Under the pieces are notes generated by a model. It did not search any database. It was not told the origin of the DNA and was given only the letters and a program-made list of their open reading frames with translations. Source: Phormidium sp. FACHB-1136 (GTDB taxonomy: Bacteria; Cyanobacteriota; Cyanobacteriia; Phormidesmidales; Phormidesmidaceae). From it: DNA of 64,000 nucleotides. This document shows positions 1-64,000 of this stretch, piece by piece; position 1 is the first letter of the stretch; every line of letters begins with the position of its first letter. Position numbers and translations under genes: made by a program. Where the stretch lies: positions 1 through 64,000 of the forward strand of contig NZ_JACJRS010000005.1 in NCBI RefSeq assembly GCF_014697375.1. Direction: 5' to 3'.

Positions 1-282
1 CTCACCCTGACGCGCTAACCGCGCTTCCCAACGCAGAATCGTGGCATGGGACTTGTGCTACACTCGCCCCGTCGCCCGAACCCCCATCCCTTCGCTACGG
101 CTATTGAGGGCGTATTCAACCACTGTAGACGGCGTCCTCAGGCGAGCCATCGGGGTTCCGGTGCGTTCGTTAAAGGTGTGAGCGCAACGGCGGCAGCGGT
201 AGTACTGCACGATCTGGTTATCGTGCAGACGACGGGTTCCATTCTTGACGACGGTTTCGCTCTGGCAGTGAGGGCAACGCAT
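1..282 (-). pseudogene. IS1-family-like transposase, interrupted and cut by the window edge
   Basis: The N-terminus is a zinc-ribbon typical of IS1/InsA-like transposases: CPHC near residue 3, then CRRC about 26 residues later, followed by an HTH-like stretch. Translation from 282 stops at an in-frame TAG (complement of 58-60). The same frame continues beyond it with HKSHATILRWEARLARQG up to the window edge, which looks like the genuine continuation of the family. The gene is therefore probably inactivated by one nonsense base, unless the stop is read through. Its start lies only about 50 bp from the broken end of the next transposase, suggesting that this element inserted into that one. The left end and target duplication are outside the window. 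Confidence 0.75.
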
Positions 283-323
283 AGGCCAATGACGCTCTAC
301 TCCTACATTCTAGCTGTCATCCT

Positions 324-1180
324 TTAAATGACCAGTGCCTCCTGCTCTTTTAACAGATAGGCGAGTCGGATGCGGCGTTTGAGACTGACCGACCAGACGA
401 CCGCCGTGTAGAGAGACACCCCCTCCTCTAGGGTCTCAACCAACGTAAAACGACTGGGAACAGCCAGATTCACCTTGCCGTCATAGCGACGACGGTTGCC
501 CCGCCGCTTCTGGGGGCCATCGTAGAGAAACTTGAGGTTGGCATCACGGCGCAACCGCCCAATGGAGTGGAATCCCAACTGCACTACTCCCGTCACCCAC
601 TTGTACTTGCGGTAGAAGCCATCCGCCACCCCATAGCGAATCACCGCTAGGAAGAAGGCGGTGCAATAGGCCAAATGCCCCAGATAAAAGTCGCCCTGGC
701 TCTTGGACGTCGTTGTCTCGTCAGCCGTGGCGGGTTCCTGTGCTCCTAGGCCCGCTTCGGTTTGTTGCGCCGATAGGGCATAACCGGTCTTCTGGGCCAG
801 ATCGACCACCGCGACGACCGACCATTCCAAACCCCGTTCTGCCCACTGAGTTTTGCCGTTGTAGAACCCGTCCAGGCCGTAGGTGTGGCGACCACTTTTC
901 TCAGTGAACGTGAAATCCACCACCGCAATCTGGGTGCTGTCGTCCGCAGTAACCTGCTCAATCAAGGCTTGGTTCAAGCCTTCTAGGCCCAGGCCAGACT
1001 CAAAATGTCGACGGTACGTTCGCTCACTGCGGTCGCTGTATCGACTCAGGTTCGTGTAGTTGACCTTCCCACAGACCACGAAAATCGTGGTCATCAGCGT
1101 CATCAAAAACTGCTGCTGCGGTTTGCTAAATGGCCTGCTGTCGTCAGCAGACCCGCTAGAATCGTCTTGAGGCTATCCAT
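324..1180 (-). pseudogene. DDE transposase (IS4-superfamily-like), frameshifted and 3'-truncated
   Basis: Two frames together make one transposase. The first begins with ATG at 1180 (MDSLKTILAGLL) and ends at a TGA at 1105-1103. The second carries on from 1106 with LMTLMTTIFVVCGKVNYTN, then SRYSDRSERTYRRHFES and an Asp-containing block (AVVDFTFTEKSGRHTYGLDG) typical of the RNase-H-like DDE core. The switch falls on a run of five T (minus strand, 1109-1105), so one lost T or a -1 slip would join them. The product stops after about 280 residues, where the IS1-like element seems to begin, so the C-terminal catalytic part is missing. The exact IS family is uncertain. The second frame taken alone is 260 codons. 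Confidence 0.72.
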
Positions 1181-1382
1181 CGGTGCACCGTGTTTTACGT
1201 ACACTCGCACTTTATGCGGTGGATAGCTTTTCTCCAACCCCTCCCCCAAAAACTGTCCGGAGTGTTGTCTAGAACAGGATTTGAAATATGACTTAACCTG
1301 CCTCAACGCAGTCCCGAAGCCGTAGATTTCATCCCGAAGGTCTGACAAGTTTGTTAAACTTTCTGTCGCTTTTTTCTTACCC

Positions 1383-1829
1383 ATGGCCAGCCCCACCGTT
1401 TTCCAGCAATCGATTACCATCCAAGCCGACCCGACCAAGGTAGATCGCTGTTTTACCGATCTAGACTGGATGCATCGCTGGCTCAATCCCGCCCTGCGCT
1501 GCGAACCGATTGATCCCTGGGACACCCAACCGGGAAGCCGCTGTCGGTTTATCCTGCAAATTCCCCTCTGGCAGCCCAGGCTGCACTGCACCGTGGCAAC
1601 CCGTGAGCCAGGGCTAATTGTGTGGGCCTTCGAGGGCTTTTTCCAAGGCCAAGATCGCTGGCAATACGACCGCACCCCCCAGGGCACCGTTCTGCTGAAC
1701 CGCTTTGAATTTGAGATTCCCAACCCCGTTGTGGCCTGGGGGTTCCATCGCGTTGCCGCCCCCTGGACGCGGCGCGATATGCAGGCTCAGTTGCAGCGAC
1801 TTAAGGCGTTGGCCGAGGCCCAGGGTTAA
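1383..1829 (+). CDS. SRPBCC (START-like) family protein
   Basis: A 148-residue single-domain protein with the polyketide-cyclase/START-like layout: an N-terminal beta strand (FQQSITIQADPTKVDRCFTD), two short helices over the cavity, an antiparallel sheet, and a long C-terminal helix (DMQAQLQRLKALAEAQ). Such proteins bind hydrophobic ligands in a helix-grip cavity; the ligand cannot be read from sequence. There is no signal peptide, so it is probably cytosolic. The ATG lies just after a transposon remnant (leader at about 1181-1382), so its native promoter may have been altered. It converges on the cyclase gene at 4453-1913. Confidence 0.7.
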   Translation: MASPTVFQQSITIQADPTKVDRCFTDLDWMHRWLNPALRCEPIDPWDTQPGSRCRFILQIPLWQPRLHCTVATREPGLIVWAFEGFFQGQDRWQYDRTPQGTVLLNRFEFEIPNPVVAWGFHRVAAPWTRRDMQAQLQRLKALAEAQG

Positions 1830-1893
1830 CCCAGTCACCCCCAGGGGTTCCCTCGGTTGAGAAGGCCGGGAAAAGGACTTGGCCCAGGCAGAA

Positions 1894-1912
1894 GGGCGAG
1901 GAAACCTCGCCC
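1894..1912. repeat. Small hairpin repeat (GGGCGAGG/CCTCGCCC), copy 1
   Basis: Perfect 8 bp inverted repeat with a 3 nt loop between the ends of the SRPBCC gene and the cyclase gene. The cyclase stop codon (complement of 1913-1915) is part of the conserved flank, TAG directly before GGGCGAGG on the minus strand. It belongs to the dispersed family also seen near 14163, 53223, 54265 and 62061. It may act as a 3'-end hairpin, but no T-run follows. Confidence 0.75.
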
Positions 1913-4453
1913 CTACTTGGTGGTCATGATGTGGACACCGTCCCAGTCTTGGGGTGGGGGGTCGGCCAGATAATGCTGGGCACGGTTGATGTGGACGGCA
2001 ACGGCCTTATCGTTGGGGCGCATCGCCTTAGCCCTTTCAAACAGCGCCAGGGCGGCTGGAAAGTCCATGGTGATATAGGCGTCGCGGGCCTGGGCGTAAA
2101 GGGATAGGAAATCTTCAGCAACCGATTCGAGGGATTGCTGGCGATCTCCAATCAATTCATAGAGTTTGACAGGCTGAAGTTTGCCTTTCACGCGGATGCG
2201 GTCTAGTTCGCGCACCCAAATTTTGTCGTGGCAGAGGGAGTGGGTATATTCGCTGATGACGATATCGCAGCCGTATTCCTTGGTGACGCCCTCCAGGCGG
2301 GAGCTGAGGTTGACCCCATCGCCGATGACGGTGTATTCCATTTTGCGCTGGGAGCCAATGTTGCCGGAGACCACCTCACCGGAGCTAATGCCAATACCGA
2401 TGCGGATTTCGGGCTGTTTTAGATGTCGCCGCGCGTAGTTGAAGGCGGCGAGGCGACGGCGCATATCCAGGGCGCTTTGCACCGCCGACCAGGCGTGGTT
2501 GCTGAGGGGCAGGGGCGCACCAAAGACAGCCATGAGGGCATCGCCAATGAATTTATCGAGGGTGCCCTCAAAGTTAAACACAGCCTCCACCATGGTTTCA
2601 AAGTAGGCGTTGAGCATTTCCACCACTTTGTCGGCTTCCAGGTTCTCGGTCAGGGTGGTGTAGCCGCGAATGTCGGAGAACAAGACCGTTACGTCCTTGC
2701 GTTCGCCCTTCATCAGCACATCGTCCCCTAGGGCCATGACTCGTTCTGCCACACCGGGGGTCATGTAGCGGTAGAGGGTGCTCTTCATCCGCTTTTCTTG
2801 GCTGATGTCCTCCAGCACCAGCAGCCCGCCCAGCACCTTCCCTTCGGGATTGGTCAGGGGGTTCACGGTCAGGTTGACGCTGCGCTCTAGGGACTTCACC
2901 TGGTCGGCGGTGAGGAGCGGTGCATTGGGATCGCCCCAAGTGCGGTAGTGGTCGGCCTGGGCGGGATCGGGCAGGGCCAGATGAAGCGGGCCTTCTCCGA
3001 CCTGGTCATCCCCGACTTGCAGAGTCACTCGCAGGGTTTGTTCTGGCACGTAATGTCTGGCCCCATGGCCTAGGCTATCTTCCACCCGAAAGCGCATACT
3101 TTCGATGGGCATCACCTCCCACACCGGACGGTTAAGCAGCCTTGCCTGCCACTGGTCTCGCCGTTCCCGCAGGTGGTCGCCCTCGTTGGGGCAGCCGAGT
3201 AACGCCACAGCCGCGTCATTGATGGTGACAATACGACCCTCCAAATCCGTGGAAATGACCGCATCGGACAAGCTTTGGAGGATGTCCTTTTGATACTGTT
3301 TTTCCACCAAGACGCTTTCAAACAACTTGGCATTTTCTAGGGCAATCCCCGCCTGAATGTTGAAGGCCCGCATAAAGGCTTCGTCGGAGCTATTAAAGGT
3401 ACCCTGTACTTTGTTGATCAACTGGGTGACGGCAATCAGTTTGCCCTCCGAGTTGAACACGGGCATACAAAGAATGTTGCGGGTGACGTAGCCCGTGCGC
3501 TTATCCGGCTCAGGGTTAAAGCGGGGATCTTGGTAGGCATCGGGAATGTTTAGCGTCTCGCCCGTGCTGGCTACATAGCCCACAATGCCGCTACCGATAG
3601 GGTTGTGTAGATCCAACATTTTCTCGCTGTCCCCCATCTTCACCCGCGACCACAGTTCTCCCTTTTCCTCGTCCATAATCCATAGGGTACTGCGGTCGGC
3701 CTGCATCAATTGACGGGCTTCCTCCATCACCGATTGCAGGGTTTTTTCTAAATCTAAGCTTTGTTCTAGGGAGGAAATTGCCTTCAATAGAGCTGCGACT
3801 CCCTTTTGGTTACGGGCGGCAACGTAGAAGGAATTACAGCTTTCTAGAATTACCCCCAGGGATTCGGCGAACTCCTTAAAGTGGCGTTCGTCCTCTTCAT
3901 TAAAGGGGGTTTCATTCAGCTTATTCAGCAGTTGAACCACCGCCACAATGTTGTTAGACTTCTTGCTTAAAACGGGCATACACAGGATGCTGCGGGTGCG
4001 GTAGCCCGTTTTTTTATCGTAGGAACGATCAAAGCGGTCGTCGTCGTAGGCGTCTGGAATATTTAGGGGCGTGACATGGGTGGCCACATAGCCGGAAATA
4101 CCCTTGCTCATGGGCACCCGAATTTCCAGGGATCGCTCCCCATCGCCCTGGGCAATTTTTGACCAGAGTTCCTGTTTCTCCTGATCCACCATAAAAATGG
4201 TGGTGCGTTCGGCCTGCAAGATTTGGCCAATTTTGAGGGTAAATGCTTCAAGAATTTGCTCCAACATGATCTCCAACGATTCGTTGTTGATCATGTCGAT
4301 GGCGCGGAGAAAATGCTCGAATTCGTCGGTAATTCGGTCGAGCAGGTCAATAAACTGGGGCGTGGGCAGATCACGCACCCGATGGGTGAGAGAACTGTTT
4401 TGGTTGACCATCGAGAGCGTGGCCAGCATACCGCGATTAGACTGAGTGACCAT
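1913..4453 (-). CDS. cyaB1: Adenylate cyclase, class IIIb, GAF-GAF-PAS type (CyaB1-like)
   Basis: Makes cAMP from ATP. At 846 residues the layout is GAF-A (about 50-205), GAF-B (about 235-385), PAS (about 390-550), and a class III cyclase domain (about 585-770) followed by a short TPR-like tail. Both metal-binding Asp residues are visible (LFSDIRGYTTL and KFIGDALMAVFG), as are the adenine-contacting Lys (DKFIGD), the transition-state Asn and the Arg (GVNLSSR). In EYTVIGDGVNLSSR a Thr occupies the position that is Asp in class IIIa; this Thr is the hallmark of class IIIb cyclases, a group known to respond to bicarbonate. Anabaena CyaB1 has the same layout and similar length, and its GAF domains bind cAMP. 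No signal peptide or TM segment is seen. Calling it an orthologue of CyaB1 is inference. Confidence 0.85.
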   Translation of the reverse strand: MVTQSNRGMLATLSMVNQNSSLTHRVRDLPTPQFIDLLDRITDEFEHFLRAIDMINNESLEIMLEQILEAFTLKIGQILQAERTTIFMVDQEKQELWSKIAQGDGERSLEIRVPMSKGISGYVATHVTPLNIPDAYDDDRFDRSYDKKTGYRTRSILCMPVLSKKSNNIVAVVQLLNKLNETPFNEEDERHFKEFAESLGVILESCNSFYVAARNQKGVAALLKAISSLEQSLDLEKTLQSVMEEARQLMQADRSTLWIMDEEKGELWSRVKMGDSEKMLDLHNPIGSGIVGYVASTGETLNIPDAYQDPRFNPEPDKRTGYVTRNILCMPVFNSEGKLIAVTQLINKVQGTFNSSDEAFMRAFNIQAGIALENAKLFESVLVEKQYQKDILQSLSDAVISTDLEGRIVTINDAAVALLGCPNEGDHLRERRDQWQARLLNRPVWEVMPIESMRFRVEDSLGHGARHYVPEQTLRVTLQVGDDQVGEGPLHLALPDPAQADHYRTWGDPNAPLLTADQVKSLERSVNLTVNPLTNPEGKVLGGLLVLEDISQEKRMKSTLYRYMTPGVAERVMALGDDVLMKGERKDVTVLFSDIRGYTTLTENLEADKVVEMLNAYFETMVEAVFNFEGTLDKFIGDALMAVFGAPLPLSNHAWSAVQSALDMRRRLAAFNYARRHLKQPEIRIGIGISSGEVVSGNIGSQRKMEYTVIGDGVNLSSRLEGVTKEYGCDIVISEYTHSLCHDKIWVRELDRIRVKGKLQPVKLYELIGDRQQSLESVAEDFLSLYAQARDAYITMDFPAALALFERAKAMRPNDKAVAVHINRAQHYLADPPPQDWDGVHIMTTK

Positions 4454-4702
4454 AGAACACCCGATTTAGCGTGATTTCAAACTGACCCGACTAGAACCGA
4501 CTCAGACCTTGAGTACCTACTACTCTAACCGTATCTATTCCGAATCATACGGTAAGTTCTCCCTGAACCTGGGGGATAGCCTCGCCATTTCCTAGGGGTC
4601 GCTTCCCATGGGGCAGTCTGGGCAAGGCGAAGACGGGCTCACCGACTGGACTGGGGGCGAGAAGGCATTTTCATCAACTCTCATCATGGTTTTGGGGTAG
4701 GG

Positions 4703-6076
4703 TTATGCCGATAGAATCTCCTCGGCGGCGCGGAGGCCCGAGAGATAGGCTCCGTGGGTGGTGCCGAAATAGTCGGGTTCGGTTGCTTCTCCGGCAAAAA
4801 AGAGCTGATTGCCCAAGGGAGCCGCCAGAATTTCGCGATCCTGGGGAGTCGAACCCAGAGCATTATAGGAATACGAACCGAGGGCAAAGGGATCCGAGGC
4901 CCAGCGGGTCATCTGAGCATCCATGGGATCCGGGATGTCCACCCCAAAGATGGTCTTCAGCGTCTCCATGGCGCTGGCTACAATCGCTTGATCTGACCAG
5001 GCTTCAATCTGTCGGCCCTGGTCAGCGGCATTGAACCCCAGCAGAATCGGTTGGTTGGCCACGCGCTGAAAACTTACCCACTCCGCCCATTCGCCATGGT
5101 TGGCCGAGATGTACTCCAGCCAGTCTACGTCCGTAGGCCAAAACGCCGCTTCAAAGCGCAGATAGCACTTGTTCAATACGCCCATGCCCAATCGCGCAAT
5201 CGCCTGTTGTTTGTCGCTGGGCAAAGCCGGGGTAAACCGCACCCGTTGCGACTGCAAAACCCCCAAGGGCAGTGTCACCACCACATGATCTGCCAAAAAT
5301 TCGGTTTGCTGGGTGATCACCCGCAGGGGCGACTGATTCCAGCGAATCTCCCTCACCACCTGGCCTAGTTCGATGGACAGCCCCTCCGCCAAGGACTCGG
5401 TAATGACGCCAAAGCCTTGCTCAAACAGGGCGTCATCGCCATCAAAGCCCTCGTCGCTGTCATACCAGTGGGCCGAAAGCTGAGCCACACTGCCCGCATA
5501 CTCCTGCTCCAGTTCGCTATTCAAAACAAAGTTGATCCACTGACGGGCCTGGGAGGACGGATCCAATGTCTGCCGTACTGACTCCGTGGCCTGGAAAATC
5601 GAGGTGTCTACTTCCCCATCCTGGGCGATGGCGATGGCCTCAAACAGGGCTTCCCGAAGCTGATCTAGGTCTTCCTCATCCTCCCCAGAGAAGGGGGAAC
5701 CATCGGTGTTGTAGGTGATGGCCTGGTCATAGTCCGTCACCCACCGCCGAGCCTGAATAGCATCCGCCAACTCGGTGATCGGGTTGCCCTCGGTGCCGTG
5801 GATCCAGGTGGCCCCCAAATCTAGGGGAGCATCGGGCCATTGGTGGCTCGTCCAAACCCGCCCACCGATGCGATCCCGTGCTTCAACGACAACGACCTCA
5901 TGCCCTAGCCGTTGTAACTCCTGAGCCGCTGCCAGACCCGCCAGACCCGCCCCAACCACGATCACACGCTTCGGGTTGGAGACAGTCCCAGTCCTGAGCC
6001 CGGAAGACCCACAGGCACTCGCCCAATACCCCAAGCCAAAGGCTCCGACTCGGTTTAGAAAATTGCGCCTTTTCAC
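4703..6076 (-). CDS. Flavin-dependent amine oxidase (MAO/polyamine oxidase family), exported
   Basis: A 457-residue FAD enzyme that probably oxidises an amine to an aldehyde, with H2O2 as by-product. The N-terminal RRNFLNRVGAFG is twin-arginine-like and is followed by a WASAC Cys, so Tat export and possibly lipid attachment are likely. The Rossmann FAD motif VIVVGAGLAGLAAAQEL (about residue 38), GGRVWT, and the C-terminal FAD block FFAGEATEPDYFGTTHGAY are all intact. Domain order and length fit the monoamine/polyamine oxidase family. The substrate could be a polyamine, a monoamine or an L-amino acid; nothing in the neighbourhood decides. It lies 17 bp downstream of miaB on the same strand, so co-transcription is possible. 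Confidence 0.82.
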   Translation of the reverse strand: MKRRNFLNRVGAFGLGYWASACGSSGLRTGTVSNPKRVIVVGAGLAGLAAAQELQRLGHEVVVVEARDRIGGRVWTSHQWPDAPLDLGATWIHGTEGNPITELADAIQARRWVTDYDQAITYNTDGSPFSGEDEEDLDQLREALFEAIAIAQDGEVDTSIFQATESVRQTLDPSSQARQWINFVLNSELEQEYAGSVAQLSAHWYDSDEGFDGDDALFEQGFGVITESLAEGLSIELGQVVREIRWNQSPLRVITQQTEFLADHVVVTLPLGVLQSQRVRFTPALPSDKQQAIARLGMGVLNKCYLRFEAAFWPTDVDWLEYISANHGEWAEWVSFQRVANQPILLGFNAADQGRQIEAWSDQAIVASAMETLKTIFGVDIPDPMDAQMTRWASDPFALGSYSYNALGSTPQDREILAAPLGNQLFFAGEATEPDYFGTTHGAYLSGLRAAEEILSA

Positions 6077-6093
6077 CCGCTAACCTTTAGTTC

Positions 6094-7479
6094 TTAGGCC
6101 GTAACAACGGATCGGCTAAGCTCCGAGGTAGGCGATACCTTCAGCACTTCCCCTGTCAGGCTAAAGGGGCGAGCTTCGGTAATGCGAACCTGCACAAATT
6201 GGCCCTTCATCGTTTGCAAATTGCCGGGGAAGAAGGTGAGGCGGTTGCCCCGGGTGCGGCCCATCACCTGGGCGGGATTTTTGGGGTTGGTGGCTTCCAC
6301 GAGCACCTCTTCGATGCGGCCTTGGTAGCGCAGGGAGCGTTCGGCGGCTTTTTGGGCGACCAGGTGATTCAGCCGTTGCAGACGGTCGGCCTTAACGTCT
6401 TCGGACAACTGGTTGGCCCACAGGGCGGCGGGGGTGCCCGGTCGGGGGGAATAGGCGGCGGTGTTCAACTGGTCGAAGGCGATGTCGTTGACCAGATCCA
6501 GGGTGTGCTGAAACTGTTCCTCAGTTTCGCCGGGAAAGCCCACAATGGCATCGGCACTGATGGCGGCATCGGGCATGTAGCGGCGCACGGTGTCGATGAT
6601 GCGGCGATATTTTTCGTGGGTGTAGCCCCGCGCCATGGCTTTGAGGACATCGTTGTCGCCGGACTGGAAGGGGATGTGGAAATGTTCACAGACCTTGGGC
6701 CGTTCGGCACAGGCGCGAATCAGCCGCTCGGTGAAGTAGCGGGGGTGGCTGGTGGCAAAGCGGATGCGCTCGATGCCGGGGACATCGTGGACGAAGTACA
6801 GTAGGTCGGTGAAGGTGTTCTGGTGGCGACCATCGGCGGTGGAACCGGGCAGATCCCGTCCGTAGGCGTCGATGTTTTGGCCCAGCAGCGTCACTTCCTT
6901 AAAGCCCTGGCGACCCAGTTCTTCCATCTCCGCCCGGATCGCTTCCGGTGTACGGGATTGCTCGATGCCGCGCACTCCCGGCACCACACAGTAGGTACAG
7001 CGCTCGTTGCAGCCGTAGATCACGTTCACCCAGGCCGTTACTTCGCTGTCGCGGCGGGGTTTGGTGATGTCCTCCATAATGTCGATGGCCTCGGTGGCGA
7101 CCACCTGACTGCCGTCCATCACCTGTTCCAGCAAATCTTGCAGACGGTTGGCGTGCTGCGGCCCCATAATTAAATCCAGTTCCGGCACCCGCCGCAAAAG
7201 GGATTCCCCCTCCTGCTGAGCCACACAACCCGCCACAATTAGGGTTAAATCGGGTTTTTCCTGCTTGCGCTTGGCCTGCCGCCCCAGATAGGAATAGACC
7301 TTTTGCTCGGCGTTGTCGCGGATGGTGCAGGTGTTGTACAGCACCACATCCGCCTGGTAGGGGTCGTCCGTCCACACCATACCCATGTCATCCAGAATGC
7401 CCGCCATGCGCTCCGAGTCGGCCTTGTTCATCTGGCAGCCGAAGGTGGTGATGTGGTATTGACGGGTGGAACTCGACAT
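6094..7479 (-). CDS. miaB: tRNA-2-methylthio-N6-dimethylallyladenosine synthase MiaB
   Basis: Radical-SAM methylthiotransferase that adds the methylthio group at A37 of tRNAs reading UNN codons. From the top: UPF0004 domain with [14 protein letters not shown], then [18 protein letters not shown] and [10 protein letters not shown] supplying the three auxiliary-cluster Cys; radical-SAM CxxxCxxC as [13 protein letters not shown]; and a C-terminal TRAM domain ([20 protein letters not shown]). At 461 residues it matches the family. I chose ATG 7479 ([14 protein letters not shown]) because the 34 residues before it in the same frame resemble no MiaB and lack low-GC or RBS features. Confidence 0.95.
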
Positions 7480-7773
7480 GGGTCTTGGCACTGGGTAGGG
7501 GAACGGGATAAAAGGCTGGGAGCGCAATCGGATGCAGCTTTTTATCTTAGCGTGTTGCGCTAATCCCAGGGGATGCCCCACGGCGATGCAGAATCGACCA
7601 TGCAGATCTTGCTCCCCAATTCTCAGCGGGTAAACTCACTGGCCAATTGGGGAGGTTTAATGGGTGCGCTTCAGCGGATTACCCCGCCGCTGTTAGAGTT
7701 CAGGGACGAGGGATCGCTTTTCACACGATTGCGTTTGCCCCGCCGATCTGCTGAGCTCGGGATGATTGGGCTG

Positions 7774-8238
7774 CTAACGGCGTTGTTTCCACCAGGCCCA
7801 GCCCAGGCCGCTGACGAGGGCCATTAGCCACGGCACCAGGGTGGCCGCAGCGGTGACGTAGTGACGATCCAAGCTGTCGTCTAGGCTAATGCCGTCGTAG
7901 ATGATGCCCGTATCGCCCACGGGCACTGTCCAGTAGTCGGCATGGCTCACGTCCTCAGACTCAATGGCAATTTCCCAGTCGCCAGGAATGGATTCATCGG
8001 GCAGGAAAGCAAAGCGGCCATTGGCGTCCGTGGTGAGGGTGCGCCAGGGGCGGTCAGGCTGGTTGGGGGCATAGATGGTGACCGTGGCCCCAGCGAAGGG
8101 TTCGCCCTCGCCCAAAACCGACTGAAACTCGATCTGGCTCCCCAGGGTATAGAAGGTTTCGACTTGGTGCGCCCAGGCCGCACCGGGCAACCCTATCAAG
8201 GCCAAACAGGTTACTAGGGCAACAAGTAAGGATTTCAT
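7774..8238 (-). CDS. Exported protein with Ig-like/carboxypeptidase-regulatory-type fold and C-terminal TM helix
   Basis: About 154 residues. A signal peptide (MKSLLVALVTCLALIGLPGAAWA) ends at an AWA-HQ cleavage site, followed by a beta-rich domain with the phrase TTDANGRFAFLPDESIPGDWEI, characteristic of transthyretin-like/carboxypeptidase-regulatory (DUF4198-like) folds. A C-terminal hydrophobic helix (LVPWLMALVSGLGWAWW) ends in KQRR. Topology is therefore probably extracytoplasmic with a membrane anchor. Similar proteins occur beside cobalt/nickel transporters, but no such gene is nearby. The ATG at 8238 was chosen over an upstream in-frame start at 8343 because the signal peptide begins there. 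Function unknown. Confidence 0.65.
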   Translation of the reverse strand: MKSLLVALVTCLALIGLPGAAWAHQVETFYTLGSQIEFQSVLGEGEPFAGATVTIYAPNQPDRPWRTLTTDANGRFAFLPDESIPGDWEIAIESEDVSHADYWTVPVGDTGIIYDGISLDDSLDRHYVTAAATLVPWLMALVSGLGWAWWKQRR

Positions 8239-8493
8239 GACAGCGTGATCATGGCAGGACAGAGCCCATTGTAGCGAGTGGTTTCCCGATTCCCCCAGTT
8301 TGTTTGGAGCGGTTTGGGACGGGAAGCAAAGAAATACCGCCATCGCCCCGGCTTGGCCCTAAGAATGTTGTCATAATGATCCTAGGATCATCAATGCCAT
8401 GGAAACCCTAGACCCCCATGCCATAGCCCCCGCCTGCGTTCTGCCCATACCCAAATTCTCCCCTTATCCTCCCCCCTTGTTTCGGCAAGTCCT

Positions 8494-9702
8494 ATGGCAA
8501 CCATGACCCTAGATTCCAGCCCCAACCAAGTAACGTCCCTGGAGTTGTCCAATGGTTCGGAAGCGGCGACGGGGGCGGGCGTGGATGAGTCGTCGGACTG
8601 TCCGGTGTCGGCGGTACGCACCTTACTAGAAGCCCACCGGGGCGAACGGCAGATCATCCTCCTGCAAGACTTCCCAGACCCCGATGCCCTGTCTTCGGCC
8701 TGGGCCTACAAGCTAATTGCTGCTACCTACACCATTGAGTGCGATATTTTCTATGGCGGCACCCTCAGCCATCAAGAAAATATTGCCCTCGTCAAGCTCA
8801 CGGGGTTGCCCGCCCGTCGCTGGATTTTGGCCAACAACGATGGCCCCAACCTCGATCACTATCAAGGGGTCGTGTTAGTCGATAACCAAGGCACCACCAG
8901 CCAGCTCTATCACCCCGTTCGCAAGGCCGGAGTGCCCCTAGTGCTGGTGATTGACCACCACGCCCCCCAAGATAACCTAGACGCCGAGTGCATCGACCTG
9001 CGGCCCCACATTCGCGCTACGGCCACGATGCTCACCCAATACTTGCAGCAAGGGCTCCTGCGCCTAGATCGCAGCAACACCAAACACACCAAATGTGCCA
9101 CCGCCCTCATGCATGGCCTCCGGGCCGACACGAACCAACTGATGAACGCCGCCGCCGATGATTTTTTGGCCGCCGCCTACCTCAGCCAGTTCTACGATGG
9201 CCAACTGCTCAATGCCATCCTACAGGCCTCTCGTTCCAAGCGGGTGATGGACGTTATTGAGCGATCCCTGCGCAACCGTAAGGTACAAAACAATGTCTCC
9301 ATTGCCGGGGTAGGCTACCTGCGCTACGAAGACCGCGATGCCATTCCCCAAGCCGCCGACTTCCTCGTCACCGAAGAAAACATCCACACCGCCGTCGTCT
9401 ATGGCATCGTCCACGACGAAGACGAAGAACGCGAGGTCGTGATCGGATCCCTCCGCACCAGCAAAATTACCCTAGACCCCGATGAATTTATTAAAGAAGC
9501 CTTTGGCCAAGACGGCGCAGGCCGCTTCTTTGGCGGGGGCCGATCCAGGGCGGGTGGCTTTGAAATTCCCGTCGGGTTTCTCTCCGGCTTCTACGAAAAT
9601 TCCGAATACAACCGCCTCAAGTGGGAGGTCTTTGATATGCAAATCAAACAAAAACTCTGGCGCTTAGTCAACCCCGAAGAGGGCATTATCACAACAGACT
9701 AG
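8494..9702 (+). CDS. DHH-family phosphoesterase (NrnA/PAP-phosphatase-like)
   Basis: 402 residues. Motifs of the DHH superfamily run in order: QDFPDPDALSSAWAYKL (about 57-73), VLVDNQG, DHHAPQD, and a DHHA1-type C-terminal glycine-rich block GRFFGGGRSRAGGFEIP. Relatives cleave nanoRNA and 3'-phosphoadenosine 5'-phosphate. The first motif usually begins with His (HxxPDxD), a metal ligand; here it is Gln (LLQDFPDPD), and the C-terminal GGGGH motif reads GGGRSRAGG. Metal use or activity may therefore differ from NrnA, although whole cyanobacterial subfamilies may share this. A start 24 bases further in is possible. The gene stands alone, with a tRNA gene on the opposite strand downstream. Confidence 0.8.
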   Translation: MATMTLDSSPNQVTSLELSNGSEAATGAGVDESSDCPVSAVRTLLEAHRGERQIILLQDFPDPDALSSAWAYKLIAATYTIECDIFYGGTLSHQENIALVKLTGLPARRWILANNDGPNLDHYQGVVLVDNQGTTSQLYHPVRKAGVPLVLVIDHHAPQDNLDAECIDLRPHIRATATMLTQYLQQGLLRLDRSNTKHTKCATALMHGLRADTNQLMNAAADDFLAAAYLSQFYDGQLLNAILQASRSKRVMDVIERSLRNRKVQNNVSIAGVGYLRYEDRDAIPQAADFLVTEENIHTAVVYGIVHDEDEEREVVIGSLRTSKITLDPDEFIKEAFGQDGAGRFFGGGRSRAGGFEIPVGFLSGFYENSEYNRLKWEVFDMQIKQKLWRLVNPEEGIITTD

Positions 9703-9781
9703 CTTTCCCCTAACCCCTTCTCGTTAGGTAGATATCCCCAAACCTACAAGCAGATTTAGCCCCTTGTAACGGCATTATTAA

Positions 9782-9854
9782 CGAGCATGGCAGGATTCGA
9801 ACCTGCGACACCTAGAACCGGAATCTAGTGCTCTATCCACTGAGCTACATGCCC
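9782..9854 (-). tRNA. tRNA-Arg (anticodon CCG)
   Basis: On the minus strand the 73 nt fold into a cloverleaf. The acceptor GGGCATG pairs with CATGCTC (one G-T pair) and is followed by discriminator G. The D arm contains GCTCAGTGGATAGAGC. The anticodon arm CTAGA-TTCCGGT-TCTAG puts CCG at 34-36, and the T arm is GCAGG-TTCGAAT-CCTGC. CCA is not encoded. It reads the Arg codon CGG, which is used often in this GC-rich window. Confidence 0.95.
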
Positions 9855-9922
9855 TTAGGCTGAACTATCTTAGCATCTCTGGTTTGGTCGTGGCACAATT
9901 GCACCGAAAATCCTCCTAGGGG

Positions 9923-11260
9923 CTAAACCCAGGTACGCAGCACCTGCCCTTTGAGGGTTTGCCCCAGCCAGGGGGTGTTGTGGGAAAGGGATTCTAGGCT
10001 TTGGGGCGTCACTGTCCAGGATTGGGCAGGGTCGAACAGCAGCATTTCGGCGGGCTGCTGGGGGTGCAGGGTGGGGGGCGTTTGGCCCCAAATACGGGCG
10101 GGGTTGGTGCTGAGGGCTTGCACCAGGGTGAGGGGTTCCCACAGTCCCGTCGCAACAAAGGCATCCCACAACACGCTCCAGGCTAGGTCTAGGCCGATGG
10201 CCCCCGGTGGTGCCGCCGGAAAGCCCACGGTTTTGTCTTCGTAGGTGTGGGGTCGGTGGTCGATGGCAATGGCATCGATGGTGCCGTTTTTCACCCCGGT
10301 CATCAGGGCGACCTGATCCTCCGGGTTGCCCAGGGGTGGCGCGAGGCGCAGGTTGGGGTCGTAGCTATCCAGGTTGCGGCTGTTAACGATGAGGTGCATC
10401 CAAGAGACGCTGGCGGTGATGGGCAGTCCTTCAGCCTTGGCCCGCCGCACCAATTCGACCCCCCGTGCGGTGGACAGGCGCATGATATGGACGGGGGTGC
10501 CCACGGCAGCAACGATTTCCAGCAGGGCGGCGAGGGCAGCGGTTTCCGAGAGAGCGGGGTCGTCCACAAAGCCGTAGATCAGCGCGGAGGGGCCGGATCG
10601 GGCCACGCCGTTGCCACGCAGGGTAGTATCGCAGGGCCACAGGGCCACGGGATGGTTGAGGGGTTTGAGGTATTCCAGCAACCGCTGGGTCAAAAGCGGA
10701 TTTTGCAGGGGACGGCCATCGGCAAAACCCACGATGGGGGATTGGGCCAGTTCCGCTAGTTCCGCCATTTGCTGGCCCTGGGCCGCTTGGGTGAGGGCAC
10801 CCCAAGGATACAGGTGGGGCAGGTTCGGCTCAGCGGCGGCGAGGGCTTGGCGTTGGCTCAGCAACTTCTCCACCATGGCCGGATTGTCCACAGCGGGCTC
10901 CGTGGTGGGGAGAATGCCCACACGGGTAAAGCCCCCTGCCCGTCCGGCCCGCAGCAGAGAGGCCAGGGTTTCGCGGTCTTCGTGGCCTGGTTCTCCAGAG
11001 TGGCTGTAGAGATCCACCAGGCCCGGAATCAGCACCTTACTCTGGCCCGAAATCACCTCGGCCTCGGCGGGCCAGTCGGTGATGGGGTTGGCGATGGCCT
11101 GGATCTGCCCCCCCTGCACCAGCACGTCGTTGACTTGATCCATTGGGGTGACGGCATCCAACACCCGCACCTGTTGGATTAGCTGGATTGGGACTGGGGG
11201 TGGCTGGTCTAGGGGAGTTGGCCTCCCGGACATCGGCTGCTGATCTGCCTCGGTGGTCAC
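9923..11260 (-). CDS. Dihydroorotase-like amidohydrolase, probably catalytically degenerate
   Basis: 445 residues with the fold and motif order of class I dihydroorotase (pyrimidine synthesis): VLIPGLVDLYSHSGEPGHED, an eight-stranded barrel, then NLRLAPPLGNPEDQ and AIAIDHRPHTYEDK. Several metal or substrate residues are altered. The first metal motif HxH reads YxH (DLYSH), the strand that usually carries HCED reads LWPCDTT, and the HIxH strand reads HIMRLS. Only the terminal DHxPH is clearly kept. It may be a structural partner of aspartate carbamoyltransferase, like known pseudo-dihydroorotases, rather than an enzyme. The gene starts 2 bp after the histidine phosphatase stop, so the two form an operon. 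The first 25 residues are Pro-rich and a later start is possible. Confidence 0.8.
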   Translation of the reverse strand: MTTEADQQPMSGRPTPLDQPPPVPIQLIQQVRVLDAVTPMDQVNDVLVQGGQIQAIANPITDWPAEAEVISGQSKVLIPGLVDLYSHSGEPGHEDRETLASLLRAGRAGGFTRVGILPTTEPAVDNPAMVEKLLSQRQALAAAEPNLPHLYPWGALTQAAQGQQMAELAELAQSPIVGFADGRPLQNPLLTQRLLEYLKPLNHPVALWPCDTTLRGNGVARSGPSALIYGFVDDPALSETAALAALLEIVAAVGTPVHIMRLSTARGVELVRRAKAEGLPITASVSWMHLIVNSRNLDSYDPNLRLAPPLGNPEDQVALMTGVKNGTIDAIAIDHRPHTYEDKTVGFPAAPPGAIGLDLAWSVLWDAFVATGLWEPLTLVQALSTNPARIWGQTPPTLHPQQPAEMLLFDPAQSWTVTPQSLESLSHNTPWLGQTLKGQVLRTWV

Positions 11261-11262
11261 GG

Positions 11263-12624
11263 TTACAAGGCCCCCGCTGCCGTTTTATCTAGCACGCTAC
11301 CCGACAGGTGAATGGTGATGTTGGCGGCGTTGATCACCGGGGGGCTGTCGATGCCGTTGGGGTAGTCGATCACACTCACCGCACCGTTGCCCTGCTTAAA
11401 CCGCCAGAAAGACTCTGGGCCAAGGCCGACCAGGTGACAGAGTAGGGCTTTGTTAACCGCATCGTGGGCCACCACCAGGACGGTCTGCACCTCGTCGCCG
11501 CCGCTGTGGGCCGCCACAATTTGCTTCCAGGCCAAAATCGCCCGATGCCACACCTGCTGGAGGTTTTCACCCCCTGGCATTTGCACGGTTTCGGGGGCAG
11601 TTTGCCACTGGTGCAACATGCCGGGGTAGTTTTTCTCGATGTCGGCTTCGTACAGCCCTTCCCATTCGCCGTGGCTAATTTCTTGCAGGTCGGTGACGCT
11701 GTGCAGTGCCAAGCCGGGGTGATGTTGCAGGATGATCTCGGCGGTTTCCTTGGGGCGGGCCATGAAACTGGTGTAGGCGGCGTCGATTTGGACAGACTTG
11801 AGGAATTCCGCTGCCTTTTGGGCCTGGGCGCGGCCATTGTCGTTAAGGGGCACATCAATTTGGCCCTGAAACTGCCCCTGCCGATTCCACTCGGTTTCGC
11901 CGTGGCGCACCAGCAGCATCCTTGGCCCCCGGTAGCCCTTGCGCATCTCCGGCAAAGGACTGCCCATGTGGCTGGTCAGGTTCATGGCCTCCACCTGCAC
12001 CGGGCCGTTCCAGCCGCCCTCAAAGTTGAGCACACTGATGTTGCAGTTGGCTTGGCTGAGCTGGTTGAAGTGGTCTGGCCCTAGGCCGATGGCGGTGCTC
12101 ACCAAGGCGCGATTGATGGCGCTGTGGGCGACAACCAGGATAGTCTGTCCTTCGTGATGGGCCAGCAGGGTTTGCCAAAACCGAGCCGCCTGCTGGTAGA
12201 GACTGCGTACTGGATAGAAGTCCTCGGTGCCGCCCTCTGCCGTGGGAATGGCCATGACAAAATTAGCCGGATCATTGCGCCACTGAGAAAAGGTTTCCGG
12301 AAACTGGGCCTCGGCTTCAGTGAAGGGCATCCCCTCCCACAGGGGCAGGCTAATTTCCTTCAGGTCGTCGGTGGTTTGAGGATCCGCCAGGTTGGGCAAG
12401 CTCTTTTGCAACTCGGCGGTGATGATTTCAGCGGTTTTTCTGGCCCGCTGGAGAGGGCTAGACCACACCGCGTCGAAGGGAATCTCCCCTAGGGCTTGGC
12501 CCACCTGGAGCGCCTGGGCCTCTCCCTTGGGTGTCAGGGCCGATTCGTCGCAGTGACCTTGGATGCGCTTGAGCTGGTTATAGGTGCTTTGCCCGTGACG
12601 GACGATAATTACGCGGGTTTTCAG
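11263..12624 (-). CDS. Two-domain histidine phosphatase (phosphoglycerate-mutase-like)
   Basis: Two complete histidine-phosphatase domains in tandem. Domain 1 begins TRVIIVRHGQSTYNQLKRIQ and has its second catalytic His in VVAHSAINRAL. Domain 2 begins MLLVRHGETEWNRQGQFQG and has VVAHDAVNKAL. An internal start at 12504 would remove the first RHG motif. Reading upstream in frame, the RHG block is complete, and no ATG, GTG or TTG occurs before a TGA at about 12638. The best start is CTG at 12624-12622 (LKTRVIIVRHGQ), with GAGAGG 8 nt upstream, giving 453 residues. Cyanobacterial relatives act on phospho-sugars, phosphoserine or 2-phosphoglycolate-like substrates; the substrate is not readable here. 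It leads the operon with the dihydroorotase-like gene. Confidence 0.82.
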   Translation of the reverse strand: MKTRVIIVRHGQSTYNQLKRIQGHCDESALTPKGEAQALQVGQALGEIPFDAVWSSPLQRARKTAEIITAELQKSLPNLADPQTTDDLKEISLPLWEGMPFTEAEAQFPETFSQWRNDPANFVMAIPTAEGGTEDFYPVRSLYQQAARFWQTLLAHHEGQTILVVAHSAINRALVSTAIGLGPDHFNQLSQANCNISVLNFEGGWNGPVQVEAMNLTSHMGSPLPEMRKGYRGPRMLLVRHGETEWNRQGQFQGQIDVPLNDNGRAQAQKAAEFLKSVQIDAAYTSFMARPKETAEIILQHHPGLALHSVTDLQEISHGEWEGLYEADIEKNYPGMLHQWQTAPETVQMPGGENLQQVWHRAILAWKQIVAAHSGGDEVQTVLVVAHDAVNKALLCHLVGLGPESFWRFKQGNGAVSVIDYPNGIDSPPVINAANITIHLSGSVLDKTAAGAL

Positions 12625-14107
<1,483 letters not shown>

Positions 14108-14162
14108 CCCCCCTCAGCCAAGACACGATAGCCACGCCCCCACCGCCTATTGGGGCCACGTA

Positions 14163-14183
14163 GGGGTCAGGTCTCCTGACCCC
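14163..14183. repeat. Small hairpin repeat (GGGGTCAGG/CCTGACCCC), copy 2
   Basis: Perfect 9 bp inverted repeat around a TCT loop, 56 bp after gap1 and preceded by the same TAGGGG flank as the other copies. The stem differs from copies 1 and 3 on both arms in a compensating way (CG/CG against TC/GA). It could serve as a 3' hairpin of the gap1 mRNA; no T-run follows on the plus strand. Confidence 0.75.
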
Positions 14184-14370
14184 CACCCCCACCCCAGAAC
14201 CCCGCCCACTCTGGTAAATCTAGGTTTTGGCCCGTTGGTCAGCCCAGCCTAGCGGTGGGATCCAGGGCCTTTGTCCGAAATGAACCGAGAACGCGGTGTT
14301 GAAGAGCCTAACGGCTAGGGTCATCTCAGCGACGTTGGCCCTTCATTTTCCTAGGATCTTGGATCTCACC

Positions 14371-14943
14371 ATGGCTTCTATCCCTTTGCCCCTGCGCCCC
14401 ATCCTTGCGGCGAGCCTTGCCCTCTCCCTTGCCGCTTGCACCCAGCCCAGCTCCACCCCGCCGCCAGACGCCTCCACGTCCACCGATACTGCCCTAGCGC
14501 TGACCGGGGAAGGTTTATTTTTGGTGGAGCCAGACAGCGGATCGACGACGTTACTGCCCTTTGGCATGGAGATGGAGACCGTGCAAGCGGCGGTGATTCG
14601 CCATTTGGGTCGTCCCCTGGAAATCAGCACTAACGCCGAATGCCCCGGCGATCCCTTTGTGAGTGCCCTATGGGCCGAGGGCCTGGTGCTGAATGCCGAC
14701 GGGGAAGAATTTGTGGGTTGGTCGGTGCGGCCTGAGGTCGGTAGCGATCAGTTCACCACCCTGGCAGGTATCGGTGTGGGATCCAGCCGGGAGGATTTGG
14801 AAGCGGCCTATACCGTCACCGTGGTTGAGAGCACCATCGGCACCGAGTTCACCGCTGGCCAACTGGCGGGGCTGCTGTCTGACCCCACCCCCGCCGCCGA
14901 AATCACTGATTTCTGGGCCGGAACGGTGTGCATTTTCCGGTAG
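14371..14943 (+). CDS. Putative lipoprotein of unknown function
   Basis: About 190 residues starting MASIPLPLRPILAASLAL, with lipobox LAAC and the modified Cys near residue 23. A Ser/Thr/Pro-rich linker (TQPSSTPPPDASTSTDT) follows, then a globular domain with GIGVGSSREDLEAAY. The last phrase resembles IGSTEAELVRLY in the secreted protein at 39736, so the two may belong to one cyanobacterial family. An in-frame start at 14296 is less likely because the signal peptide begins at 14371. No function is assigned. Confidence 0.65.
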   Translation: MASIPLPLRPILAASLALSLAACTQPSSTPPPDASTSTDTALALTGEGLFLVEPDSGSTTLLPFGMEMETVQAAVIRHLGRPLEISTNAECPGDPFVSALWAEGLVLNADGEEFVGWSVRPEVGSDQFTTLAGIGVGSSREDLEAAYTVTVVESTIGTEFTAGQLAGLLSDPTPAAEITDFWAGTVCIFR

Positions 14944-15034
14944 CCCATCCCCCTAGAACAGATTTCACCAGTCAGTGCTGCCCAAACCTTGGCATGATGG
15001 GGAGGATTTTATTTACGACCCTACTGGTTGATCT

Positions 15035-16432
15035 ATGTTGATGTCCTTTTGGCAGCAGTTAACCCTTTCCACCTTTGCCTTCGACCAGTGGCGACAGGTG
15101 AGCCTCCTCCATCGCCTCCTGGCCCCGCTGCGGCAGTGGCGGCAGGGAAGTTGGCTGCTGCCCTGGGGCGACTGGATTGGGCTGGCCCTGGTAGCAACCC
15201 TCTACATTTTGGCTCCCTACGTTTCGACGACCCTGATTGGGGTGTTGTTGTTGGCCATCGCAGCCTTCTGGGTCTTGCTTACCCTCACCGATGAGGCCGG
15301 GGTGGGGATGACCCCCGTCCATGTTACGGTGGCGGTGTTTTGGGGGGTGATGGCGCTGGCCACGGCGCTCTCTCCGGTGCGGGGGGCGGCGGTCAGTGGC
15401 CTGATCAAACTCACCTTGAATATTTTGCTCTTTCTGCTCATTGCGCGGGTGAGTCGCCAGCCCAGGGCCAGAACGCTGCTGATCTCCGCCTATCTGTTCA
15501 CAACGCTGCCCGTGGCGATCTACGGCCTGCGGCAGTACTTTTTTGGGGCCACCGCCCTAGCCACCTGGGTCGATGCCACCTCCGAACTGGCCAATACCAC
15601 AAGGGTCTACAGCTTTTTGGGCAACCCTAACCTGCTGGCGGGCTACCTGATTCCCGCCGTCATGTTTTCGGTGATGGCGGTCTTGGCTTGGCCGCGCTGG
15701 GTGCCGAAGGGGTTAGCCGCCCTCACGGCGGTGATTAACACCCTCTGCCTGGTGCTCACCCTCAGCCGAGGGGGCTGGATTGGTTTCTTGCTGGGGGGCT
15801 TCGTGCTGTTGGCCCTCACCGTACAGTACTGGAGCCTCTGGTTTACACCCTTTTGGCGACGCTGGGCCATGCCGCTGCTGCTAGGGGGATCAGCGGCCTT
15901 TGTGGTGCTCGCGGTGATTTCCGTGGATGCCCTGCGGGTGCGGGTGTTGAGTATGTTTGTGGGACGGGCCGACAGCAGCAACAACTTCCGCATCAACGTT
16001 TGGGCCGCTGTGCTAGAGATGATTCGAGACCGCCCCATCCTCGGCATTGGCCCCGGCAACGACGCCTTCAATGCCGTCTATCCCATCTATCAGCGGCCCC
16101 GCTACACCGCCCTCAGTGCCTATTCGGTCTTTTTGGAGGTGCTGGTGGAGGGGGGCATTATCGGTCTTGCCGCCTTTTTGTGGATGCTGATGATGGTCTT
16201 TCAGCAGGGCTGGGTACAGCTCCAAAAACTACGGGAAATCCAGTCTATCCAGGGCTATTGGCTGATGGGGGCCATGGCTTCCATCGTCGGTATTTTGGGC
16301 CAGGGCATTGCCGATACGGTGATGTATCGCCCCCAAATTAGTACCCTCTGGTGGATGGCCATCGCCCTCGTCGCCAGCTACTACCCAACCCTGCGCCAGG
16401 GCAAAGGTCGTGATTTCCAGCTAGATTCCTAA
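15035..16432 (+). CDS. ictB: IctB-family membrane protein (O-antigen-ligase-like, putative inorganic-carbon protein)
   Basis: 465 residues with about ten TM helices. The Wzy/O-antigen-ligase-type signature is present: FLGNPNLLAGYLIPAVMF, LTLSRGGWIGFLLGG, and the large periplasmic loop with GIGPGNDAFNAVYPIYQRP. The opening (FDQWRQVSLLHRLL, LRQWRQGSWLLPWGDWIGL) matches cyanobacterial IctB. IctB was named as a bicarbonate-accumulation protein, but its biochemical role is disputed; by fold it could act on polysaccharide or lipid-linked glycan. A start at the second ATG (15041) is possible. The stop is 60 bp from the convergent DUF1802 gene. Confidence 0.88.
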   Translation: MLMSFWQQLTLSTFAFDQWRQVSLLHRLLAPLRQWRQGSWLLPWGDWIGLALVATLYILAPYVSTTLIGVLLLAIAAFWVLLTLTDEAGVGMTPVHVTVAVFWGVMALATALSPVRGAAVSGLIKLTLNILLFLLIARVSRQPRARTLLISAYLFTTLPVAIYGLRQYFFGATALATWVDATSELANTTRVYSFLGNPNLLAGYLIPAVMFSVMAVLAWPRWVPKGLAALTAVINTLCLVLTLSRGGWIGFLLGGFVLLALTVQYWSLWFTPFWRRWAMPLLLGGSAAFVVLAVISVDALRVRVLSMFVGRADSSNNFRINVWAAVLEMIRDRPILGIGPGNDAFNAVYPIYQRPRYTALSAYSVFLEVLVEGGIIGLAAFLWMLMMVFQQGWVQLQKLREIQSIQGYWLMGAMASIVGILGQGIADTVMYRPQISTLWWMAIALVASYYPTLRQGKGRDFQLDS

Positions 16433-16491
16433 GCTCAATCCCTAACACGACCACCAACGCCCGCTTGGCCTGAACCGACCCGGCGTTTCGG

Positions 16492-17067
16492 CTACAGCAA
16501 CGCGGCACCCTCCGGCAAATCTGCCAAAATCCGCGTCACCCGATGCTGATAGTCTGCCTTCGCCAAGGCCGGGGCGCTGTTCTCCACGGCGACGCTTTGC
16601 CCCAGTTGCACCCAGGATCGACAGCCCCGATAGCCGCTGTGCCACGGGAGGGAAATGGGGACGTTAAACCGATAGGCCCGCAGCAACAGGCCATAGAGGG
16701 GGCGATCCGACTGCCACTGGAGGCGCTCCTGCACAAACTGGCTCGTCCAAATCAGGTCGGGCACCAAAGCTAGGGCGGCTTCTGTGGAGGGCAGGGTGAA
16801 GCCGTGGGTGATTTCGGCCCAGCCGGAGAAACGGACGGCTTCGGAATTTTCTGCCATCGGGGCGGGCTGCACCAAGGCTTGAAATTCTGGCTTAATCAGC
16901 TCTGGTTTTTGATGCTCGAAGGTGGGCAGCAGCAAGCCCTGGCGGGTCACCACCGAAAATTGCCCCTGTTGTTCTCGAATACCGCCCTTCCGCAGCAGCA
17001 GAATGGTCTGGCCCTTGAGCAAGGCCGTCACTGCCGCATCCCATTCCTTCAGCGCCCAAGTCAGCAT
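16492..17067 (-). CDS. DUF1802 family protein
   Basis: 191 residues. The opening LKEWDAAVTALLKGQTILLLRKGGIRE is diagnostic of DUF1802, a cyanobacterial family with no assigned reaction. No signal peptide or TM segment is present. Its first 20 codons are overlapped by another minus-strand frame beginning at 17131 (MDELIYHGLEIDG), which I consider a shadow. A hairpin followed by a T-run lies 65-95 bp upstream on the same strand, so transcripts entering from further right would be expected to stop before this gene. It therefore needs its own promoter within about 60 bp or antitermination. Confidence 0.8.
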   Translation of the reverse strand: MLTWALKEWDAAVTALLKGQTILLLRKGGIREQQGQFSVVTRQGLLLPTFEHQKPELIKPEFQALVQPAPMAENSEAVRFSGWAEITHGFTLPSTEAALALVPDLIWTSQFVQERLQWQSDRPLYGLLLRAYRFNVPISLPWHSGYRGCRSWVQLGQSVAVENSAPALAKADYQHRVTRILADLPEGAALL

Positions 17068-17131
17068 GGGGGGTGTCCTCGCTCAGGTTGCGCCCATCAA
17101 TCTCTAGCCCATGGTAAATCAACTCGTCCAA

Positions 17132-17196
17132 TAAAAAAGCGCCAGAGATAGCTCTGACGCTCGGTGTTGAGGAGTGAACGATTAAGTTCTACCTTA
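17132..17196 (-). ncRNA. Candidate small RNA, Yfr1-like, ending in an intrinsic terminator
   Basis: On the minus strand, in order: a weak hairpin TAAG-GTAGAA-CTTA, an unpaired stretch ATCGTTCACTCCTCAACACC, and a strong hairpin (complement of 17138-17161) followed by T6. The unpaired stretch resembles the conserved ACUCCUCACAC core of cyanobacterial Yfr1 but has one extra A. A total length near 65 nt, the two-hairpin layout and the exposed C/U-rich core all fit. TTGACA occurs about 35 nt further upstream (about 17230), but a good -10 is not evident. The alternative is only a terminator. Confidence 0.4.
17138..17161 (-). terminator. Rho-independent terminator on the minus strand
   Basis: Inverted repeat AGCGTCAGAG-CTAT-CTCTGGCGCT (one mismatch) followed by TTTTTT on the minus strand. 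The plus strand has no T-run. No minus-strand protein gene lies to its right before larB, which runs the other way. The terminator must therefore end a short non-coding transcript starting between it and larB. Confidence 0.75.
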
Positions 17197-17292
17197 GGGG
17201 GCGGGTGTGACGGCAGCGTGTTCTTTCTATGTCAACCCCGTGACAATCGCCATCTGGGACAATAGCCAGAAGATGTTTTTTCTTCCACCGCC

Positions 17293-18072
17293 GTGACCCA
17301 GCCCGAAGCCCTACGTGCCCTGCTGTCTGCCGTTGCCCAGGGGCAGATCAGCCCCGATGCCGCCCTAGACCAGTTGAAATACCTTGAGTTTGAGCCCATT
17401 GAGGACTTTGCCAAGGTGGATCATCACCGTACCCTGCGCACGGGATTCCCGGAGGTGATTTGGGGGCCAGGGAAAACCGTGGATCAAATCGTGCAAATTA
17501 TGCGAAGCTTGCAGGCCCGTAACCCCGTCGTGATGGCCACTCGCATTGATTCCGAGGTCTATGGCCAGATTCGGCAGCAATTGCCCGAAGCGCTGTACTA
17601 CGAGGTGGCCCGCATCTGCGCCCTTGTCCCCCTCAACCTGGCTCCCCATCGACCGGGCACCCTAGGGATTCTCACCGCTGGTACGGCTGATTTGCCCGTG
17701 GCCGAAGAAGCGGCCATTACGGCAGAGTTGTCGGGGTTTCGGGTGGTGCGCCTGTGGGATGTGGGGGTGGCAGGGCTGCATCGCCTTTTGCGTCACCAGC
17801 ACTTGATTCGGGAGATGGATGTGTTGATTGTGGTGGCCGGGATGGAGGGTGCCTTGCCCAGTGTGGTGGCGGGTTTGGCCGATTGCCCCATTGTGGCGGT
17901 GCCCACCAGCATTGGCTATGGGGCCAGCTTCCAGGGGCTATCTGCCCTGCTGACCATGCTCAATTCCTGCGCCGTGGGGATTGGTGTGGTCAACATCGAT
18001 AACGGCTTTGGGGCGGCGATGTTGGCCGGACAAATTCTGCGTACCGCCGCTAAACTCAAGGCTCATCCCTAG
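17293..18072 (+). CDS. larB: Nickel-pincer cofactor biosynthesis protein LarB
   Basis: Carboxylates and hydrolyses nicotinic acid adenine dinucleotide to give pyridinium-3,5-biscarboxylate mononucleotide, the first step towards the nickel-pincer nucleotide. 259 residues with the AIR-carboxylase-like C-terminal domain: VVAGMEGALPSVVAGLADCP, VPTSIGYGASFQGLSALLTM and VVNIDNGFGAAM. The N-terminal helix LDQLKYLEFEPIEDFAKVDH precedes the family block RTLRTGFPEVIWGPGKT. The start is GTG 17293. LarC and LarE are not in the window, so the rest of the pathway must lie elsewhere. Confidence 0.92.
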   Translation: MTQPEALRALLSAVAQGQISPDAALDQLKYLEFEPIEDFAKVDHHRTLRTGFPEVIWGPGKTVDQIVQIMRSLQARNPVVMATRIDSEVYGQIRQQLPEALYYEVARICALVPLNLAPHRPGTLGILTAGTADLPVAEEAAITAELSGFRVVRLWDVGVAGLHRLLRHQHLIREMDVLIVVAGMEGALPSVVAGLADCPIVAVPTSIGYGASFQGLSALLTMLNSCAVGIGVVNIDNGFGAAMLAGQILRTAAKLKAHP

Positions 18073-18181
18073 GCTTGGCCTCCTTCAGGGGTGCCTAGGC
18101 CATGGCTCCAGCCCTATGGAGCGGCTGGGTGGGCGCTAGAATAGGAAAACTGTTGTCTTGTTGTCACGCACCGGGTCGCCT

Positions 18182-19273
18182 ATGTCCGTTTTCGCTGCCA
18201 TTGCCGTCATTGCCCTCCTGGTTGCCGTTCACGAAGCGGGTCATTTCCTGGCGGCTCGGCTCCAGGGCATCCATGTGAATCGTTTTGCCATTGGCTTTGG
18301 CCCCATCCTCTGGAAGTATCAGGGTGCCCAAACCGAATATTCCCTGCGGGCCATTCCCCTAGGGGGCTTTGTGGGCTTCCCCGATGACGACCCCGACAGC
18401 GAGATTCCCCCCAACGACCCTGATTTGTTGCGCAATCGGCCCATCCTCGACCGGGCCATTGTGATCAGTGCCGGGGTGATTGCCAACCTGGTGTTTGCCT
18501 ACCTGGTGTTTGTGGCCCAGTTCACCACCGTGGGCATCCCCGAAACCTTTGACCCCCAACCGGGCATTGTCATCCCTCAGGTGGTCTCCGACAGTTCCCC
18601 CGCCGCCCAGGCTGGAATTCGCCCTGGAGACATTGTGATTGCCGCCAATGGTGAACCCCTCGACGGTAGCGAGAGCACCATTCCCACCTTTATCCAGTTG
18701 ATTAAAGACAGCCCTAACCTACCCGTGGATCTCACGGTGCAGCGAGGCAGTCGAGAACTGGAGGTCACCGTCATCCCCACCCCCGGCCCCGATGGGAATG
18801 CGGTGATTGGGGTACAGCTTCAGCCCAATGGCGACTTTGGCTACCGTCGCCCCACTGGCCCGATTGAAGTGTTTACCCTCGCCGCCAAGCAGTTCCAAGA
18901 GATGCTGGTGCGCACGGTGAACGGCTTTGTCATGCTGGTGACTAACTTTGGTGAAATGGCTAACCAAGTGGCTGGCCCGGTCAAAATTGTCGAGCAGGGA
19001 GCCGGATTGGCGGAATCCAGCTTGGCCATGCTATTCCCCTTCACCGCCATCATCAGCATCAACCTGGCGATTATCAACATCCTGCCCCTGCCCGCCCTGG
19101 ACGGGGGCCAACTGGCCTTTTTACTGGTAGAAGCCCTGCGCGGTAAGCCCCTGCCCGACCGTCTCCAGGAAAATGTCATGCAGACGGGCCTCGTGTTGCT
19201 GCTAGGCTTAGGCGTGTTTTTGATTGTGCGCGATACCACCCAGCTTGAGATTTTCCAAAATCTGCGTCAGTAA
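18182..19273 (+). CDS. rseP: Site-2 intramembrane metalloprotease RseP
   Basis: Cleaves transmembrane anti-sigma or other regulators. The zinc site HEAGH lies in the first TM helix (VAVHEAGHFLAA, about residues 15-26), and the third ligand Asp is in NILPLPALDGGQLAFLL near residue 300. A single PDZ domain (PQVVSDSSPAAQAGIRPGDIVIAANGEPL) sits between TM helices. 363 residues from ATG 18182; the longer frame from 18158 is not needed. The endonuclease III gene begins 3 bp after the stop, so the two are co-transcribed. Confidence 0.93.
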   Translation: MSVFAAIAVIALLVAVHEAGHFLAARLQGIHVNRFAIGFGPILWKYQGAQTEYSLRAIPLGGFVGFPDDDPDSEIPPNDPDLLRNRPILDRAIVISAGVIANLVFAYLVFVAQFTTVGIPETFDPQPGIVIPQVVSDSSPAAQAGIRPGDIVIAANGEPLDGSESTIPTFIQLIKDSPNLPVDLTVQRGSRELEVTVIPTPGPDGNAVIGVQLQPNGDFGYRRPTGPIEVFTLAAKQFQEMLVRTVNGFVMLVTNFGEMANQVAGPVKIVEQGAGLAESSLAMLFPFTAIISINLAIINILPLPALDGGQLAFLLVEALRGKPLPDRLQENVMQTGLVLLLGLGVFLIVRDTTQLEIFQNLRQ

Positions 19274-19276
19274 CCC

Positions 19277-19933
19277 GTGAGTGCCCCCCGTCGCCCCCCA
19301 AAAAAGCAACGCGCCCTAGAAATTCTGCGCCGCCTCAAGGAACTTTACCCCGAAGCGCCCTGCTCCCTCGACTTTGAGACCACCCTGCAACTGATGGTGG
19401 CCACCATTTTGTCGGCCCAATGCACCGATGAACGGGTGAACAAGGTGACCCCGGCCCTGTTTGTCGCCTATCCCGATGTCCACGCCTTTGCCGAGGCGGA
19501 TCTGGCCGACCTGGAAAGCCTGATCAAATCCACCGGGTTCTATCGCAATAAGGCCAAAAACATCCGAGCGGCTTGCCAACGCATCGTCACCGAGTACAAC
19601 GGTGAGGTGCCTGCCACCATGGAAGACCTACTCACCCTGGCGGGGGTGGCCCGCAAAACCGCTAACGTGGTGCTGGCCCACGGCTTTGGCATCAATGCCG
19701 GGGTGACGGTGGATACCCACGTTAAGCGCCTTACCAACCGCCTCGGCCTCACTAAACACAGCGACCCGATCAAAATCGAGCAGGATTTGATGAAACTGCT
19801 GCCCCAGCCCGACTGGGAAAACTGGTCAATTCGCCTGGTCTACCACGGACGAGCCGTTTGCATGGCCCGCAACCCCAACTGTGCCGACTGCTCCCTAGCG
19901 GATCTATGTCCCTCCGCCCCCAAGCCAGGGTAA
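19277..19933 (+). CDS. nth: Endonuclease III
   Basis: Bifunctional DNA glycosylase/AP lyase that removes oxidised pyrimidines. 218 residues with a helix-hairpin-helix LTLAGVARKTANVVLAHGFG carrying the catalytic Lys, the catalytic Asp in VDTHVKRL, and a C-terminal 4Fe-4S cluster site C-x6-C-x2-C-x5-C (CMARNPNCADCSLADLC). The GTG start at 19277 follows the rseP stop after 3 bp. All key residues are present. Confidence 0.95.
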   Translation: MSAPRRPPKKQRALEILRRLKELYPEAPCSLDFETTLQLMVATILSAQCTDERVNKVTPALFVAYPDVHAFAEADLADLESLIKSTGFYRNKAKNIRAACQRIVTEYNGEVPATMEDLLTLAGVARKTANVVLAHGFGINAGVTVDTHVKRLTNRLGLTKHSDPIKIEQDLMKLLPQPDWENWSIRLVYHGRAVCMARNPNCADCSLADLCPSAPKPG

Positions 19934-19987
19934 ATCTCCGAGGGGATCGCGCCTAACCTGCGTGTCCGATGCCTCCAAATCCTTCCC

Positions 19988-20587
19988 CTAGCGCCCCATC
20001 TGTCGCTTGAGGTCTTCGAGTTCCTGCTCCGCTTCCCAGCGCTGAAAGCGATCCTCCACCGGATCCGCGCTGGCTCGGCCTGTCCCCGGCATTGGCGGTT
20101 GATACCAGCCCGTTTCCCAATGGCTCGTGTTTTGGGCGGATCGTTCAGCGGCGCGTTGGGCAGCACGTTCAGCCTCAAGCTGGGCCATTTTGGCCTTCAG
20201 TTCTCGGCGGCGGTCATGGATTTGCTGCTGAAGGATGCGGGTCTGATCGATTTGGGTGGTCACCCCCTGCATCTGGCCCCAGTATTGGTTGCCCTGCCGC
20301 AATAGATTGGCCTCCCGTTCCTCCGCCATGGCCACCAGGTCAGGACGGTTAGCCGCCTTGGCTTTGGTCAATCGCCCATGCCATTTTTGAATCTCTTGGG
20401 CCGTTGCCAGAATGTGATCCTTAAGCTGTTGTTCGCGCCGTTTCAGATCGCCTAGAAGACGAATGGCATCCTGCTCTTGGCCCCGAAGCTGGTCTTCCAA
20501 TCCCATCAGTTCTAGGTGGGGGTTGGCCCGCAAGAACTCATCCAGACGGGTTTCCAGAAACTTGCTGAGGTCTTCAAATAGGCCCAC
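19988..20587 (-). CDS. TIGR04376 family coiled-coil protein
   Basis: 199 residues starting GLFEDLSKFLETRLDEFLRANPHLEL, the opening typical of the cyanobacterial TIGR04376 family. Residues about 30-155 are almost entirely charged coiled coil (LRGQEQDAIRLLGDLKRREQ and onwards). The C-terminus has a proline/glycine segment and a last helix EQELEDLKRQMG. I chose GTG 20587, with GGAG 8-11 bp upstream, over the longer frame from 20680, which would overlap the next gene and adds unrelated residues. The family has no known function; the start resembles PspA/YtfJ-type membrane-associated coiled coils only superficially. Confidence 0.8.
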   Translation of the reverse strand: MGLFEDLSKFLETRLDEFLRANPHLELMGLEDQLRGQEQDAIRLLGDLKRREQQLKDHILATAQEIQKWHGRLTKAKAANRPDLVAMAEEREANLLRQGNQYWGQMQGVTTQIDQTRILQQQIHDRRRELKAKMAQLEAERAAQRAAERSAQNTSHWETGWYQPPMPGTGRASADPVEDRFQRWEAEQELEDLKRQMGR

Positions 20588-20639
20588 AACGACAACTCCT
20601 GCGGCAACGGCTGTTTTTAGGATAGTCGCTCTTCTCGCC

Positions 20640-21713
20640 CTAAAACTGTTGGCCGATGTAGATGGATCGCACTTCCCCATTACGACGAATCACGGCTTCC
20701 TGGTTGGCGACCGCCACCAAGCTCCAGCCTGCATTGCCGATGCGTTCGCCGATGTAGACCCGCTGGGACACGCCGTTAATTTCAAACAAAGCCGCAGATC
20801 GATCCCCCAGTTCTAGCACCCCAACTAGCACATGGTTCACCACTGGGGCCGAGGGCTGGGGCGGGGTGGTCGTTCTGGCGGTAGGTGGTGGGGTGATGGG
20901 CGGGGCGGCGGGCAGTGCGCCGGGGGTGACCGGGGGAACGGCGGCCACGGGGGGAGTGGAGGGCAGGGTCGGAGGCGTGGCTTGGTAGGGAATATAGACC
21001 CGCTCAATCACATTAATGCGGCCTAGGCCGTCTAGGTCGGCCCGCTGGGAGGGAAACCCACCGGGGGGGAGCAGGGCCGGGGTGGGTAGAGCATCCAGGG
21101 GCGGGGTAGCGTTGTCTTGGGCCTGGGCGACTTGCGTTTCAATGGCGTCTAAGGATCGCTGGAGGTAGGCCAGGAATTCGGCATCGCTTTGGGCGGCGGT
21201 GCCGTCTGGGACTACCTCGCTGGAGGGGGTGGCCTGGGGCCGTTGCCCGATCCACAAGAAGGCCACCACCCCAGCCAGAGAAAGCGCTGTACAGGCTAGC
21301 AGCAGCCGATCAAACAGTTTGCCGAGGGCGGTTTTGGCGGGCGGGGCCGGGATGGGCGGTTCTGCAACTGCGACCAAGGGCGCTAGGGTCGTCGTTGGAG
21401 CCGTGAGGGCCGCTTCCTGACAGAGTTCTAACCCTTGATCCGCTGGGGGTTGTCTGTCGGCCACCTCGACGGGCTGGGGTGGGTGTTTCAGCTCGTCTTC
21501 CACCGCCAAGAGGGCCGATTCGTCTCCATCCAGTAGCCGATCTAGATCGCCAAAGAGGCCCGCCATCAGGGTATCGGCGTAGGTGCTGACCACCTTTGCC
21601 GGATCCATCGTGGCAACCTCCGTAGCAACCTCAACGGTATCCCCAACAGCGGGATCTGGGGCGGGCGCTGCGGGGGGCAGGGTGGCGGTCTTGAGGGATG
21701 TTTCTGGGCTCAT
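20640..21713 (-). CDS. Proline-rich single-pass membrane protein with GspC/PilP-like C-terminal domain
   Basis: 357 residues. Order: an acidic cytoplasmic part (about 1-125), one TM helix (LLLACTALSLAGVVAFLWIG), a periplasmic Ala/Pro-rich stretch, and a C-terminal beta domain of about 65 residues (VLVGVLELGDRSAALFEING then RVYIGERIGNAGWSLV). That layout and the phrase pattern recall the inner-membrane GspC/PulC homology region or PilP, which link secretion or pilus machines across the periplasm. No other pilus or secretion gene is nearby, so the role is inference. The ATG at 21713 is preferred to 21740. The TIGR04376 gene follows after 52 bp and may be co-transcribed. Confidence 0.6.
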   Translation of the reverse strand: MSPETSLKTATLPPAAPAPDPAVGDTVEVATEVATMDPAKVVSTYADTLMAGLFGDLDRLLDGDESALLAVEDELKHPPQPVEVADRQPPADQGLELCQEAALTAPTTTLAPLVAVAEPPIPAPPAKTALGKLFDRLLLACTALSLAGVVAFLWIGQRPQATPSSEVVPDGTAAQSDAEFLAYLQRSLDAIETQVAQAQDNATPPLDALPTPALLPPGGFPSQRADLDGLGRINVIERVYIPYQATPPTLPSTPPVAAVPPVTPGALPAAPPITPPPTARTTTPPQPSAPVVNHVLVGVLELGDRSAALFEINGVSQRVYIGERIGNAGWSLVAVANQEAVIRRNGEVRSIYIGQQF

Positions 21714-22032
21714 GGGTGTTGTCCTGGGGTGGCGTCCCAACTCAGCGGTTGAGGCCCGGTTAGACGGGCTGAGAGAGTTGATAGGTCTTTAGGGGCTCGT
21801 CATGTTAGGAAGGCCATGGGCAGAAGCTAGGAACAGCTAGAAGCCATAGGTGGCCATGGATGCAAGGGTCAAGCCTCACTCTGTGGGTTAGCCAGACCGG
21901 GTCTGATGGGCGTTAATTTGCTGAAGTGTACTCCAACTTTCAGAATCTTTCACTATTTCGTGACCTTTTGCGACGCGAAGGTTTCCCTGGCCTCCCGATC
22001 TGAGGGCGATCCCAGGGGCTTCCATCGCAGGG

Positions 22033-23322
22033 TCAGGGTCTTCCATCAGCTAGTTCGGCGGTGATCCAGTCGATAAATTGTCGGGCGGTGCGCCCAGATC
22101 GGCCATTGTGGCGGGTGGCCCACTGGAGTGCCCTCGCCTGGAGGTCGGCCTCGTCGAGGGACACTCCTGCCTGTTTGGCCAAGTGTTGAACAATGGCGAG
22201 GTAGGTGGGTTGGTCGGCAGGCTCGAAAGTGAGGGTGAGGCCAAAGCGATCACTAAAGGAAAGCTTTTCCTGCACCGTATCCCAGGACTGGACTTCGTCT
22301 TGGTCGCTGGGGCGGGGGCGGTCGCTGAAGTATTCGCGCACCAAATGGCGGCGGTTGGAGGTAGCATAGACCACCACATTCTGAGGTCGAGCGGTCACGC
22401 TGCCCTCTAGCACCACCTTCAGCGCCTTAAAGGCATCGTCGTCCTCCTCAAAGGACAGATCATCCACAAAAATAATGAACTTTTGGGGGGCGCTACGCAG
22501 CCGATCCACAATCTGCGGTAGGGCTTGTAGGGCGGGTTTGGGCACCTCCACCAGCCGCAATCCCTGCGCCCCATACTGATTGACCAACGCTTTGACCAAG
22601 GAGGATTTACCCGACCCCCGGCTACCGTAGAGCAACACATTTAAGGCGGGATAGCCCCGCAGCAGGGCCAGGGTATTTTGCTGTAGTTGTTGACGGGGAT
22701 GGTCGTAGGCGGTGAGGGACTCTAGGCACACAGGGTCGGGATGGGCAACGCCCTGGAGGGCATTCCCCTGCCAGGTAAAGACGTGATACTGGGCCAATCT
22801 ACCCACCCCTTGCTGCTGGTAGTGGGTGGCTAGGGCGTCGATCTGGTCAGGCCAGGGCTGGAGGGAGGCAAAGGTGAAGGGCAGCGGAGCGGGATCCATC
22901 TCCCAGGCCACCGGAGGCTGGTCTAGGCCACTCACCACCTGTACCCACTCGGCCACCTGGGGGCTGGTGAGGGCGCTGAGATCTTGCAGTAGGGCCAGAT
23001 CGTGGCAGGCCGCTTGGACTAGGGCCGCAGGAAGTTCCCCTAACCCCCGGTGCTGCACCTGCTGGGTGAAGGGATTGTCGGCGTAGGCAATGCTCCGTTG
23101 GAGATAGCTCGACCAGGTTTCTTGGGCGGTGGCTAAGGCTTGGAACCAGCGGCCATAGGATCCTAGGCTTTCGATGGTGGATTGGCTAGCCACCGCCTCC
23201 AACAATTCCACAAAGGCTTGACCCACCCGATCTTGCAAACTATCGCCGTAGATCAGCAGTTTGGCCAGTGCCTGACGGTAGTGTTGAATCTCCGCCACGA
23301 TGGTGGTTGGAAACTGGGTCAT
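22033..23322 (-). CDS. DUF815-family AAA+ ATPase
   Basis: 429 residues. Walker A is LLYGSRGSGKSSLVKALV (about residues 232-249), Walker B is FIIFVDDLSFEEDDD, followed by VVYATSNRRHLVREYFSDRP, which is characteristic of the DUF815 AAA family. The N-terminal 200 residues are helical and specific to this group. The family is predicted to be an AAA+ remodelling ATPase with unknown clients. The short membrane-protein gene lies 13 bp downstream on the same strand, so the pair is probably co-transcribed. Confidence 0.85.
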   Translation of the reverse strand: MTQFPTTIVAEIQHYRQALAKLLIYGDSLQDRVGQAFVELLEAVASQSTIESLGSYGRWFQALATAQETWSSYLQRSIAYADNPFTQQVQHRGLGELPAALVQAACHDLALLQDLSALTSPQVAEWVQVVSGLDQPPVAWEMDPAPLPFTFASLQPWPDQIDALATHYQQQGVGRLAQYHVFTWQGNALQGVAHPDPVCLESLTAYDHPRQQLQQNTLALLRGYPALNVLLYGSRGSGKSSLVKALVNQYGAQGLRLVEVPKPALQALPQIVDRLRSAPQKFIIFVDDLSFEEDDDAFKALKVVLEGSVTARPQNVVVYATSNRRHLVREYFSDRPRPSDQDEVQSWDTVQEKLSFSDRFGLTLTFEPADQPTYLAIVQHLAKQAGVSLDEADLQARALQWATRHNGRSGRTARQFIDWITAELADGRP

Positions 23323-23335
23323 AACGTCGCCTTTG

Positions 23336-23665
23336 CTAGTCGGAAGGGGGCGGGGCCATCCCCTGGGCCATGGGATCGTTGGTTTCGTAGTCGCCGCAGT
23401 CGATGGCCGCTTCGGAGAGGGCGGTTTGGGGATGGAGGGGACACTTCAGAAAGGGGCTATTGGTGAAATACCGACAGTCGGCGCAGGGAATTTGGTGCAT
23501 TCGCTTGGCCCGCTGCATCCCATCGCGGGTCACGGCGATCAGTTGCCACACGGTTATGCCCACCAGCCCCCAGGCCACCACAAAACACAGCGGCACCAAA
23601 AAGGGGCGAATCCAATGAAGCATCTGTACCAACAGTACAAAAAATCCCTGTATGACCTGATCCAT
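23336..23665 (-). CDS. Small membrane protein with a cysteine motif
   Basis: 109 residues starting MDQVIQGFFVLLVQMLHWI, with two closely spaced hydrophobic segments (to about residue 44), then a soluble tail with CADCRYFTNSPFLKCPLHP and a last CGDYE. The Cys-x2-Cys and later Cys/His could bind metal or a cluster. The ATG at 23665 is preferred to the longer frame from 23818. It lies 3' to nothing else on its strand and 5' of the DUF815 ATPase gene (13 bp), so the two may work together. No function known. Confidence 0.6.
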   Translation of the reverse strand: MDQVIQGFFVLLVQMLHWIRPFLVPLCFVVAWGLVGITVWQLIAVTRDGMQRAKRMHQIPCADCRYFTNSPFLKCPLHPQTALSEAAIDCGDYETNDPMAQGMAPPPSD

Positions 23666-23836
23666 ATCCAACCCATCCCTCCCAAGGGGGAAACGAAAGC
23701 TTGCTCTCACCGAGATGGCGCTGTCCCAATTCAGGCGAATTCGGCGGATAGCCCAATTGGGCTTAGACCCGGATTTTGATCTATCTTTCCAACTTACGGG
23801 CAAAGCCCCTGGGGGCAACCCACGCTTAGGAAAACT

Positions 23837-24748
23837 TCAGGGTTGTGGATTGGGCTTAGCCATGGCTTTGAGCACATCCAGAAATCCGTAAATGGCCGGA
23901 GTATGGAGTCCATCGGCGAGAATAGCGGCCCCAATCACCCGCGACAGGGGCTCTGGTAGCGAAAAGACCTGCACGGCACTGGGGATGGGCTCGGCGGCGA
24001 GGCGGGGCAAAATCGTGGCTCCCATGCCCTGGGCCACCAGATTCACGATGGTGGTGTCGGTTTCCACCTCAGAAATCACGTTCAGATGATGACCGTGGGC
24101 CTGAATATGGGCATAGACATCCCGCATCATGACCCGATCCAGCGGCGGCATGATCATTGGTTGCTGGGTGAGATCGGCCCAGGTCAGATGTTGACTCGCG
24201 GCTTGGAACCGAGGTGGCATTAGGGCGACATACTCGTTTTCCAACATGACCCAGCTCTCCAGATCTTCGGCGGCGGGCAATACCGTTAGGCCAATGTCGG
24301 CCCTGCCCTCCCGCAACGCCTTTTCCACCTGGCGATAGTTGTCGTGTTCACTGAGGTTGATGGTCACCCCCGGATAGCGGTGGTTGAACTGGGCAATGGC
24401 ATCGGGTAGCAGATGAATAGCAATGCTACGAAAGGATGCCACCCGCACCTGCCCGCCCTTCAACCCTTTAATTTCCTCGGCCTCCTGCACAATGGCTTCA
24501 GATTGGTAGAGCATGATGCGGGCATGGTGAACGATGCGATCTCCCACCGGGGTGAGCCTTGCCCCATGACGACCCCGTGCCACCAACACCACCCCTAAAT
24601 GATCCTCCAACGCCGCAATACTATGACTCACCGCCGACTGAGACATCTCCAGAGACAGGGCCGCTTCGCTAAAGCTGCTGTGATCTGCCACCGCCACCAA
24701 CACCCGCAGTTGGGAAAGCTTCATTTGGTTTTGGGGGTTGTCTTTCAT
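23837..24748 (-). CDS. LysR-family transcriptional regulator
   Basis: 303 residues. The N-terminal winged HTH (MKLSQLRVLVAVADHSSFSE, then AALSLEMSQSAVSHSIAALE) and the LysR effector domain (GQVRVASFRSIAIHLLPDAI onwards) are both complete. Effector unknown. No divergent target gene in close LysR style is obvious: the next gene on the plus strand (24880) encodes a small membrane protein across a 130 bp spacer that contains a duplicated CCCTAATTCCCTATTCC block. An alternative start lies 24 bp further in (MKLSQL). Confidence 0.9.
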   Translation of the reverse strand: MKDNPQNQMKLSQLRVLVAVADHSSFSEAALSLEMSQSAVSHSIAALEDHLGVVLVARGRHGARLTPVGDRIVHHARIMLYQSEAIVQEAEEIKGLKGGQVRVASFRSIAIHLLPDAIAQFNHRYPGVTINLSEHDNYRQVEKALREGRADIGLTVLPAAEDLESWVMLENEYVALMPPRFQAASQHLTWADLTQQPMIMPPLDRVMMRDVYAHIQAHGHHLNVISEVETDTTIVNLVAQGMGATILPRLAAEPIPSAVQVFSLPEPLSRVIGAAILADGLHTPAIYGFLDVLKAMAKPNPQP

Positions 24749-24753
24749 GGCTT

Positions 24754-24792
24754 CCCTAATTCCCTATTCCTGGCTCCCTAATTCCCTATTCC
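24754..24792. repeat. Duplicated 17 bp CCCTAATTCCCTATTCC block
   Basis: Exact copies at 24754-24770 and 24776-24792, followed by degenerate CCCTGATTTCCTAATCCC. Such pentamer/heptamer runs are common in intergenic DNA of filamentous cyanobacteria. It sits directly upstream of the LysR gene and may overlap its promoter. Confidence 0.8.
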
Positions 24793-24879
24793 CTGATTTC
24801 CTAATCCCTACCCACCTGTCTCCATCTTCAAGGGCTGGTGTATAGTTTTGGTGAATCTTGTTCCGGTTGGATGCGCACT

Positions 24880-25191
24880 ATGGACGTTTCTTCCCAGTTT
24901 TTTCTGACAAATGTGCCTTCGGCCCATGGGCTAGAGTCGATTCTTCGCCCCATTGTCCTGGATGACGCCCTCCAGGTTCAGGCTTTTTTACCCCTTGCGA
25001 CACCGTCCCTTGATGGGGTTTCGGTGTCCTCCGCCATGCCGCAATCTATGGTACTGGCCCAGCAGTTTGATCAGGACATCCTCGGCGATATGGGCAAGCT
25101 CTGGAATACATTCATTGAATCGGGCCAGGTGTGGGCGTTGCTGATTGGTATTGCCGTAGGCTACATGGTGCGCGGCCTCACCGCCTACTAA
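24880..25191 (+). CDS. Small membrane-anchored protein of unknown function
   Basis: 103 residues from ATG 24880 (MDVSSQFFLTNV). The body has no recognisable domain. The C-terminus carries an amphipathic helix (QQFDQDILGDMGKLWNTF) and one TM helix (QVWALLIGIAVGYMVRGLTAY). It precedes argH by 69 bp on the same strand. The frame extends to GTG 24838; the ATG gives the more plausible product. Reality of the gene is supported by the C-terminal helix and the spacing, not by homology. Confidence 0.5.
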   Translation: MDVSSQFFLTNVPSAHGLESILRPIVLDDALQVQAFLPLATPSLDGVSVSSAMPQSMVLAQQFDQDILGDMGKLWNTFIESGQVWALLIGIAVGYMVRGLTAY

Positions 25192-25260
25192 GGGTTTGAT
25201 CTGCGCCGCCAAAGCCGATTCCCGCCTGATTGGACACCTGAATTACAGAAAGGAGTTCCG

Positions 25261-26655
25261 TTGGAAACCCCCTCTTCCCAAACCTGGAGCCAGCGTTTTG
25301 AGACCGCGCTGCACCCCTCCATTGCCCGATTTAATGCCAGCATCGGCTTTGATATTGCCCTAATCGAATACGACCTCACCGGGTCAGAAGCCCACGCCAA
25401 AATGCTGGTGAAGACGGGCATTCTCACCCCAGAGGAAGGGGAGGCCATCGTCAACGGCCTAGAAACCATTCGCCAAGAGTACCGGGAGGGTCGGTTTCAA
25501 CCGGGCATTGAAGCGGAGGACGTGCATTTTGCCGTGGAGCGACGGCTGACGGAACTGATTGGCGACGGCGGCAAAAAACTCCACACCGCCCGGTCTCGTA
25601 ATGACCAGGTGGGCACCGATGTGCGCCTGTACCTGCGGGCGGAAATTACGGCTATTCAGGGCCAACTGCGCCAGTTTCAGCAAACTCTGCTCTCCCTAGC
25701 CGAGGCCCATGTGGAGACCCTGATTCCGGGCTACACCCACCTGCAACGGGCGCAACCCCTCAGCTTGGCCCACCATCTGCTGGCCTACTTCGACATGGCC
25801 CAGCGAGACTGGGAACGGCTTCAGGATATTCAAAAGCGGGTGAACATTTCGCCCCTGGGCTGCGGTGCCCTAGCGGGGACGACGTTTCCCATTGATCGGC
25901 AGTATTCGGCGGAGTTGCTGGGTTTTGAGCGGGTCTACGGCAACAGCTTGGATGGCGTCAGCGACCGGGATTTTGCCATCGAATTTGCCTGTGCCGCTAG
26001 CCTGATCATGGTGCACCTGTCGCGGCTGTCCGAAGAGATGATTCTCTGGGCTTCCGAGGAATTTAGTTTCGTCAGCCTCAACGATAGCTGCTCCACCGGA
26101 TCCAGCATCATGCCCCAAAAGAAAAACCCCGACGTGCCAGAACTAGTGCGGGGCAAAACGGGGCGCGTCTTCGGCCATCTGCAAGGGCTGCTGGTGATGA
26201 TGAAGGGCCTGCCCCTGGCCTACAACAAGGATTTGCAGGAGGACAAAGAGGCCATCTTCGACACGGTGCAAACGGTGCGCGGTTGCCTAGAGGCCATGAC
26301 CATTCTGCTCTCCGAGGGCGTCACCTTCCGGGTGCCCCGACTGCGGCAGGCCGTCAACGAAGACTTCTCCAACGCTACTGATGTGGCGGATTACCTGGCG
26401 ACCAAGGGCGTCCCCTTCCGGGAAGCCTACAACCTCGTGGGGCAGGTGGTGAAGACCTCCCTCGCCGCCAACAAGCTCCTGCGCGATTTGACGATGGACG
26501 AGTGGAAATCCCTCCACCCCGCCTTTGAGGAGGACATCTACGAGGCGATCACCCCCCAGCGAGTCGTTTCGGCCCGCAACAGCTACGGCGGCACCGGGTT
26601 CGACCAAGTGCGCCAAGCCATCCAACGCGCCCAGCAAATTCTGGGGGACGACTAG
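25261..26655 (+). CDS. argH: Argininosuccinate lyase
   Basis: Splits argininosuccinate into arginine and fumarate, the last step of arginine synthesis. 464 residues. The superfamily signature [20 protein letters not shown] includes the catalytic Ser; [12 protein letters not shown] and [20 protein letters not shown] are the other substrate regions. The start is TTG 25261, preceded by AAAGGAG 5-11 bp upstream. Length is normal. The next gene begins at the base after its stop, so translation is probably coupled. Confidence 0.96.
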
Positions 26656-27906
26656 ATGGCCATTAGCCTGTGCATGATCGTCAAAAACGAAGCCGCGACC
26701 CTAGGCCAAGCCCTGACCAGCGTCAAGGACGTGGTGAGCGAAATCATCGTCGTGGACACGGGTTCCACCGACGACACCGTTGCCATTGCCCAATCCCACG
26801 GGGCCAAGGTGCATTCCTTCCCCTGGGTGAATGACTTCGCCACCGCCCGCAATGCCTCCCTCACCCACGCTACTGGGGATTGGGTGCTGGTCATCGACGC
26901 CGACGAAGTCCTCCAGCCGGAAGTTGCCACCCTATTAAAATCCTTGGATCAGGGTCAACCTTTAGGGGACATTCCGGCAGAAAACGTCCTAGCTGTGAAC
27001 CTGCTGCGGCTGGAACTGGGCGCACCCCAAGCCCCCTACACCCTAATTACCCGCCTATTTCGGCGTTTGCCAGGGATTCAGTTCCACCGCCCCTACCACG
27101 AAACCGTAGACGACAGTATCACTGCTCTCCAGGCCCAGGAAACCCACTGGCAGGTGGTCACGCTAACCACGGTGGCCCTACACCACACGGGCTACGATCC
27201 GGCGGTGGTGGTGAAGCAGGGCAAGTTTGACCTGGCCCAGCGGGTGATGGAAACCTATCTGGCCGATCACCCCAACGACGGCTACCTGCTGAACAAACTC
27301 GCGGCCCTGTATCTAGAATCGGAAAAACCCGATCAAGCCATTGACCTGCTAAATCGCGCCCTGGCGAATCTGGACAGCCTCGATGCCCTCACTCGCTACG
27401 AAGTTTTGTATCACCGTGCCCTGGCCCAAGGGGATAGCCACCCCGATCAGCCCGACCTCGCCGCCACCGATTACGAAGCCGCCCTTGCTGAAGACGTACC
27501 TGCCATTTTGAAACTGGGCGCTTGGATCAACTACGGCAGCTTGAAAAAAGCCCAGGGGGATCTCCTCGCCGCCGTTGCTTTGTTTGAGCAAGCCATCGCC
27601 GCCGACCCGACCCTCGCCATTGCCCACTACAACCTGGGTACCGCCCAGCGGGCTAGGGGATATCTGGATGAAGCCATCGCCGCCTACCGTCAGGCCATTG
27701 CCCTCCAGCCCAACTATGCCGAGGCCCACCAAAACCTAGGGGTGGCACTATTCAAACTGGGTCAACTCCCCGAAGCGTTGAATTCCTTTAATCGGGCCAT
27801 CAACCTCTATGGCACCTATGACCCAGCCACCGCCCAGCAACTCAGACAGGGCGTACAACAACTGGGGATCCCCAGGGATCTACTGGCCGGAGCACAACTG
27901 CTATAG
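26656..27906 (+). CDS. GT2 glycosyltransferase with TPR repeats
   Basis: 416 residues. The N-terminal domain is family-2 (GT-A): ISLCMIVKNEAATLGQAL, IIVVDTGSTDDT, and the DxD motif in VLVIDADEVLQP near residue 80. A middle block follows (ITRLFRRLPGIQFHRPYHET). From about 200 on there are TPR repeats, the last two clear (PTLAIAHYNLGTAQRARGYL and PNYAEAHQNLGVALFKLGQL). It probably transfers sugar to a lipid or protein, with the TPRs recruiting a partner. Its ATG follows the argH stop with no gap, an unusual operon partner for an amino-acid gene. Confidence 0.85.
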   Translation: MAISLCMIVKNEAATLGQALTSVKDVVSEIIVVDTGSTDDTVAIAQSHGAKVHSFPWVNDFATARNASLTHATGDWVLVIDADEVLQPEVATLLKSLDQGQPLGDIPAENVLAVNLLRLELGAPQAPYTLITRLFRRLPGIQFHRPYHETVDDSITALQAQETHWQVVTLTTVALHHTGYDPAVVVKQGKFDLAQRVMETYLADHPNDGYLLNKLAALYLESEKPDQAIDLLNRALANLDSLDALTRYEVLYHRALAQGDSHPDQPDLAATDYEAALAEDVPAILKLGAWINYGSLKKAQGDLLAAVALFEQAIAADPTLAIAHYNLGTAQRARGYLDEAIAAYRQAIALQPNYAEAHQNLGVALFKLGQLPEALNSFNRAINLYGTYDPATAQQLRQGVQQLGIPRDLLAGAQLL

Positions 27907-27966
27907 CGGCCTTTGGGTTCTGGATAACATTGCCCGCAGCCAGCATGACTGATATCTCGCTATCGC

Positions 27967-28692
27967 CTATTGGCTGTAGCGAGAATCGTTCCAGTCAAAA
28001 TCTAGGCCACCATTTTTGGCATCGCTTTGGCCCTGCTTCTGGGCAGACTCTTGGCTATGTCGTCGCTGCCAGGAAATGCTAGATCCATAGGTGCCGGGAC
28101 GCCAGTGTTGCCCGTGGACATCTGTGTTGTTGACAGGGGCGGTGGGAGCAGTAGCCGTAAACCCAGGGGCTGAGGAAGGCCCAGCATAGTTGCCACTGGA
28201 GATGGGACGATACCGCGTGCGGTGGGAACTGTCTAGGCTAGACGCTGATGGTTGGGGTGCCCCTCCAGAACGGTTCGTACCCATGACTTCCCGCAGGCGA
28301 CTGACAACGCCATCCCAGCCTAAATCGGGCTGACTCAGGATATCGCGCAGGGAATCTAGCACCCCACTGGTCTCATCCTCCTGACCCAGTTGGAGCGGCT
28401 CTGAGGATCGAATAGGATCAACCTGGACAGCAGCGATAGCCTGACGCACGGCACTTTTAATTTGGTTGCGGAGTTCTCGCTTGGCCTTTTCGTACTGGTG
28501 TCGCCAGCCTTTTTCGCTGGAGGCATAGAGAGCGGGTAGGCGGTTGAGGGCGTAGGTTTCCACCTCCACCACCTTTAGATATTTAGCGACTCTGGGGGGC
28601 AGATCCTTCAGTTGCTGCTCCACTTCCTCTGCCACGAGCAGTTCCATCACATTGATGTAGGCCCGACGCGGACTATCTTGGGCGATTTTCAT
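27967..28692 (-). CDS. comFB: ComFB-family protein with long disordered tail
   Basis: 241 residues. Residues about 12-90 match ComFB: INVMELLVAEEVEQQLKDLP, then VEVETYALNRLPALYASSEK and a helix GWRHQYEKAKRELRNQIKSA. The remaining 120 residues are Ser/Gly/Pro-rich with two short helices (LDSLRDILSQPDLGWDG, VVSRLREVMG). Cyanobacterial ComFB relatives (CdgR in Anabaena) have been reported as cyclic-dinucleotide receptors, so a signalling role is plausible here. The window also has two cAMP cyclases but no diguanylate cyclase. No competence genes lie nearby. Confidence 0.8.
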   Translation of the reverse strand: MKIAQDSPRRAYINVMELLVAEEVEQQLKDLPPRVAKYLKVVEVETYALNRLPALYASSEKGWRHQYEKAKRELRNQIKSAVRQAIAAVQVDPIRSSEPLQLGQEDETSGVLDSLRDILSQPDLGWDGVVSRLREVMGTNRSGGAPQPSASSLDSSHRTRYRPISSGNYAGPSSAPGFTATAPTAPVNNTDVHGQHWRPGTYGSSISWQRRHSQESAQKQGQSDAKNGGLDFDWNDSRYSQ

Positions 28693-29204
28693 AACTCACG
28701 GGATCCTCATAGACGAAATTCAGGTATTGATCAGCCCCCACGGCTCAGGCGCTAGGCGGTCACGGTTCCCATGGCCTCAGGTTTGGGCTTGGATAAAGCC
28801 TTTACCTCATTAGCCGCCAGCAGGCTAGGGATAATGGCCTCAGGCACGAGGGATCTCCATCGGCTTAGAATTTGAGCTTGGCGTGGATGATGCAATCCCT
28901 GATGGGGGCTCAGTCTTGAACCATCTCGGTAGCACCCCCCTAAAAAGACACCTGTGATGGGTTGGGTGGCTAGGTGGCAAGACAGTGACTCAATGCGCTG
29001 AATGATGTGGATGTTTTTATCATAGCCTCCAATTTTAACCCATGGGGACCGGGGTGGACGCCTGACTTGGTGTCGCGGACTAGGGATTGGAGGCATAGGG
29101 CGAACGAAATATTTTTTCTTCCCAGAAGCAAAAACATGGTCGAGATGGCATCACAGAACTTAAAACTTCGTTAGCATTATTAATGACGAGCTTAAGTTTT
29201 CTCA
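28693..29204. other. Intergenic region between comFB and doxX
   Basis: 512 bp between divergent genes. A 114-codon minus-strand frame (28752-29096) is Pro/Arg-rich without recognisable features, and I do not accept it. The right end holds an AT-rich imperfect dyad (29162-29200) ending 4 bp before the doxX start. Confidence 0.4.
29162..29200. promoter_or_regulatory. Imperfect 39 bp dyad immediately upstream of doxX
   Basis: AAAACTT at 29162 is mirrored by AAGTTTT ending at 29200, with a second weaker pair inside (CGTTA/TGACG). It covers the place where a ribosome-binding site would be and no purine-rich site is visible there. It could be an operator or an RNA hairpin controlling translation. 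No regulator is known. Confidence 0.4.
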
Positions 29205-29762
29205 ATGACTCTAACTGCCCCGCAGCGCCTTCTATCCCTTGGCGGACTGGCCCTTAAGCCCAATTCTTCCGCCAATGTTCCTTTTCAGGTTTCCTGGACA
29301 ATTCTGAGAATTGTGGCTGGAATTGTCATGATTCATAATGGTTTGGACAAGCTGACTAATATTGAAAGCTTCGCCGAAGCCTACGTGGCCTATCTGGGGT
29401 TCCCCTTCCCCATCACCCTTAGCTATCTGGCGGCTTTCACAGAGCTGATTGGGGCTCCCCTGGTGGCACTGGGGCTGTTCACCCGTCCGGCGGCCTTGGG
29501 GCTGTTTTTTACCATGGGGGTGGCCATGTATCACCACATCAAGGTGGCGGGCTTTAGTATTCCCTACCTGGAATTGTCGGCCCTGTATGCCGCGACCTTT
29601 CTGTTTTTCTGGGTGAATGGGGCGGGCGCGTTCTCGGTGGATGCCGTCTTGGCTCGATTCATGGCCGGGGTGCAGCGGAATCAGGCCACTGACCAGCGGG
29701 AATCCTTGGAAACGGCCTTCCAGCGGTCTGGCCTGCCCGAAGCCGAAACCCCCACCCGCTAG
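29205..29762 (+). CDS. DoxX-family membrane protein
   Basis: 185 residues. Four TM helices in the DoxX pattern: ILRIVAGIVMIHNGLDKLTN, LSYLAAFTELIGAPLVALGL, TRPAALGLFFTMGVAMYHHI and ALYAATFLFFWVNGAGAFSVD. DoxX relatives are linked to redox or quinone chemistry at the membrane; the precise role is unknown. A charged cytoplasmic tail follows residue 150. The gene is alone, with an AT-rich dyad at its start and a hairpin region after its stop. Confidence 0.85.
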   Translation: MTLTAPQRLLSLGGLALKPNSSANVPFQVSWTILRIVAGIVMIHNGLDKLTNIESFAEAYVAYLGFPFPITLSYLAAFTELIGAPLVALGLFTRPAALGLFFTMGVAMYHHIKVAGFSIPYLELSALYAATFLFFWVNGAGAFSVDAVLARFMAGVQRNQATDQRESLETAFQRSGLPEAETPTR

Positions 29763-29795
29763 ATCACCCAACTAGCCCCTAGGTTCCCGGCCTCC

Positions 29796-29899
29796 AAAAC
29801 CCCGGTTTATAGGTTTCCGGTTTATAGGTTTCTAGAACCCCGGCTACTTGCCCCGTTCATCCGATCTGGATGGTATGGCAAATCAGAAACCGGGGTTTT
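29796..29899. repeat. 13 bp inverted repeat enclosing a 15 bp tandem duplication
   Basis: AAAACCCCGGTTT (29796-29808) is perfectly complementary to AAACCGGGGTTTT (29887-29899). Between them CCGGTTTATAGGTTT occurs twice in tandem (29802-29816 and 29817-29831). The right arm ends in TTTTATTT, so the structure could terminate doxX transcription, although the 78 bp between the arms is long for that. Confidence 0.7.
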
Positions 29900-29940
29900 A
29901 TTTCAGGCGGCGGTTACGGTGCAGACGGAGGCGTAGCGGT

Positions 29941-31458
29941 TTAGCTGGGGGGACGACGACCGATCAACCAGTAGGTCATCATTTGGCCCCGCCCCTTAAC
30001 GGCCACATGGCCCCTGGGCTCAAACAAAAACTTGTCCTTGAGCCTTTCGTAGAATTCTGGAGTCACTTGAATACGCTGGGGAGATCCGGTGGTCTCCATC
30101 CGACTTGCAATGTTCACGGTGTCGCCCCAGAGGTCGTAGGCAAACTTGCGACGACCAATGACCCCAGCTACCACGGGGCCAGTGCTAATGCCAATGCGAA
30201 TTTTGAAGCCTTCGCCATCGGGACGCGGGAATTGCTGGATGGCTTCAGCGATATCGAGGGCAAATTGGGCAATGGCGACATCGTGGCCCTCTTGGGCGGT
30301 GGGCAACCCCCCAGCCACCATGTAGGCGTCGCCAATGGTTTTGATTTTTTCTAGGCGGTAGAACTCGGCCAGTTGGTCGAACATGGAAAACACTTCATTG
30401 AGCATTTTCACGAGCTGCCGGGGGCTCATTTCGGTGGAGGCTGCCGTGAAATCCACCAGGTCGGCAAACAGAACGCTGACTTGGTCGAGGCTTTCGGCAA
30501 TGGTGCGCGACCCCGACTTGAGCCGCTGGGCAATGCGGTAGGGCAGAATATTCACCAGCAACCGATCCGCCTGTTGCCGCTGTTGTCGCAGTTCGTCCTC
30601 CATTTGGCGGCGTTCGCTAATGTCGTGGACAATGCCTTCGTAGTAGATCAACTGACCCTCGGTATCAAACACGCGCCAGATATCTTCACTGACCCAAAAG
30701 GTGCTGCCGTCTTGGCGAAAGACCTCGGATTCGGCATCGGTGATTTTGTCGAAGCGGCTGAGGTAGACCAGGAGTTCTTCCCGGCGCTTGGGTTGCACAT
30801 AAATCTGACGGCTGATGTCCTCGACGGCGGCGATCATGGCATCGGCAGAGTCGTAGCCATAGAGGCGGGCCATGGAAGGGTTAACACTCAGAAATTGGCC
30901 ATGGGCGGTAGTTTTGAAAATGCCCACCGTCGAGTTTTCAAACAGACTGTGGTAATTGAGCTCTGCCGTCTGCCGTGCTTTTTCGAGCTGAAGACGCTCC
31001 TCCACCTCGCGCTGGAGCTGCTGGTTTTTTTGGTGAAGTTGCTGCCGCTGCTGGGCGAGATAAATCTGATTTTGCACCCGCACCAAGACTTCCTGCACCG
31101 AAAAGGGCTTGGCAATGTAGTCGGCTCCACCCGACTGAAACGCCTTCACCTTATCGAGGGAATCCACCAGGGAACTGAGGAAAATGATGGGAATATCGCG
31201 GGTGGCTGGGTTGGTTTTCAGCCGCTGACAGAGGGTATAGCCATCCAGATCGGGCAAGACGATGTCTAGCAGGATGAGGTCGGGGATCTGCTGGGCAATG
31301 GCGGCGAGACCCGACTCGGCATTGGTGGCTTCGCGCAGACGATAGCCCTGTTGAGTGAGCAGCCGAGCTAAAAGGCGACGGGTTTCCACGTCATCGTCGA
31401 TAATGACCAAGTCCATGGCAGGTTGGACGAAATCGGGCGATGGATCCGCGTCTTTCAC
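29941..31458 (-). CDS. Response-regulator adenylate cyclase (REC-PAS-cyclase, class IIIa-like)
   Basis: 505 residues. A receiver domain (about 15-135) has the acidic pair IIDDD, phosphorylatable Asp65 in DLILLDIVLPD and the Lys in IAKPFS. A coiled-coil linker follows, then PAS (about 175-285) and a class III cyclase domain (about 320-500). Metal Asp residues are in LFADLVDFTA and KTIGDAYMVAGG, with the purine-contacting Lys in EKIKTIGD. In FAYDLWGDTVNIASR the purine-selecting residue is Asp, unlike the Thr of the cyclase at 1913-4453, so this is a class IIIa-type adenylate cyclase. Phosphorylation of REC probably controls cAMP output. No histidine kinase is adjacent. Confidence 0.88.
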   Translation of the reverse strand: MKDADPSPDFVQPAMDLVIIDDDVETRRLLARLLTQQGYRLREATNAESGLAAIAQQIPDLILLDIVLPDLDGYTLCQRLKTNPATRDIPIIFLSSLVDSLDKVKAFQSGGADYIAKPFSVQEVLVRVQNQIYLAQQRQQLHQKNQQLQREVEERLQLEKARQTAELNYHSLFENSTVGIFKTTAHGQFLSVNPSMARLYGYDSADAMIAAVEDISRQIYVQPKRREELLVYLSRFDKITDAESEVFRQDGSTFWVSEDIWRVFDTEGQLIYYEGIVHDISERRQMEDELRQQRQQADRLLVNILPYRIAQRLKSGSRTIAESLDQVSVLFADLVDFTAASTEMSPRQLVKMLNEVFSMFDQLAEFYRLEKIKTIGDAYMVAGGLPTAQEGHDVAIAQFALDIAEAIQQFPRPDGEGFKIRIGISTGPVVAGVIGRRKFAYDLWGDTVNIASRMETTGSPQRIQVTPEFYERLKDKFLFEPRGHVAVKGRGQMMTYWLIGRRPPS

Positions 31459-31880
31459 TCAGAATCAACGACCTATGTGAGAGGGCAAGGGACTGATTGA
31501 AGTGTAGCCCAAGGGCTCAGGCAGGACGGAATTATCTGCCTCCTGAGAACGCTGTACCGCCAGCGTCGCTATCCCTCAGGACACTTGCGTTAAAATTCTG
31601 GTGCCTTGTCTGGCTATCCTACTGGGCAAACTCGGATAAAACAACCGGACAAAGGCATGGAAAGTCGGGTATTTGAGGTGGCCTTGGGCTTGGTTTGACC
31701 GAGATCTGGTCACAATTCCCCTAGGACGCATTCTCTCAGGGGCAGTTGATGATTCAAAATAAACCTTATTCCAGTTCAGAGGTGCAGGTTAGCCTGGAAA
31801 ACGCTACCGTTTTTAAGCCAGACTTGTCACATCTGGGCTTGGGATAGACGGGCAATACTTTTGTTGGACTAGGGAGAACT
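31459..31880. other. Intergenic region between the REC-cyclase and the binding protein
   Basis: 422 bp between divergent starts. It contains an imperfect hairpin (AAGCCAGA at 31815 against TCTGGGCTT ending 31840) and a clear ribosome-binding site AGGGAG 4-9 bp before the 31881 start. No gene or known operator is recognised. Confidence 0.4.
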
Positions 31881-33554
31881 ATGGTTGATTTGGCCTCTCG
31901 ATGGCAGCGTTTATCGGTATTAGCAATCGTGCGGCGACGATCCTGGCGGCACGTAATTCAGTTTGTGGCACTGTTTAGCCTCTGTCTGGGGGTGGCCTTG
32001 GGTTGTGCAGGGAATGATCAACCCACCACCGACACCAGCGGCGACAGCAATGGACGGATTTCTCTAGGGACCACCCTCACCGCCCGCACCCTCGACCCCG
32101 CCGATGCCTACGAAACCTTCCCCGGCATTTTGCTGCAAAATTTGGGGGATCGGCTCTACACCTACACCCCCGGCACTACGGACTTGGTGCCTCAACTGGC
32201 TACGGCAATGCCTACCCTTAGCGAGGATGGCCTCACCTACACGATTCCCCTGCGCCAGGATGTCACCCTCCACGATGGCACTCCGTTTACTGCCGAGGTG
32301 ATGGCCTTTTCCATTGAGCGGTTTATGGAAAATGGTGGACGTCCGGCCTACCTGCTGTCGGACAAAATCCAGTCTGTGGAAGCCACGGGTGACTACGAAC
32401 TCACCCTTACCCTCAGCGCTCCCTTTGCGGCGTTTCCGGCCCTGCTGAGTTTTTCGGGGATCACCCCCGTTTCCCCCGCCAGCTACGAAGTGGGGTCAGG
32501 CAAGTTTAACCCCGATAGCTTTGTGGGCAGCGGCCCCTACAAGCTAGCCAGCTTTGCCAGCGACGCCATCAAGCTAGACGTGAACGAAGACTATTGGGGC
32601 GAGGCTCCGGCCAACCAGGGCATCGACATCCAAATTTTCACCAGCCCTGCCAACCTTTACAACACCTTTCAAACGGGCGGGCTAGACGTGGCCTACCAAA
32701 CCCTCGACCCTGAGCAAATTGCTAGCCTGCAACGGGAGGCCGACTCCGGCGGTTGGCAGGTGATTGAGGGCGGCACCAACGTGATTAACTACATGTCCCT
32801 CAATCGACGCATTGAGCCCCTGGAGGACGTACGGGTACGGCAGGCCATCGCCGCCATGGTGGATCGGCCCCTGCTGAATGAGCGGGTGTTCCAAGGCCAA
32901 GCGGAACCGCTCTACAGCCTGATTCCCCCCAGCTTTGAGGTGTCTCAGCCCGTGTTCAAAGACAGCCTGGGCGATGGCAACTTCGAGAAGGCCAGGGAAC
33001 TGCTCACCGAGGCAGGATTTTCGGAAACCAACCCCCTCACCGTGGAAGTGTGGTACCCCTCCGCCTCCACCACCCGCAGCATTGTGGCCAACACCCTCAA
33101 AGAATCCATCGAAACCGCCCTGCCGGGACTGGTAACCGTAGACATTCAAAACACCGAAGGGGCAACCCTGTGGCAAAACGTGGGCCAGGGCATTTACCCG
33201 ATCATCCTCTCCAACTGGTACCCCGACTTCTACGACCCCGATACCTTCCTCCAGCCCTTCCTGGGTTGCGAAACGGGCAGCGTGGAGGCGGGCTGCGAAG
33301 AAGGGGCATCCCAGGCCAATGGTTCTTTCTTCTATAGCACCGAGGCCAACGACCTAATTGCCCAACAGCGGGCCGAACAAGACCCCGTCGCCCGTCAGGC
33401 CATCATTGCCGAACTGCAAACCATGATGGCGGAGGAAGTGCCCTACGTGCCCCTCTGGCAAAACAAGGACTTTGTCTTTGCTCAGGATGGCGTCGGCGGC
33501 GTGGCCATCGAGCCCAGCCAGCAGTTCCTCCTCTGGCGCATCAGTCAGTCCTAA
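31881..33554 (+). CDS. ABC-transporter substrate-binding lipoprotein, family 5 (peptide/nickel type)
   Basis: 557 residues. The long signal region ends in lipobox ALGC near residue 42. The mature part follows SBP family 5: ISLGTTLTARTLDPADAYET, LRQDVTLHDGTPFTAEVMAF, VGSGPYKLASFASDAIKLDV, and RVRQAIAAMVDRPLLNERVF. Such proteins deliver peptides, nickel chelates or opines to an ABC permease. No permease or ATPase of the Dpp/Opp type adjoins it; the exporter at 34387 is a different class. The ligand is therefore unknown and the permease must lie elsewhere. Confidence 0.87.
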   Translation: MVDLASRWQRLSVLAIVRRRSWRHVIQFVALFSLCLGVALGCAGNDQPTTDTSGDSNGRISLGTTLTARTLDPADAYETFPGILLQNLGDRLYTYTPGTTDLVPQLATAMPTLSEDGLTYTIPLRQDVTLHDGTPFTAEVMAFSIERFMENGGRPAYLLSDKIQSVEATGDYELTLTLSAPFAAFPALLSFSGITPVSPASYEVGSGKFNPDSFVGSGPYKLASFASDAIKLDVNEDYWGEAPANQGIDIQIFTSPANLYNTFQTGGLDVAYQTLDPEQIASLQREADSGGWQVIEGGTNVINYMSLNRRIEPLEDVRVRQAIAAMVDRPLLNERVFQGQAEPLYSLIPPSFEVSQPVFKDSLGDGNFEKARELLTEAGFSETNPLTVEVWYPSASTTRSIVANTLKESIETALPGLVTVDIQNTEGATLWQNVGQGIYPIILSNWYPDFYDPDTFLQPFLGCETGSVEAGCEEGASQANGSFFYSTEANDLIAQQRAEQDPVARQAIIAELQTMMAEEVPYVPLWQNKDFVFAQDGVGGVAIEPSQQFLLWRISQS

Positions 33555-33670
33555 TTTCTTGGGCTTTGCGTTAGGCTGACACAGAGCTTGGCCCGTACTG
33601 TCCCTGGGTGGTACGGGTCGCTTCATCGATAGAATTCTAAGCATTCATGCCCCCGAAGGACGCTTTTCCC

Positions 33671-34177
33671 ATGATGAAACTCCTTAGCCCCCTCATGGCG
33701 CTGCTACTGGGCCTTGCCCTCAGTCTTGGTCTCTCCCCCGGCATGGCCCAGGCTACAGGGTTGCAGGGCACCCTGCCAACGAATCCCTCTCTCCACCTGC
33801 TAGCGACGGCCTCGGTGCCCGCTGGTGAGGTGAAAAAATTTGCCAAGGCCTACCAGAGCATCCAAACCATTCGCGATGAGGCTGAGGCCGAAATGGCCCA
33901 GGCCGTGGAAGCCGAAGGGTTTACGGTGGAAGAGTTTAACGCCCTAGCCGACCAAGCCCTAGCCCACAATCAGCCCCCCGATGATGCCGCCGTGGCGGTA
34001 AAGTTTGACAGTGCCATCGAGCGCATTGCCACCCTGCGCCAAGGGGCCGAAGACACTATGGGCAAGGCCATCGAAGCCGCCGGACTGTCCGTTGATCGAT
34101 TCAACGAAATCCTAGAACAATCCGACCAAGACGCCGACCTCTACCAACGCATCGGTGACCAAATCAACGGTCGCTAG
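33671..34177 (+). CDS. DUF4168 family secreted protein
   Basis: 168 residues from ATG 33671. The signal peptide is MMKLLSPLMALLLGLALSLG, with probable cleavage after AQA. The mature protein has two similar helical repeats: VKKFAKAYQSIQTIRDEAEAE followed by VEAEGFTVEEFNALADQAL, and VKFDSAIERIATLRQGAEDT followed by IEAAGLSVDRFNEILEQS. The two halves align, which is the DUF4168 pattern. Function unknown; it is presumably periplasmic. GAAGGACG lies 8-15 bp before the start. A dyad at 34192-34208 follows the stop. Confidence 0.75.
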   Translation: MMKLLSPLMALLLGLALSLGLSPGMAQATGLQGTLPTNPSLHLLATASVPAGEVKKFAKAYQSIQTIRDEAEAEMAQAVEAEGFTVEEFNALADQALAHNQPPDDAAVAVKFDSAIERIATLRQGAEDTMGKAIEAAGLSVDRFNEILEQSDQDADLYQRIGDQINGR

Positions 34178-34191
34178 GGGCAGCGATTGCA

Positions 34192-34208
34192 CAACCCGCA
34201 GCGGGTTG
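34192..34208. terminator. Short strong dyad after the DUF4168 gene
   Basis: CAACCCGC-A-GCGGGTTG, 8 bp arms, 15 bp after the stop. There is no T-run, so a rho-independent role is doubtful. It may stabilise the transcript end. Confidence 0.4.
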
Positions 34209-34386
34209 CGTTGAAGTGGCCTAGGCCATAGCTAGATTCTCGATGAGCGAGGAGACTGGCGTCCCCAGGGTTAGGTTTCGGCCTGCCAAGGCAGGGTTAC
34301 GTTACAGTGGATCAGGCTTGGGTAAGCTGGGTTGTCGTTCAGGATGCCGATGACCTGTGTTGGATTGTCAAGGATTTTGATGCGCC

Positions 34387-36291
34387 ATGGTGGCTACGTC
34401 TTCGCTGTCCGCAGATCGTGAACTGCCCCGCCGTCCTGAGAGTGACTGGCGGCTGTTTTTGCAGATGTGGCCCTACCTCTACAAGCGCCGCCGCATGATG
34501 GTGTTGCCTCTGGTTTTGCTGGTGCCCCTGTCTTTGGCCAATGCTCTCCAGCCCGTGTTGATTGGGCAGGCAATTTCCCTCATTCGCCAGGAGCCTGTGA
34601 TGGCGTTTTTACAGGGGCGTACCCTCCAGGGCGGGCTGAATTTGATTGTGGGCACCCTAGTGGTGACGGTGGCCATTCGTCTGCTGCTGGATGGCTTTCA
34701 AAGCTATCTGGTGCAGGAGGTGGGGCAGCAGATCACCGCCGACATTCGCAACGATTTGTTCTCCCACGTCACCTCCTTGGCCGTGCGATTTTTTGACCGC
34801 ACCCCCGTCGGCAAGCTGATCACCCGCATCACCAGCGACGTGGACGCCCTGGGGGAGGTGTTTTCCACCGGGGCCGTGGGCATTATCACCGACTTGTTTT
34901 CCATCGGTGTGTTGCTGGTGGTGATGTTTACCATGCAGTGGCAACTGGCCCTGATGTTGCTGGGGTTGCTGGTGCCTGTGACCGGGCTGATTATTTTCTT
35001 TCAGCAGCAGTATCGCAAGGCCAACTACAAGACACGGGAACATCTCTCAGAGCTCAACGCCGCCCTGCAAGAAAACATCGCAGGCATCAACGTGGTGCAG
35101 CTTTTTCGGCGGGAACGCTTTAATTCCGAACTGTTTCGGGCCACCAACCAGCGCTATATCACCGCCGTGGATAAGACAATTTTCTACGACTCAGCGGTAT
35201 CCTCCACCCTGGAGTGGATTTCCCTGGTGGCCATTGGCGGCGTGCTGTGGCTGGGGGGGCTGCTGGTAATGCAGGATGCCCTCACCTTTGGGGTGTTAGC
35301 CTCGTTCATTTTGTTTGCCCAGCGGTTGTTCGATCCCCTGCGCCAGTTTGCCGATAAATTCACCGCCATCCAAGCCGGACTCACCGCCGTCGAACGCCTC
35401 ACCGACCTATTCAGCATCCCTGTCGAAATCCGCGACCCCGCCCACCTCAGTGTCGCCGCCACCGCCCCCCCTGCCGCAGAAGTCACGGCGGCTCAACCCT
35501 CGACCCCTGCCCTCCCCGCCACGCCCCCTCTCCCCCTCTCTCCCTCTTCCGCCACCACCCACGCCTCAGAAATCCGCTTCAACCAGGTCACCTTTGGCTA
35601 CAAGGCCGACGAGCCTGTGCTCAAGGATCTCACCTTCACCATTCGTCCCGGCGAAAAGGTGGCGCTGGTGGGGCCAACCGGGGCGGGCAAAAGTTCTATC
35701 ATTCGCCTACTCTGCCGTTTGTACGACATCAACAGCGGCTCGATTTTGCTGGATGGCGTAGACATTCGCGACCTACCCCAAGCGGAACTGCGGCGGCGCA
35801 TGGCCGTGATTTTGCAAGACGGCTTTTTGTTTGCTGGCGATGTGAAAAGCAACATCACCCTAGGGGAGAACTACCCCCTGGAGGCGGTGATCGACGCGGC
35901 GAAAAAGACCAACATCCACGGCCTGATCGAGCAACTGCCCCAGGGCTACCACACCGAACTGCGAGAACGGGGGGCCAACCTCTCCGGGGGGCAAAAGCAA
36001 CTCCTCGCCTTTGCCCGCGCCGCCATCCGCGATCCCGGCATCCTCATCCTGGATGAAGCCACCGCCAACCTAGACGTGGGCACCGAGGCCATGATCCAAG
36101 ACGCCCTAGAACGCCTGCTAGAGAGCCGCACCGCCATCATCATTGCCCACCGCCTTTCCACCATCCGCAACGTAGACCGCATCCTCGTCCTCAAGCACGG
36201 CGAACTGGTGGAACAGGGCACCCATGACGAACTCCTCGCCCTCGATGGCCTCTACTCCAGCCTCTACCGCTTGCAAATGCTGGGGGTTTAA
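34387..36291 (+). CDS. ABC exporter, fused permease and ATPase (MsbA/MDR-like)
   Basis: 634 residues, a half-transporter that probably works as a homodimer exporting lipid or drug-like molecules. Six TM helices lie within about residues 35-320. The nucleotide-binding domain has Walker A VGPTGAGKSSIIRLL, signature LSGGQKQLLAFARA, Walker B ILILDEATANLDV, and the switch His in IIIAHRLSTIRN. An unusual Ala/Pro/Thr-rich linker of about 45 residues (from AATAPPAAEVTAAQPSTPAL) separates the membrane and ATPase halves; most relatives have a short linker. The next gene converges 10 bp after the stop. Confidence 0.92.
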   Translation: MVATSSLSADRELPRRPESDWRLFLQMWPYLYKRRRMMVLPLVLLVPLSLANALQPVLIGQAISLIRQEPVMAFLQGRTLQGGLNLIVGTLVVTVAIRLLLDGFQSYLVQEVGQQITADIRNDLFSHVTSLAVRFFDRTPVGKLITRITSDVDALGEVFSTGAVGIITDLFSIGVLLVVMFTMQWQLALMLLGLLVPVTGLIIFFQQQYRKANYKTREHLSELNAALQENIAGINVVQLFRRERFNSELFRATNQRYITAVDKTIFYDSAVSSTLEWISLVAIGGVLWLGGLLVMQDALTFGVLASFILFAQRLFDPLRQFADKFTAIQAGLTAVERLTDLFSIPVEIRDPAHLSVAATAPPAAEVTAAQPSTPALPATPPLPLSPSSATTHASEIRFNQVTFGYKADEPVLKDLTFTIRPGEKVALVGPTGAGKSSIIRLLCRLYDINSGSILLDGVDIRDLPQAELRRRMAVILQDGFLFAGDVKSNITLGENYPLEAVIDAAKKTNIHGLIEQLPQGYHTELRERGANLSGGQKQLLAFARAAIRDPGILILDEATANLDVGTEAMIQDALERLLESRTAIIIAHRLSTIRNVDRILVLKHGELVEQGTHDELLALDGLYSSLYRLQMLGV

Positions 36292-36301
36292 TCGTGACGG
36301 C

Positions 36302-37087
36302 CTAGGCTCCCTCGGCCCTAGCGGCGACCAGGTTCTCTAGAGCACCAATGCCCTCAATTTCCACCCGCACTTGGTCGCCAAGGGAGAGGGGGCCAACCCC
36401 CGCCGGGGTTCCGGTCAGGATCACATCACCGGGCAGCAGGGTCATGATGTGGCTGATGTAGGTGACCAACTGTCCAGGGTTGAAAATCATTGTTTCAATT
36501 GAAGCGGACTGTACCGGGTCGGGGTTGTTGTTCAAAAAAGTTTGTAGGCGGGCGGCGGAGCTAATTTCCCTCACAATCCAGGGGCCAAGGGGGCAAAAGG
36601 AATCGAATCCCTTGGCCCTTGTCCATTGGCCATCATGTTTTTGAAGATCGCGGGCGGTCACGTCGTTGGCAATGGTGTAGCCCCAGATTTTGGATTGGGC
36701 CTCCTCTAGGGGCACTTGGGCACAACGCTCACCGATGATCAGGGCCAATTCGCCCTCGTAGTCCACCTGTTGAGATTGAGACGGGTAGTAAATGGTGGCC
36801 CCCACCGAGGTAACCGTGGTGGAGGGCTTGAGAAAAATCAGGGGTTCTGGGGGGGGCGGTGTGCCCATTTCGGCGGCATGATCCGCATAGTTTTTGCCCA
36901 CGGCCACCACCTTAGACGGGGCACAGGGAGCCAGAATGGTGTACTGAGTGGGCAGCAATTCCGCCTCTGTGGGCTGGCCCTGGAGCCAGGGGGGCGCATC
37001 CAGCACCTGCACACGGCGATCAGGATGAAGCAAACCGTAGTGGAGTTGCCCAAGGTGGGACTGAACTCGAACGTAGCGCTGCGCCAT
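36302..37087 (-). CDS. Fumarylacetoacetate hydrolase (FAH) family protein
   Basis: 261 residues. Metal and active-site blocks are in place: VAVGKNYADHAAEMG, the acidic ligand in VDYEGELALIIGERC, the TIANDVTARDLQKHDGQWTR region with AKGFDSFCPLGPW, and the C-terminal GDVILTGTPAGVGPLSLGD. Family members are hydrolases, decarboxylases or isomerases of 2-oxo acids (fumarylpyruvate, oxaloacetate, acylpyruvates). Cyanobacterial copies are commonly annotated only at family level. It stands alone, divergent from rpsF across 150 bp. Confidence 0.9.
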   Translation of the reverse strand: MAQRYVRVQSHLGQLHYGLLHPDRRVQVLDAPPWLQGQPTEAELLPTQYTILAPCAPSKVVAVGKNYADHAAEMGTPPPPEPLIFLKPSTTVTSVGATIYYPSQSQQVDYEGELALIIGERCAQVPLEEAQSKIWGYTIANDVTARDLQKHDGQWTRAKGFDSFCPLGPWIVREISSAARLQTFLNNNPDPVQSASIETMIFNPGQLVTYISHIMTLLPGDVILTGTPAGVGPLSLGDQVRVEIEGIGALENLVAARAEGA

Positions 37088-37239
37088 AATACTTGCTAAA
37101 TCTTGATATAATTGTAGATCCTTGTCTTTACGCTAACCGCAAGACCTCTAGTCCCTAGACCATCCTAGGGAGGCTGCTAGGGGGGAATAAAAGCTGTTTT
37201 CAAGGGTGTAAAGGCCATTTTTGTCCATAAGGAGCCTCC

Positions 37240-37569
37240 ATGAAATCATACATGTACGAAACCATGTACATTTTACGTCCCGACCTCAATGATGAGATCG
37301 TCGATGGCACCATCGGTAAATATCAAACCATGCTTAAGGATCAGGGTGCGTCCATTCTGGAAACCCAGCACCGGGGCAAGCGTCGTCTAGCCTACGAAAT
37401 TGACCGCAACCGGGAAGGGATTTACATCCAAATGAACTACACTGGCCCCGGCGAAATTGTGGCTCCTCTGGAGCGGGCCATGCGCTTGAGCGACGACGTG
37501 ATCCGCTTTTTGACCGTCAAGCAAGAAGCCGATGCCCCCGTCGCCGAAGCCGTCGCTGAAGTCGAGTAG
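37240..37569 (+). CDS. rpsF: 30S ribosomal protein S6
   Basis: 109 residues. [20 protein letters not shown] and the core [20 protein letters not shown] are typical of bS6; it binds the central domain of 16S rRNA with S18. A short Ala/Val/Glu tail ends the protein. A strong AAGGAG lies 5-10 bp before the ATG. Unlike in many bacteria, rpsR and ssb do not follow, so the gene is monocistronic, as usual in cyanobacteria. The leader (37100-37239) contains a CCCTAG/CTAGGG pair. Confidence 0.96.
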
Positions 37570-38014
37570 CCTCTCGTTGTCCTCCGTGCCTCTGCCCTAG
37601 AGCCCTGGGTTCCGTCTATCAGTGCGGCCCATTAGCGTTTTCTGGCTGGGGAAGGTGAGAAGCCATAGTTCCTTTGGGGCTGTGGCTTTTTTGTGGCCTT
37701 TGCCCCCAAACGTTGTCAACAAAGCTGCCCCGCTTCTCAGCCCGATCAACCGTAGGGATGAGGTCTCCTTGGCTGCTGAGGCTGGGCACAAGCCAACCAG
37801 ATTTAGCCCAAAACAGGTGTGCCGATTTTGGCGACAGGTGCTACATTAGCAGCACTTTGGCACGGCCCTGGGTGCGGGATCACGCCATTGCCCAGGGAAA
37901 CGTTGGCCAAAATGCCTACCCTAGGCTGAGTTGCGGGCCAGGGGTGCCCTGGTGAAGGCCGAATGGGGCCGTAATTCAAACACATTGGTTCGTTAGTTGG
38001 ATGGGAGTAGTCTT
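37570..38014. other. Intergenic region after rpsF
   Basis: 445 bp. Short frames cross it but none resembles a protein. A fragment CCAACCAGATTTAGCCC near 37795 matches the tail that accompanies the hairpin repeats at 53246 and 62088, so this may be a decayed repeat copy. A GGGAG ribosome-binding site for the next gene lies near 38003. Confidence 0.4.
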
Positions 38015-38575
38015 GTGGCGCAGTCTCCGTACACAGATAGAAATGAGCAACAGGCCGAGGTGGCTCGCCTCACCGCTGAGCTGGAAATTCGCGATCAGCT
38101 CGTACAACAGCTTTCCCAGGAGCTCTTTCGGTTGGTGAAGGGCAATGCCGGATTTATGCCCAGCCCTGAGGTGTCTGAGCAACACCAGGCCGAAGTTCGT
38201 GCCCTGCGGGATCAACTGCGGGGGGTGGAAAAGCAAATTGACTTTTATCAAGGCCAGCTAGAGGAACGGGATACCGAGGTGGTGCAACTACGCCAAACGG
38301 TGCAGGATCTCACCGACCGCTCCCGTATGTTGGAGCAGGTGGTGCAGGAATTGCCGACGGTCTATCGTCAGAAGTTCTCCGAACGCCTGACCGCCGTAAA
38401 GCAACGGGTCGCCGAACTTCAGCGGGAGAACCGCCAGCTTCAGGCCGAATTGCAGAGCGTCACCTACCGCCTTGCCATGCGCACCCGCCGCAGTCAACGC
38501 CTAGAACTGCCCGCCCTCAGCCAGGAGGGGATGGACGGCCTCTCGCTACCCTCCTTTGGCAGTGCCAGCGCCTAA
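38015..38575 (+). CDS. Npun_F5560-like coiled-coil protein
   Basis: About 186 residues. After a short head (VAQSPYTDRNEQQAEV) comes the characteristic LTAELEIRDQLVQQLSQELF with LVKGN, followed by about 100 residues of continuous coiled coil and a basic tail (YRLAMRTRRSQRLELP). I recognise the opening as the Npun_F5560 family, a cyanobacterial group without known function. GTG 38015 is chosen because GGGAG lies about 7 bp upstream; a TTG at 37997 is the alternative. No membrane segment. Confidence 0.7.
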   Translation: MAQSPYTDRNEQQAEVARLTAELEIRDQLVQQLSQELFRLVKGNAGFMPSPEVSEQHQAEVRALRDQLRGVEKQIDFYQGQLEERDTEVVQLRQTVQDLTDRSRMLEQVVQELPTVYRQKFSERLTAVKQRVAELQRENRQLQAELQSVTYRLAMRTRRSQRLELPALSQEGMDGLSLPSFGSASA

Positions 38576-38609
38576 ACCGTTGGCCCAACCCGCCTCCAAG
38601 CTCAGCCTG

Positions 38610-39527
38610 CTAGTAGGCGGGTTGGTCGGGCAGGGGCGGACGCCCTGGGGTAAGAGGGCTCAGTTGTCCGGTATAGACCAAGGTTTGGCGTAGCATGGTC
38701 ACCACCTCGGCCCGCGTGGCGTCTCGATTCGGCTCTAGGCGCTTGGGGTTGGGGTGGTTGACCACTAGATTAGCCTCCAGGGCGGTGATCAAGGCCGTTC
38801 TAGCCCAGGGGGGCACCTGATCCGCATCGAGATAGCCCTGCAACACCCGATCTGGGCTACTGCTAGATTTGAGGTTAAGGCCGTTGGCGAGGGCCAGCAT
38901 GACCTGGATCCGAGTGACCTTGGCCTCCGGGCGGAAGGTGCCATCGGGATAGCCCGTCAGAAAACCCGTGGCAATGGCCGATTGGATGTGCTGGATAGCC
39001 CAGTGGTTGGGGTCAACATCGCCATATACGGTGGATGGGGCGGTCTGGGGCGACAGGACAAAGAGGTGACTGAGTTGGGTGGCAAACTCGGCCCGCGTCA
39101 TCGGGTCGTTCGGGCGGAAGGTGCCGTCTGGGAAGCCCTTAATCAGGCGTCGCTGGGCGAGATCCTCCAAAATGGGAGCCACCCAGGCGGCTTCATCACT
39201 ATCACTAAAGTAGGGGCGAGGCGGCTGGCTGGGCGCATCGGGCCACACCTCCTGGGGGGGGAGGGGCTGGGGCAATAGCAGCGGCGGAATCTCTAGGGGT
39301 GGGGAGGACGGGGTATGCAGGGCAGACAGCATCCTCAAGGGATTGGGCAAGCCGGGAACGATAACCTGGTCAATGGGACTCTCTAGACTGGGGGCCACTT
39401 GGCTTTGGGCGCTAAGACTCTGCCAACGCCAGACAAAGCCAGTCATTCCCGTACCCAGGCCCAACAGCACAATGAGGGTGATGGGTTTTGGCTGAAGACT
39501 TCGCTTCAGGATTGGCCAGGACGGCAT
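38610..39527 (-). CDS. S-layer homology (SLH) domain protein
   Basis: 305 residues from ATG 39527. One hydrophobic N-terminal anchor (ITLIVLLGLGTGMTGFVW) is followed by a Pro-rich spacer and three SLH repeats: RRLIKGFPDGTFRPNDPMTR, then TGFLTGYPDGTFRPEAKVTR, and a more divergent PNPKRLEPNRDATRAEVV. SLH repeats bind cell-wall polymer, so the protein probably tethers at the peptidoglycan. The upstream region is shared with the divergent secreted-protein gene and contains two copies of an 11 bp palindrome. An in-frame start at 39587 exists. Confidence 0.8.
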   Translation of the reverse strand: MPSWPILKRSLQPKPITLIVLLGLGTGMTGFVWRWQSLSAQSQVAPSLESPIDQVIVPGLPNPLRMLSALHTPSSPPLEIPPLLLPQPLPPQEVWPDAPSQPPRPYFSDSDEAAWVAPILEDLAQRRLIKGFPDGTFRPNDPMTRAEFATQLSHLFVLSPQTAPSTVYGDVDPNHWAIQHIQSAIATGFLTGYPDGTFRPEAKVTRIQVMLALANGLNLKSSSSPDRVLQGYLDADQVPPWARTALITALEANLVVNHPNPKRLEPNRDATRAEVVTMLRQTLVYTGQLSPLTPGRPPLPDQPAY

Positions 39528-39644
39528 GGGCACCCCCCACAAAACACGCAAGCTAAGGCTAGCGTAGATTGTGGAGTTTGGCGTCATTGGGCTGGGTGAG
39601 CGGCCCGCCAGGTTTGGTTAGGCCATACGTCCCCGATCATTGCT

Positions 39645-39728
39645 TATAGTCTATACAATGGGACTCCAAAGGGTGCCAAAGGTGAGAAAGGTTTTCAATC
39701 GCGCTCTATTCATCGCGTATAGTCTATA
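39645..39728. promoter_or_regulatory. Paired TATAGTCTATA palindromes, 73 bp apart
   Basis: The 11 bp palindrome TATAGTCTATA occurs exactly at 39645-39655 and 39718-39728, in the spacer between two divergent genes. The centre-to-centre distance is 73 bp, close to seven helical turns, so both sites face the same side of the DNA. The right copy ends 7 bp before the 39736 start. It fits a dimeric repressor that loops DNA, or duplicated -10-like elements. The regulator is unknown. Confidence 0.55.
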
Positions 39729-39735
39729 GGTAACA

Positions 39736-40512
39736 ATGATCCAACGTTTCAATGGCCACAAAAGCATGAAACAGTGTATCGGGCAACTTGCCGTCTTCAC
39801 GATGGCCGCGATGGTGGGGGGATGGTTCACGGCTTTCCCCCAGGGAGGCGCGACAGAGGCTATGGCCAAACCGACTAGCGGTCAGCCCGATAGCCGTTCT
39901 ACCATCACCTCATCCACAACCCCATCGGTTTATCTGCCCCAGGCTCCGGTGTTGATGCAAGGGGTGGTGGCTCCCCTAAATTCCTTGCGTCTGATGAAGC
40001 GAGCCTTAGCTAAGGCAGGAGATGCCTCAGCCCTTGTGAATCTGCCACTACTCGCTATCCTCAATGAACCGCTGAAAACCACCGGACTTGGCCCTATCCA
40101 AATTGGCATGACCCTGGACGATCTAGAGGAAATTGGCCTGACTCCCATTCCCTTAGAAGGCAGTGGCGATGGCGTGTGCCAGTACTATCGAATTAAGGGC
40201 AACAGCGAACCCATTGGGCTAATGGCCATTGGCGGTCGAATTCTTCGCATTGATGTGTGGCCCGGTAGCATCATCGAAACCCGCAGCGGCGCAAAAATTG
40301 GCTCCACGGAGGCCGAACTTGTCCGTCTCTATAGGAATCAGCTAGAGGCCACGGCCAACCCCGTCACCCTTGGCAAAACCATTGTGTTTACGCCCCGCGA
40401 TCCTGGTGAAGATCTATTTCGCCTAGTCTTTGAAACCGATGATCGGGGGGAAGTGGTGCAGTATCGGGCCGGACAATTTCCCTCCGTTACCTGGCCAGGG
40501 GGATGCCTCTAG
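39736..40512 (+). CDS. Secreted protein of unknown function
   Basis: 258 residues (or 248 from ATG 39766). The signal peptide is KQCIGQLAVFTMAAMVGGWF, with a likely cleavage after EAMA. A disordered Ser/Thr stretch is followed by a globular domain with GLGPIQIGMTLDDLEEIGL, CQYYRIKGNSEPIGLMAIGG and GAKIGSTEAELVRLY. Part of this resembles the lipoprotein at 14371. Two Cys (in GVCQYY and the terminal GGCL) could form a disulfide. Its promoter region has the paired 11 bp palindromes. Confidence 0.65.
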   Translation: MIQRFNGHKSMKQCIGQLAVFTMAAMVGGWFTAFPQGGATEAMAKPTSGQPDSRSTITSSTTPSVYLPQAPVLMQGVVAPLNSLRLMKRALAKAGDASALVNLPLLAILNEPLKTTGLGPIQIGMTLDDLEEIGLTPIPLEGSGDGVCQYYRIKGNSEPIGLMAIGGRILRIDVWPGSIIETRSGAKIGSTEAELVRLYRNQLEATANPVTLGKTIVFTPRDPGEDLFRLVFETDDRGEVVQYRAGQFPSVTWPGGCL

Positions 40513-40523
40513 GGGGCTGGGGG

Positions 40524-40982
40524 TTAACCTTGGCTACGGTTCGTGTGGCGGACAATCCAATAGCTGATGGCCAGGGAAAAAATGGCAATGGCTAGACCAA
40601 TTAATGTGGTGCCTGAGATTTGATTGAGGTCAAGAATAATAATCTTTCGTCCTACGGCGGTTAACGCAGTGGCAATGACCAACTCCACCTGAACCACATG
40701 ACTGCGGATATAGCCCGTAATGTTTTCTAGAATTTCTAGGGCAATTAAGATACTCAGGAAAAACCCAAAAATATCAATAACAGGCTGTCCCAAAAATGTG
40801 CCAGGGCTAGTGGTAAGAATAGAGTGCACGATCACGATGCCTAAATCGATGACCATGGCAATAATAACCACAATCATCCCCATGGACAGCACCTTGGAAA
40901 TGGTGCCTTCAAACTGATGGAGGCGTTTGAGAAAAATATCGTTTTTCAATTGTGTAAGGAGCTGTCTAGCCGAACGAGCCAT
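40524..40982 (-). CDS. PsiE-family membrane protein
   Basis: 152 residues with four TM helices: VLSMGMIVVIIAMVIDLGIV, VIDIFGFFLSILIALEILEN, VELVIATALTAVGRKIIILD and TLIGLAIAIFSLAISYWIVR. The pairing ILENITGYIRSHVVQVELVI is typical of the phosphate-starvation-inducible PsiE family. The name is historical; function is unknown and no Pho box was seen. Predicted plasma-membrane location. Confidence 0.75.
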   Translation of the reverse strand: MARSARQLLTQLKNDIFLKRLHQFEGTISKVLSMGMIVVIIAMVIDLGIVIVHSILTTSPGTFLGQPVIDIFGFFLSILIALEILENITGYIRSHVVQVELVIATALTAVGRKIIILDLNQISGTTLIGLAIAIFSLAISYWIVRHTNRSQG

Positions 40983-41013
40983 CGGTACAAGGGGTTTAGG
41001 GAGGCAGAAATGC

Positions 41014-43248
41014 CTAAGGTCTAGATGATTCTACCGGATCGCGTTGAACCATAGCGGCTCGCTGGGGGGGCGCTTCCCCTAATTTTTCTAAGGTGTCTAA
41101 TTGAACCGAGGACGACAGAGGAACCACCTGCACCGCACAGGCCTTTAGCTCTGGCTGGAGAGAAATGGGACAGGCGCTGGGGTGGGTGAGGGCGTTGCAT
41201 TCGGCGGATTCGGCCCAGAGGGCTCCCCAGTGCATGGGCACAAACAGGGTGCCGGGGCAAATGTTTTTGGTCACCAACAGGGGCAAACGGGCCATGCCAC
41301 GGGCAGATTTCACCTCCACCCAGTCTTGATCGGCAAGCTGGAGCCGTTCGGCATCGCGGGGGTGCATTTCTAGAAACGGCTGGGGGTGCATTTTTTGAAT
41401 TTTGGCGATGCGTCCGGTGCGGGTTTGGGTGTGCCAGTGGCCATAGAGCCGCCCGGTGGTGAGGACGAAGGGATAGCGGTCATCCACAGGTTCGGCCAAC
41501 CCTTTTTCGTGGTAGGCCATGAATCGAGCGCGGCCATCGGGGTAGTGGAAGCGGTGATCGGTGTAGAGGCGTTTGTTGTGCTTGTCGGGGGAGGTATCGG
41601 GATTTCCCTGACTTGGACAAGGCCACTGAATGGGGCGGGTGGCGAGGTTTTCGTGGCTGATGCCCGTCATATCGCAGGGACGACCCTGGGTGATTTGCAC
41701 AAATTCCCGGTGGACTTCGGCACTCGTGGCGAACCGGAACTGCTCAGCAAAGCCCAGGCGGCGACCGACTTCAGCAAAAATTTCCCAGTCGGCACGGGCC
41801 TCTCCCACCGGGGGCCGAAAGGCTTGGCAAAGGGTGACGGTGCGTTCAGAATTCGTCATGGTGCCTGTTTTTTCGCCCCACTGGGCCGCTGGCAGCAGCA
41901 GGTGGGCATAGGCGGCGGTTTCGGTGGGGTAGTAGGCGTCTTGGTAAACGGTGAAGGGGGATCGTTGCAGGGCGGCCTTGGTGCGGTTCAAGTCTGGCAA
42001 GCTGACCGCTGGGTTGGTGGCGGCAATCCATAGTAGCCCCACTTGGTCATGCTCTAGGGCGGGGATCATCTCGCCCACGGTTAGGCCACGGGTGGGGGAA
42101 ATGCGGCCTTCGGGTAAACCCCAAAATTGCTCGATGTCCTGGCGGTGCTGGGGATTTTTCACCAGGCGATATCCCGGCAAAATGTGGGCCAAACCGCCTG
42201 CCTCGCGGCCTCCCATCGCATTCGGCTGTCCGGTGAGGGAAAACGGCCCTGCCCCTGGTTTGCCGATTTGCCCCGTCAGCAGGTGCAGGTTAATCAGCGA
42301 ACAGACCTTGGCAGTGCCCTCGGAGGACTGGTTCAGCCCCATCGACCACAGAGAGAGGACGTTTTGGGACTCGGCCCAGGTGCGGGCGGCGGTTTCTAGG
42401 TCGGTTTCGGGGATGCCGCAGCGCTCGGCGACGATGCTGGGTGCGTAGTGGCGCAGGACTTCCCTATAGTCCTGAAAACCCTGGGTGGACTGGTCGATGA
42501 AGCCCCGATCCAACGCGCCCCACGTCAGCAGCAGGTGGCCGATGCCGTTCAGCAGAGTGATGTCGGTGCCGGGACGGATGGCCAGGTGCAGGTCGGCGAC
42601 CTGGGCGGTTTCGGTGCAGCGAGGATCCACCACAATTAGCTTGATATGGGGATTGCGCTTGTGGTGCTTGCGCAGACGGTTGAAGACAATGGGGTGACAT
42701 TCGGCGGTGTTGGTGCCGATCAGGAAGGCGCAGTCGGTAAGGTCGAGATCCGCATAGCAGCAGGGTGGCCCATCGGAACCCAAGCTTTGCAGATAGCCCG
42801 ACACCGCCGAGGACATACAGAGCCGCGAGTTGGCGTCAAAATTGTTCGTTCCCAAGCAGCCCTTAATCAGCTTTTGGGCGACATAATAATCCTCGGTTTG
42901 GAACTGCCCAGAGCCGTACATACAGACCCCATCCGGCCCTAGGGTGTCTATCACCTCGCGAATACGGTGGGTGATGGCGTCCAAGGCCACATCCCAAGAC
43001 ACCCGCTCAAAGGGCGCATCCAACGACTCCCGCAGCATCGGGTACAGCAGCCGATCCTGGTCGATGGATTCCGCTACGGTGGCCCCCTTCACACAAACCA
43101 TGCCCTGGCTGGAGGGATGGGCACGGTCGCCCCTGGTCTGCCAGCGTTGGGTTTCCGGCGATGCTTCGGGGTTGCGGGACTGGGGCACGACCTCCAATCC
43201 ACACCCAACACCGCAATAGGGACAGAGGGTTTTGTGAGGGGCCGTCAT
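41014..43248 (-). CDS. narB: Ferredoxin-dependent nitrate reductase
   Basis: Reduces nitrate to nitrite with ferredoxin. 744 residues of the molybdopterin-oxidoreductase family. The N-terminal 4Fe-4S site is [12 protein letters not shown] plus the fourth Cys in MVCVKGATV. Molybdenum-bis-MGD contacts include [20 protein letters not shown] and [17 protein letters not shown]. The C-terminal domain has [21 protein letters not shown]. It has no Tat signal, as expected for the cytoplasmic cyanobacterial enzyme. It is downstream of nirA on the same strand across 371 bp that hold a palindromic repeat, so co-transcription is possible but unproven. Confidence 0.95.
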
Positions 43249-43469
43249 AGCTATCTATGTATAGGAATAAGAAGGAAGGACTGAGAAGGATAAAAGAGGC
43301 TAGGAAAGGGGGAAATCCTATGCTAGGCTGCAAGCATTAATGCAAACTGTGTGTCCCTGGCGCGAACGATAGCGGCAGGGCATTTTTTTGAAACCCTCAC
43401 CCCCTGAGTCTCCCTCTCCCTAGAGTTACCGCTCATACACATCTTGTTTTCATGCCGTAAGTCTTGGGA

Positions 43470-43545
43470 GATCCCCCTAAATCCCCCTTATGAAGGGGGA
43501 CTTTGACTCCGGTTCCCCCCTTAAAAAGGAGGGCTAGGGGGGATC
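43470..43545. repeat. 76 bp dispersed palindromic repeat between nirA and narB
   Basis: The outer arms are GATCCCCCTA and TAGGGGGGATC. Inside are two smaller G/C-run hairpins, AATCCCCCTTATGAAGGGGGA and TTCCCCCCTTAAAAAGGAGGG. The layout is that of the MITE-like or REP-like palindromes found many times in filamentous cyanobacteria (established pattern). The rest of the 43249-43619 spacer holds no gene. Confidence 0.8.
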
Positions 43546-43619
43546 AATTCTCAGCACAAAGCAGGCTAGAGACTGATGTATGTTCGGTAGCCCCGTGGGA
43601 GAGGGGTTGGGGGGGATGG

Positions 43620-45221
43620 CTACTCCATCGTTACCGAGACCTGACCCACGAAGGCATCCTCACCGGAGCGGGGTTGGGCCTGGAAGTGCTCCATCAACAG
43701 GGTTTTGAGGACATCGGGCAGATCGTCGCAGGGGATGCCCTGCATGACTTTTTCGCCGAGGTGGGCGTCTTTGCCGACCTTGCCGCCCATGAAGATATCC
43801 ACGCCTTCCAGGGTTTTGCCGTCCTTGCGGACTTTGGTACCCATCAGGCCAATATCCGCCACCTGGGGCTGGCCGCAGGAGTTGGGACACCCCGTCCAGT
43901 GGATGCGAACGGGGTTGGGTAGGGTGAGTTCGGCATCCAGAGTCTTAGCGAGAACCTGGGCGCGTTGTTTGGTTTCCACCAGGGCAAAGTTGCAGAATTG
44001 CGCCCCGGTGCAGGAGACCACGGATCGCGCCAGGGGGGACGGATCAACGGAGAACTTCTGTAATAAGGGTTCTTCCAGCAGCACGGGCAAGCGGTCATCG
44101 GGCACGTTGGGGAGGATCACGTTTTGCTCCACCGTCAGCCGCAATTCGCCGTCACCGTAGACTTCGGCCAACCGAGCCAATTCGTAGAAATCCTCAGCCC
44201 AGAGGCGACCGACGGGCACATGCAGTCCCACATAGTTCAGCCCCGCCTGCTTTTGGGCATAAACGCCGATGTGATCGCGCTTATCCCAGTCCATTTCGTC
44301 CTTGTCGGCGGCGGATAGAAGGGGCTGGCCGTAGGCCGCTTCCACCTCCGTGCGGAAGCGATCCAGGCCCCATTCGTCGATCAGCCACATCAGGCGGGCT
44401 TTTTGGCGGTTCACCCTGGGGCCGTTGTCGCGGTAGACCTCTAGGATGGCGCGGCTGAGGGCAACCACGCTGTCATCGGCGGGCACCCAGGCCTTGAGGG
44501 GAATGGCGGCCTCGCAGCGACGGGCGGAAAAGAAGCCCCCCACCAGCACGTTAAAGCCGAGAATGCCTTCCCGAAAAGCGGGGACAAAGGCAATATCGTT
44601 AATTTCGGCGTGGATAGAGTTGTCGCGCCCACCCTCGATGGCGATGTTGAATTTGCGGGGCAAATTGCTAAATTCAGGATTGCCCTGGCCGTTGCCCGTG
44701 ATCATATCCTGGATGTTTTGTACCAGTTCCCTCGTATCGATTAACTCATCGGCATCAAGGCCCGCAACCGGAGAACCCGTGATGTTGCGCACGTTGTCCA
44801 TGCCGGATTGAACCGAAGTCAGCCCCACCGCCTCTAGCTGACTAAAAATATCGGGAATATCCTCTAGCAAAATGCCGCGCAGTTGAAGATTTTGCCGCGT
44901 TGTAATGTCGGCACTGCCATCTTCACCATAGCGTTGAATGATGTTGGCCAAGGTGCGGGCTTGGCGACTGACTATTACCCCGTGGGGGAGCCGCAGCCGC
45001 AGCATGAATTTACCAGGAGTGACAGGCCGAAAGAAAATGCCCAGCCACTTGAGGCGATGGGTTAAATCGGTCTCATCCACCGCTTCCCAGCCAATTTTGG
45101 CGAAATGATCTAGATCATGCTTGACCAGCAAGCCATCCTTTTCGGCCTTCAGTTTTTCAAACTTATTCTGTTTCGTGCTAGCGGCTTCGCTAGTCCTATC
45201 CATAGAAATAGTCACAGGCAC
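43620..45221 (-). CDS. nirA: Ferredoxin-nitrite reductase
   Basis: Six-electron reduction of nitrite to ammonium. 533 residues; the siroheme/4Fe-4S ligands are in CTGAQFCNFALVETK and WTGCPNSCGQPQ (Cys-x5-Cys and Cys-x3-Cys). The repeated substrate-binding halves are seen in LRLRLPHGVIVSRQARTL with ITTRQNLQLRGILLED, and in LNYVGLHVPVGRLWAEDF. An N-terminal Lys-rich head precedes DHFAKIGWEAVDETDLTHRL. There is no C-terminal 2Fe-2S extension. An NtcA-type promoter lies 200 bp upstream, so expression should rise in ammonium-free medium. Confidence 0.95.
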   Translation of the reverse strand: MPVTISMDRTSEAASTKQNKFEKLKAEKDGLLVKHDLDHFAKIGWEAVDETDLTHRLKWLGIFFRPVTPGKFMLRLRLPHGVIVSRQARTLANIIQRYGEDGSADITTRQNLQLRGILLEDIPDIFSQLEAVGLTSVQSGMDNVRNITGSPVAGLDADELIDTRELVQNIQDMITGNGQGNPEFSNLPRKFNIAIEGGRDNSIHAEINDIAFVPAFREGILGFNVLVGGFFSARRCEAAIPLKAWVPADDSVVALSRAILEVYRDNGPRVNRQKARLMWLIDEWGLDRFRTEVEAAYGQPLLSAADKDEMDWDKRDHIGVYAQKQAGLNYVGLHVPVGRLWAEDFYELARLAEVYGDGELRLTVEQNVILPNVPDDRLPVLLEEPLLQKFSVDPSPLARSVVSCTGAQFCNFALVETKQRAQVLAKTLDAELTLPNPVRIHWTGCPNSCGQPQVADIGLMGTKVRKDGKTLEGVDIFMGGKVGKDAHLGEKVMQGIPCDDLPDVLKTLLMEHFQAQPRSGEDAFVGQVSVTME

Positions 45222-45421
45222 ACCGCCTTAAGAACAGTCAACAACACAATGAAAACCCATCAATAAGCGACATCAAAATCTAGATTTCCGTAGATGTATC
45301 CAGCGTTTCAATGCCATTCAAAGGGACCGTTGGATAGATAGCGAAAGCACTAATGAAGTGGATAGGAAATATTTTCCACTCCTAGAAAACTCTTTAAATC
45401 ATTCCGCGACTTAGCATAATT

Positions 45422-45464
45422 ACCATAAACGGCGCATTTCCAAGGGTTTTGTATCTCTCAATAC
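45422..45464 (-). promoter_or_regulatory. NtcA-activated promoter of nirA
   Basis: GTATCTCTCAATAC at 45451-45464 is a perfect match to the NtcA consensus GTA-N8-TAC and reads as such on both strands. On the minus strand, 23 nt after it, is TATGGT (45427-45422), fitting the TAN3T -10 of class II NtcA promoters, which lies 22-23 nt away. The distance from here to the nirA ATG is about 200 bp. NtcA activates nitrogen-assimilation genes when 2-oxoglutarate is high. Confidence 0.88.
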
Positions 45465-45479
45465 GCTTTTAGGCGATCC

Positions 45480-45516
45480 ATGCAGGTCATGCAAGATTCA
45501 ATTGCGCGACCTGCAT
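45480..45516. promoter_or_regulatory. Spaced 9 bp inverted repeat next to the NtcA site
   Basis: ATGCAGGTC (45480-45488) is complementary to GACCTGCAT (45508-45516), with 19 bp between. It lies 15 bp from the NtcA box and about 110 bp before the HEAT gene start. The long spacing suits a LysR-type site such as one for NtcB, the nitrite-responsive activator of nir operons. That assignment is inference. Confidence 0.45.
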
Positions 45517-45624
45517 AGTTGTATGCCGTCATCGGCTATCAATAGATACAGGCGGGCTTCGGGAACTGGCCCCGCGTCCCCGCGCAGTATTGCGGCGCAT
45601 CCCACGCCGATAGGGAGAAAGGCT

Positions 45625-46773
45625 TTGCTAGATTTTGTTGACCCCTCGGCTTCATCCCAGACGTCCCTAGAGTCCCAATCCAGGGTCGATAGCCCCCGAT
45701 ACCGGGTGAATTTGAGGCAGGGTAGCTTTGAGGATCGGTGGGAAGCCGTCAAGCAGATTCCCCGCCTGGGTGAGTCCGCGATTCCCGATCTGATCGCTAT
45801 GCTGAGGGATGAAACCTTGGTCTGGGAAATCCGCTGGTTCTCGGCCCGCAGCCTAGGAAGCTTTGACCACCCGATGGCGATTACAGCCCTAATTGACGCC
45901 CTGGGCACCGCCGACCAGGACTTGCAGGAGGCGATTATCGATGCCCTCGGCCACATTGGCCCTAGCGCGATTCAGTCCCTCAGCACCCTGGTGACCGAGG
46001 CGACTTATCAAACCCTGGTCATCGAGGTGCTGACCCGCATTCCCCACCCCGCCACCCAGGTTCCCCTGGTTGCCGCCGTTGACCTCACGACCGGAACGAC
46101 CCAGGCCAAGGTGATTGAAGCCCTGGGCCAGTTCGCGGATCTTGACCTGCTGCCGATTTTTACCCAGGCGGTTCAAAACAAGGCGTCCTCGGTGCGGCTG
46201 GCGGCGCTGCAAGGGTTGATTCGCCTTAGAACGCAGGTGGATGAGTCGGGCTGGGTGGCGTGGATTCAGCCGTTGGTTCAGGATGTGAACCCCACCGTGG
46301 CCCAGCGGGCGATCCATGCCCTCGGACGCACTCCTCACCTAGCCGCCACCCGGACGCTCCAAGGGTTGCTAGAGGCCATCCATACCCCAGAACCCCTCAA
46401 AATAGCCGCTTCCCAGGCCCTCGCATGGCAGGGCACCGCCGCTGCCCTAGCGGTGTTGATCCAAACCTGGGACACCTTGGGCCAAGATACTCGCATCGCT
46501 CTGGTGCAGGGGCTTTCCCAAATCACCCACCCTGGCCTCAAAACTCAGATGAGCCAACCAGTGCAGCAATGGTTAAACACCCTTCCCGCCACGGCAGATC
46601 ACAGCCTCCTGCGCCGCAATTTAGTGATGTTGCTAGGGCAAATTGGCGATGATACGGCCCTCCCCATACTGCAAACCCTGAGCCAGGATGCCGATGCGGG
46701 GGTTCGTTTCCATGCTGAAGCAGCCCTGCGCTCAACCCCCGTTCTAAAGCAGGGGGCTAGGGTTCGGATTTGA
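45625..46773 (+). CDS. HEAT-repeat protein, divergent from nirA
   Basis: About 382 residues of repeated HEAT/PBS-lyase-type helix pairs: WEAVKQIPRLGESAIPDLIA, RWFSARSLGSFDHPMAITAL, LQEAIIDALGHIGPSAIQSL and six or more later units ending RFHAEAALRSTPVL. HEAT solenoids are binding platforms; phycobilin lyases share the repeats, but this protein lacks an obvious lyase head. Its place opposite nirA resembles nirB in other cyanobacteria, whose product is needed for full nitrite reductase activity; homology cannot be checked here. I prefer TTG 45625, with GGGAGAAAGG 3-12 bp upstream. ATG 45523 is the alternative, adding 34 residues that look non-conserved. Confidence 0.7.
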   Translation: MLDFVDPSASSQTSLESQSRVDSPRYRVNLRQGSFEDRWEAVKQIPRLGESAIPDLIAMLRDETLVWEIRWFSARSLGSFDHPMAITALIDALGTADQDLQEAIIDALGHIGPSAIQSLSTLVTEATYQTLVIEVLTRIPHPATQVPLVAAVDLTTGTTQAKVIEALGQFADLDLLPIFTQAVQNKASSVRLAALQGLIRLRTQVDESGWVAWIQPLVQDVNPTVAQRAIHALGRTPHLAATRTLQGLLEAIHTPEPLKIAASQALAWQGTAAALAVLIQTWDTLGQDTRIALVQGLSQITHPGLKTQMSQPVQQWLNTLPATADHSLLRRNLVMLLGQIGDDTALPILQTLSQDADAGVRFHAEAALRSTPVLKQGARVRI

Positions 46774-46797
46774 CCTAAATTGGTCTAGCTGATCGGC

Positions 46798-48060
46798 TTA
46801 ATCCTGGGTTTTCCGCTGGCTGGGGCGGCTGCGTTGCAGGTTGTAGCGCTGGGACTTCGACAGCTTGCGAGCGCTGGCAATGTCACCCTCGCTAAATCGG
46901 GCTTCGAGATCATCCAGGGCCATGCTCTCCTCCGCCAGCACCGCCGAAGGGGGGCAAGCGGCCATAAAGGTCTGGGCATTTCGGAGGGAACCCATGGCTT
47001 GGGCATAGTCGCCCTGATCGCTAAAGTGAATAGCTTCCTCCCTAGCCCGTGCCGCCATCAGCAGGGCTACCTGTTCCTGCACCTCGGCTACCGCTGGGAA
47101 ATCGCCCAGTTGCTCGGCCTTAACCACGGGCATCGAGAAGGTGGCGCGTAATACTTGGCGTTTGGGCTGGGTGGGGTCGTCCCAGGCGAGGCGGATATCG
47201 CCCAGGTCTGTCTCAGCATCCAGGGCAGGAATTTGTAGCCGCATCACCACATTGATCGAGCTTCCCAAGACCAGGTTAGGCAGCTTGTAGCGTTGGGTAG
47301 AGGTGAGGTCGAAATCGTTCAGGACATCCTTCACCACGGCCCCATGCTTGGGTTTTAGGCCCAGGCTCACCCGATGGCCCACCGTGGCCGATAGCCCATT
47401 GAGTTCGGTCTGAAAAATGTCGGGCAGTTGCTTGGGCGATTCGATGTGGTAGAAGTTGCCGTCGCCGCTGCGGGCCATGGCCTCCATCAGGTCTTCGCTG
47501 TAGTCGTTGCCGACGCCGAGGGTGGTGGTGCTCACACCCCGTTGGGATAGCCCGTGGACATCGTTGGCGATGGTGTCGGGGTTGGTTTCGCCCACGTTGG
47601 CCAAGCCATCGGACAGCACCAGCACCCGGTTTAGGTGGTCGTTGTGGAGATAGCTGCTCACCTGAAGACCGCTTTGCACCCAGCCCTGGTGGAGTGCTGT
47701 ACAGCTTCCGGCCTGAATCTGGCGAATTTTAGCCAGCATCGCGCCTTTATCCGTGGCCAGGGTGCTAGGAACAAGGACGCTCACATCGCTATCAAACATC
47801 ACCACACTAACCCGGTCGCTGGGCAGCAAATTTTCCACCGCAAAGCAGGCCGCTTGCTTGGCATAGTCCAGCTTGGCCCCGCTCATAGAACCAGAACAGT
47901 CGATGGCCAGACCTAGGTTCAACGGGGGCCGATCCGTGGTGATTTCAATCTCCGGCGGCGTAATGCGAATCAGCACATCCAACGTCGTCGAGCGCTGGGC
48001 AGCAACGGCTCCATGCATGGGAATGATGGTGATGGTGGGTTGAGGAGCAGCGGTAGTCAT
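46798..48060 (-). CDS. von Willebrand factor type A (VWA) domain protein
   Basis: 420 residues. The VWA domain begins near residue 42 with a complete MIDAS site: DCSGSMSGAK, a Thr/Ser in GSCTALHQGW, and LVLSDGLANVGETNPD. A C-terminal beta and helical part follows (VEVQEQVALLMAARAREEAI onwards). No signal peptide is present, so this is a cytoplasmic VWA protein that binds partners through the metal. It overlaps the upstream MerR-like gene by 4 bp (48057-48060), so the pair is an operon, possibly a regulator and its partner. Confidence 0.85.
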   Translation of the reverse strand: MTTAAPQPTITIIPMHGAVAAQRSTTLDVLIRITPPEIEITTDRPPLNLGLAIDCSGSMSGAKLDYAKQAACFAVENLLPSDRVSVVMFDSDVSVLVPSTLATDKGAMLAKIRQIQAGSCTALHQGWVQSGLQVSSYLHNDHLNRVLVLSDGLANVGETNPDTIANDVHGLSQRGVSTTTLGVGNDYSEDLMEAMARSGDGNFYHIESPKQLPDIFQTELNGLSATVGHRVSLGLKPKHGAVVKDVLNDFDLTSTQRYKLPNLVLGSSINVVMRLQIPALDAETDLGDIRLAWDDPTQPKRQVLRATFSMPVVKAEQLGDFPAVAEVQEQVALLMAARAREEAIHFSDQGDYAQAMGSLRNAQTFMAACPPSAVLAEESMALDDLEARFSEGDIASARKLSKSQRYNLQRSRPSQRKTQD

Positions 48061-48779
48061 GGCAGTGTTCTCCCTTTAGAAGAGGATGGAGTAGAAGAAG
48101 ATGAACGAGGCGACCACGCAGTAGATGGTGACGAACCAGAGGGCGACAAACCGGAGGACGATGTCAAAGCCTGGGCAATCAGTTGTAGTAGGGCATCCCG
48201 CTCCTGGGGCGTAGTGGGATATCTAAAGTCTTCCCGAATATGGAGTTCCAATCCCTCCAGCAGGGGATGACGCACCCAGTGGGAAGCGGATGGGGCCGGC
48301 GGGGACGGGGACGGGGCAGATCGGGGGGCCATCCCCACCACCGAGGTTGGCGGCAACGGGGCCGATGGTTCGGCAGATCGGGCTTGCACCTTGGCTAAAA
48401 ACGCCAGGGCCGGATTCGCCGCCTCCACGGTTAACTGAGCACCACCTTGCAGCAGCACCTCCAGGTCTTGATTGGTTTTAGTGGAAATCAGTTGCCCGAT
48501 GGCACCGGAACCGTAGCCCTCCGCCAGCAGCCGCCGCAACACCAACAACTGCAATAAATGACGGTAGGTATACCGCGCCTCTCGCCCCTGTTTGAGGGGT
48601 TTATCGAGCAGGCCGCTGGTGCTGTAGTGACGTACTAATCGGGCATTGACGGTTTCTTGTATCCGACTCTCTGCACCACCGTCGGGCAAGAACTGGGGTA
48701 GAAGCTGATTGGCCACTTCCACAAAATCATCCAAGGCCCACTGGGCATCTTGGTCAGCAAACCGCTGAAGTTGGTGCAT
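48057..48779 (-). CDS. MerR-like HTH protein with low-complexity tail
   Basis: 240 residues. Residues about 42-105 form a MerR-type winged helix: ETVNARLVRHYSTSGLLDKP, EARYTYRHLLQLLVLRRLLA and EGYGSGAIGQLI. The middle has a short conserved block (LEGLELHIREDFRYPTTPQE). The C-terminus is a Ser/Pro tract (SSSGLSPSGSSPSTAWSPRS) that overlaps the VWA start. No effector Cys or metal site is evident. It is the first gene of the operon with the VWA protein and may control the operon itself. Confidence 0.75.
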   Translation of the reverse strand: MHQLQRFADQDAQWALDDFVEVANQLLPQFLPDGGAESRIQETVNARLVRHYSTSGLLDKPLKQGREARYTYRHLLQLLVLRRLLAEGYGSGAIGQLISTKTNQDLEVLLQGGAQLTVEAANPALAFLAKVQARSAEPSAPLPPTSVVGMAPRSAPSPSPPAPSASHWVRHPLLEGLELHIREDFRYPTTPQERDALLQLIAQALTSSSGLSPSGSSPSTAWSPRSSSSTPSSSKGRTLP

Positions 48780-48997
48780 GACTCTAATTTAATTCAGACA
48801 ATTCTCAATGTCAATAACAATCTTGGCTGTCAGTGTTGCGAGGACGCCCTAGCCGTTTTCTGTGGCGATATTGACCGCTGGCCTTGGGGAGAATCCCTAA
48901 GCAATACCCCCCGCCATCGTTTTGATTGCGAGGGGTAGAGTGGGGCTAACATCAGAAAAACCCGATGTCGTCTAGGGCCAATTTGGGAGTTAAGGGC

Positions 48998-50302
48998 TTA
49001 CAGGGTCAAGGACTGGGGGTTGTTTTCGATCACGTCGGCCAAATCCTTGAGGAAGCTGGCGGCGTCGGCTCCGTAGATGATCCGGTGGTCGCAGGTGATG
49101 TTAACGCGCATTTGCCGTTTGATGCCCATCAGGCCGTCGGCGGTGGCAACCACAGTGGGTTTGGCGGCCCCAATGGCGAGAATCGACCCTTGGCCGGGGG
49201 GCAGAATGGCATCGAAGCTATCCACCCCAAACATACCCAAGTTAGACAGGGTGAAGGTGCCGGAGGTGTATTCTTCCGGCTTGAGCTGCTTGACGCGGGA
49301 GCGCTCCACCAGGTCGCGCCAGGTGCGGGAGAGAGAGTAGATATCCTGCTGGTCGGCGTTTTGTAGTACGGGGGTAATCAAGCCACCGCCCTCCATGGCC
49401 ACCGCCACCGCCACGTTAATGTTGGGGCGATACTGCAAGCCTTGGTCGGTGTAGTAGGCGTTGAGGACGGGGTGCTTCTTCAGGGCCACCGCCACCGCCT
49501 TGGCCAGCAGCCCGGTCATGGTGACGCCCTTGGATTTGATTTGCTTGTAGAGGGCGTCTAGGGCATCGGTGGTAATGGTGTAGCCGACGTGGAAAACGGG
49601 CACCGTCAGGCTGGCGTTCATATTGCGCACCACCGACTGCTGAAGGGTGCTGAAGGGCACCAATTGGCCCAGGGGAGCCGACCCAGCGGCGGGGGCTGGA
49701 GCCGGAGCTGCCACGACAGCAAGGGGGGCCGGAGCCGGAGTATTCACGAGGGCCGTGGCGGCGGGGCCAGCGGGGGTGGGGGCCTTGCCAGCGGCTCGTT
49801 CCACATCCTGGGCCACAATCCGACCGTGGGGGCCACTGCCTTGCAGGGTAGCTAGGTCTACCTTGAGTTCCTTGGCCAACTTGCGGGCACGGGGGGAAAT
49901 CACCACCCGACCACTGCGAGGGCTGGCGGTGGATCCGTTCTGGGCGGGTGCCTCAGCGGGAGTTGCTGTCGCGGCCACAGGAGCGGGAGCGGCGGGAGCG
50001 GCGGCGGATTCCCCGGAACTCCCCTTAGTAGCGGCCTGTTGTTTGGCGGCCTCTACCTCGGCCTCGGTTTCGGCCAGCAGGGCAATGGCTTCACCCACCG
50101 GGGCTGTGTCCCCAGCGTCTACGACAATGGCGGCGAGGATGCCCTCATAGAAGGACTCCACATCCATATCAGCCTTGTCAGACTCCACAATCACCACCGT
50201 TTCACCCTTTTCCACCTTGTCGCCCGGTGCTTTCACCCAAGAGACAATTTTGCCTTCGGTCATGGTGGAACTGAGGGCGGGCATGAAAACTTCGCGAATC
50301 AT
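48998..50302 (-). CDS. pdhC: Dihydrolipoamide acetyltransferase (pyruvate dehydrogenase E2)
   Basis: Core of pyruvate dehydrogenase, moving acetyl groups to CoA. 434 residues: a lipoyl domain (1-80) with lipoylated Lys in VESDKADMDVESF; an Ala/Pro linker; an E3-binding domain (VISPRARKLAKELKVDLATL); a second Ala/Pro linker; and the catalytic domain (about 205-434) with DHRIIYGADAASF near the C-terminus, where the His and Asp are catalytic. One lipoyl domain is the usual cyanobacterial form. The partner genes for E1 and E3 are not adjacent, as often in cyanobacteria. Confidence 0.93.
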   Translation of the reverse strand: MIREVFMPALSSTMTEGKIVSWVKAPGDKVEKGETVVIVESDKADMDVESFYEGILAAIVVDAGDTAPVGEAIALLAETEAEVEAAKQQAATKGSSGESAAAPAAPAPVAATATPAEAPAQNGSTASPRSGRVVISPRARKLAKELKVDLATLQGSGPHGRIVAQDVERAAGKAPTPAGPAATALVNTPAPAPLAVVAAPAPAPAAGSAPLGQLVPFSTLQQSVVRNMNASLTVPVFHVGYTITTDALDALYKQIKSKGVTMTGLLAKAVAVALKKHPVLNAYYTDQGLQYRPNINVAVAVAMEGGGLITPVLQNADQQDIYSLSRTWRDLVERSRVKQLKPEEYTSGTFTLSNLGMFGVDSFDAILPPGQGSILAIGAAKPTVVATADGLMGIKRQMRVNITCDHRIIYGADAASFLKDLADVIENNPQSLTL

Positions 50303-50413
50303 GGGGTGACTTCCGAGACAGCGCTAAAACAACAACTTGGCCGCAAGACCGACTATTTATTCTATCCCTAAGCGGATTCCATCCCCAAAAAACTCTTGGG
50401 GGTCGAGGGCGGT

Positions 50414-51418
50414 CTAGTTGGCCTCAGGGCGGGGTGTCTGCACCAGCCGAAACCCGATGTGGGTGGTTCCGGTGTCGGGGGCTTGGGATTCGCGGGCGGC
50501 GGGGCGATAGCGGCTGCAATAGTTTTTGGCACAGAGGTAGGAACCGCCTTTGATGACGTGGGTGGCTCCATCCTGGGGCTTTTTGGGGTCGTAGCTCACC
50601 GCTTGGGTGGGGCCAGTGGGGTCGTGCTGGTGGGCGAGGTCGTCGTGGTAGACCGTGAACCAACTGGAGGTGAGTTCCCACACGTTGCCCGCCATGTCGT
50701 ACAGCCCGTAGCCATTGGGCGGAAAGGACATCACCGGGGCCGTGCCCAAATGGCCGTCCGCCTTGGTGTTGAAGAAGGGAAATAGCCCCTGCCAGGTGTT
50801 GGCCTGCTTGGCGGAATACTGTTCGCCCCAGGTATAAGTCCAGCCTTCGGATCCTCCACGGGCGGCGTATTCCCACTGGGCTTCGGTGGGCAATTGGCGG
50901 CCCGCCCAAGCGGCGTAGGCTTCGGCATCCTCGTAGGCGATGTGGACGACGGGATGATTCTCCTTGCCCTGCAAATCGCTATCTGGGCCAAAGGGGTGTT
51001 GCCAGTTGGCCCCCGGCACCCAATGCCACCAGCTTAGGTAGGCCACCTGCTGCACCCCCTCCTCCGGCGGCTGAAACACCAAGGAACCCGGTGCCCGCTG
51101 ATCCTCCGGCAAATCTGGGAACTGATCCTTTGATAGGGGCCGCTCCGCCACCGTCACATAGCCCGTCTCTTGCACAAAGGCCGCAAACTGGGCGTTCGTC
51201 ACCTCATGGGGTTCGATACAAAAACTGCTGACGGAGACATCCTCGGCAATTTTTTCCTCCACAAAATCGGAGACCCCATCCCCCATGGTGAACGTCCCGC
51301 CAGGGATAAACACCATATCGTTAGGGCAAGGGGAAGCCTCCGCCAACGCTGGGCAAGGGAAGAAGAAAAGGGCAAGGATGAGAAGAACGTAAGGGATCCA
51401 ATAACGGGGTAGAGCCAT
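50414..51418 (-). CDS. Secreted formylglycine-generating enzyme (sulfatase activator)
   Basis: Converts the sulfatase active-site Cys to formylglycine. 334 residues from ATG 51418. The signal peptide is YWIPYVLLILALFFFPCPALA. The mature FGE fold opens DMVFIPGGTFTMGDGVSDF and continues EVTNAQFAAFVQETGY, GRQLPTEAQWEYAARGG and GYGLYDMAGNVWELTSSWF. The copper-binding Cys pair is intact in GGSYLCAKNYCSRYRPAAR (Cys296 and Cys301, five apart as in known FGEs). Many FGE-fold proteins lack these Cys, so this one is likely a true FGE. An arylsulfatase is encoded 7 kb upstream on the same strand. Confidence 0.88.
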   Translation of the reverse strand: MALPRYWIPYVLLILALFFFPCPALAEASPCPNDMVFIPGGTFTMGDGVSDFVEEKIAEDVSVSSFCIEPHEVTNAQFAAFVQETGYVTVAERPLSKDQFPDLPEDQRAPGSLVFQPPEEGVQQVAYLSWWHWVPGANWQHPFGPDSDLQGKENHPVVHIAYEDAEAYAAWAGRQLPTEAQWEYAARGGSEGWTYTWGEQYSAKQANTWQGLFPFFNTKADGHLGTAPVMSFPPNGYGLYDMAGNVWELTSSWFTVYHDDLAHQHDPTGPTQAVSYDPKKPQDGATHVIKGGSYLCAKNYCSRYRPAARESQAPDTGTTHIGFRLVQTPRPEAN

Positions 51419-51566
51419 GGGGAAATGGAAAATTTTGTAGGGTGCATTCGCGCAGCAATGCACCACTTAGGACATCGGTGCAGAGTGCATCTCATCATTG
51501 GAAAAGGGCAATCAACATGCTATTCGTTGGCAAGTGGCGCTTGTGATGGGTTTGGCCCACCCTGTG

Positions 51567-51700
51567 GGAAGCAAGCTACACCCCCAGCCCCTCTCCCAGG
51601 GGGGAGAGGGGGGCCAAAGGGGGACAGCTTTAAAGATCCCAGGGTTCTGACTTGAAAGCAGCGGTAATTCATGATCAGTCGCCTAAAAACCCTGGGATCT
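51567..51700. repeat. Compound repeat with a 12 bp inverted pair
   Basis: A CACCCCCAGCCCCTCTCCCA block with its GGGGGGAGAGGGG complement is followed by GATCCCAGGGTT (51636-51647) and its inverse AACCCTGGGATC (51689-51700) 41 bp away. Matching C-rich and CCCTGGGATCT blocks occur at 58017-58165, on the other side of the transporter genes. The 51419-51705 spacer has no gene. Confidence 0.65.
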
Positions 51701-51705
51701 TAGCT

Positions 51706-53190
51706 TCAGGCGGGATTTTCTGCGGTTTTCGTTTGCCGTTTGGCCCAAACGTTATAGGGCAAGGCCGTCACCGCACCGATCACGACGTAGGCGATCACCG
51801 TAGGGATAGCGTTTCCGCCTCCGTTAGCGGCAAGGAGGAAGAGGGCGAGTCCGGCGTTGCGGGCGATGGTTCCGGTGGCAACGGCGGAACGCACGGCGAT
51901 CTCTGGCCCACCGAGGAAGTGGCCGCAGGCGAGGCCGAAGATCACAATCAGCGGAATCGCCACCAAGCCGCGCCATGCGATGGTGGGCAGCACCACAATG
52001 CTGATGCCGAGGGCAAACACCAGCAGCACCGCAAACAGCGTACTGGCAATCACCGACAGCAGTTGGCCTACGTTGGCAGCTTGTTCCCCGCTGAATCGAC
52101 GCAGGGCGATCCCCAGCCCCAGGGGCAAAAACTGGGCGAGAAGCACCTGCTTAACAATGATCAGATAGTCGGCGCTGGCATCGATGGGGGCAAACAGGCT
52201 ACTGAGCACCCACAGGGTCAACGGCGTAGTCACGGTCGCCAATAGGGCCAGCGTAACCTGAAGGCTAATGGCTACATCAGGATTGCTGCCCGCCATCGCC
52301 GCCCGCCGAGACAGCAGGGGTGCCCCCGGTGCTGCTGCCAACACACCCAGGCCCAAGGCCACTCGCCCCACCCCCGGCTGCCCCCCGCTGAGCACCAGAT
52401 AGCCAATCACCACCGCCCCCACCGGGAACAGCACCAGGGTAGAGAGCAGGGAACGCCTCAACAAACTGGGCTGCTGCCATAGGGTCGCAAGGCTGCTGAG
52501 GGAAGTTTGCGCCCCCAGGCTGAGCATCAAAATAAAAATAATTAAAGCCGCCAGGGTAGTGATGACGCGGCTGTTGAGGGTAAACACCTCCGCCATTTGC
52601 ACGCCCCCCACCGCTAGGGGAATGAAGGCCGCCAGCCCCAGAAACAGCAGTACCGTGGCCACCACCAACCCCTGCGACCAGGTGGGGCCATACTTGTAAT
52701 CGTCGGATTCAATGGTTTTCAGCATCGTCCAGTGGTTGATAATCGCCATCACCAGCGTCACCAGACCAAGGGTCATCAGGCTCAGGCCCAGCACCCGCTC
52801 CTCCGTCAGGCGGTTGATACCGAGATCGGTTTCGGTGCGATCCAGGTAGGTGAACAGGCGATCAATGCCAAAGCCAAAGCTAATCATCGACAGCGCTGTG
52901 CGAATCCAGGCCATCAGGGTGCGTTCTTCGGCGGCACGGGTGCGCTCCTTAGCCAGTTCCGTCCGCAGTTCGGCCAGGTCTGTTCGCTCGATGGAAAGCC
53001 CGGTGCGCTTCTCGGCCAGTTCGGTGCGCTGTTCCGCCAGTTCGGTACGATTCTCGGCTAATTCCGTGCGTTTTTCGGCCATAGCCGTACGATTTTCGGC
53101 CAGTTCAGTCCGTTTCTCAGCCATGACCGTGCGCTGCATGGCGAGTTCGTTGTTATTCGGCAAGGGAGATGGGGGTTCGGTAGAAGACAT
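51706..53190 (-). CDS. DUF202-BASS fusion membrane protein with twelve heptad repeats
   Basis: 494 residues. Residues about 15-98 are twelve tandem heptads of the form x-L/M-A-E-x-R-T (for example ELAENRTAMAEKRTELAENR), in the same register as the DUF202 signature EERTLMAWIRTALSMISFGF, into which they run. DUF202 with its TM helices reaches about 190. A further eight or nine TM helices follow, with APGAPLLSRRAAMAGSNPDV as the clearest block, resembling bile-acid:sodium symporter (BASS)-type transporters. I infer a transporter with a coiled-coil head. It lies between the DUF202 gene at 53665 (85 bp upstream) and FGE, same strand. Substrate unknown; the BASS call is by topology. Confidence 0.65.
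   Translation of the reverse strand: MSSTEPPSPLPNNNELAMQRTVMAEKRTELAENRTAMAEKRTELAENRTELAEQRTELAEKRTGLSIERTDLAELRTELAKERTRAAEERTLMAWIRTALSMISFGFGIDRLFTYLDRTETDLGINRLTEERVLGLSLMTLGLVTLVMAIINHWTMLKTIESDDYKYGPTWSQGLVVATVLLFLGLAAFIPLAVGGVQMAEVFTLNSRVITTLAALIIFILMLSLGAQTSLSSLATLWQQPSLLRRSLLSTLVLFPVGAVVIGYLVLSGGQPGVGRVALGLGVLAAAPGAPLLSRRAAMAGSNPDVAISLQVTLALLATVTTPLTLWVLSSLFAPIDASADYLIIVKQVLLAQFLPLGLGIALRRFSGEQAANVGQLLSVIASTLFAVLLVFALGISIVVLPTIAWRGLVAIPLIVIFGLACGHFLGGPEIAVRSAVATGTIARNAGLALFLLAANGGGNAIPTVIAYVVIGAVTALPYNVWAKRQTKTAENPA
52897..53148 (-). repeat. Array of twelve 21 bp (seven-codon) repeats in the DUF202-BASS gene
   Basis: Codon-level repetition, period 21 bp, encodes xLAExRT twelve times; only Ala and the Arg-Thr pair are nearly constant. 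The third base varies between units, so selection seems to act on the protein. The last unit is the DUF202 motif itself, suggesting expansion from it. Confidence 0.8.
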
Positions 53191-53218
53191 GGGGGTTCGG
53201 GAGTAGGGAGTCGGAATC

Positions 53219-53275
53219 GTAGGGGCGAGGTCTCCTCGCCCATCTATACCAAAGACAATCCAGCCAGATTTAGGA
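53219..53275. repeat. Hairpin repeat with GATTTAG tail, copy 3
   Basis: GTAGGGGCGAGG-TCT-CCTCGCCC (stem 53223-53230 with 53234-53241) followed by ATACC and CCAGCCAGATTTAG. The copy near 62061 has the same order: hairpin, ATACC, CAAGCCGGATTTAG. It fills the spacer between two DUF202 genes. Confidence 0.75.
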
Positions 53276-53665
53276 TCAAGAAATCAGGGGACTGATGAGG
53301 ATGCCGAGGAAGGCGATGCCCCCTAACCCCGTGAGGACGTAGGCCACAATCAGGGACGGGGACTGGCGAGATTGGTAGACCAGATCGTTGCGCTGAATGC
53401 GTTGGAGTTGGCGCTGATGGTCAAGGGCGGCGAACAGCATGGCAAAGGTGCCCAGGGCCACAAAGGAGAGGCCCAAAATGCGCGACAGCCGCAGGGGGTT
53501 GACGGCATCGCCTAGGGCTTGGTGGATGGCGGCGACGATGCGCTCAATCCCGAAGCCAAAACCAATCAGGGCGAGAGCGGTGCGAATCCAGGCCATGAGC
53601 GTGCGTTCGGCGGCGGCGCGGTTGCGTTCTTTGGCGAGTTCGGTGGCGGGATTGAGTTCGGTCAT
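53276..53665 (-). CDS. DUF202 (YidH-like) membrane protein
   Basis: 129 residues. The N-terminal LAKERNRAAAERTLMAWIRT and GFGFGIERIV are the DUF202 hallmark. Three TM helices: ALALIGFGFGIERIV, LGLSFVALGTFAMLFAAL and VAYVLTGLGGIAFLGILI. The family includes the membrane part of eukaryotic Vtc1 but its bacterial role is unknown. It is the stand-alone form of the domain fused to the BASS-like part in the next gene. Confidence 0.85.
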   Translation of the reverse strand: MTELNPATELAKERNRAAAERTLMAWIRTALALIGFGFGIERIVAAIHQALGDAVNPLRLSRILGLSFVALGTFAMLFAALDHQRQLQRIQRNDLVYQSRQSPSLIVAYVLTGLGGIAFLGILISPLIS

Positions 53666-53795
53666 AGGGGGTCAGTGAGCTAATAAACAAGGGTGTTTTT
53701 GAATGCTGAATGGTGGATTTTGAATGGTGAACTCTGAATTGTGAAATTTGGGTTTTAGATCGTTAAAAATTAGGCTATTCTCAAAGCAACTCAAC

Positions 53796-53821
53796 ATATC
53801 CTCACGGGATATCCTCACGGG
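53796..53821. repeat. 13 bp tandem duplication before the plus-strand DUF202 gene
   Basis: ATATCCTCACGGG occurs twice in tandem, ending 18 bp before the start at 53840. The upstream 60 bp also repeat variants of GAATGGTGAA. This AT-richer patch (53690-53800) stands out from the GC-rich surroundings. Confidence 0.75.
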
Positions 53822-53839
53822 TAAGGGAGAACGGGGGCA

Positions 53840-54244
53840 ATGACAGATTCGACACCACAAAAACCCATTAACACCACCAATGAGCTAGCCAAGGAACGCA
53901 ATCGGGCAGCGGCGGAACGGACGATCAATGCCTGGTTGGGAATTTGTCTGAGTTTGATCGGTTTCGGTGTGGCCTTTGACCAAATTTTTCTCAGCCTAAG
54001 GCAGCGCTTCCCTGAGACAAGTTCGACTATTACAAGGGAGGCCGCCACACTGATTGGCATGGGCTTTGTGGAAATAGGACTGGTTTTATTAGGTGTAGGG
54101 CTAGTACAACATCGGTTGGCTATTAAAAGCATTGAGCACCCCAATTATGTAATGCTATCGACAAGAAAGCTAAATCGTATCGTCGTTATTGGCATTGTGA
54201 TTCTTGGTATCGCTGGATTTTTTGCCACCTTATTTTTGATTTAG
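53840..54244 (+). CDS. DUF202-like membrane protein on the opposite strand
   Basis: 134 residues with LAKERNRAAAERTINAWLGI, so its first 15 conserved residues match the gene at 53665 closely while the rest diverges (FGVAFDQIFLSLRQRFPETS). Three TM helices. Base composition is more AT-rich than its neighbours, and it is the only plus-strand gene of the cluster. GGGAGAACGGGGG precedes the ATG. It may be a duplicated and inverted, or recently acquired, copy. Confidence 0.75.
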   Translation: MTDSTPQKPINTTNELAKERNRAAAERTINAWLGICLSLIGFGVAFDQIFLSLRQRFPETSSTITREAATLIGMGFVEIGLVLLGVGLVQHRLAIKSIEHPNYVMLSTRKLNRIVVIGIVILGIAGFFATLFLI

Positions 54245-54293
54245 AGCGTCCTTAATTTAGGCTGTAGGGGCGTGGCTCCTCGCCCACTATCCT

Positions 54294-54683
54294 TCATACC
54301 CATAGCTGAAACCCCAACCAGAAGAACGCCAGAATCCCAACGATAAGTACCAGAAGCCCCGTAGTAGCTCCGAGTGGCCAACGGGGAGTATAACGATACA
54401 CAGGCGCTTTGAGACGTTGCATTTCACCCTGGTGATCGCGGATGGCAAAGACCAACGTAACGACACCTAAGCCCACTAACTCCAGGCTGAGAAGATAGGC
54501 CCAGGCATCGATAAAGCGCCCCCCCGGAGCAATGGCACTCACCACTTGATCGACCCCTACCCCAATCCCAATTAGAGTAAGACTGCTGCGAACAAAAGAC
54601 AGCAGGGATCGATCTGCGGCCAAGTGATTGCGCTCGCGGGCCAGTTCATCTTGGGGATTAAAATCAGAGGTGGGGTTGGTCAT
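54294..54683 (-). CDS. DUF202 membrane protein
   Basis: 129 residues. LARERNHLAADRSLLSFVRS is a divergent DUF202 motif (Arg-Ser replaces Arg-Thr). Three TM helices follow, including SLTLIGIGVGVDQVVSAIA and LLSLELVGLGVVTLVFAI. Its start overlaps the DUF1622 stop by 4 bp (54680-54683), so it is translated with it. A degenerate copy of the hairpin repeat (about 54265-54285) lies just beyond its stop. Confidence 0.8.
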   Translation of the reverse strand: MTNPTSDFNPQDELARERNHLAADRSLLSFVRSSLTLIGIGVGVDQVVSAIAPGGRFIDAWAYLLSLELVGLGVVTLVFAIRDHQGEMQRLKAPVYRYTPRWPLGATTGLLVLIVGILAFFWLGFQLWV

Positions 54684-55141
54684 GGGTGAGCACTCGGTGG
54701 TGGGGTATCTTTGGGAGGGATTTCCATAAAGTCTAGGGGGCTATCCAGCATATGGAGGGGGGGATAGTTGTGGGTAATGGCCTTCTCACGAAATTCCATT
54801 TGAGCTTCAATTTCTTTGTTTAAGAAGTAGTTCAAAAAGGTGCGAATGACAGCAATAACCGAGAGGCGAACAAGCGCTTCATTGGTGGGGGTAATGGCTG
54901 TACTCAAAATATCAGCGCCAAGTTGAAATTCTAAGGCTAGGGCCAGCCAAAGACCAAATTTTAGCCGAATTTGAATAAATGGCAGCATCACCCGATGACG
55001 ATGTTTGAGGATTTTTAGCGCCAGTCGAGCGGTGACGATAATCCCCACAAAAATGCAGATTACTCCTAGGGCTTCTAGGATGGTTTCGCCAAGGGTGGCC
55101 AGATGAAAGGAGAAGGTTTCGATGACTTCTAACCAGGGCAT
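54680..55141 (-). CDS. DUF1622 family membrane protein
   Basis: 153 residues. Family features: ILEALGVICIFVGIIVTARL, the basic linker LKILKHRHRVMLPFIQIRLK, LWLALALEFQLGADILSTAI and LVRLSVIAVIRTFLNYFLNK. Three TM helices, with a Pro-rich C-terminal tail. Function unknown. The gene starts 3 bp after the MFS stop and overlaps the DUF202 start downstream, so it belongs to one transcript. Confidence 0.82.
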   Translation of the reverse strand: MPWLEVIETFSFHLATLGETILEALGVICIFVGIIVTARLALKILKHRHRVMLPFIQIRLKFGLWLALALEFQLGADILSTAITPTNEALVRLSVIAVIRTFLNYFLNKEIEAQMEFREKAITHNYPPLHMLDSPLDFMEIPPKDTPPPSAHP

Positions 55142-55144
55142 GGC

Positions 55145-56632
55145 TTAACCTCCTTGATGGGGCGACGGGACGGACAGCGAGGCGCTGGATGCAACCTGAG
55201 ACCGCTCCCAGTCCTGCACGGCTTCGAGGGATTGCCCCGTGGTTTCGATGCGGAAGCGATGGGTGATCAGCGCCGCTAGGACACAAATCGCCGCTAATCC
55301 TACCAGCAGGGGCGGAATCCCCCAAGACTTGGCGATAACTGGCAACACAAAGGTGCCCAACACCGCCCCCGCCTTGGCAAAGGAGGCCGCAAATCCAGCC
55401 CCGGTGGCCCGCAGATGGGTGGGAAAGACTTCTCCCGACAGCAGAAAGGTGGTGGCATTGGGGCCAGCGTTCATCATCAGGTTGAACACCAGAAATCCCG
55501 CTAACACCAGCCCCGTTTCGGCCCCGCTGCCCGCGCTCACTAGGCCGGAGGTCGCCAACAGCAGCAGCCCGACCGCCATGCCGAGGAAGCCCAGGATTTG
55601 CAGGCGCATCCGCCCCCAGCGCTCCACCAAGGCCACGGCGCAGAGGAAGCCGACGATCAGAAACACATCCACCAAAGCCGCTCCCTGGGCCGATTTGATT
55701 TCTCGCACCAAAAAGTTCGTTTCTGTGGAGAGGGCCAGCTTGGCGATGATCACCGGGGTAAAGATGCCGATGCCGTAGGTGGCGATGTCTTGCAAAAACC
55801 AGGGCAGGGAGGCCAGCAGGGTGCTACGGCGATGGGTTGGCGTAAACAGCGTGGACAGGGCGACGGGTTCGGTCTCCGGGGGCGGTTCCTCCTCGGCGGT
55901 GATGGTGATGGTTTCACCCAAGAGCTGGCTGGCGGCCTCAGAGGCTTCGGCGTACTCGCCCCGGCTGATGTGGTAGCGGGGGCTTTCTAGTTGGACGCTT
56001 AGCCGTACCGCTGCGACGGCTATCGCCAAAACCACGCCCACGCCCAGCATCCAGCGCCAAGCATACTGCACCGCCAGGGGTTCCGGGTCGGGATAGATGA
56101 CCTGGAACAGCGTGATCACCGCCACCCCCGTCAGCGCTCCCAGCATGGCCCCCACCGCCTGAAAGGTGAAGGCTCCGATCACCAATCGGCCCCGGTAGCG
56201 GGCGGGCACGTTTTCGGTGATGTAGGCAACGCTGATCGGGTAGTCGGCCCCGATGGCCACCCCCACCAAAAACCGAAAGGCAATCAGCGAGGCGGCATTC
56301 CAGGCCAGGGCCGTCCCCGCTGTGGCCACCACAAACAGCACCACATCCACAATCAGCATCGGCTTGCGGCCCACCTTGTCGGTGATTGGCCCTAGGGTAA
56401 TCGACCCCACCAGGGAACCCACCACCGCCGCCGTGGCCACCGCCCCCAGGGTGGCGGCATCCAGGCCAAAATCCCGCTTCAGGAAAGGGATGGCGACCCC
56501 GATGACAAAAAAGTCGAAGCCATCCAGGGCAATCAGCCCCGCCGACAGCAGCCACAGCAGCCCCATGGCACGGGTGAGGCCCGCATTGTCCAAGCGCTGC
56601 TCAAAGGATTGGGGAGGGATCGTTGCCGTCAT
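55145..56632 (-). CDS. MFS transporter (sugar/organic-anion porter type)
   Basis: 495 residues, twelve TM helices. The motif-A loop is GPITDKVGRKPM after TM2; GFDFFVIGVAIPFL in TM1 has the acidic residue seen in phosphate and aromatic-acid porters; ESPRYHISRGEYAEASEAAS is the central-loop helix typical of sugar-porter-like members. The second half has WGRMRLQILGFLGMAVG and a GEVFPTHLRATGAGFAAS motif. It would be expected to carry a sugar, phosphate ester or organic anion by proton symport; the true substrate is unknown. It overlaps the UPF0114 gene by 4 bp and precedes DUF1622 by 3 bp. Confidence 0.87.
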   Translation of the reverse strand: MTATIPPQSFEQRLDNAGLTRAMGLLWLLSAGLIALDGFDFFVIGVAIPFLKRDFGLDAATLGAVATAAVVGSLVGSITLGPITDKVGRKPMLIVDVVLFVVATAGTALAWNAASLIAFRFLVGVAIGADYPISVAYITENVPARYRGRLVIGAFTFQAVGAMLGALTGVAVITLFQVIYPDPEPLAVQYAWRWMLGVGVVLAIAVAAVRLSVQLESPRYHISRGEYAEASEAASQLLGETITITAEEEPPPETEPVALSTLFTPTHRRSTLLASLPWFLQDIATYGIGIFTPVIIAKLALSTETNFLVREIKSAQGAALVDVFLIVGFLCAVALVERWGRMRLQILGFLGMAVGLLLLATSGLVSAGSGAETGLVLAGFLVFNLMMNAGPNATTFLLSGEVFPTHLRATGAGFAASFAKAGAVLGTFVLPVIAKSWGIPPLLVGLAAICVLAALITHRFRIETTGQSLEAVQDWERSQVASSASLSVPSPHQGG

Positions 56633-57201
56633 TCCTCAGACTCCTTGGACTTAGCGCCATCGGCCCCTTCAAATTGCAGCAGGCGGGTACTGGCGGCGAG
56701 GGCCAAAATCGACAGGGGAATGACCAAATACGTCCACTCTAGACCTCGAAACGACAGCCGTTCTAGTAGTCCTTTGACAAAGATCACCGTTAACAGCACA
56801 ATCAGCACTTCCATCAAGGTCTTTTTGAGGGTGCTGATACCGCCCAATTTCGCCCAAGTACCCGCTTCGGTATCAGACTTTTCAAGCTGAATAAACAGTG
56901 CATAAATGCCGTAGGCAAAATATAAAAATGCCAGCCCTACCAGAAATTCATCCAGACATTCCAATAGCTCAATGGTGGCCAGTTCTGTGGGAGAAATGCG
57001 GCTCCCTTCTATCACAGATTCCTCGGCATTAACAGCCAGCATCACGGCTTTTAGGGTGTTGACGGTGCCAATTCCAAACATCAGCAACGCCCCAATCAAA
57101 GACGATGCCACCGCCAGCACACTCATAAAGCGAGTCCAGCGGATGGCCATCACCAAACGAGGCATGGTCGTGGCAGGTTTGGAGGAAGAGGAATCGGTCA
57201 T
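56629..57201 (-). CDS. UPF0114 (YqhA) family membrane protein
   Basis: 190 residues. Family blocks: FMSVLAVASSLIGALLMFGI, LLECLDEFLVGLAFLYFAYG and LMEVLIVLLTVIFVKGLLER. Four TM helices and a charged C-terminal tail (AKSKESEE). Function unknown; E. coli YqhA is an inner-membrane protein of the same family. It overlaps the MFS start by 4 bp (56629-56632). Confidence 0.8.
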   Translation of the reverse strand: MTDSSSSKPATTMPRLVMAIRWTRFMSVLAVASSLIGALLMFGIGTVNTLKAVMLAVNAEESVIEGSRISPTELATIELLECLDEFLVGLAFLYFAYGIYALFIQLEKSDTEAGTWAKLGGISTLKKTLMEVLIVLLTVIFVKGLLERLSFRGLEWTYLVIPLSILALAASTRLLQFEGADGAKSKESEE

Positions 57202-57257
57202 GAATCGGTCATGAATATAGATAGGAAAACTCAGCGACGGCTACCAAAAGACTGGCC

Positions 57258-57941
57258 CTAGCCCTGGGGCAGGTTTTCGGACTGGTGGGTGTAGCTTTTC
57301 GTCAGAATATGGAGGCTGACCAGCAGCACCCACAGGGGGAACAGCAGCATGACCCAGCCCAAACTGTTGATGTAGCCAATTCTAAGCAGCATGATGGCGG
57401 CAAAGCCAAAGCCGATCCAGGCCGTCCAGCGGGGAATCACCCCCGTTCGCAGAAATAGGGTACAGCTAGAAATCATAAACACCCCGGCCATGCGAATGCT
57501 GTAGGTACTGAGGGTTTCGCGGGCGATGATGCGGCCTAGGTCGTAGACAGCGGGCAGATCAGATTCGGGGAGGCGGGTGGTGAGCAAAATCAGGCTACCT
57601 GTTACCGCTGAACTAACAAACAGCATGGCCACAAACAGTAGGCCGCTGCCCAGAAACACCGTGGCAAAAAATTGATCCTCCCGCTCCCCCAGCACGTCGC
57701 GCACCACCCCCATAAACCACAGGAAGGCAATCCCAGCAAAGGGCACCAGGTTCAGGGCCAGCAGCACGGCGGGCGTTTGGCTGAATAGTCCGCTCTCATT
57801 GTCTAAGGGCGTGGGTGGGGTCGCCAGCAAGATGAGGACGGAACTGATGATGAGCAACACCGAAAACAAAATGCCCGCGACGGCAGCCGCCTTGGGGGCT
57901 CGTAGGCGAGTGCGAGGGGGAAGCGGGGTATCTGAGGTCAT
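57258..57941 (-). CDS. Multi-TM membrane protein of unknown family
   Basis: 227 residues from ATG 57941 with about six TM helices, including AAAVAGILFSVLLIISSVLI, LALNLVPFAGIAFLWFMGVV, FVAMLFVSSAVTGSLILLTT and VMLLFPLWVLLVSLHILT. There are small Arg-Pro-rich head and Ser/His tail regions. I do not recognise a family. It begins the run of transporter-like genes (57201 follows after 56 bp) and is separated from the sulfatase by a 246 bp repeat-bearing spacer. Confidence 0.7.
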   Translation of the reverse strand: MTSDTPLPPRTRLRAPKAAAVAGILFSVLLIISSVLILLATPPTPLDNESGLFSQTPAVLLALNLVPFAGIAFLWFMGVVRDVLGEREDQFFATVFLGSGLLFVAMLFVSSAVTGSLILLTTRLPESDLPAVYDLGRIIARETLSTYSIRMAGVFMISSCTLFLRTGVIPRWTAWIGFGFAAIMLLRIGYINSLGWVMLLFPLWVLLVSLHILTKSYTHQSENLPQG

Positions 57942-58016
57942 GGGGGGAGCGTCGGGGTGAATGGCCAGCATGGGGGTAGCCCAGATCCTAGGATCTGTAG
58001 ATCACAAAGTCCCTGA

Positions 58017-58165
58017 ACCCCTCACCCCCAGCCCCTCTCCTTCCTGGGAGAGGGGAGCCGGAAGCCCTTCAAAGTCCCTCTCCCAACTTGGGGGAGGGAT
58101 TTAGGGTGGGGGCCAAGCTCAGGTCAGTAAGGCGAGTTTGTGATCAAAGGAAGAACCCTGGGATC
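58017..58165. repeat. C-rich compound repeat before the sulfatase stop
   Basis: CTCACCCCCAGCCCCTCTCC with the complementary GGGAGAGGGG, then CTCTCCCAACTTGGGGGAGGG, then ACCCTGGGATCT near 58155. The same three elements in similar order make up the block at 51567-51700. Dispersed repeats of this kind are widespread in cyanobacterial intergenic DNA. Confidence 0.6.
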
Positions 58166-58187
58166 TCTTTTTCCTGGAATCTCCCGG

Positions 58188-59870
58188 TTAGTTGCTGCCG
58201 GGGGGGATGGATTGCAGTTGTTCTAGCACCTGATCCACCGTAAAGCTGGCGGCCTTTTGGCGGGGTGGATACTGCTTGAAGGTAGACAGAAATTCTGCCA
58301 CCTTGCCCTGGGCAGGCACCAGCAGGAAGATGTGATCCAAAATCCAATCCCAGTAGGTGTTGGAGGTTAGGGTGGCCCGTTCGTAGGGGTCTGTCCTCAG
58401 GTTAAAGATGTAGGGGAAGCGCAGGGGCCGGAATTCCCGCTGCCAAACATCCAGGGTGCCCATGGCGTCTTGCACTTTAAAGTGCAGCTTCCAGTTGTCG
58501 TAGCGCATGGCCAACAGGTCGCCATCGTCCGAGAAGTAGAAGAACTCCTGGCGGGGGCCTTCGGTGGTTTGGCCCGTCAGGTAGGGCAGGAAGTTGTAGC
58601 CGTCCAAATGCACCTTAAAGTTCCGACCAGCGGCCTTGTAGCCCGTCAGCAGTTTGTCCTTCACCTCTGGGGCACCCGCCGCCGCGAGGATGGTGGGCAT
58701 CCAGTCGAGGTGAGACATCACGTCGTTCGACACGGTGCCCGGTTGGATGTGCCCCGGCCAGCGCACCATGGCCGGAATCCGAAAGGCTCCTTCCCAGCCG
58801 GAGTTTTTCTCGTTGCGGAAGGGGGTCATGGCCGCATCGGGCCAGGAGTTCATGTGGGGGCCGTTGTCGGTGCTGTAGAAAACGATGGTGTTTTCGGCGA
58901 GGCCCAACTCATCCAGGGCATCGAGGATTTGGCCAACGTTTTTGTCGTGGTCCACCATCACATCGTGGTAGGGCGACTGCCAACGTCCGGCCTGCCCCAC
59001 GCTTTCGGGCTTGGGGTGGGTACGGAAGTGCATGTGGGTAAAGTTCGTCCACATAAAGAAGGGTTGCCCCGCTGTCGCCTGCTTCTTCAGGTAGTCTACC
59101 GAGCGGTCGGCGATGTCGTCGTCGATGGTTTCCATCCGCTTTTTGGTCAGCGGGCCAGTGTCTTCAATGCGGCCATCGGCGAAGGTGTGCAGCACCCCAC
59201 GGGGGCCAAAACGCTTGGCAAAGTTCGGGAATTCTTGGGGATCGGGATAGTCGGGCAGTTCCGGCTCTTCCTCGGCATTGAGGTGGTAGAGGTTGCCGTA
59301 GAACTCATCAAAGCCGTGGTTGGTGGGCAAAAATTCGTCCTTGTCGCCCAGGTGGTTTTTGCCAAATTGGGCGGTGGCATAGCCCTGGGCCTTCAGCAGT
59401 TCCGCAATGGTGGGATCCTCAGGCCGCAGCCCCAGATCCGAACCGGGCAGACCCACTTTGCTCATCCCGGTACGAAACACGCTCTGCCCCGTAATAAAGG
59501 CAGCGCGTCCGGCGGTGCAGCTTTGCTCACCGTAGTAGTCGGTAAAAATCACCCCTTCTTCGGCGATGCGGTCAATGTTGGGGGTGCGAAAACCCATCAG
59601 ACCCTTGGTGTAGGCGCTGATGTCACTCTGGCCGATGTCGTCGCCCCAAATCACCACAATGTTGGGCTTGGTGGGGGCGGTTGTCGCTGCGCTAGGGGCG
59701 CTACTAGCCGAGGAATAAGCGGCGGCCATGGCCTGACCATTCCCCAAACCCAGCCAGCTAGAGGGGGCCAGCACCAGGGTGATCGCCAAGGCTCCGGCGA
59801 TCAAACGAGTCAGGAGGCGAGGGGGAAGCGATCTTCCACGACGCCAAACCTGATGAGAAAAATTACTCAT
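58188..59870 (-). CDS. Exported arylsulfatase (type I, formylglycine-dependent)
   Basis: Hydrolyses sulfate esters. 560 residues from ATG 59870. Signal region RLIAGALAITLVLAPSSWLG is followed by AMAAAYSS. Metal pair Asp77-Asp78 is in IVVIWGDDIGQSD, and the formylglycine target Cys118 is in EQSCTAGRAAFITGQ (CxAxR type). Lys and His are in GKNHLGDKDEF, and the second metal half in YSTDNGPHMNSWPDA. The protein fits the arylsulfatase A-like family of bacterial periplasm or outer surface. The Cys is the substrate of an FGE, and one is encoded 7 kb downstream on the same strand. The alternative start at 59909 only adds 13 polar residues. Confidence 0.92.
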   Translation of the reverse strand: MSNFSHQVWRRGRSLPPRLLTRLIAGALAITLVLAPSSWLGLGNGQAMAAAYSSASSAPSAATTAPTKPNIVVIWGDDIGQSDISAYTKGLMGFRTPNIDRIAEEGVIFTDYYGEQSCTAGRAAFITGQSVFRTGMSKVGLPGSDLGLRPEDPTIAELLKAQGYATAQFGKNHLGDKDEFLPTNHGFDEFYGNLYHLNAEEEPELPDYPDPQEFPNFAKRFGPRGVLHTFADGRIEDTGPLTKKRMETIDDDIADRSVDYLKKQATAGQPFFMWTNFTHMHFRTHPKPESVGQAGRWQSPYHDVMVDHDKNVGQILDALDELGLAENTIVFYSTDNGPHMNSWPDAAMTPFRNEKNSGWEGAFRIPAMVRWPGHIQPGTVSNDVMSHLDWMPTILAAAGAPEVKDKLLTGYKAAGRNFKVHLDGYNFLPYLTGQTTEGPRQEFFYFSDDGDLLAMRYDNWKLHFKVQDAMGTLDVWQREFRPLRFPYIFNLRTDPYERATLTSNTYWDWILDHIFLLVPAQGKVAEFLSTFKQYPPRQKAASFTVDQVLEQLQSIPPGSN

Positions 59871-60333
59871 AGAGTTGCGGTCTCCATTCCGTGATTTTGC
59901 AATCAACAATGAAATTCAGCAGTGATTGAGTGGATTGTACGCTGAAGTCTTTTGCGGTCACTATTCAAAAAACGCAAGTTAATATAAAACGACAACCGCT
60001 TGTGCCGGATGTGCGAAGCCCAGCCACAACGCATCACGGACTGATTGGGCACCTCGATCTCGCGCTCCATAACCCGCCGTGTCAATTGCTCAGTCTCAGT
60101 CTCAGTCTCAGGTAGTGCATCTTAGGGCAGGCCAGAGGAAAAGATGGGGTCGCCTTGCTTGGCCCGCTTCTCTCTGAATGCAGCGATCTAATGCGGTGAT
60201 TGTAGTCACGGAGAACCTGCACCAGTCCCCCATCGTATTAAGGAAATCAACGCCTTCACGGTGCCTTTACAATTTGCCCCTATGCTAGGAGCACCGTGCA
60301 TTGCGGTGTCCTGACATATTGAGGGAGTGGGCA
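59871..60333. other. Intergenic region between the sulfatase and amylase genes
   Basis: 463 bp divergent spacer with the promoters of both. It includes a hexamer run (CAGTCT three and a half times, 60090-60111), and the last part is AT-richer. Nothing coding is recognised. GAGGGAGTG lies 4-12 bp before the amylase start. Confidence 0.4.
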
Positions 60334-61968
60334 ATGGCGAGTGTTTTTCGGCAACTGAAGGAAACCTTTGGCAGTTTGGGAACCACCCTTACGGACGAAG
60401 TACGGGAGAACGCTAGGGCGACGTTGCGGGACTGGTTGGAGGCCAATGAGGATCACCTGAGATCCAAGCAGAGCGGCTTTAACGGCACCATGATGCAGTA
60501 TTTCCATTGGTATAGCCCTACCGATGGGGAGCACTGGAATCGATTGCGAGAGGAGGCCCCGGCCCTGGCGGAGGCGGGCATTACGGCGCTGTGGTTGCCC
60601 CCGGCCCAGAAGGGGATTGGCGGCGGCTACGATGTGGGCTATGGCGTATACGACCTGTTTGACCTGGGGGAATTTGACCAGCAGGGCACGGTTCGCACCA
60701 AGTACGGCACCAAGGATGAGTATGTGGCGGCGGTGAAGGCCTGCCGCGATCTGGGCATTAATGTCTATGCCGATGTGGTGTTTAACCACAAAATGGCGGC
60801 GGATTTTGAGGAGGAGTTTAACGCTACGCCGATGGATCCCCAAAATCGGTTCCGGGCCTTGGGCGATATGCGGTGGATTAAGTCTTGGACGGGGTTTAAC
60901 TTTCCGGGGCGGGGCGACACCTATTCCAGCATGAAGTGGCACTGGTACCATTTCGATGCCATCGACTACAACAGCTACGAGCCGGATTTTAAGGCCGTGT
61001 GGCTGATGGAGGGCAAAAGCTTTGAGGACAAGGTCAGCCTGGAACTGGGCAGCTACGACTACCTGATGGGCTGCGACCTCGATACCGACCATCCCGAAGT
61101 GCAGGGCGAGCTGAAATACTGGGGCGAGTGGATGCTGGATAACGTCGGGGTGGACGGTTTCCGGTTGGATGCCATCAAGCACATCTGCGGCGACTTTTTT
61201 GTGGACTGGCTAGATCACCTGGAAAACTATGCCCAGCGGGATCTGTTCTGCGTGGGGGAATACTGGACCTACGACCTGGGTACCCTGAGCTGGTATGCGG
61301 GCAACTCTGGCGGACGGCTGAGCCTGTTTGATGCGCCGCTGCACCTGAATTTCTACAGGGCCAGCAAATCCGGCGACCGTTACGACATGCGTACCATCTT
61401 CGACAATACGGTGGTGCAGGACATGCCCCTGCTGGCCGTCACCCTGGTGGAAAACCACGACACCCAGCCCCTACAGGCCCTAGAATCCGTGGTGGAAGCC
61501 TGGTTTAAGCCCCTGGCCTATGCCCTAATTCTGCTGCGGGCGGAGGGATACCCCTGCATTTTCTACCCGGACTACTACGGTGCCCACTACGTAGATCGGG
61601 GCCGCGACGGCAACGAGTACGAAATTTGGATGGATTCCCACCGGGAGATCCTAGACCGCCTGCTGCAGGCCCGCAAGCACTTTGCCCATGGCCCCCAATA
61701 CACCTATTTCGACCATCCCAACCAGATCGGCTGGACAAGACTGGGCACCGAAGCCAACCCCCGCGCCATGGCGGTGATGCTAAGCAACGGCCCCGGTGGC
61801 GGCAAATGGATGGAGGTGGGGCGGCCCAACACGACCTTCTACGACCTCACGGGCCACATCCCAGACACTATCACCACCAACGACCACGGCTGGGCCGAAT
61901 TCCGCTGCAACGGCGGTTCGGTGTCCGTGTGGGTGGAAGATCATCCTATCCTGCGGGCGTTTCGGTAG
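60334..61968 (+). CDS. Cytosolic alpha-amylase, GH13
   Basis: Hydrolyses alpha-1,4-glucan, presumably glycogen. 544 residues without signal peptide. GH13 regions in order: VYADVVFNHKMA (region I), VDGFRLDAIKHI with the nucleophile Asp (II), CVGEYWTYD with the acid Glu (III), and VTLVENHDTQP with the third carboxylate (IV). Domain A begins NGTMMQYFHWYSPTDGEHW, characteristic of the cytoplasmic AmyS-type (GH13_5) enzymes. The head (MASVFRQLKETFGSLGTTLT) is an extra 50-residue helical region. The ATG has a strong GGGAG site. Confidence 0.9.
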   Translation: MASVFRQLKETFGSLGTTLTDEVRENARATLRDWLEANEDHLRSKQSGFNGTMMQYFHWYSPTDGEHWNRLREEAPALAEAGITALWLPPAQKGIGGGYDVGYGVYDLFDLGEFDQQGTVRTKYGTKDEYVAAVKACRDLGINVYADVVFNHKMAADFEEEFNATPMDPQNRFRALGDMRWIKSWTGFNFPGRGDTYSSMKWHWYHFDAIDYNSYEPDFKAVWLMEGKSFEDKVSLELGSYDYLMGCDLDTDHPEVQGELKYWGEWMLDNVGVDGFRLDAIKHICGDFFVDWLDHLENYAQRDLFCVGEYWTYDLGTLSWYAGNSGGRLSLFDAPLHLNFYRASKSGDRYDMRTIFDNTVVQDMPLLAVTLVENHDTQPLQALESVVEAWFKPLAYALILLRAEGYPCIFYPDYYGAHYVDRGRDGNEYEIWMDSHREILDRLLQARKHFAHGPQYTYFDHPNQIGWTRLGTEANPRAMAVMLSNGPGGGKWMEVGRPNTTFYDLTGHIPDTITTNDHGWAEFRCNGGSVSVWVEDHPILRAFR

Positions 61969-62264
61969 GTCATAGACATCGCGCCACGCCATCGCCTACC
62001 ACTGGCCTAGCCTTATACCAAATCCTAATCGAATAATCCCGATTCCCAGCCCAGCAAACCGTAGGGGCGAGGTCTCCTTGCCCGCTGATACCGGGGGCAA
62101 ACAAGCCGGATTTAGCCTTAGATCTATCCGGTGGCTGAGGGTCGATCACCCCTCAGATCTACCCTAGGGTATAAATCCTTGTAAATTCAGGGCTTGGGCG
62201 GTTGAGGCTCGTTAGACTAGGCGATGACTCAACCCAACTGCCGTTGTCTTAATCCGAGCCTGCT
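61969..62264. repeat. Spacer with hairpin repeat copy 5
   Basis: GTAGGGGCGAGG-TCT-CCTTGCCC (62061-62083) keeps a full stem only if a G-T pair is allowed, and is followed by ATACC and CAAGCCGGATTTAG. This matches copy 3 in order. The remainder of the spacer shows no gene. Confidence 0.7.
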
Positions 62265-64000
62265 GTGAACCCGATCCCTGCTTCCCCGACCCTAGGTTTG
62301 TCCGTGCCTGAGTGGGCTACCCCCAGACAAGGGATATCCCTAGATCTGAGCGAAACCCAGAAATTGCTGGACTGGGCCGAAGCCGTTGGCCACCTGGAGG
62401 ACACCATCTTTCACCAGGGGCAGGTCTATGCCCAGCGTTTGGGGGCGCACTATCGGGCCGACGGGTTGACGGAATTTGGCTTTTGGACGCCGGAACTGGC
62501 CGCTGAGGTGATCCAGTCGGAGCGCACCCTGGAGCTAGAGATTCTGGTACCGCTTCAGCCCATTGACTTTCGGGCCGACCAGCAAACAGTGGATTTTCAG
62601 CGGCATCGGATTCCCGTGATGCAGCAGGGGGAATACGTGTGGGCCGTGGTGGCGGGGCTGACGGCAGGCACCCGCGACCAAGCGGGATGCTTCTACTGGC
62701 TGCGCTATGTAGACCCGGAGGGGCGAGAGCATCCCATCCGCGATCCCCTGGCCTATTCCTTGCCCTATGGCGTGTTTGCCCCGGCAGAACTCTACGACAT
62801 GGATCGGCTCCAGCGAGAACGGGCCGATCTGTCCTACCTCCATCGCACCGCTGTCCCTGGGGAGGATGGGGATCTTCCCCGTCTGTCACCCCCGACCAAC
62901 ATTCTGCAAATCCACGTTAAAACCGCCAGCCCAGAGGGTTCTGTAGAAGGCTTAACCCGCATTTACCGCACCATTTCCGACAAGCTAGCGGCGGGGGACG
63001 ACCTCACCCCAGCAGAAATGGCCTACGTGGGCTACGAGGCGGTACAGTTGTTGCCTGTGGAACCGACCATTGAATATCGGCGGGAAGATACCAACCTGGA
63101 TCACGAATTCTTTGCGGTGGTGGGCATTAACTATGCCGAGGATCCCGATACGGAAGATCCCGACGATAAGAATCCCGACGCTGGGAATCCCCAGGCGGAA
63201 CACGCCACTGCTAGGGTCAACGCCGAACCCACCACCCTCACCGTCACCCTACGCCAACCCAACACCCAAAACTGGGGCTACGATGTGCCAATTTTGGGTT
63301 CCGCTGCTACTAATCCTGCCGTACTGGGTAGCCTGCGCCCCGATGAAATGGTGGACTTGATTGTGACGCTGCACAATTTTTCCCAGGGGCCGATTCAGGT
63401 AATCTACGACCTAGTTTATGGCCATGCGGATAACCAAGCCCTAGAACTGTTGCCCCAGCAGTTTTTCAAAGGGCCAAATATGTATGGCCAAGACCTCAAC
63501 CACCAACTGCCCCAGGTGCGGGCGATTTTGCTAGAAATGCAGCGGCGCAAAATTAACACCGGGGTGGATGGCATTCGGGTGGATGGCGGGCAAGATTTCC
63601 GCTTCTTTAACCCCCTCAGCGGGCGAGTGGAACACGACGATATGTACCTGATTGCCATGAGTGACGTGGTGCAAGACATCCAAGGCCACCAGCGGCTCAT
63701 GTTCACCATTTTTGAGGATGGTCGGCCCTGGCCAGAGGAGGGCTGGGAGGAAAAATCCACCTACCGCGAATTGATGGAGGCCAAGCCGGGATCATTCCAG
63801 TGGGGGCCGCTGGTGTTTGCCCACAACACCCCCACCCTGAAGGGGTTTTGGGACTACAAATGGCCGCGAGTCTGCGAAGTGATTACCCAGGGCGACCACT
63901 GGATCACGGGCTGCGGCAACCACGACACCGTGCGGCGCGGCAACCAAATTGACCTCAACGCCGACATCAACTGGAACCTGGGCGACACCCTACCCCGTGC
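62265..64000 (+). CDS. GH13-like glycosidase, probable glucosylglycerol hydrolase (3' end outside window)
   Basis: From GTG 62265 (TAA in frame 13 bp before) the frame stays open for 578 codons to the window edge. An N-terminal 190-residue part is followed by VGYEAVQLLPVEPTIEYRRE (amylase strand 2) and MYGQDLNHQLPQVRAILLEM. The catalytic nucleophile is in GVDGIRVDGGQDFRF; the acid-like block is FTIFEDGRPWPEEG; and CGNHDTVRRGNQ supplies the third Asp. The layout recalls the cyanobacterial glucosylglycerol hydrolase family (Slr1670-type) that breaks down the osmolyte glucosylglycerol. An Asp/Pro/Asn-rich insertion lies before the catalytic core. The family call is moderately sure; the GH13-like catalytic core is clearer. 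Confidence 0.65.
   Translation, partial: MNPIPASPTLGLSVPEWATPRQGISLDLSETQKLLDWAEAVGHLEDTIFHQGQVYAQRLGAHYRADGLTEFGFWTPELAAEVIQSERTLELEILVPLQPIDFRADQQTVDFQRHRIPVMQQGEYVWAVVAGLTAGTRDQAGCFYWLRYVDPEGREHPIRDPLAYSLPYGVFAPAELYDMDRLQRERADLSYLHRTAVPGEDGDLPRLSPPTNILQIHVKTASPEGSVEGLTRIYRTISDKLAAGDDLTPAEMAYVGYEAVQLLPVEPTIEYRREDTNLDHEFFAVVGINYAEDPDTEDPDDKNPDAGNPQAEHATARVNAEPTTLTVTLRQPNTQNWGYDVPILGSAATNPAVLGSLRPDEMVDLIVTLHNFSQGPIQVIYDLVYGHADNQALELLPQQFFKGPNMYGQDLNHQLPQVRAILLEMQRRKINTGVDGIRVDGGQDFRFFNPLSGRVEHDDMYLIAMSDVVQDIQGHQRLMFTIFEDGRPWPEEGWEEKSTYRELMEAKPGSFQWGPLVFAHNTPTLKGFWDYKWPRVCEVITQGDHWITGCGNHDTVRRGNQIDLNADINWNLGDTLPR

Follow-up and report, generated by a model that had tools for sequence, protein, structure and literature searches.

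In the 64,000-nucleotide stretch of cyanobacterial DNA analyzed here (the window), a gene at positions 51706–53190 of the minus strand encodes a 494-residue protein in which twelve heptads lead into a DUF202 domain fused to a BASS permease, as identified from its open reading frame, its Pfam matches (DUF202 and SBF) and its orthologs. The heptad head is a real, selected feature, and the protein is a variant of the DUF202 plus BASS combination. The sequence and its relatives show that the head lengthens the first DUF202 helix outward and was made from 21/42-bp units duplicated in tandem and in phase. By alignment of profiles and predicted models, its repeated Leu/Ala/Arg/Thr face aligns with the face of yeast Vtc1 that lines the mouth of the polyphosphate channel of VTC; this correspondence is the central new point, and a pore in the fusion protein would be putative.

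DUF202 occurs widely among bacteria and has hardly been studied; in the literature searched it is absent from the title and abstract of every paper that names it. Three lines connect the domain with a transporter here: the gene fusion, the gene neighborhood, seen in two phyla, and a heptad phase that it has in common with the VTC channel. The locus thus suggests for prokaryotic DUF202 a specific function that can be tested, namely a link to anion transport.

The heptad array and its history

The array (residues 16–99; 52894–53145, minus strand) consists of exactly twelve heptads of the form LxxxRTx without a phase break: LAMQRTV, MAEKRTE, LAENRTA, MAEKRTE, LAENRTE, LAEQRTE, LAEKRTG, LSIERTD, LAELRTE, LAKERTR, AAEERTL and MAWIRTA. 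An Arg thus recurs every 7 residues (20, 27, 34 and so on to 97). In unbroken phase the array enters the DUF202 domain (PF02656; residues 83–157; 52720–52944, minus strand; E 8e-15, 55.4 bits against a curated Pfam cut-off of 23.4), which is similar to the transmembrane (TM) domain of Vtc1. The SBF/BASS permease part follows (residues 195–494; 51709–52608, minus strand), with a match to PF01758 at residues 216–399 (E 3e-13, 50.1 bits against a curated Pfam cut-off of 24.3). The protein scores 42 bits against the bile acid:sodium symporter subfamily model TIGR00841, for which the NCBI cut-off is 326.3, and the polymerase (TTM) domain of the VTC polyphosphate polymerase is absent from it according to Pfam. 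A preliminary description of this DNA had counted twelve heptads at the N-terminus, read the last units as the DUF202 motif itself and placed a BASS-like permease behind the head; all of this holds, the last three heptads being the ordinary DUF202 motif.

The period-7 'RT' run has a length of 12 in the protein and of at most 2 among 5000 protein shuffles, and these shuffles together with the orthologs exclude a chance repeat or an alignment accident. In the DNA, a 21/42-bp repeat array is found at 53001–53124 (TRF). As the opposite strand also has open frames through the repeat, a frame error, a chimeric assembly or a wrong start was considered; this is extremely improbable, given that 13 further genomes carry the gene in this frame, mostly among the same neighbors. 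One of them is Leptolyngbya sp. BL0902, where the gene is annotated on a complete plasmid.

Selection on the head was evident at the codon level. The invariant Arg and Thr positions use four Arg codons and four Thr codons, and dN/dS against the closest ortholog is 0.018 for the head, 0.035 for the DUF202 core and 0.13 for the BASS part, which bears out the earlier proposal that third-base differences reflect maintenance of the head as protein. Between the doubled units 2–3 and 4–5 the differences are almost all synonymous and synonymous sites are nearly saturated, so this doubling is not fresh. An origin by 21-bp duplications, also proposed earlier, agrees with the TRF array in its period; the clearest length step spans two units (42 bp) and comes from the otherwise very similar BL0902 protein (genome G018), which is shorter by exactly one two-unit block, AMAEKRTELAENRT. 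Among 49 distinct array units, position 5 is invariably Arg and positions 1 (Leu/Met), 2 (Ala/Ser) and 6 (Thr) are nearly invariant, with positions 3, 4 and 7 variable and Glu/Asp occurring at positions 3 and 7; these figures describe units that are related by descent and were recognized partly by their Arg, and are not a test.

Full fusions are present in 14 cyanobacterial genomes, namely seven of Nodosilinea (including the source genome), three of a sister genus, and G428, G502, G185 and G480; in the fusion of G008 a contig end falls inside the BASS part. Counting heptads in related genomes, a check set beforehand, showed that array and frame are conserved with 4–12 units. The Nodosilinea fusions have 12, 10, 10, 9, 9, 9 and 8 heptads, those of the sister genus 10, 10 and 10, and the distant ones 5, 5 and 5, with at least 4 strict units in G480 (the G185 heptads were counted by eye and include one Arg-Lys unit, and G480 was read only across its four strict units). 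No phase break occurs in any fusion head that was read out. A 5-unit DNA pattern run against 386 cyanobacterial genomes retrieved fusion heads only in the window and in one sister-genus genome, its remaining hits being judged unrelated 21-bp repeats by DNA alone. A recent expansion confined to Nodosilinea was rejected, as about 5 units are already present in distant fusions and the heads of the sister genus have 10. The head on a permease had been called unusual, a description that needs softening: several cyanobacterial families have the fusion, its head varies between relatives, and elsewhere its two parts are neighboring genes.

The fusion gene of BL0902 lies on a complete 93.5-kb plasmid, where it is annotated as a DUF202 protein, and that of G003 lies on a 3.8-Mb contig, so the gene is not always plasmid-borne. 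In the Nodosilinea genome G016 (C10:5612-6673), four heptads sit directly on the BASS part, the DUF202 core is missing and a truncated MFS gene adjoins; the cluster here is perhaps decaying, or the locus offers a natural experiment in deleting the DUF202 core.

Beyond cyanobacteria, the survey covered plasmid records. On a plasmid of Neorhizobium petrolearium, a stand-alone DUF202 protein (P0002, WP_037145520.1) carries ten LSxxRT-type heptads, and the DUF202 proteins of Phyllobacterium and Microvirga, its closer kin, have about four. Ten units against about four in its kin mean that the head was lengthened at least twice, each time from a local unit, and, as judged from these units, the Neorhizobium head grew independently of the cyanobacterial fusion head.

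With close relatives at 8–10 units and distant ones at 4–5, no particular head length appears to be required. Minisatellite drift, in which slippage gains and loses 21/42-bp units, a helical head of any kind is tolerated as long as it stays in phase with TM1, and length has no function, would account for the spread of copy number among the close relatives and for the occurrence of the core fusion with 4–5 units. The low dN/dS of the head and the near-saturated duplicated units, with the protein kept, argue against it, as do the invariant Arg, the lack of any out-of-phase member among those seen and the separate growth in Neorhizobium; we consider drift unlikely. Head length varies by whole helical layers, and the natural variants, in which a single repeated helix ranges from 4 to 12 layers, form a ready series for probing the function of the repeat.

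The sulfatase gene cluster

The fusion gene belongs to a cluster whose order on the minus strand is as follows: an arylsulfatase with an N-terminal hydrophobic signal and a CTAGR active-site motif (58188–59909), a membrane protein without a family that is conserved in Nodosilinea clusters (57258–57971), a UPF0114 membrane protein (56629–57201), an MFS transporter (Sugar_tr; 55145–56632), a DUF1622 small membrane protein (54680–55141) and the stand-alone DUF202c (54294–54683), which overlaps the DUF1622 gene by 4 bp. Then come DUF202b, conserved in relatives and lying mid-cluster on the plus strand (53840–54244), DUF202a, with three heptads, on the minus strand 85 bp upstream of the fusion (53276–53665), the fusion itself, and a formylglycine-generating-enzyme-like (FGE) protein with a CxxxxC pair (50414–51466, minus strand). 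The genes for UPF0114, MFS, DUF1622 and DUF202c are tightly packed, with 4 bp overlaps and one 3 bp gap. DUF202b is without the last Arg of the motif (NAWLGI in place of MAWIRT). The gap between DUF202a and DUF202b contains short direct repeats at 53700–53745 and 53796–53821, of a 7/14-bp TGAATG type and a perfect 13-bp ATATCCTCACGGG doublet.

The CTAGR motif of the arylsulfatase, which fits the pattern C-x-P/A-x-R, and a CAKNYC motif in the FGE protein, both recurring in related loci, mark the locus as an FGE-dependent sulfatase cluster. The set of arylsulfatase, FGE, DUF1622, DUF202 and BASS genes recurs in cyanobacteria, and a Phyllobacterium plasmid has DUF202, sulfatase, SBF, FGE and DUF1622 genes, with DUF202 and BASS as separate genes. 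At six of seven cyanobacterial loci inspected, a stand-alone BASS gene and a four-heptad DUF202 gene lie no more than 1 kb apart, sometimes with DUF1622 in between; these loci were chosen partly for the apparent closeness of both hits, and the fraction is not unbiased. At the fusion loci of G027, G029 and G502 no close sulfatase was found within the stretches read. Across its 6 Mb the source genome has seven matches to the sulfatase family, so that a chance distance of only 5 kb is unlikely. On another contig (C57, region 37587-45827) the same genome has a second BASS-like gene, with two sulfatase-family matches no more than 8 kb from it.

At the Neorhizobium locus (L042:5651-10480), a tandem arylsulfatase pair lies beside the long-headed DUF202 gene. 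Next come DUF1622 and a phenol-degradation MetA-pathway family protein (PF13557), a hint that the substrate may be an aryl sulfate. In the titles and abstracts of the literature searched, nothing relevant was found on a link between DUF202 and sulfatases or on the function of DUF1622.

Predicted structure and possible function of the head

Structure prediction, likewise set beforehand as a check, gave a long helix: in two AF2 models, both monomer predictions from 3–6 sequences with a low-confidence BASS part, a single helix spans head and TM1 (residues 13–119). In the shorter model pLDDT is above 90 only at residues 21–50, and in the full-length model, built with three sequences, the BASS part is unusable (mean pLDDT 42.5). 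The charged coiled coil of the preliminary description could not be upheld in its classical form, with hydrophobic a and d positions, as each heptad of the head has one Leu/Met with a small Ala/Ser beside it, the other face position is the invariant Arg, and the hydrophobic moment is no different from that of shuffles.

In the VTC cryo-EM structure the channel is formed by five TM1 helices, and the basic residues that line it include K24/R31 of Vtc1, K622/R629 of Vtc4 and K698/R705 of Vtc3 (PMC9911596). Each of these pairs is spaced 7 residues apart. Sequence profile matches to VTC are weak (E about 0.1–0.3) and place R90 of the fusion on R31 of Vtc1. In a VIA-align search with a 200-residue model, rows 1–3 are VTC chains (Z 11.5–11.0), with unrelated helical rows reaching 10.7; the best row, 8i6v_C (Z 11.5, rmsd 3.3, 102 of 102 residues), aligns residues 79–197 of the model with residues 20–121, placing residue 79 on residue 20 of Vtc1. 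Taken together, the profile and model alignments put R83/R90 on K24/R31 of Vtc1, and on this correspondence the head would prolong the channel-lining face outward by about nine Arg positions. The many BAR, HlyD and chemoreceptor rows of the same search were taken as generic long-helix matches.

We tentatively favor, with somewhat less than even confidence, a reading of the fusion as a sulfatase-linked DUF202-BASS transporter whose elongated, Arg-faced helical bundle in the cytoplasm holds or steers anionic cargo. The DUF202 parts would assemble as an oligomer, as in the VTC pentamer, alone or with the three neighboring DUF202 proteins. In the cytoplasm, the heads would then pack into a bundle of helices that measures about 125 Å when helical throughout; rings of Arg and Thr, spaced about 10.5 Å, would face its interior. 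Such a bundle may both stabilize the assembly and, where the BASS permease opens to the cytoplasm, hold or steer an anion, possibly sulfate or an organic anion that the sulfatase releases. With every unit contributing one layer of the same kind, the length of the head would be tunable. In this mechanism we infer the oligomerization, the inward-facing Arg, the anion handling, and the direction and substrate of transport. A stronger form, in which the head is an extensible anion conduit, an Arg/Thr-ringed tube of over 100 Å layered by in-phase 21-bp duplication that feeds or drains the sulfatase-linked permease, is a doubtful proposition.

Units 1–9 of the head are approximately neutral in net charge (12 basic and 14 acidic residues), so a bundle would not be simply electropositive. 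Such a charge balance, with Glu/Asp occupying positions 3 and 7, suits a head that serves solely for oligomerization or docking, as a helical spacer joining DUF202 subunits (including a, b and c) or a cytoplasmic partner, its Arg salt-bridged to Glu/Asp of neighboring helices with no anion involved. The presence of four DUF202 genes in the cluster of the fusion, resembling the mixed Vtc1/3/4 pentamer, is consistent with such a stalk, and so is the N-terminus of Vtc1 (residues 1–21), which docks the polymerase linker and whose removal reduces activity and leaves no vacuolar polyP (PMC9911596). The positions of the would-be acidic partners (3, 4 and 7), however, are variable where the Arg never is, and the other DUF202 proteins, with about three heptads, cannot pair along the head; a stalk alone is somewhat less probable than the favored reading.

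The sharing of one face by Leu/Met and Ala, beside the Arg, might instead suggest a helix lying along the inner membrane face, with Leu/Ala dipped in and Arg on lipid head groups, as a positional anchor of the permease. The hydrophobic moment of the head, however, equals that of shuffled sequence, and the predicted helix enters TM1 straight and unbroken, which makes such an arrangement very unlikely.

Comparison with known systems

With the BASS/SBF transporters ASBT_NM and PanS, the fusion shares an SBF domain above the Pfam cut-off, and the profile match of its BASS part to ASBT_NM has an E of 6e-20; the N-terminal DUF202 part is extra. In TM9, EVGMQN of ASBT_NM is replaced by GTIARN in the fusion (within 51709–52608), which lacks the Glu and Gln that serve as Na+ ligands in ASBT_NM. 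In the profile alignment of seven relatives, Gly/Ala/Ser and Arg stand at the Glu and Gln places, and this Arg is invariant. Na+ coupling is therefore not to be assumed, and the BASS subfamily of the fusion may not be Na+-coupled.

The TM domain of Vtc1/Vtc3/Vtc4, part of a eukaryotic complex, may share with the fusion its three-helix arrangement and, at positions matched by the alignments, basic TM1 residues 7 apart. Unlike VTC, the fusion is bacterial, is joined to a BASS permease rather than to a polymerase or SPX domain, and has a far longer repeated head, with a pore that is putative. Stand-alone DUF202 proteins (PF02656) share with it the domain itself, the ERTxxAWxRT motif and three TM helices, and differ in having three heptads in the source cluster, or about four where they are BASS-linked, against 12 plus a permease in the fusion. 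The DUF202 protein of Neorhizobium petrolearium, with its long head of 10 units beside two arylsulfatases and DUF1622, is similar in both head and neighborhood, and is distinguished by its lack of a BASS fusion, its LSxxRT-type units and its independent growth.
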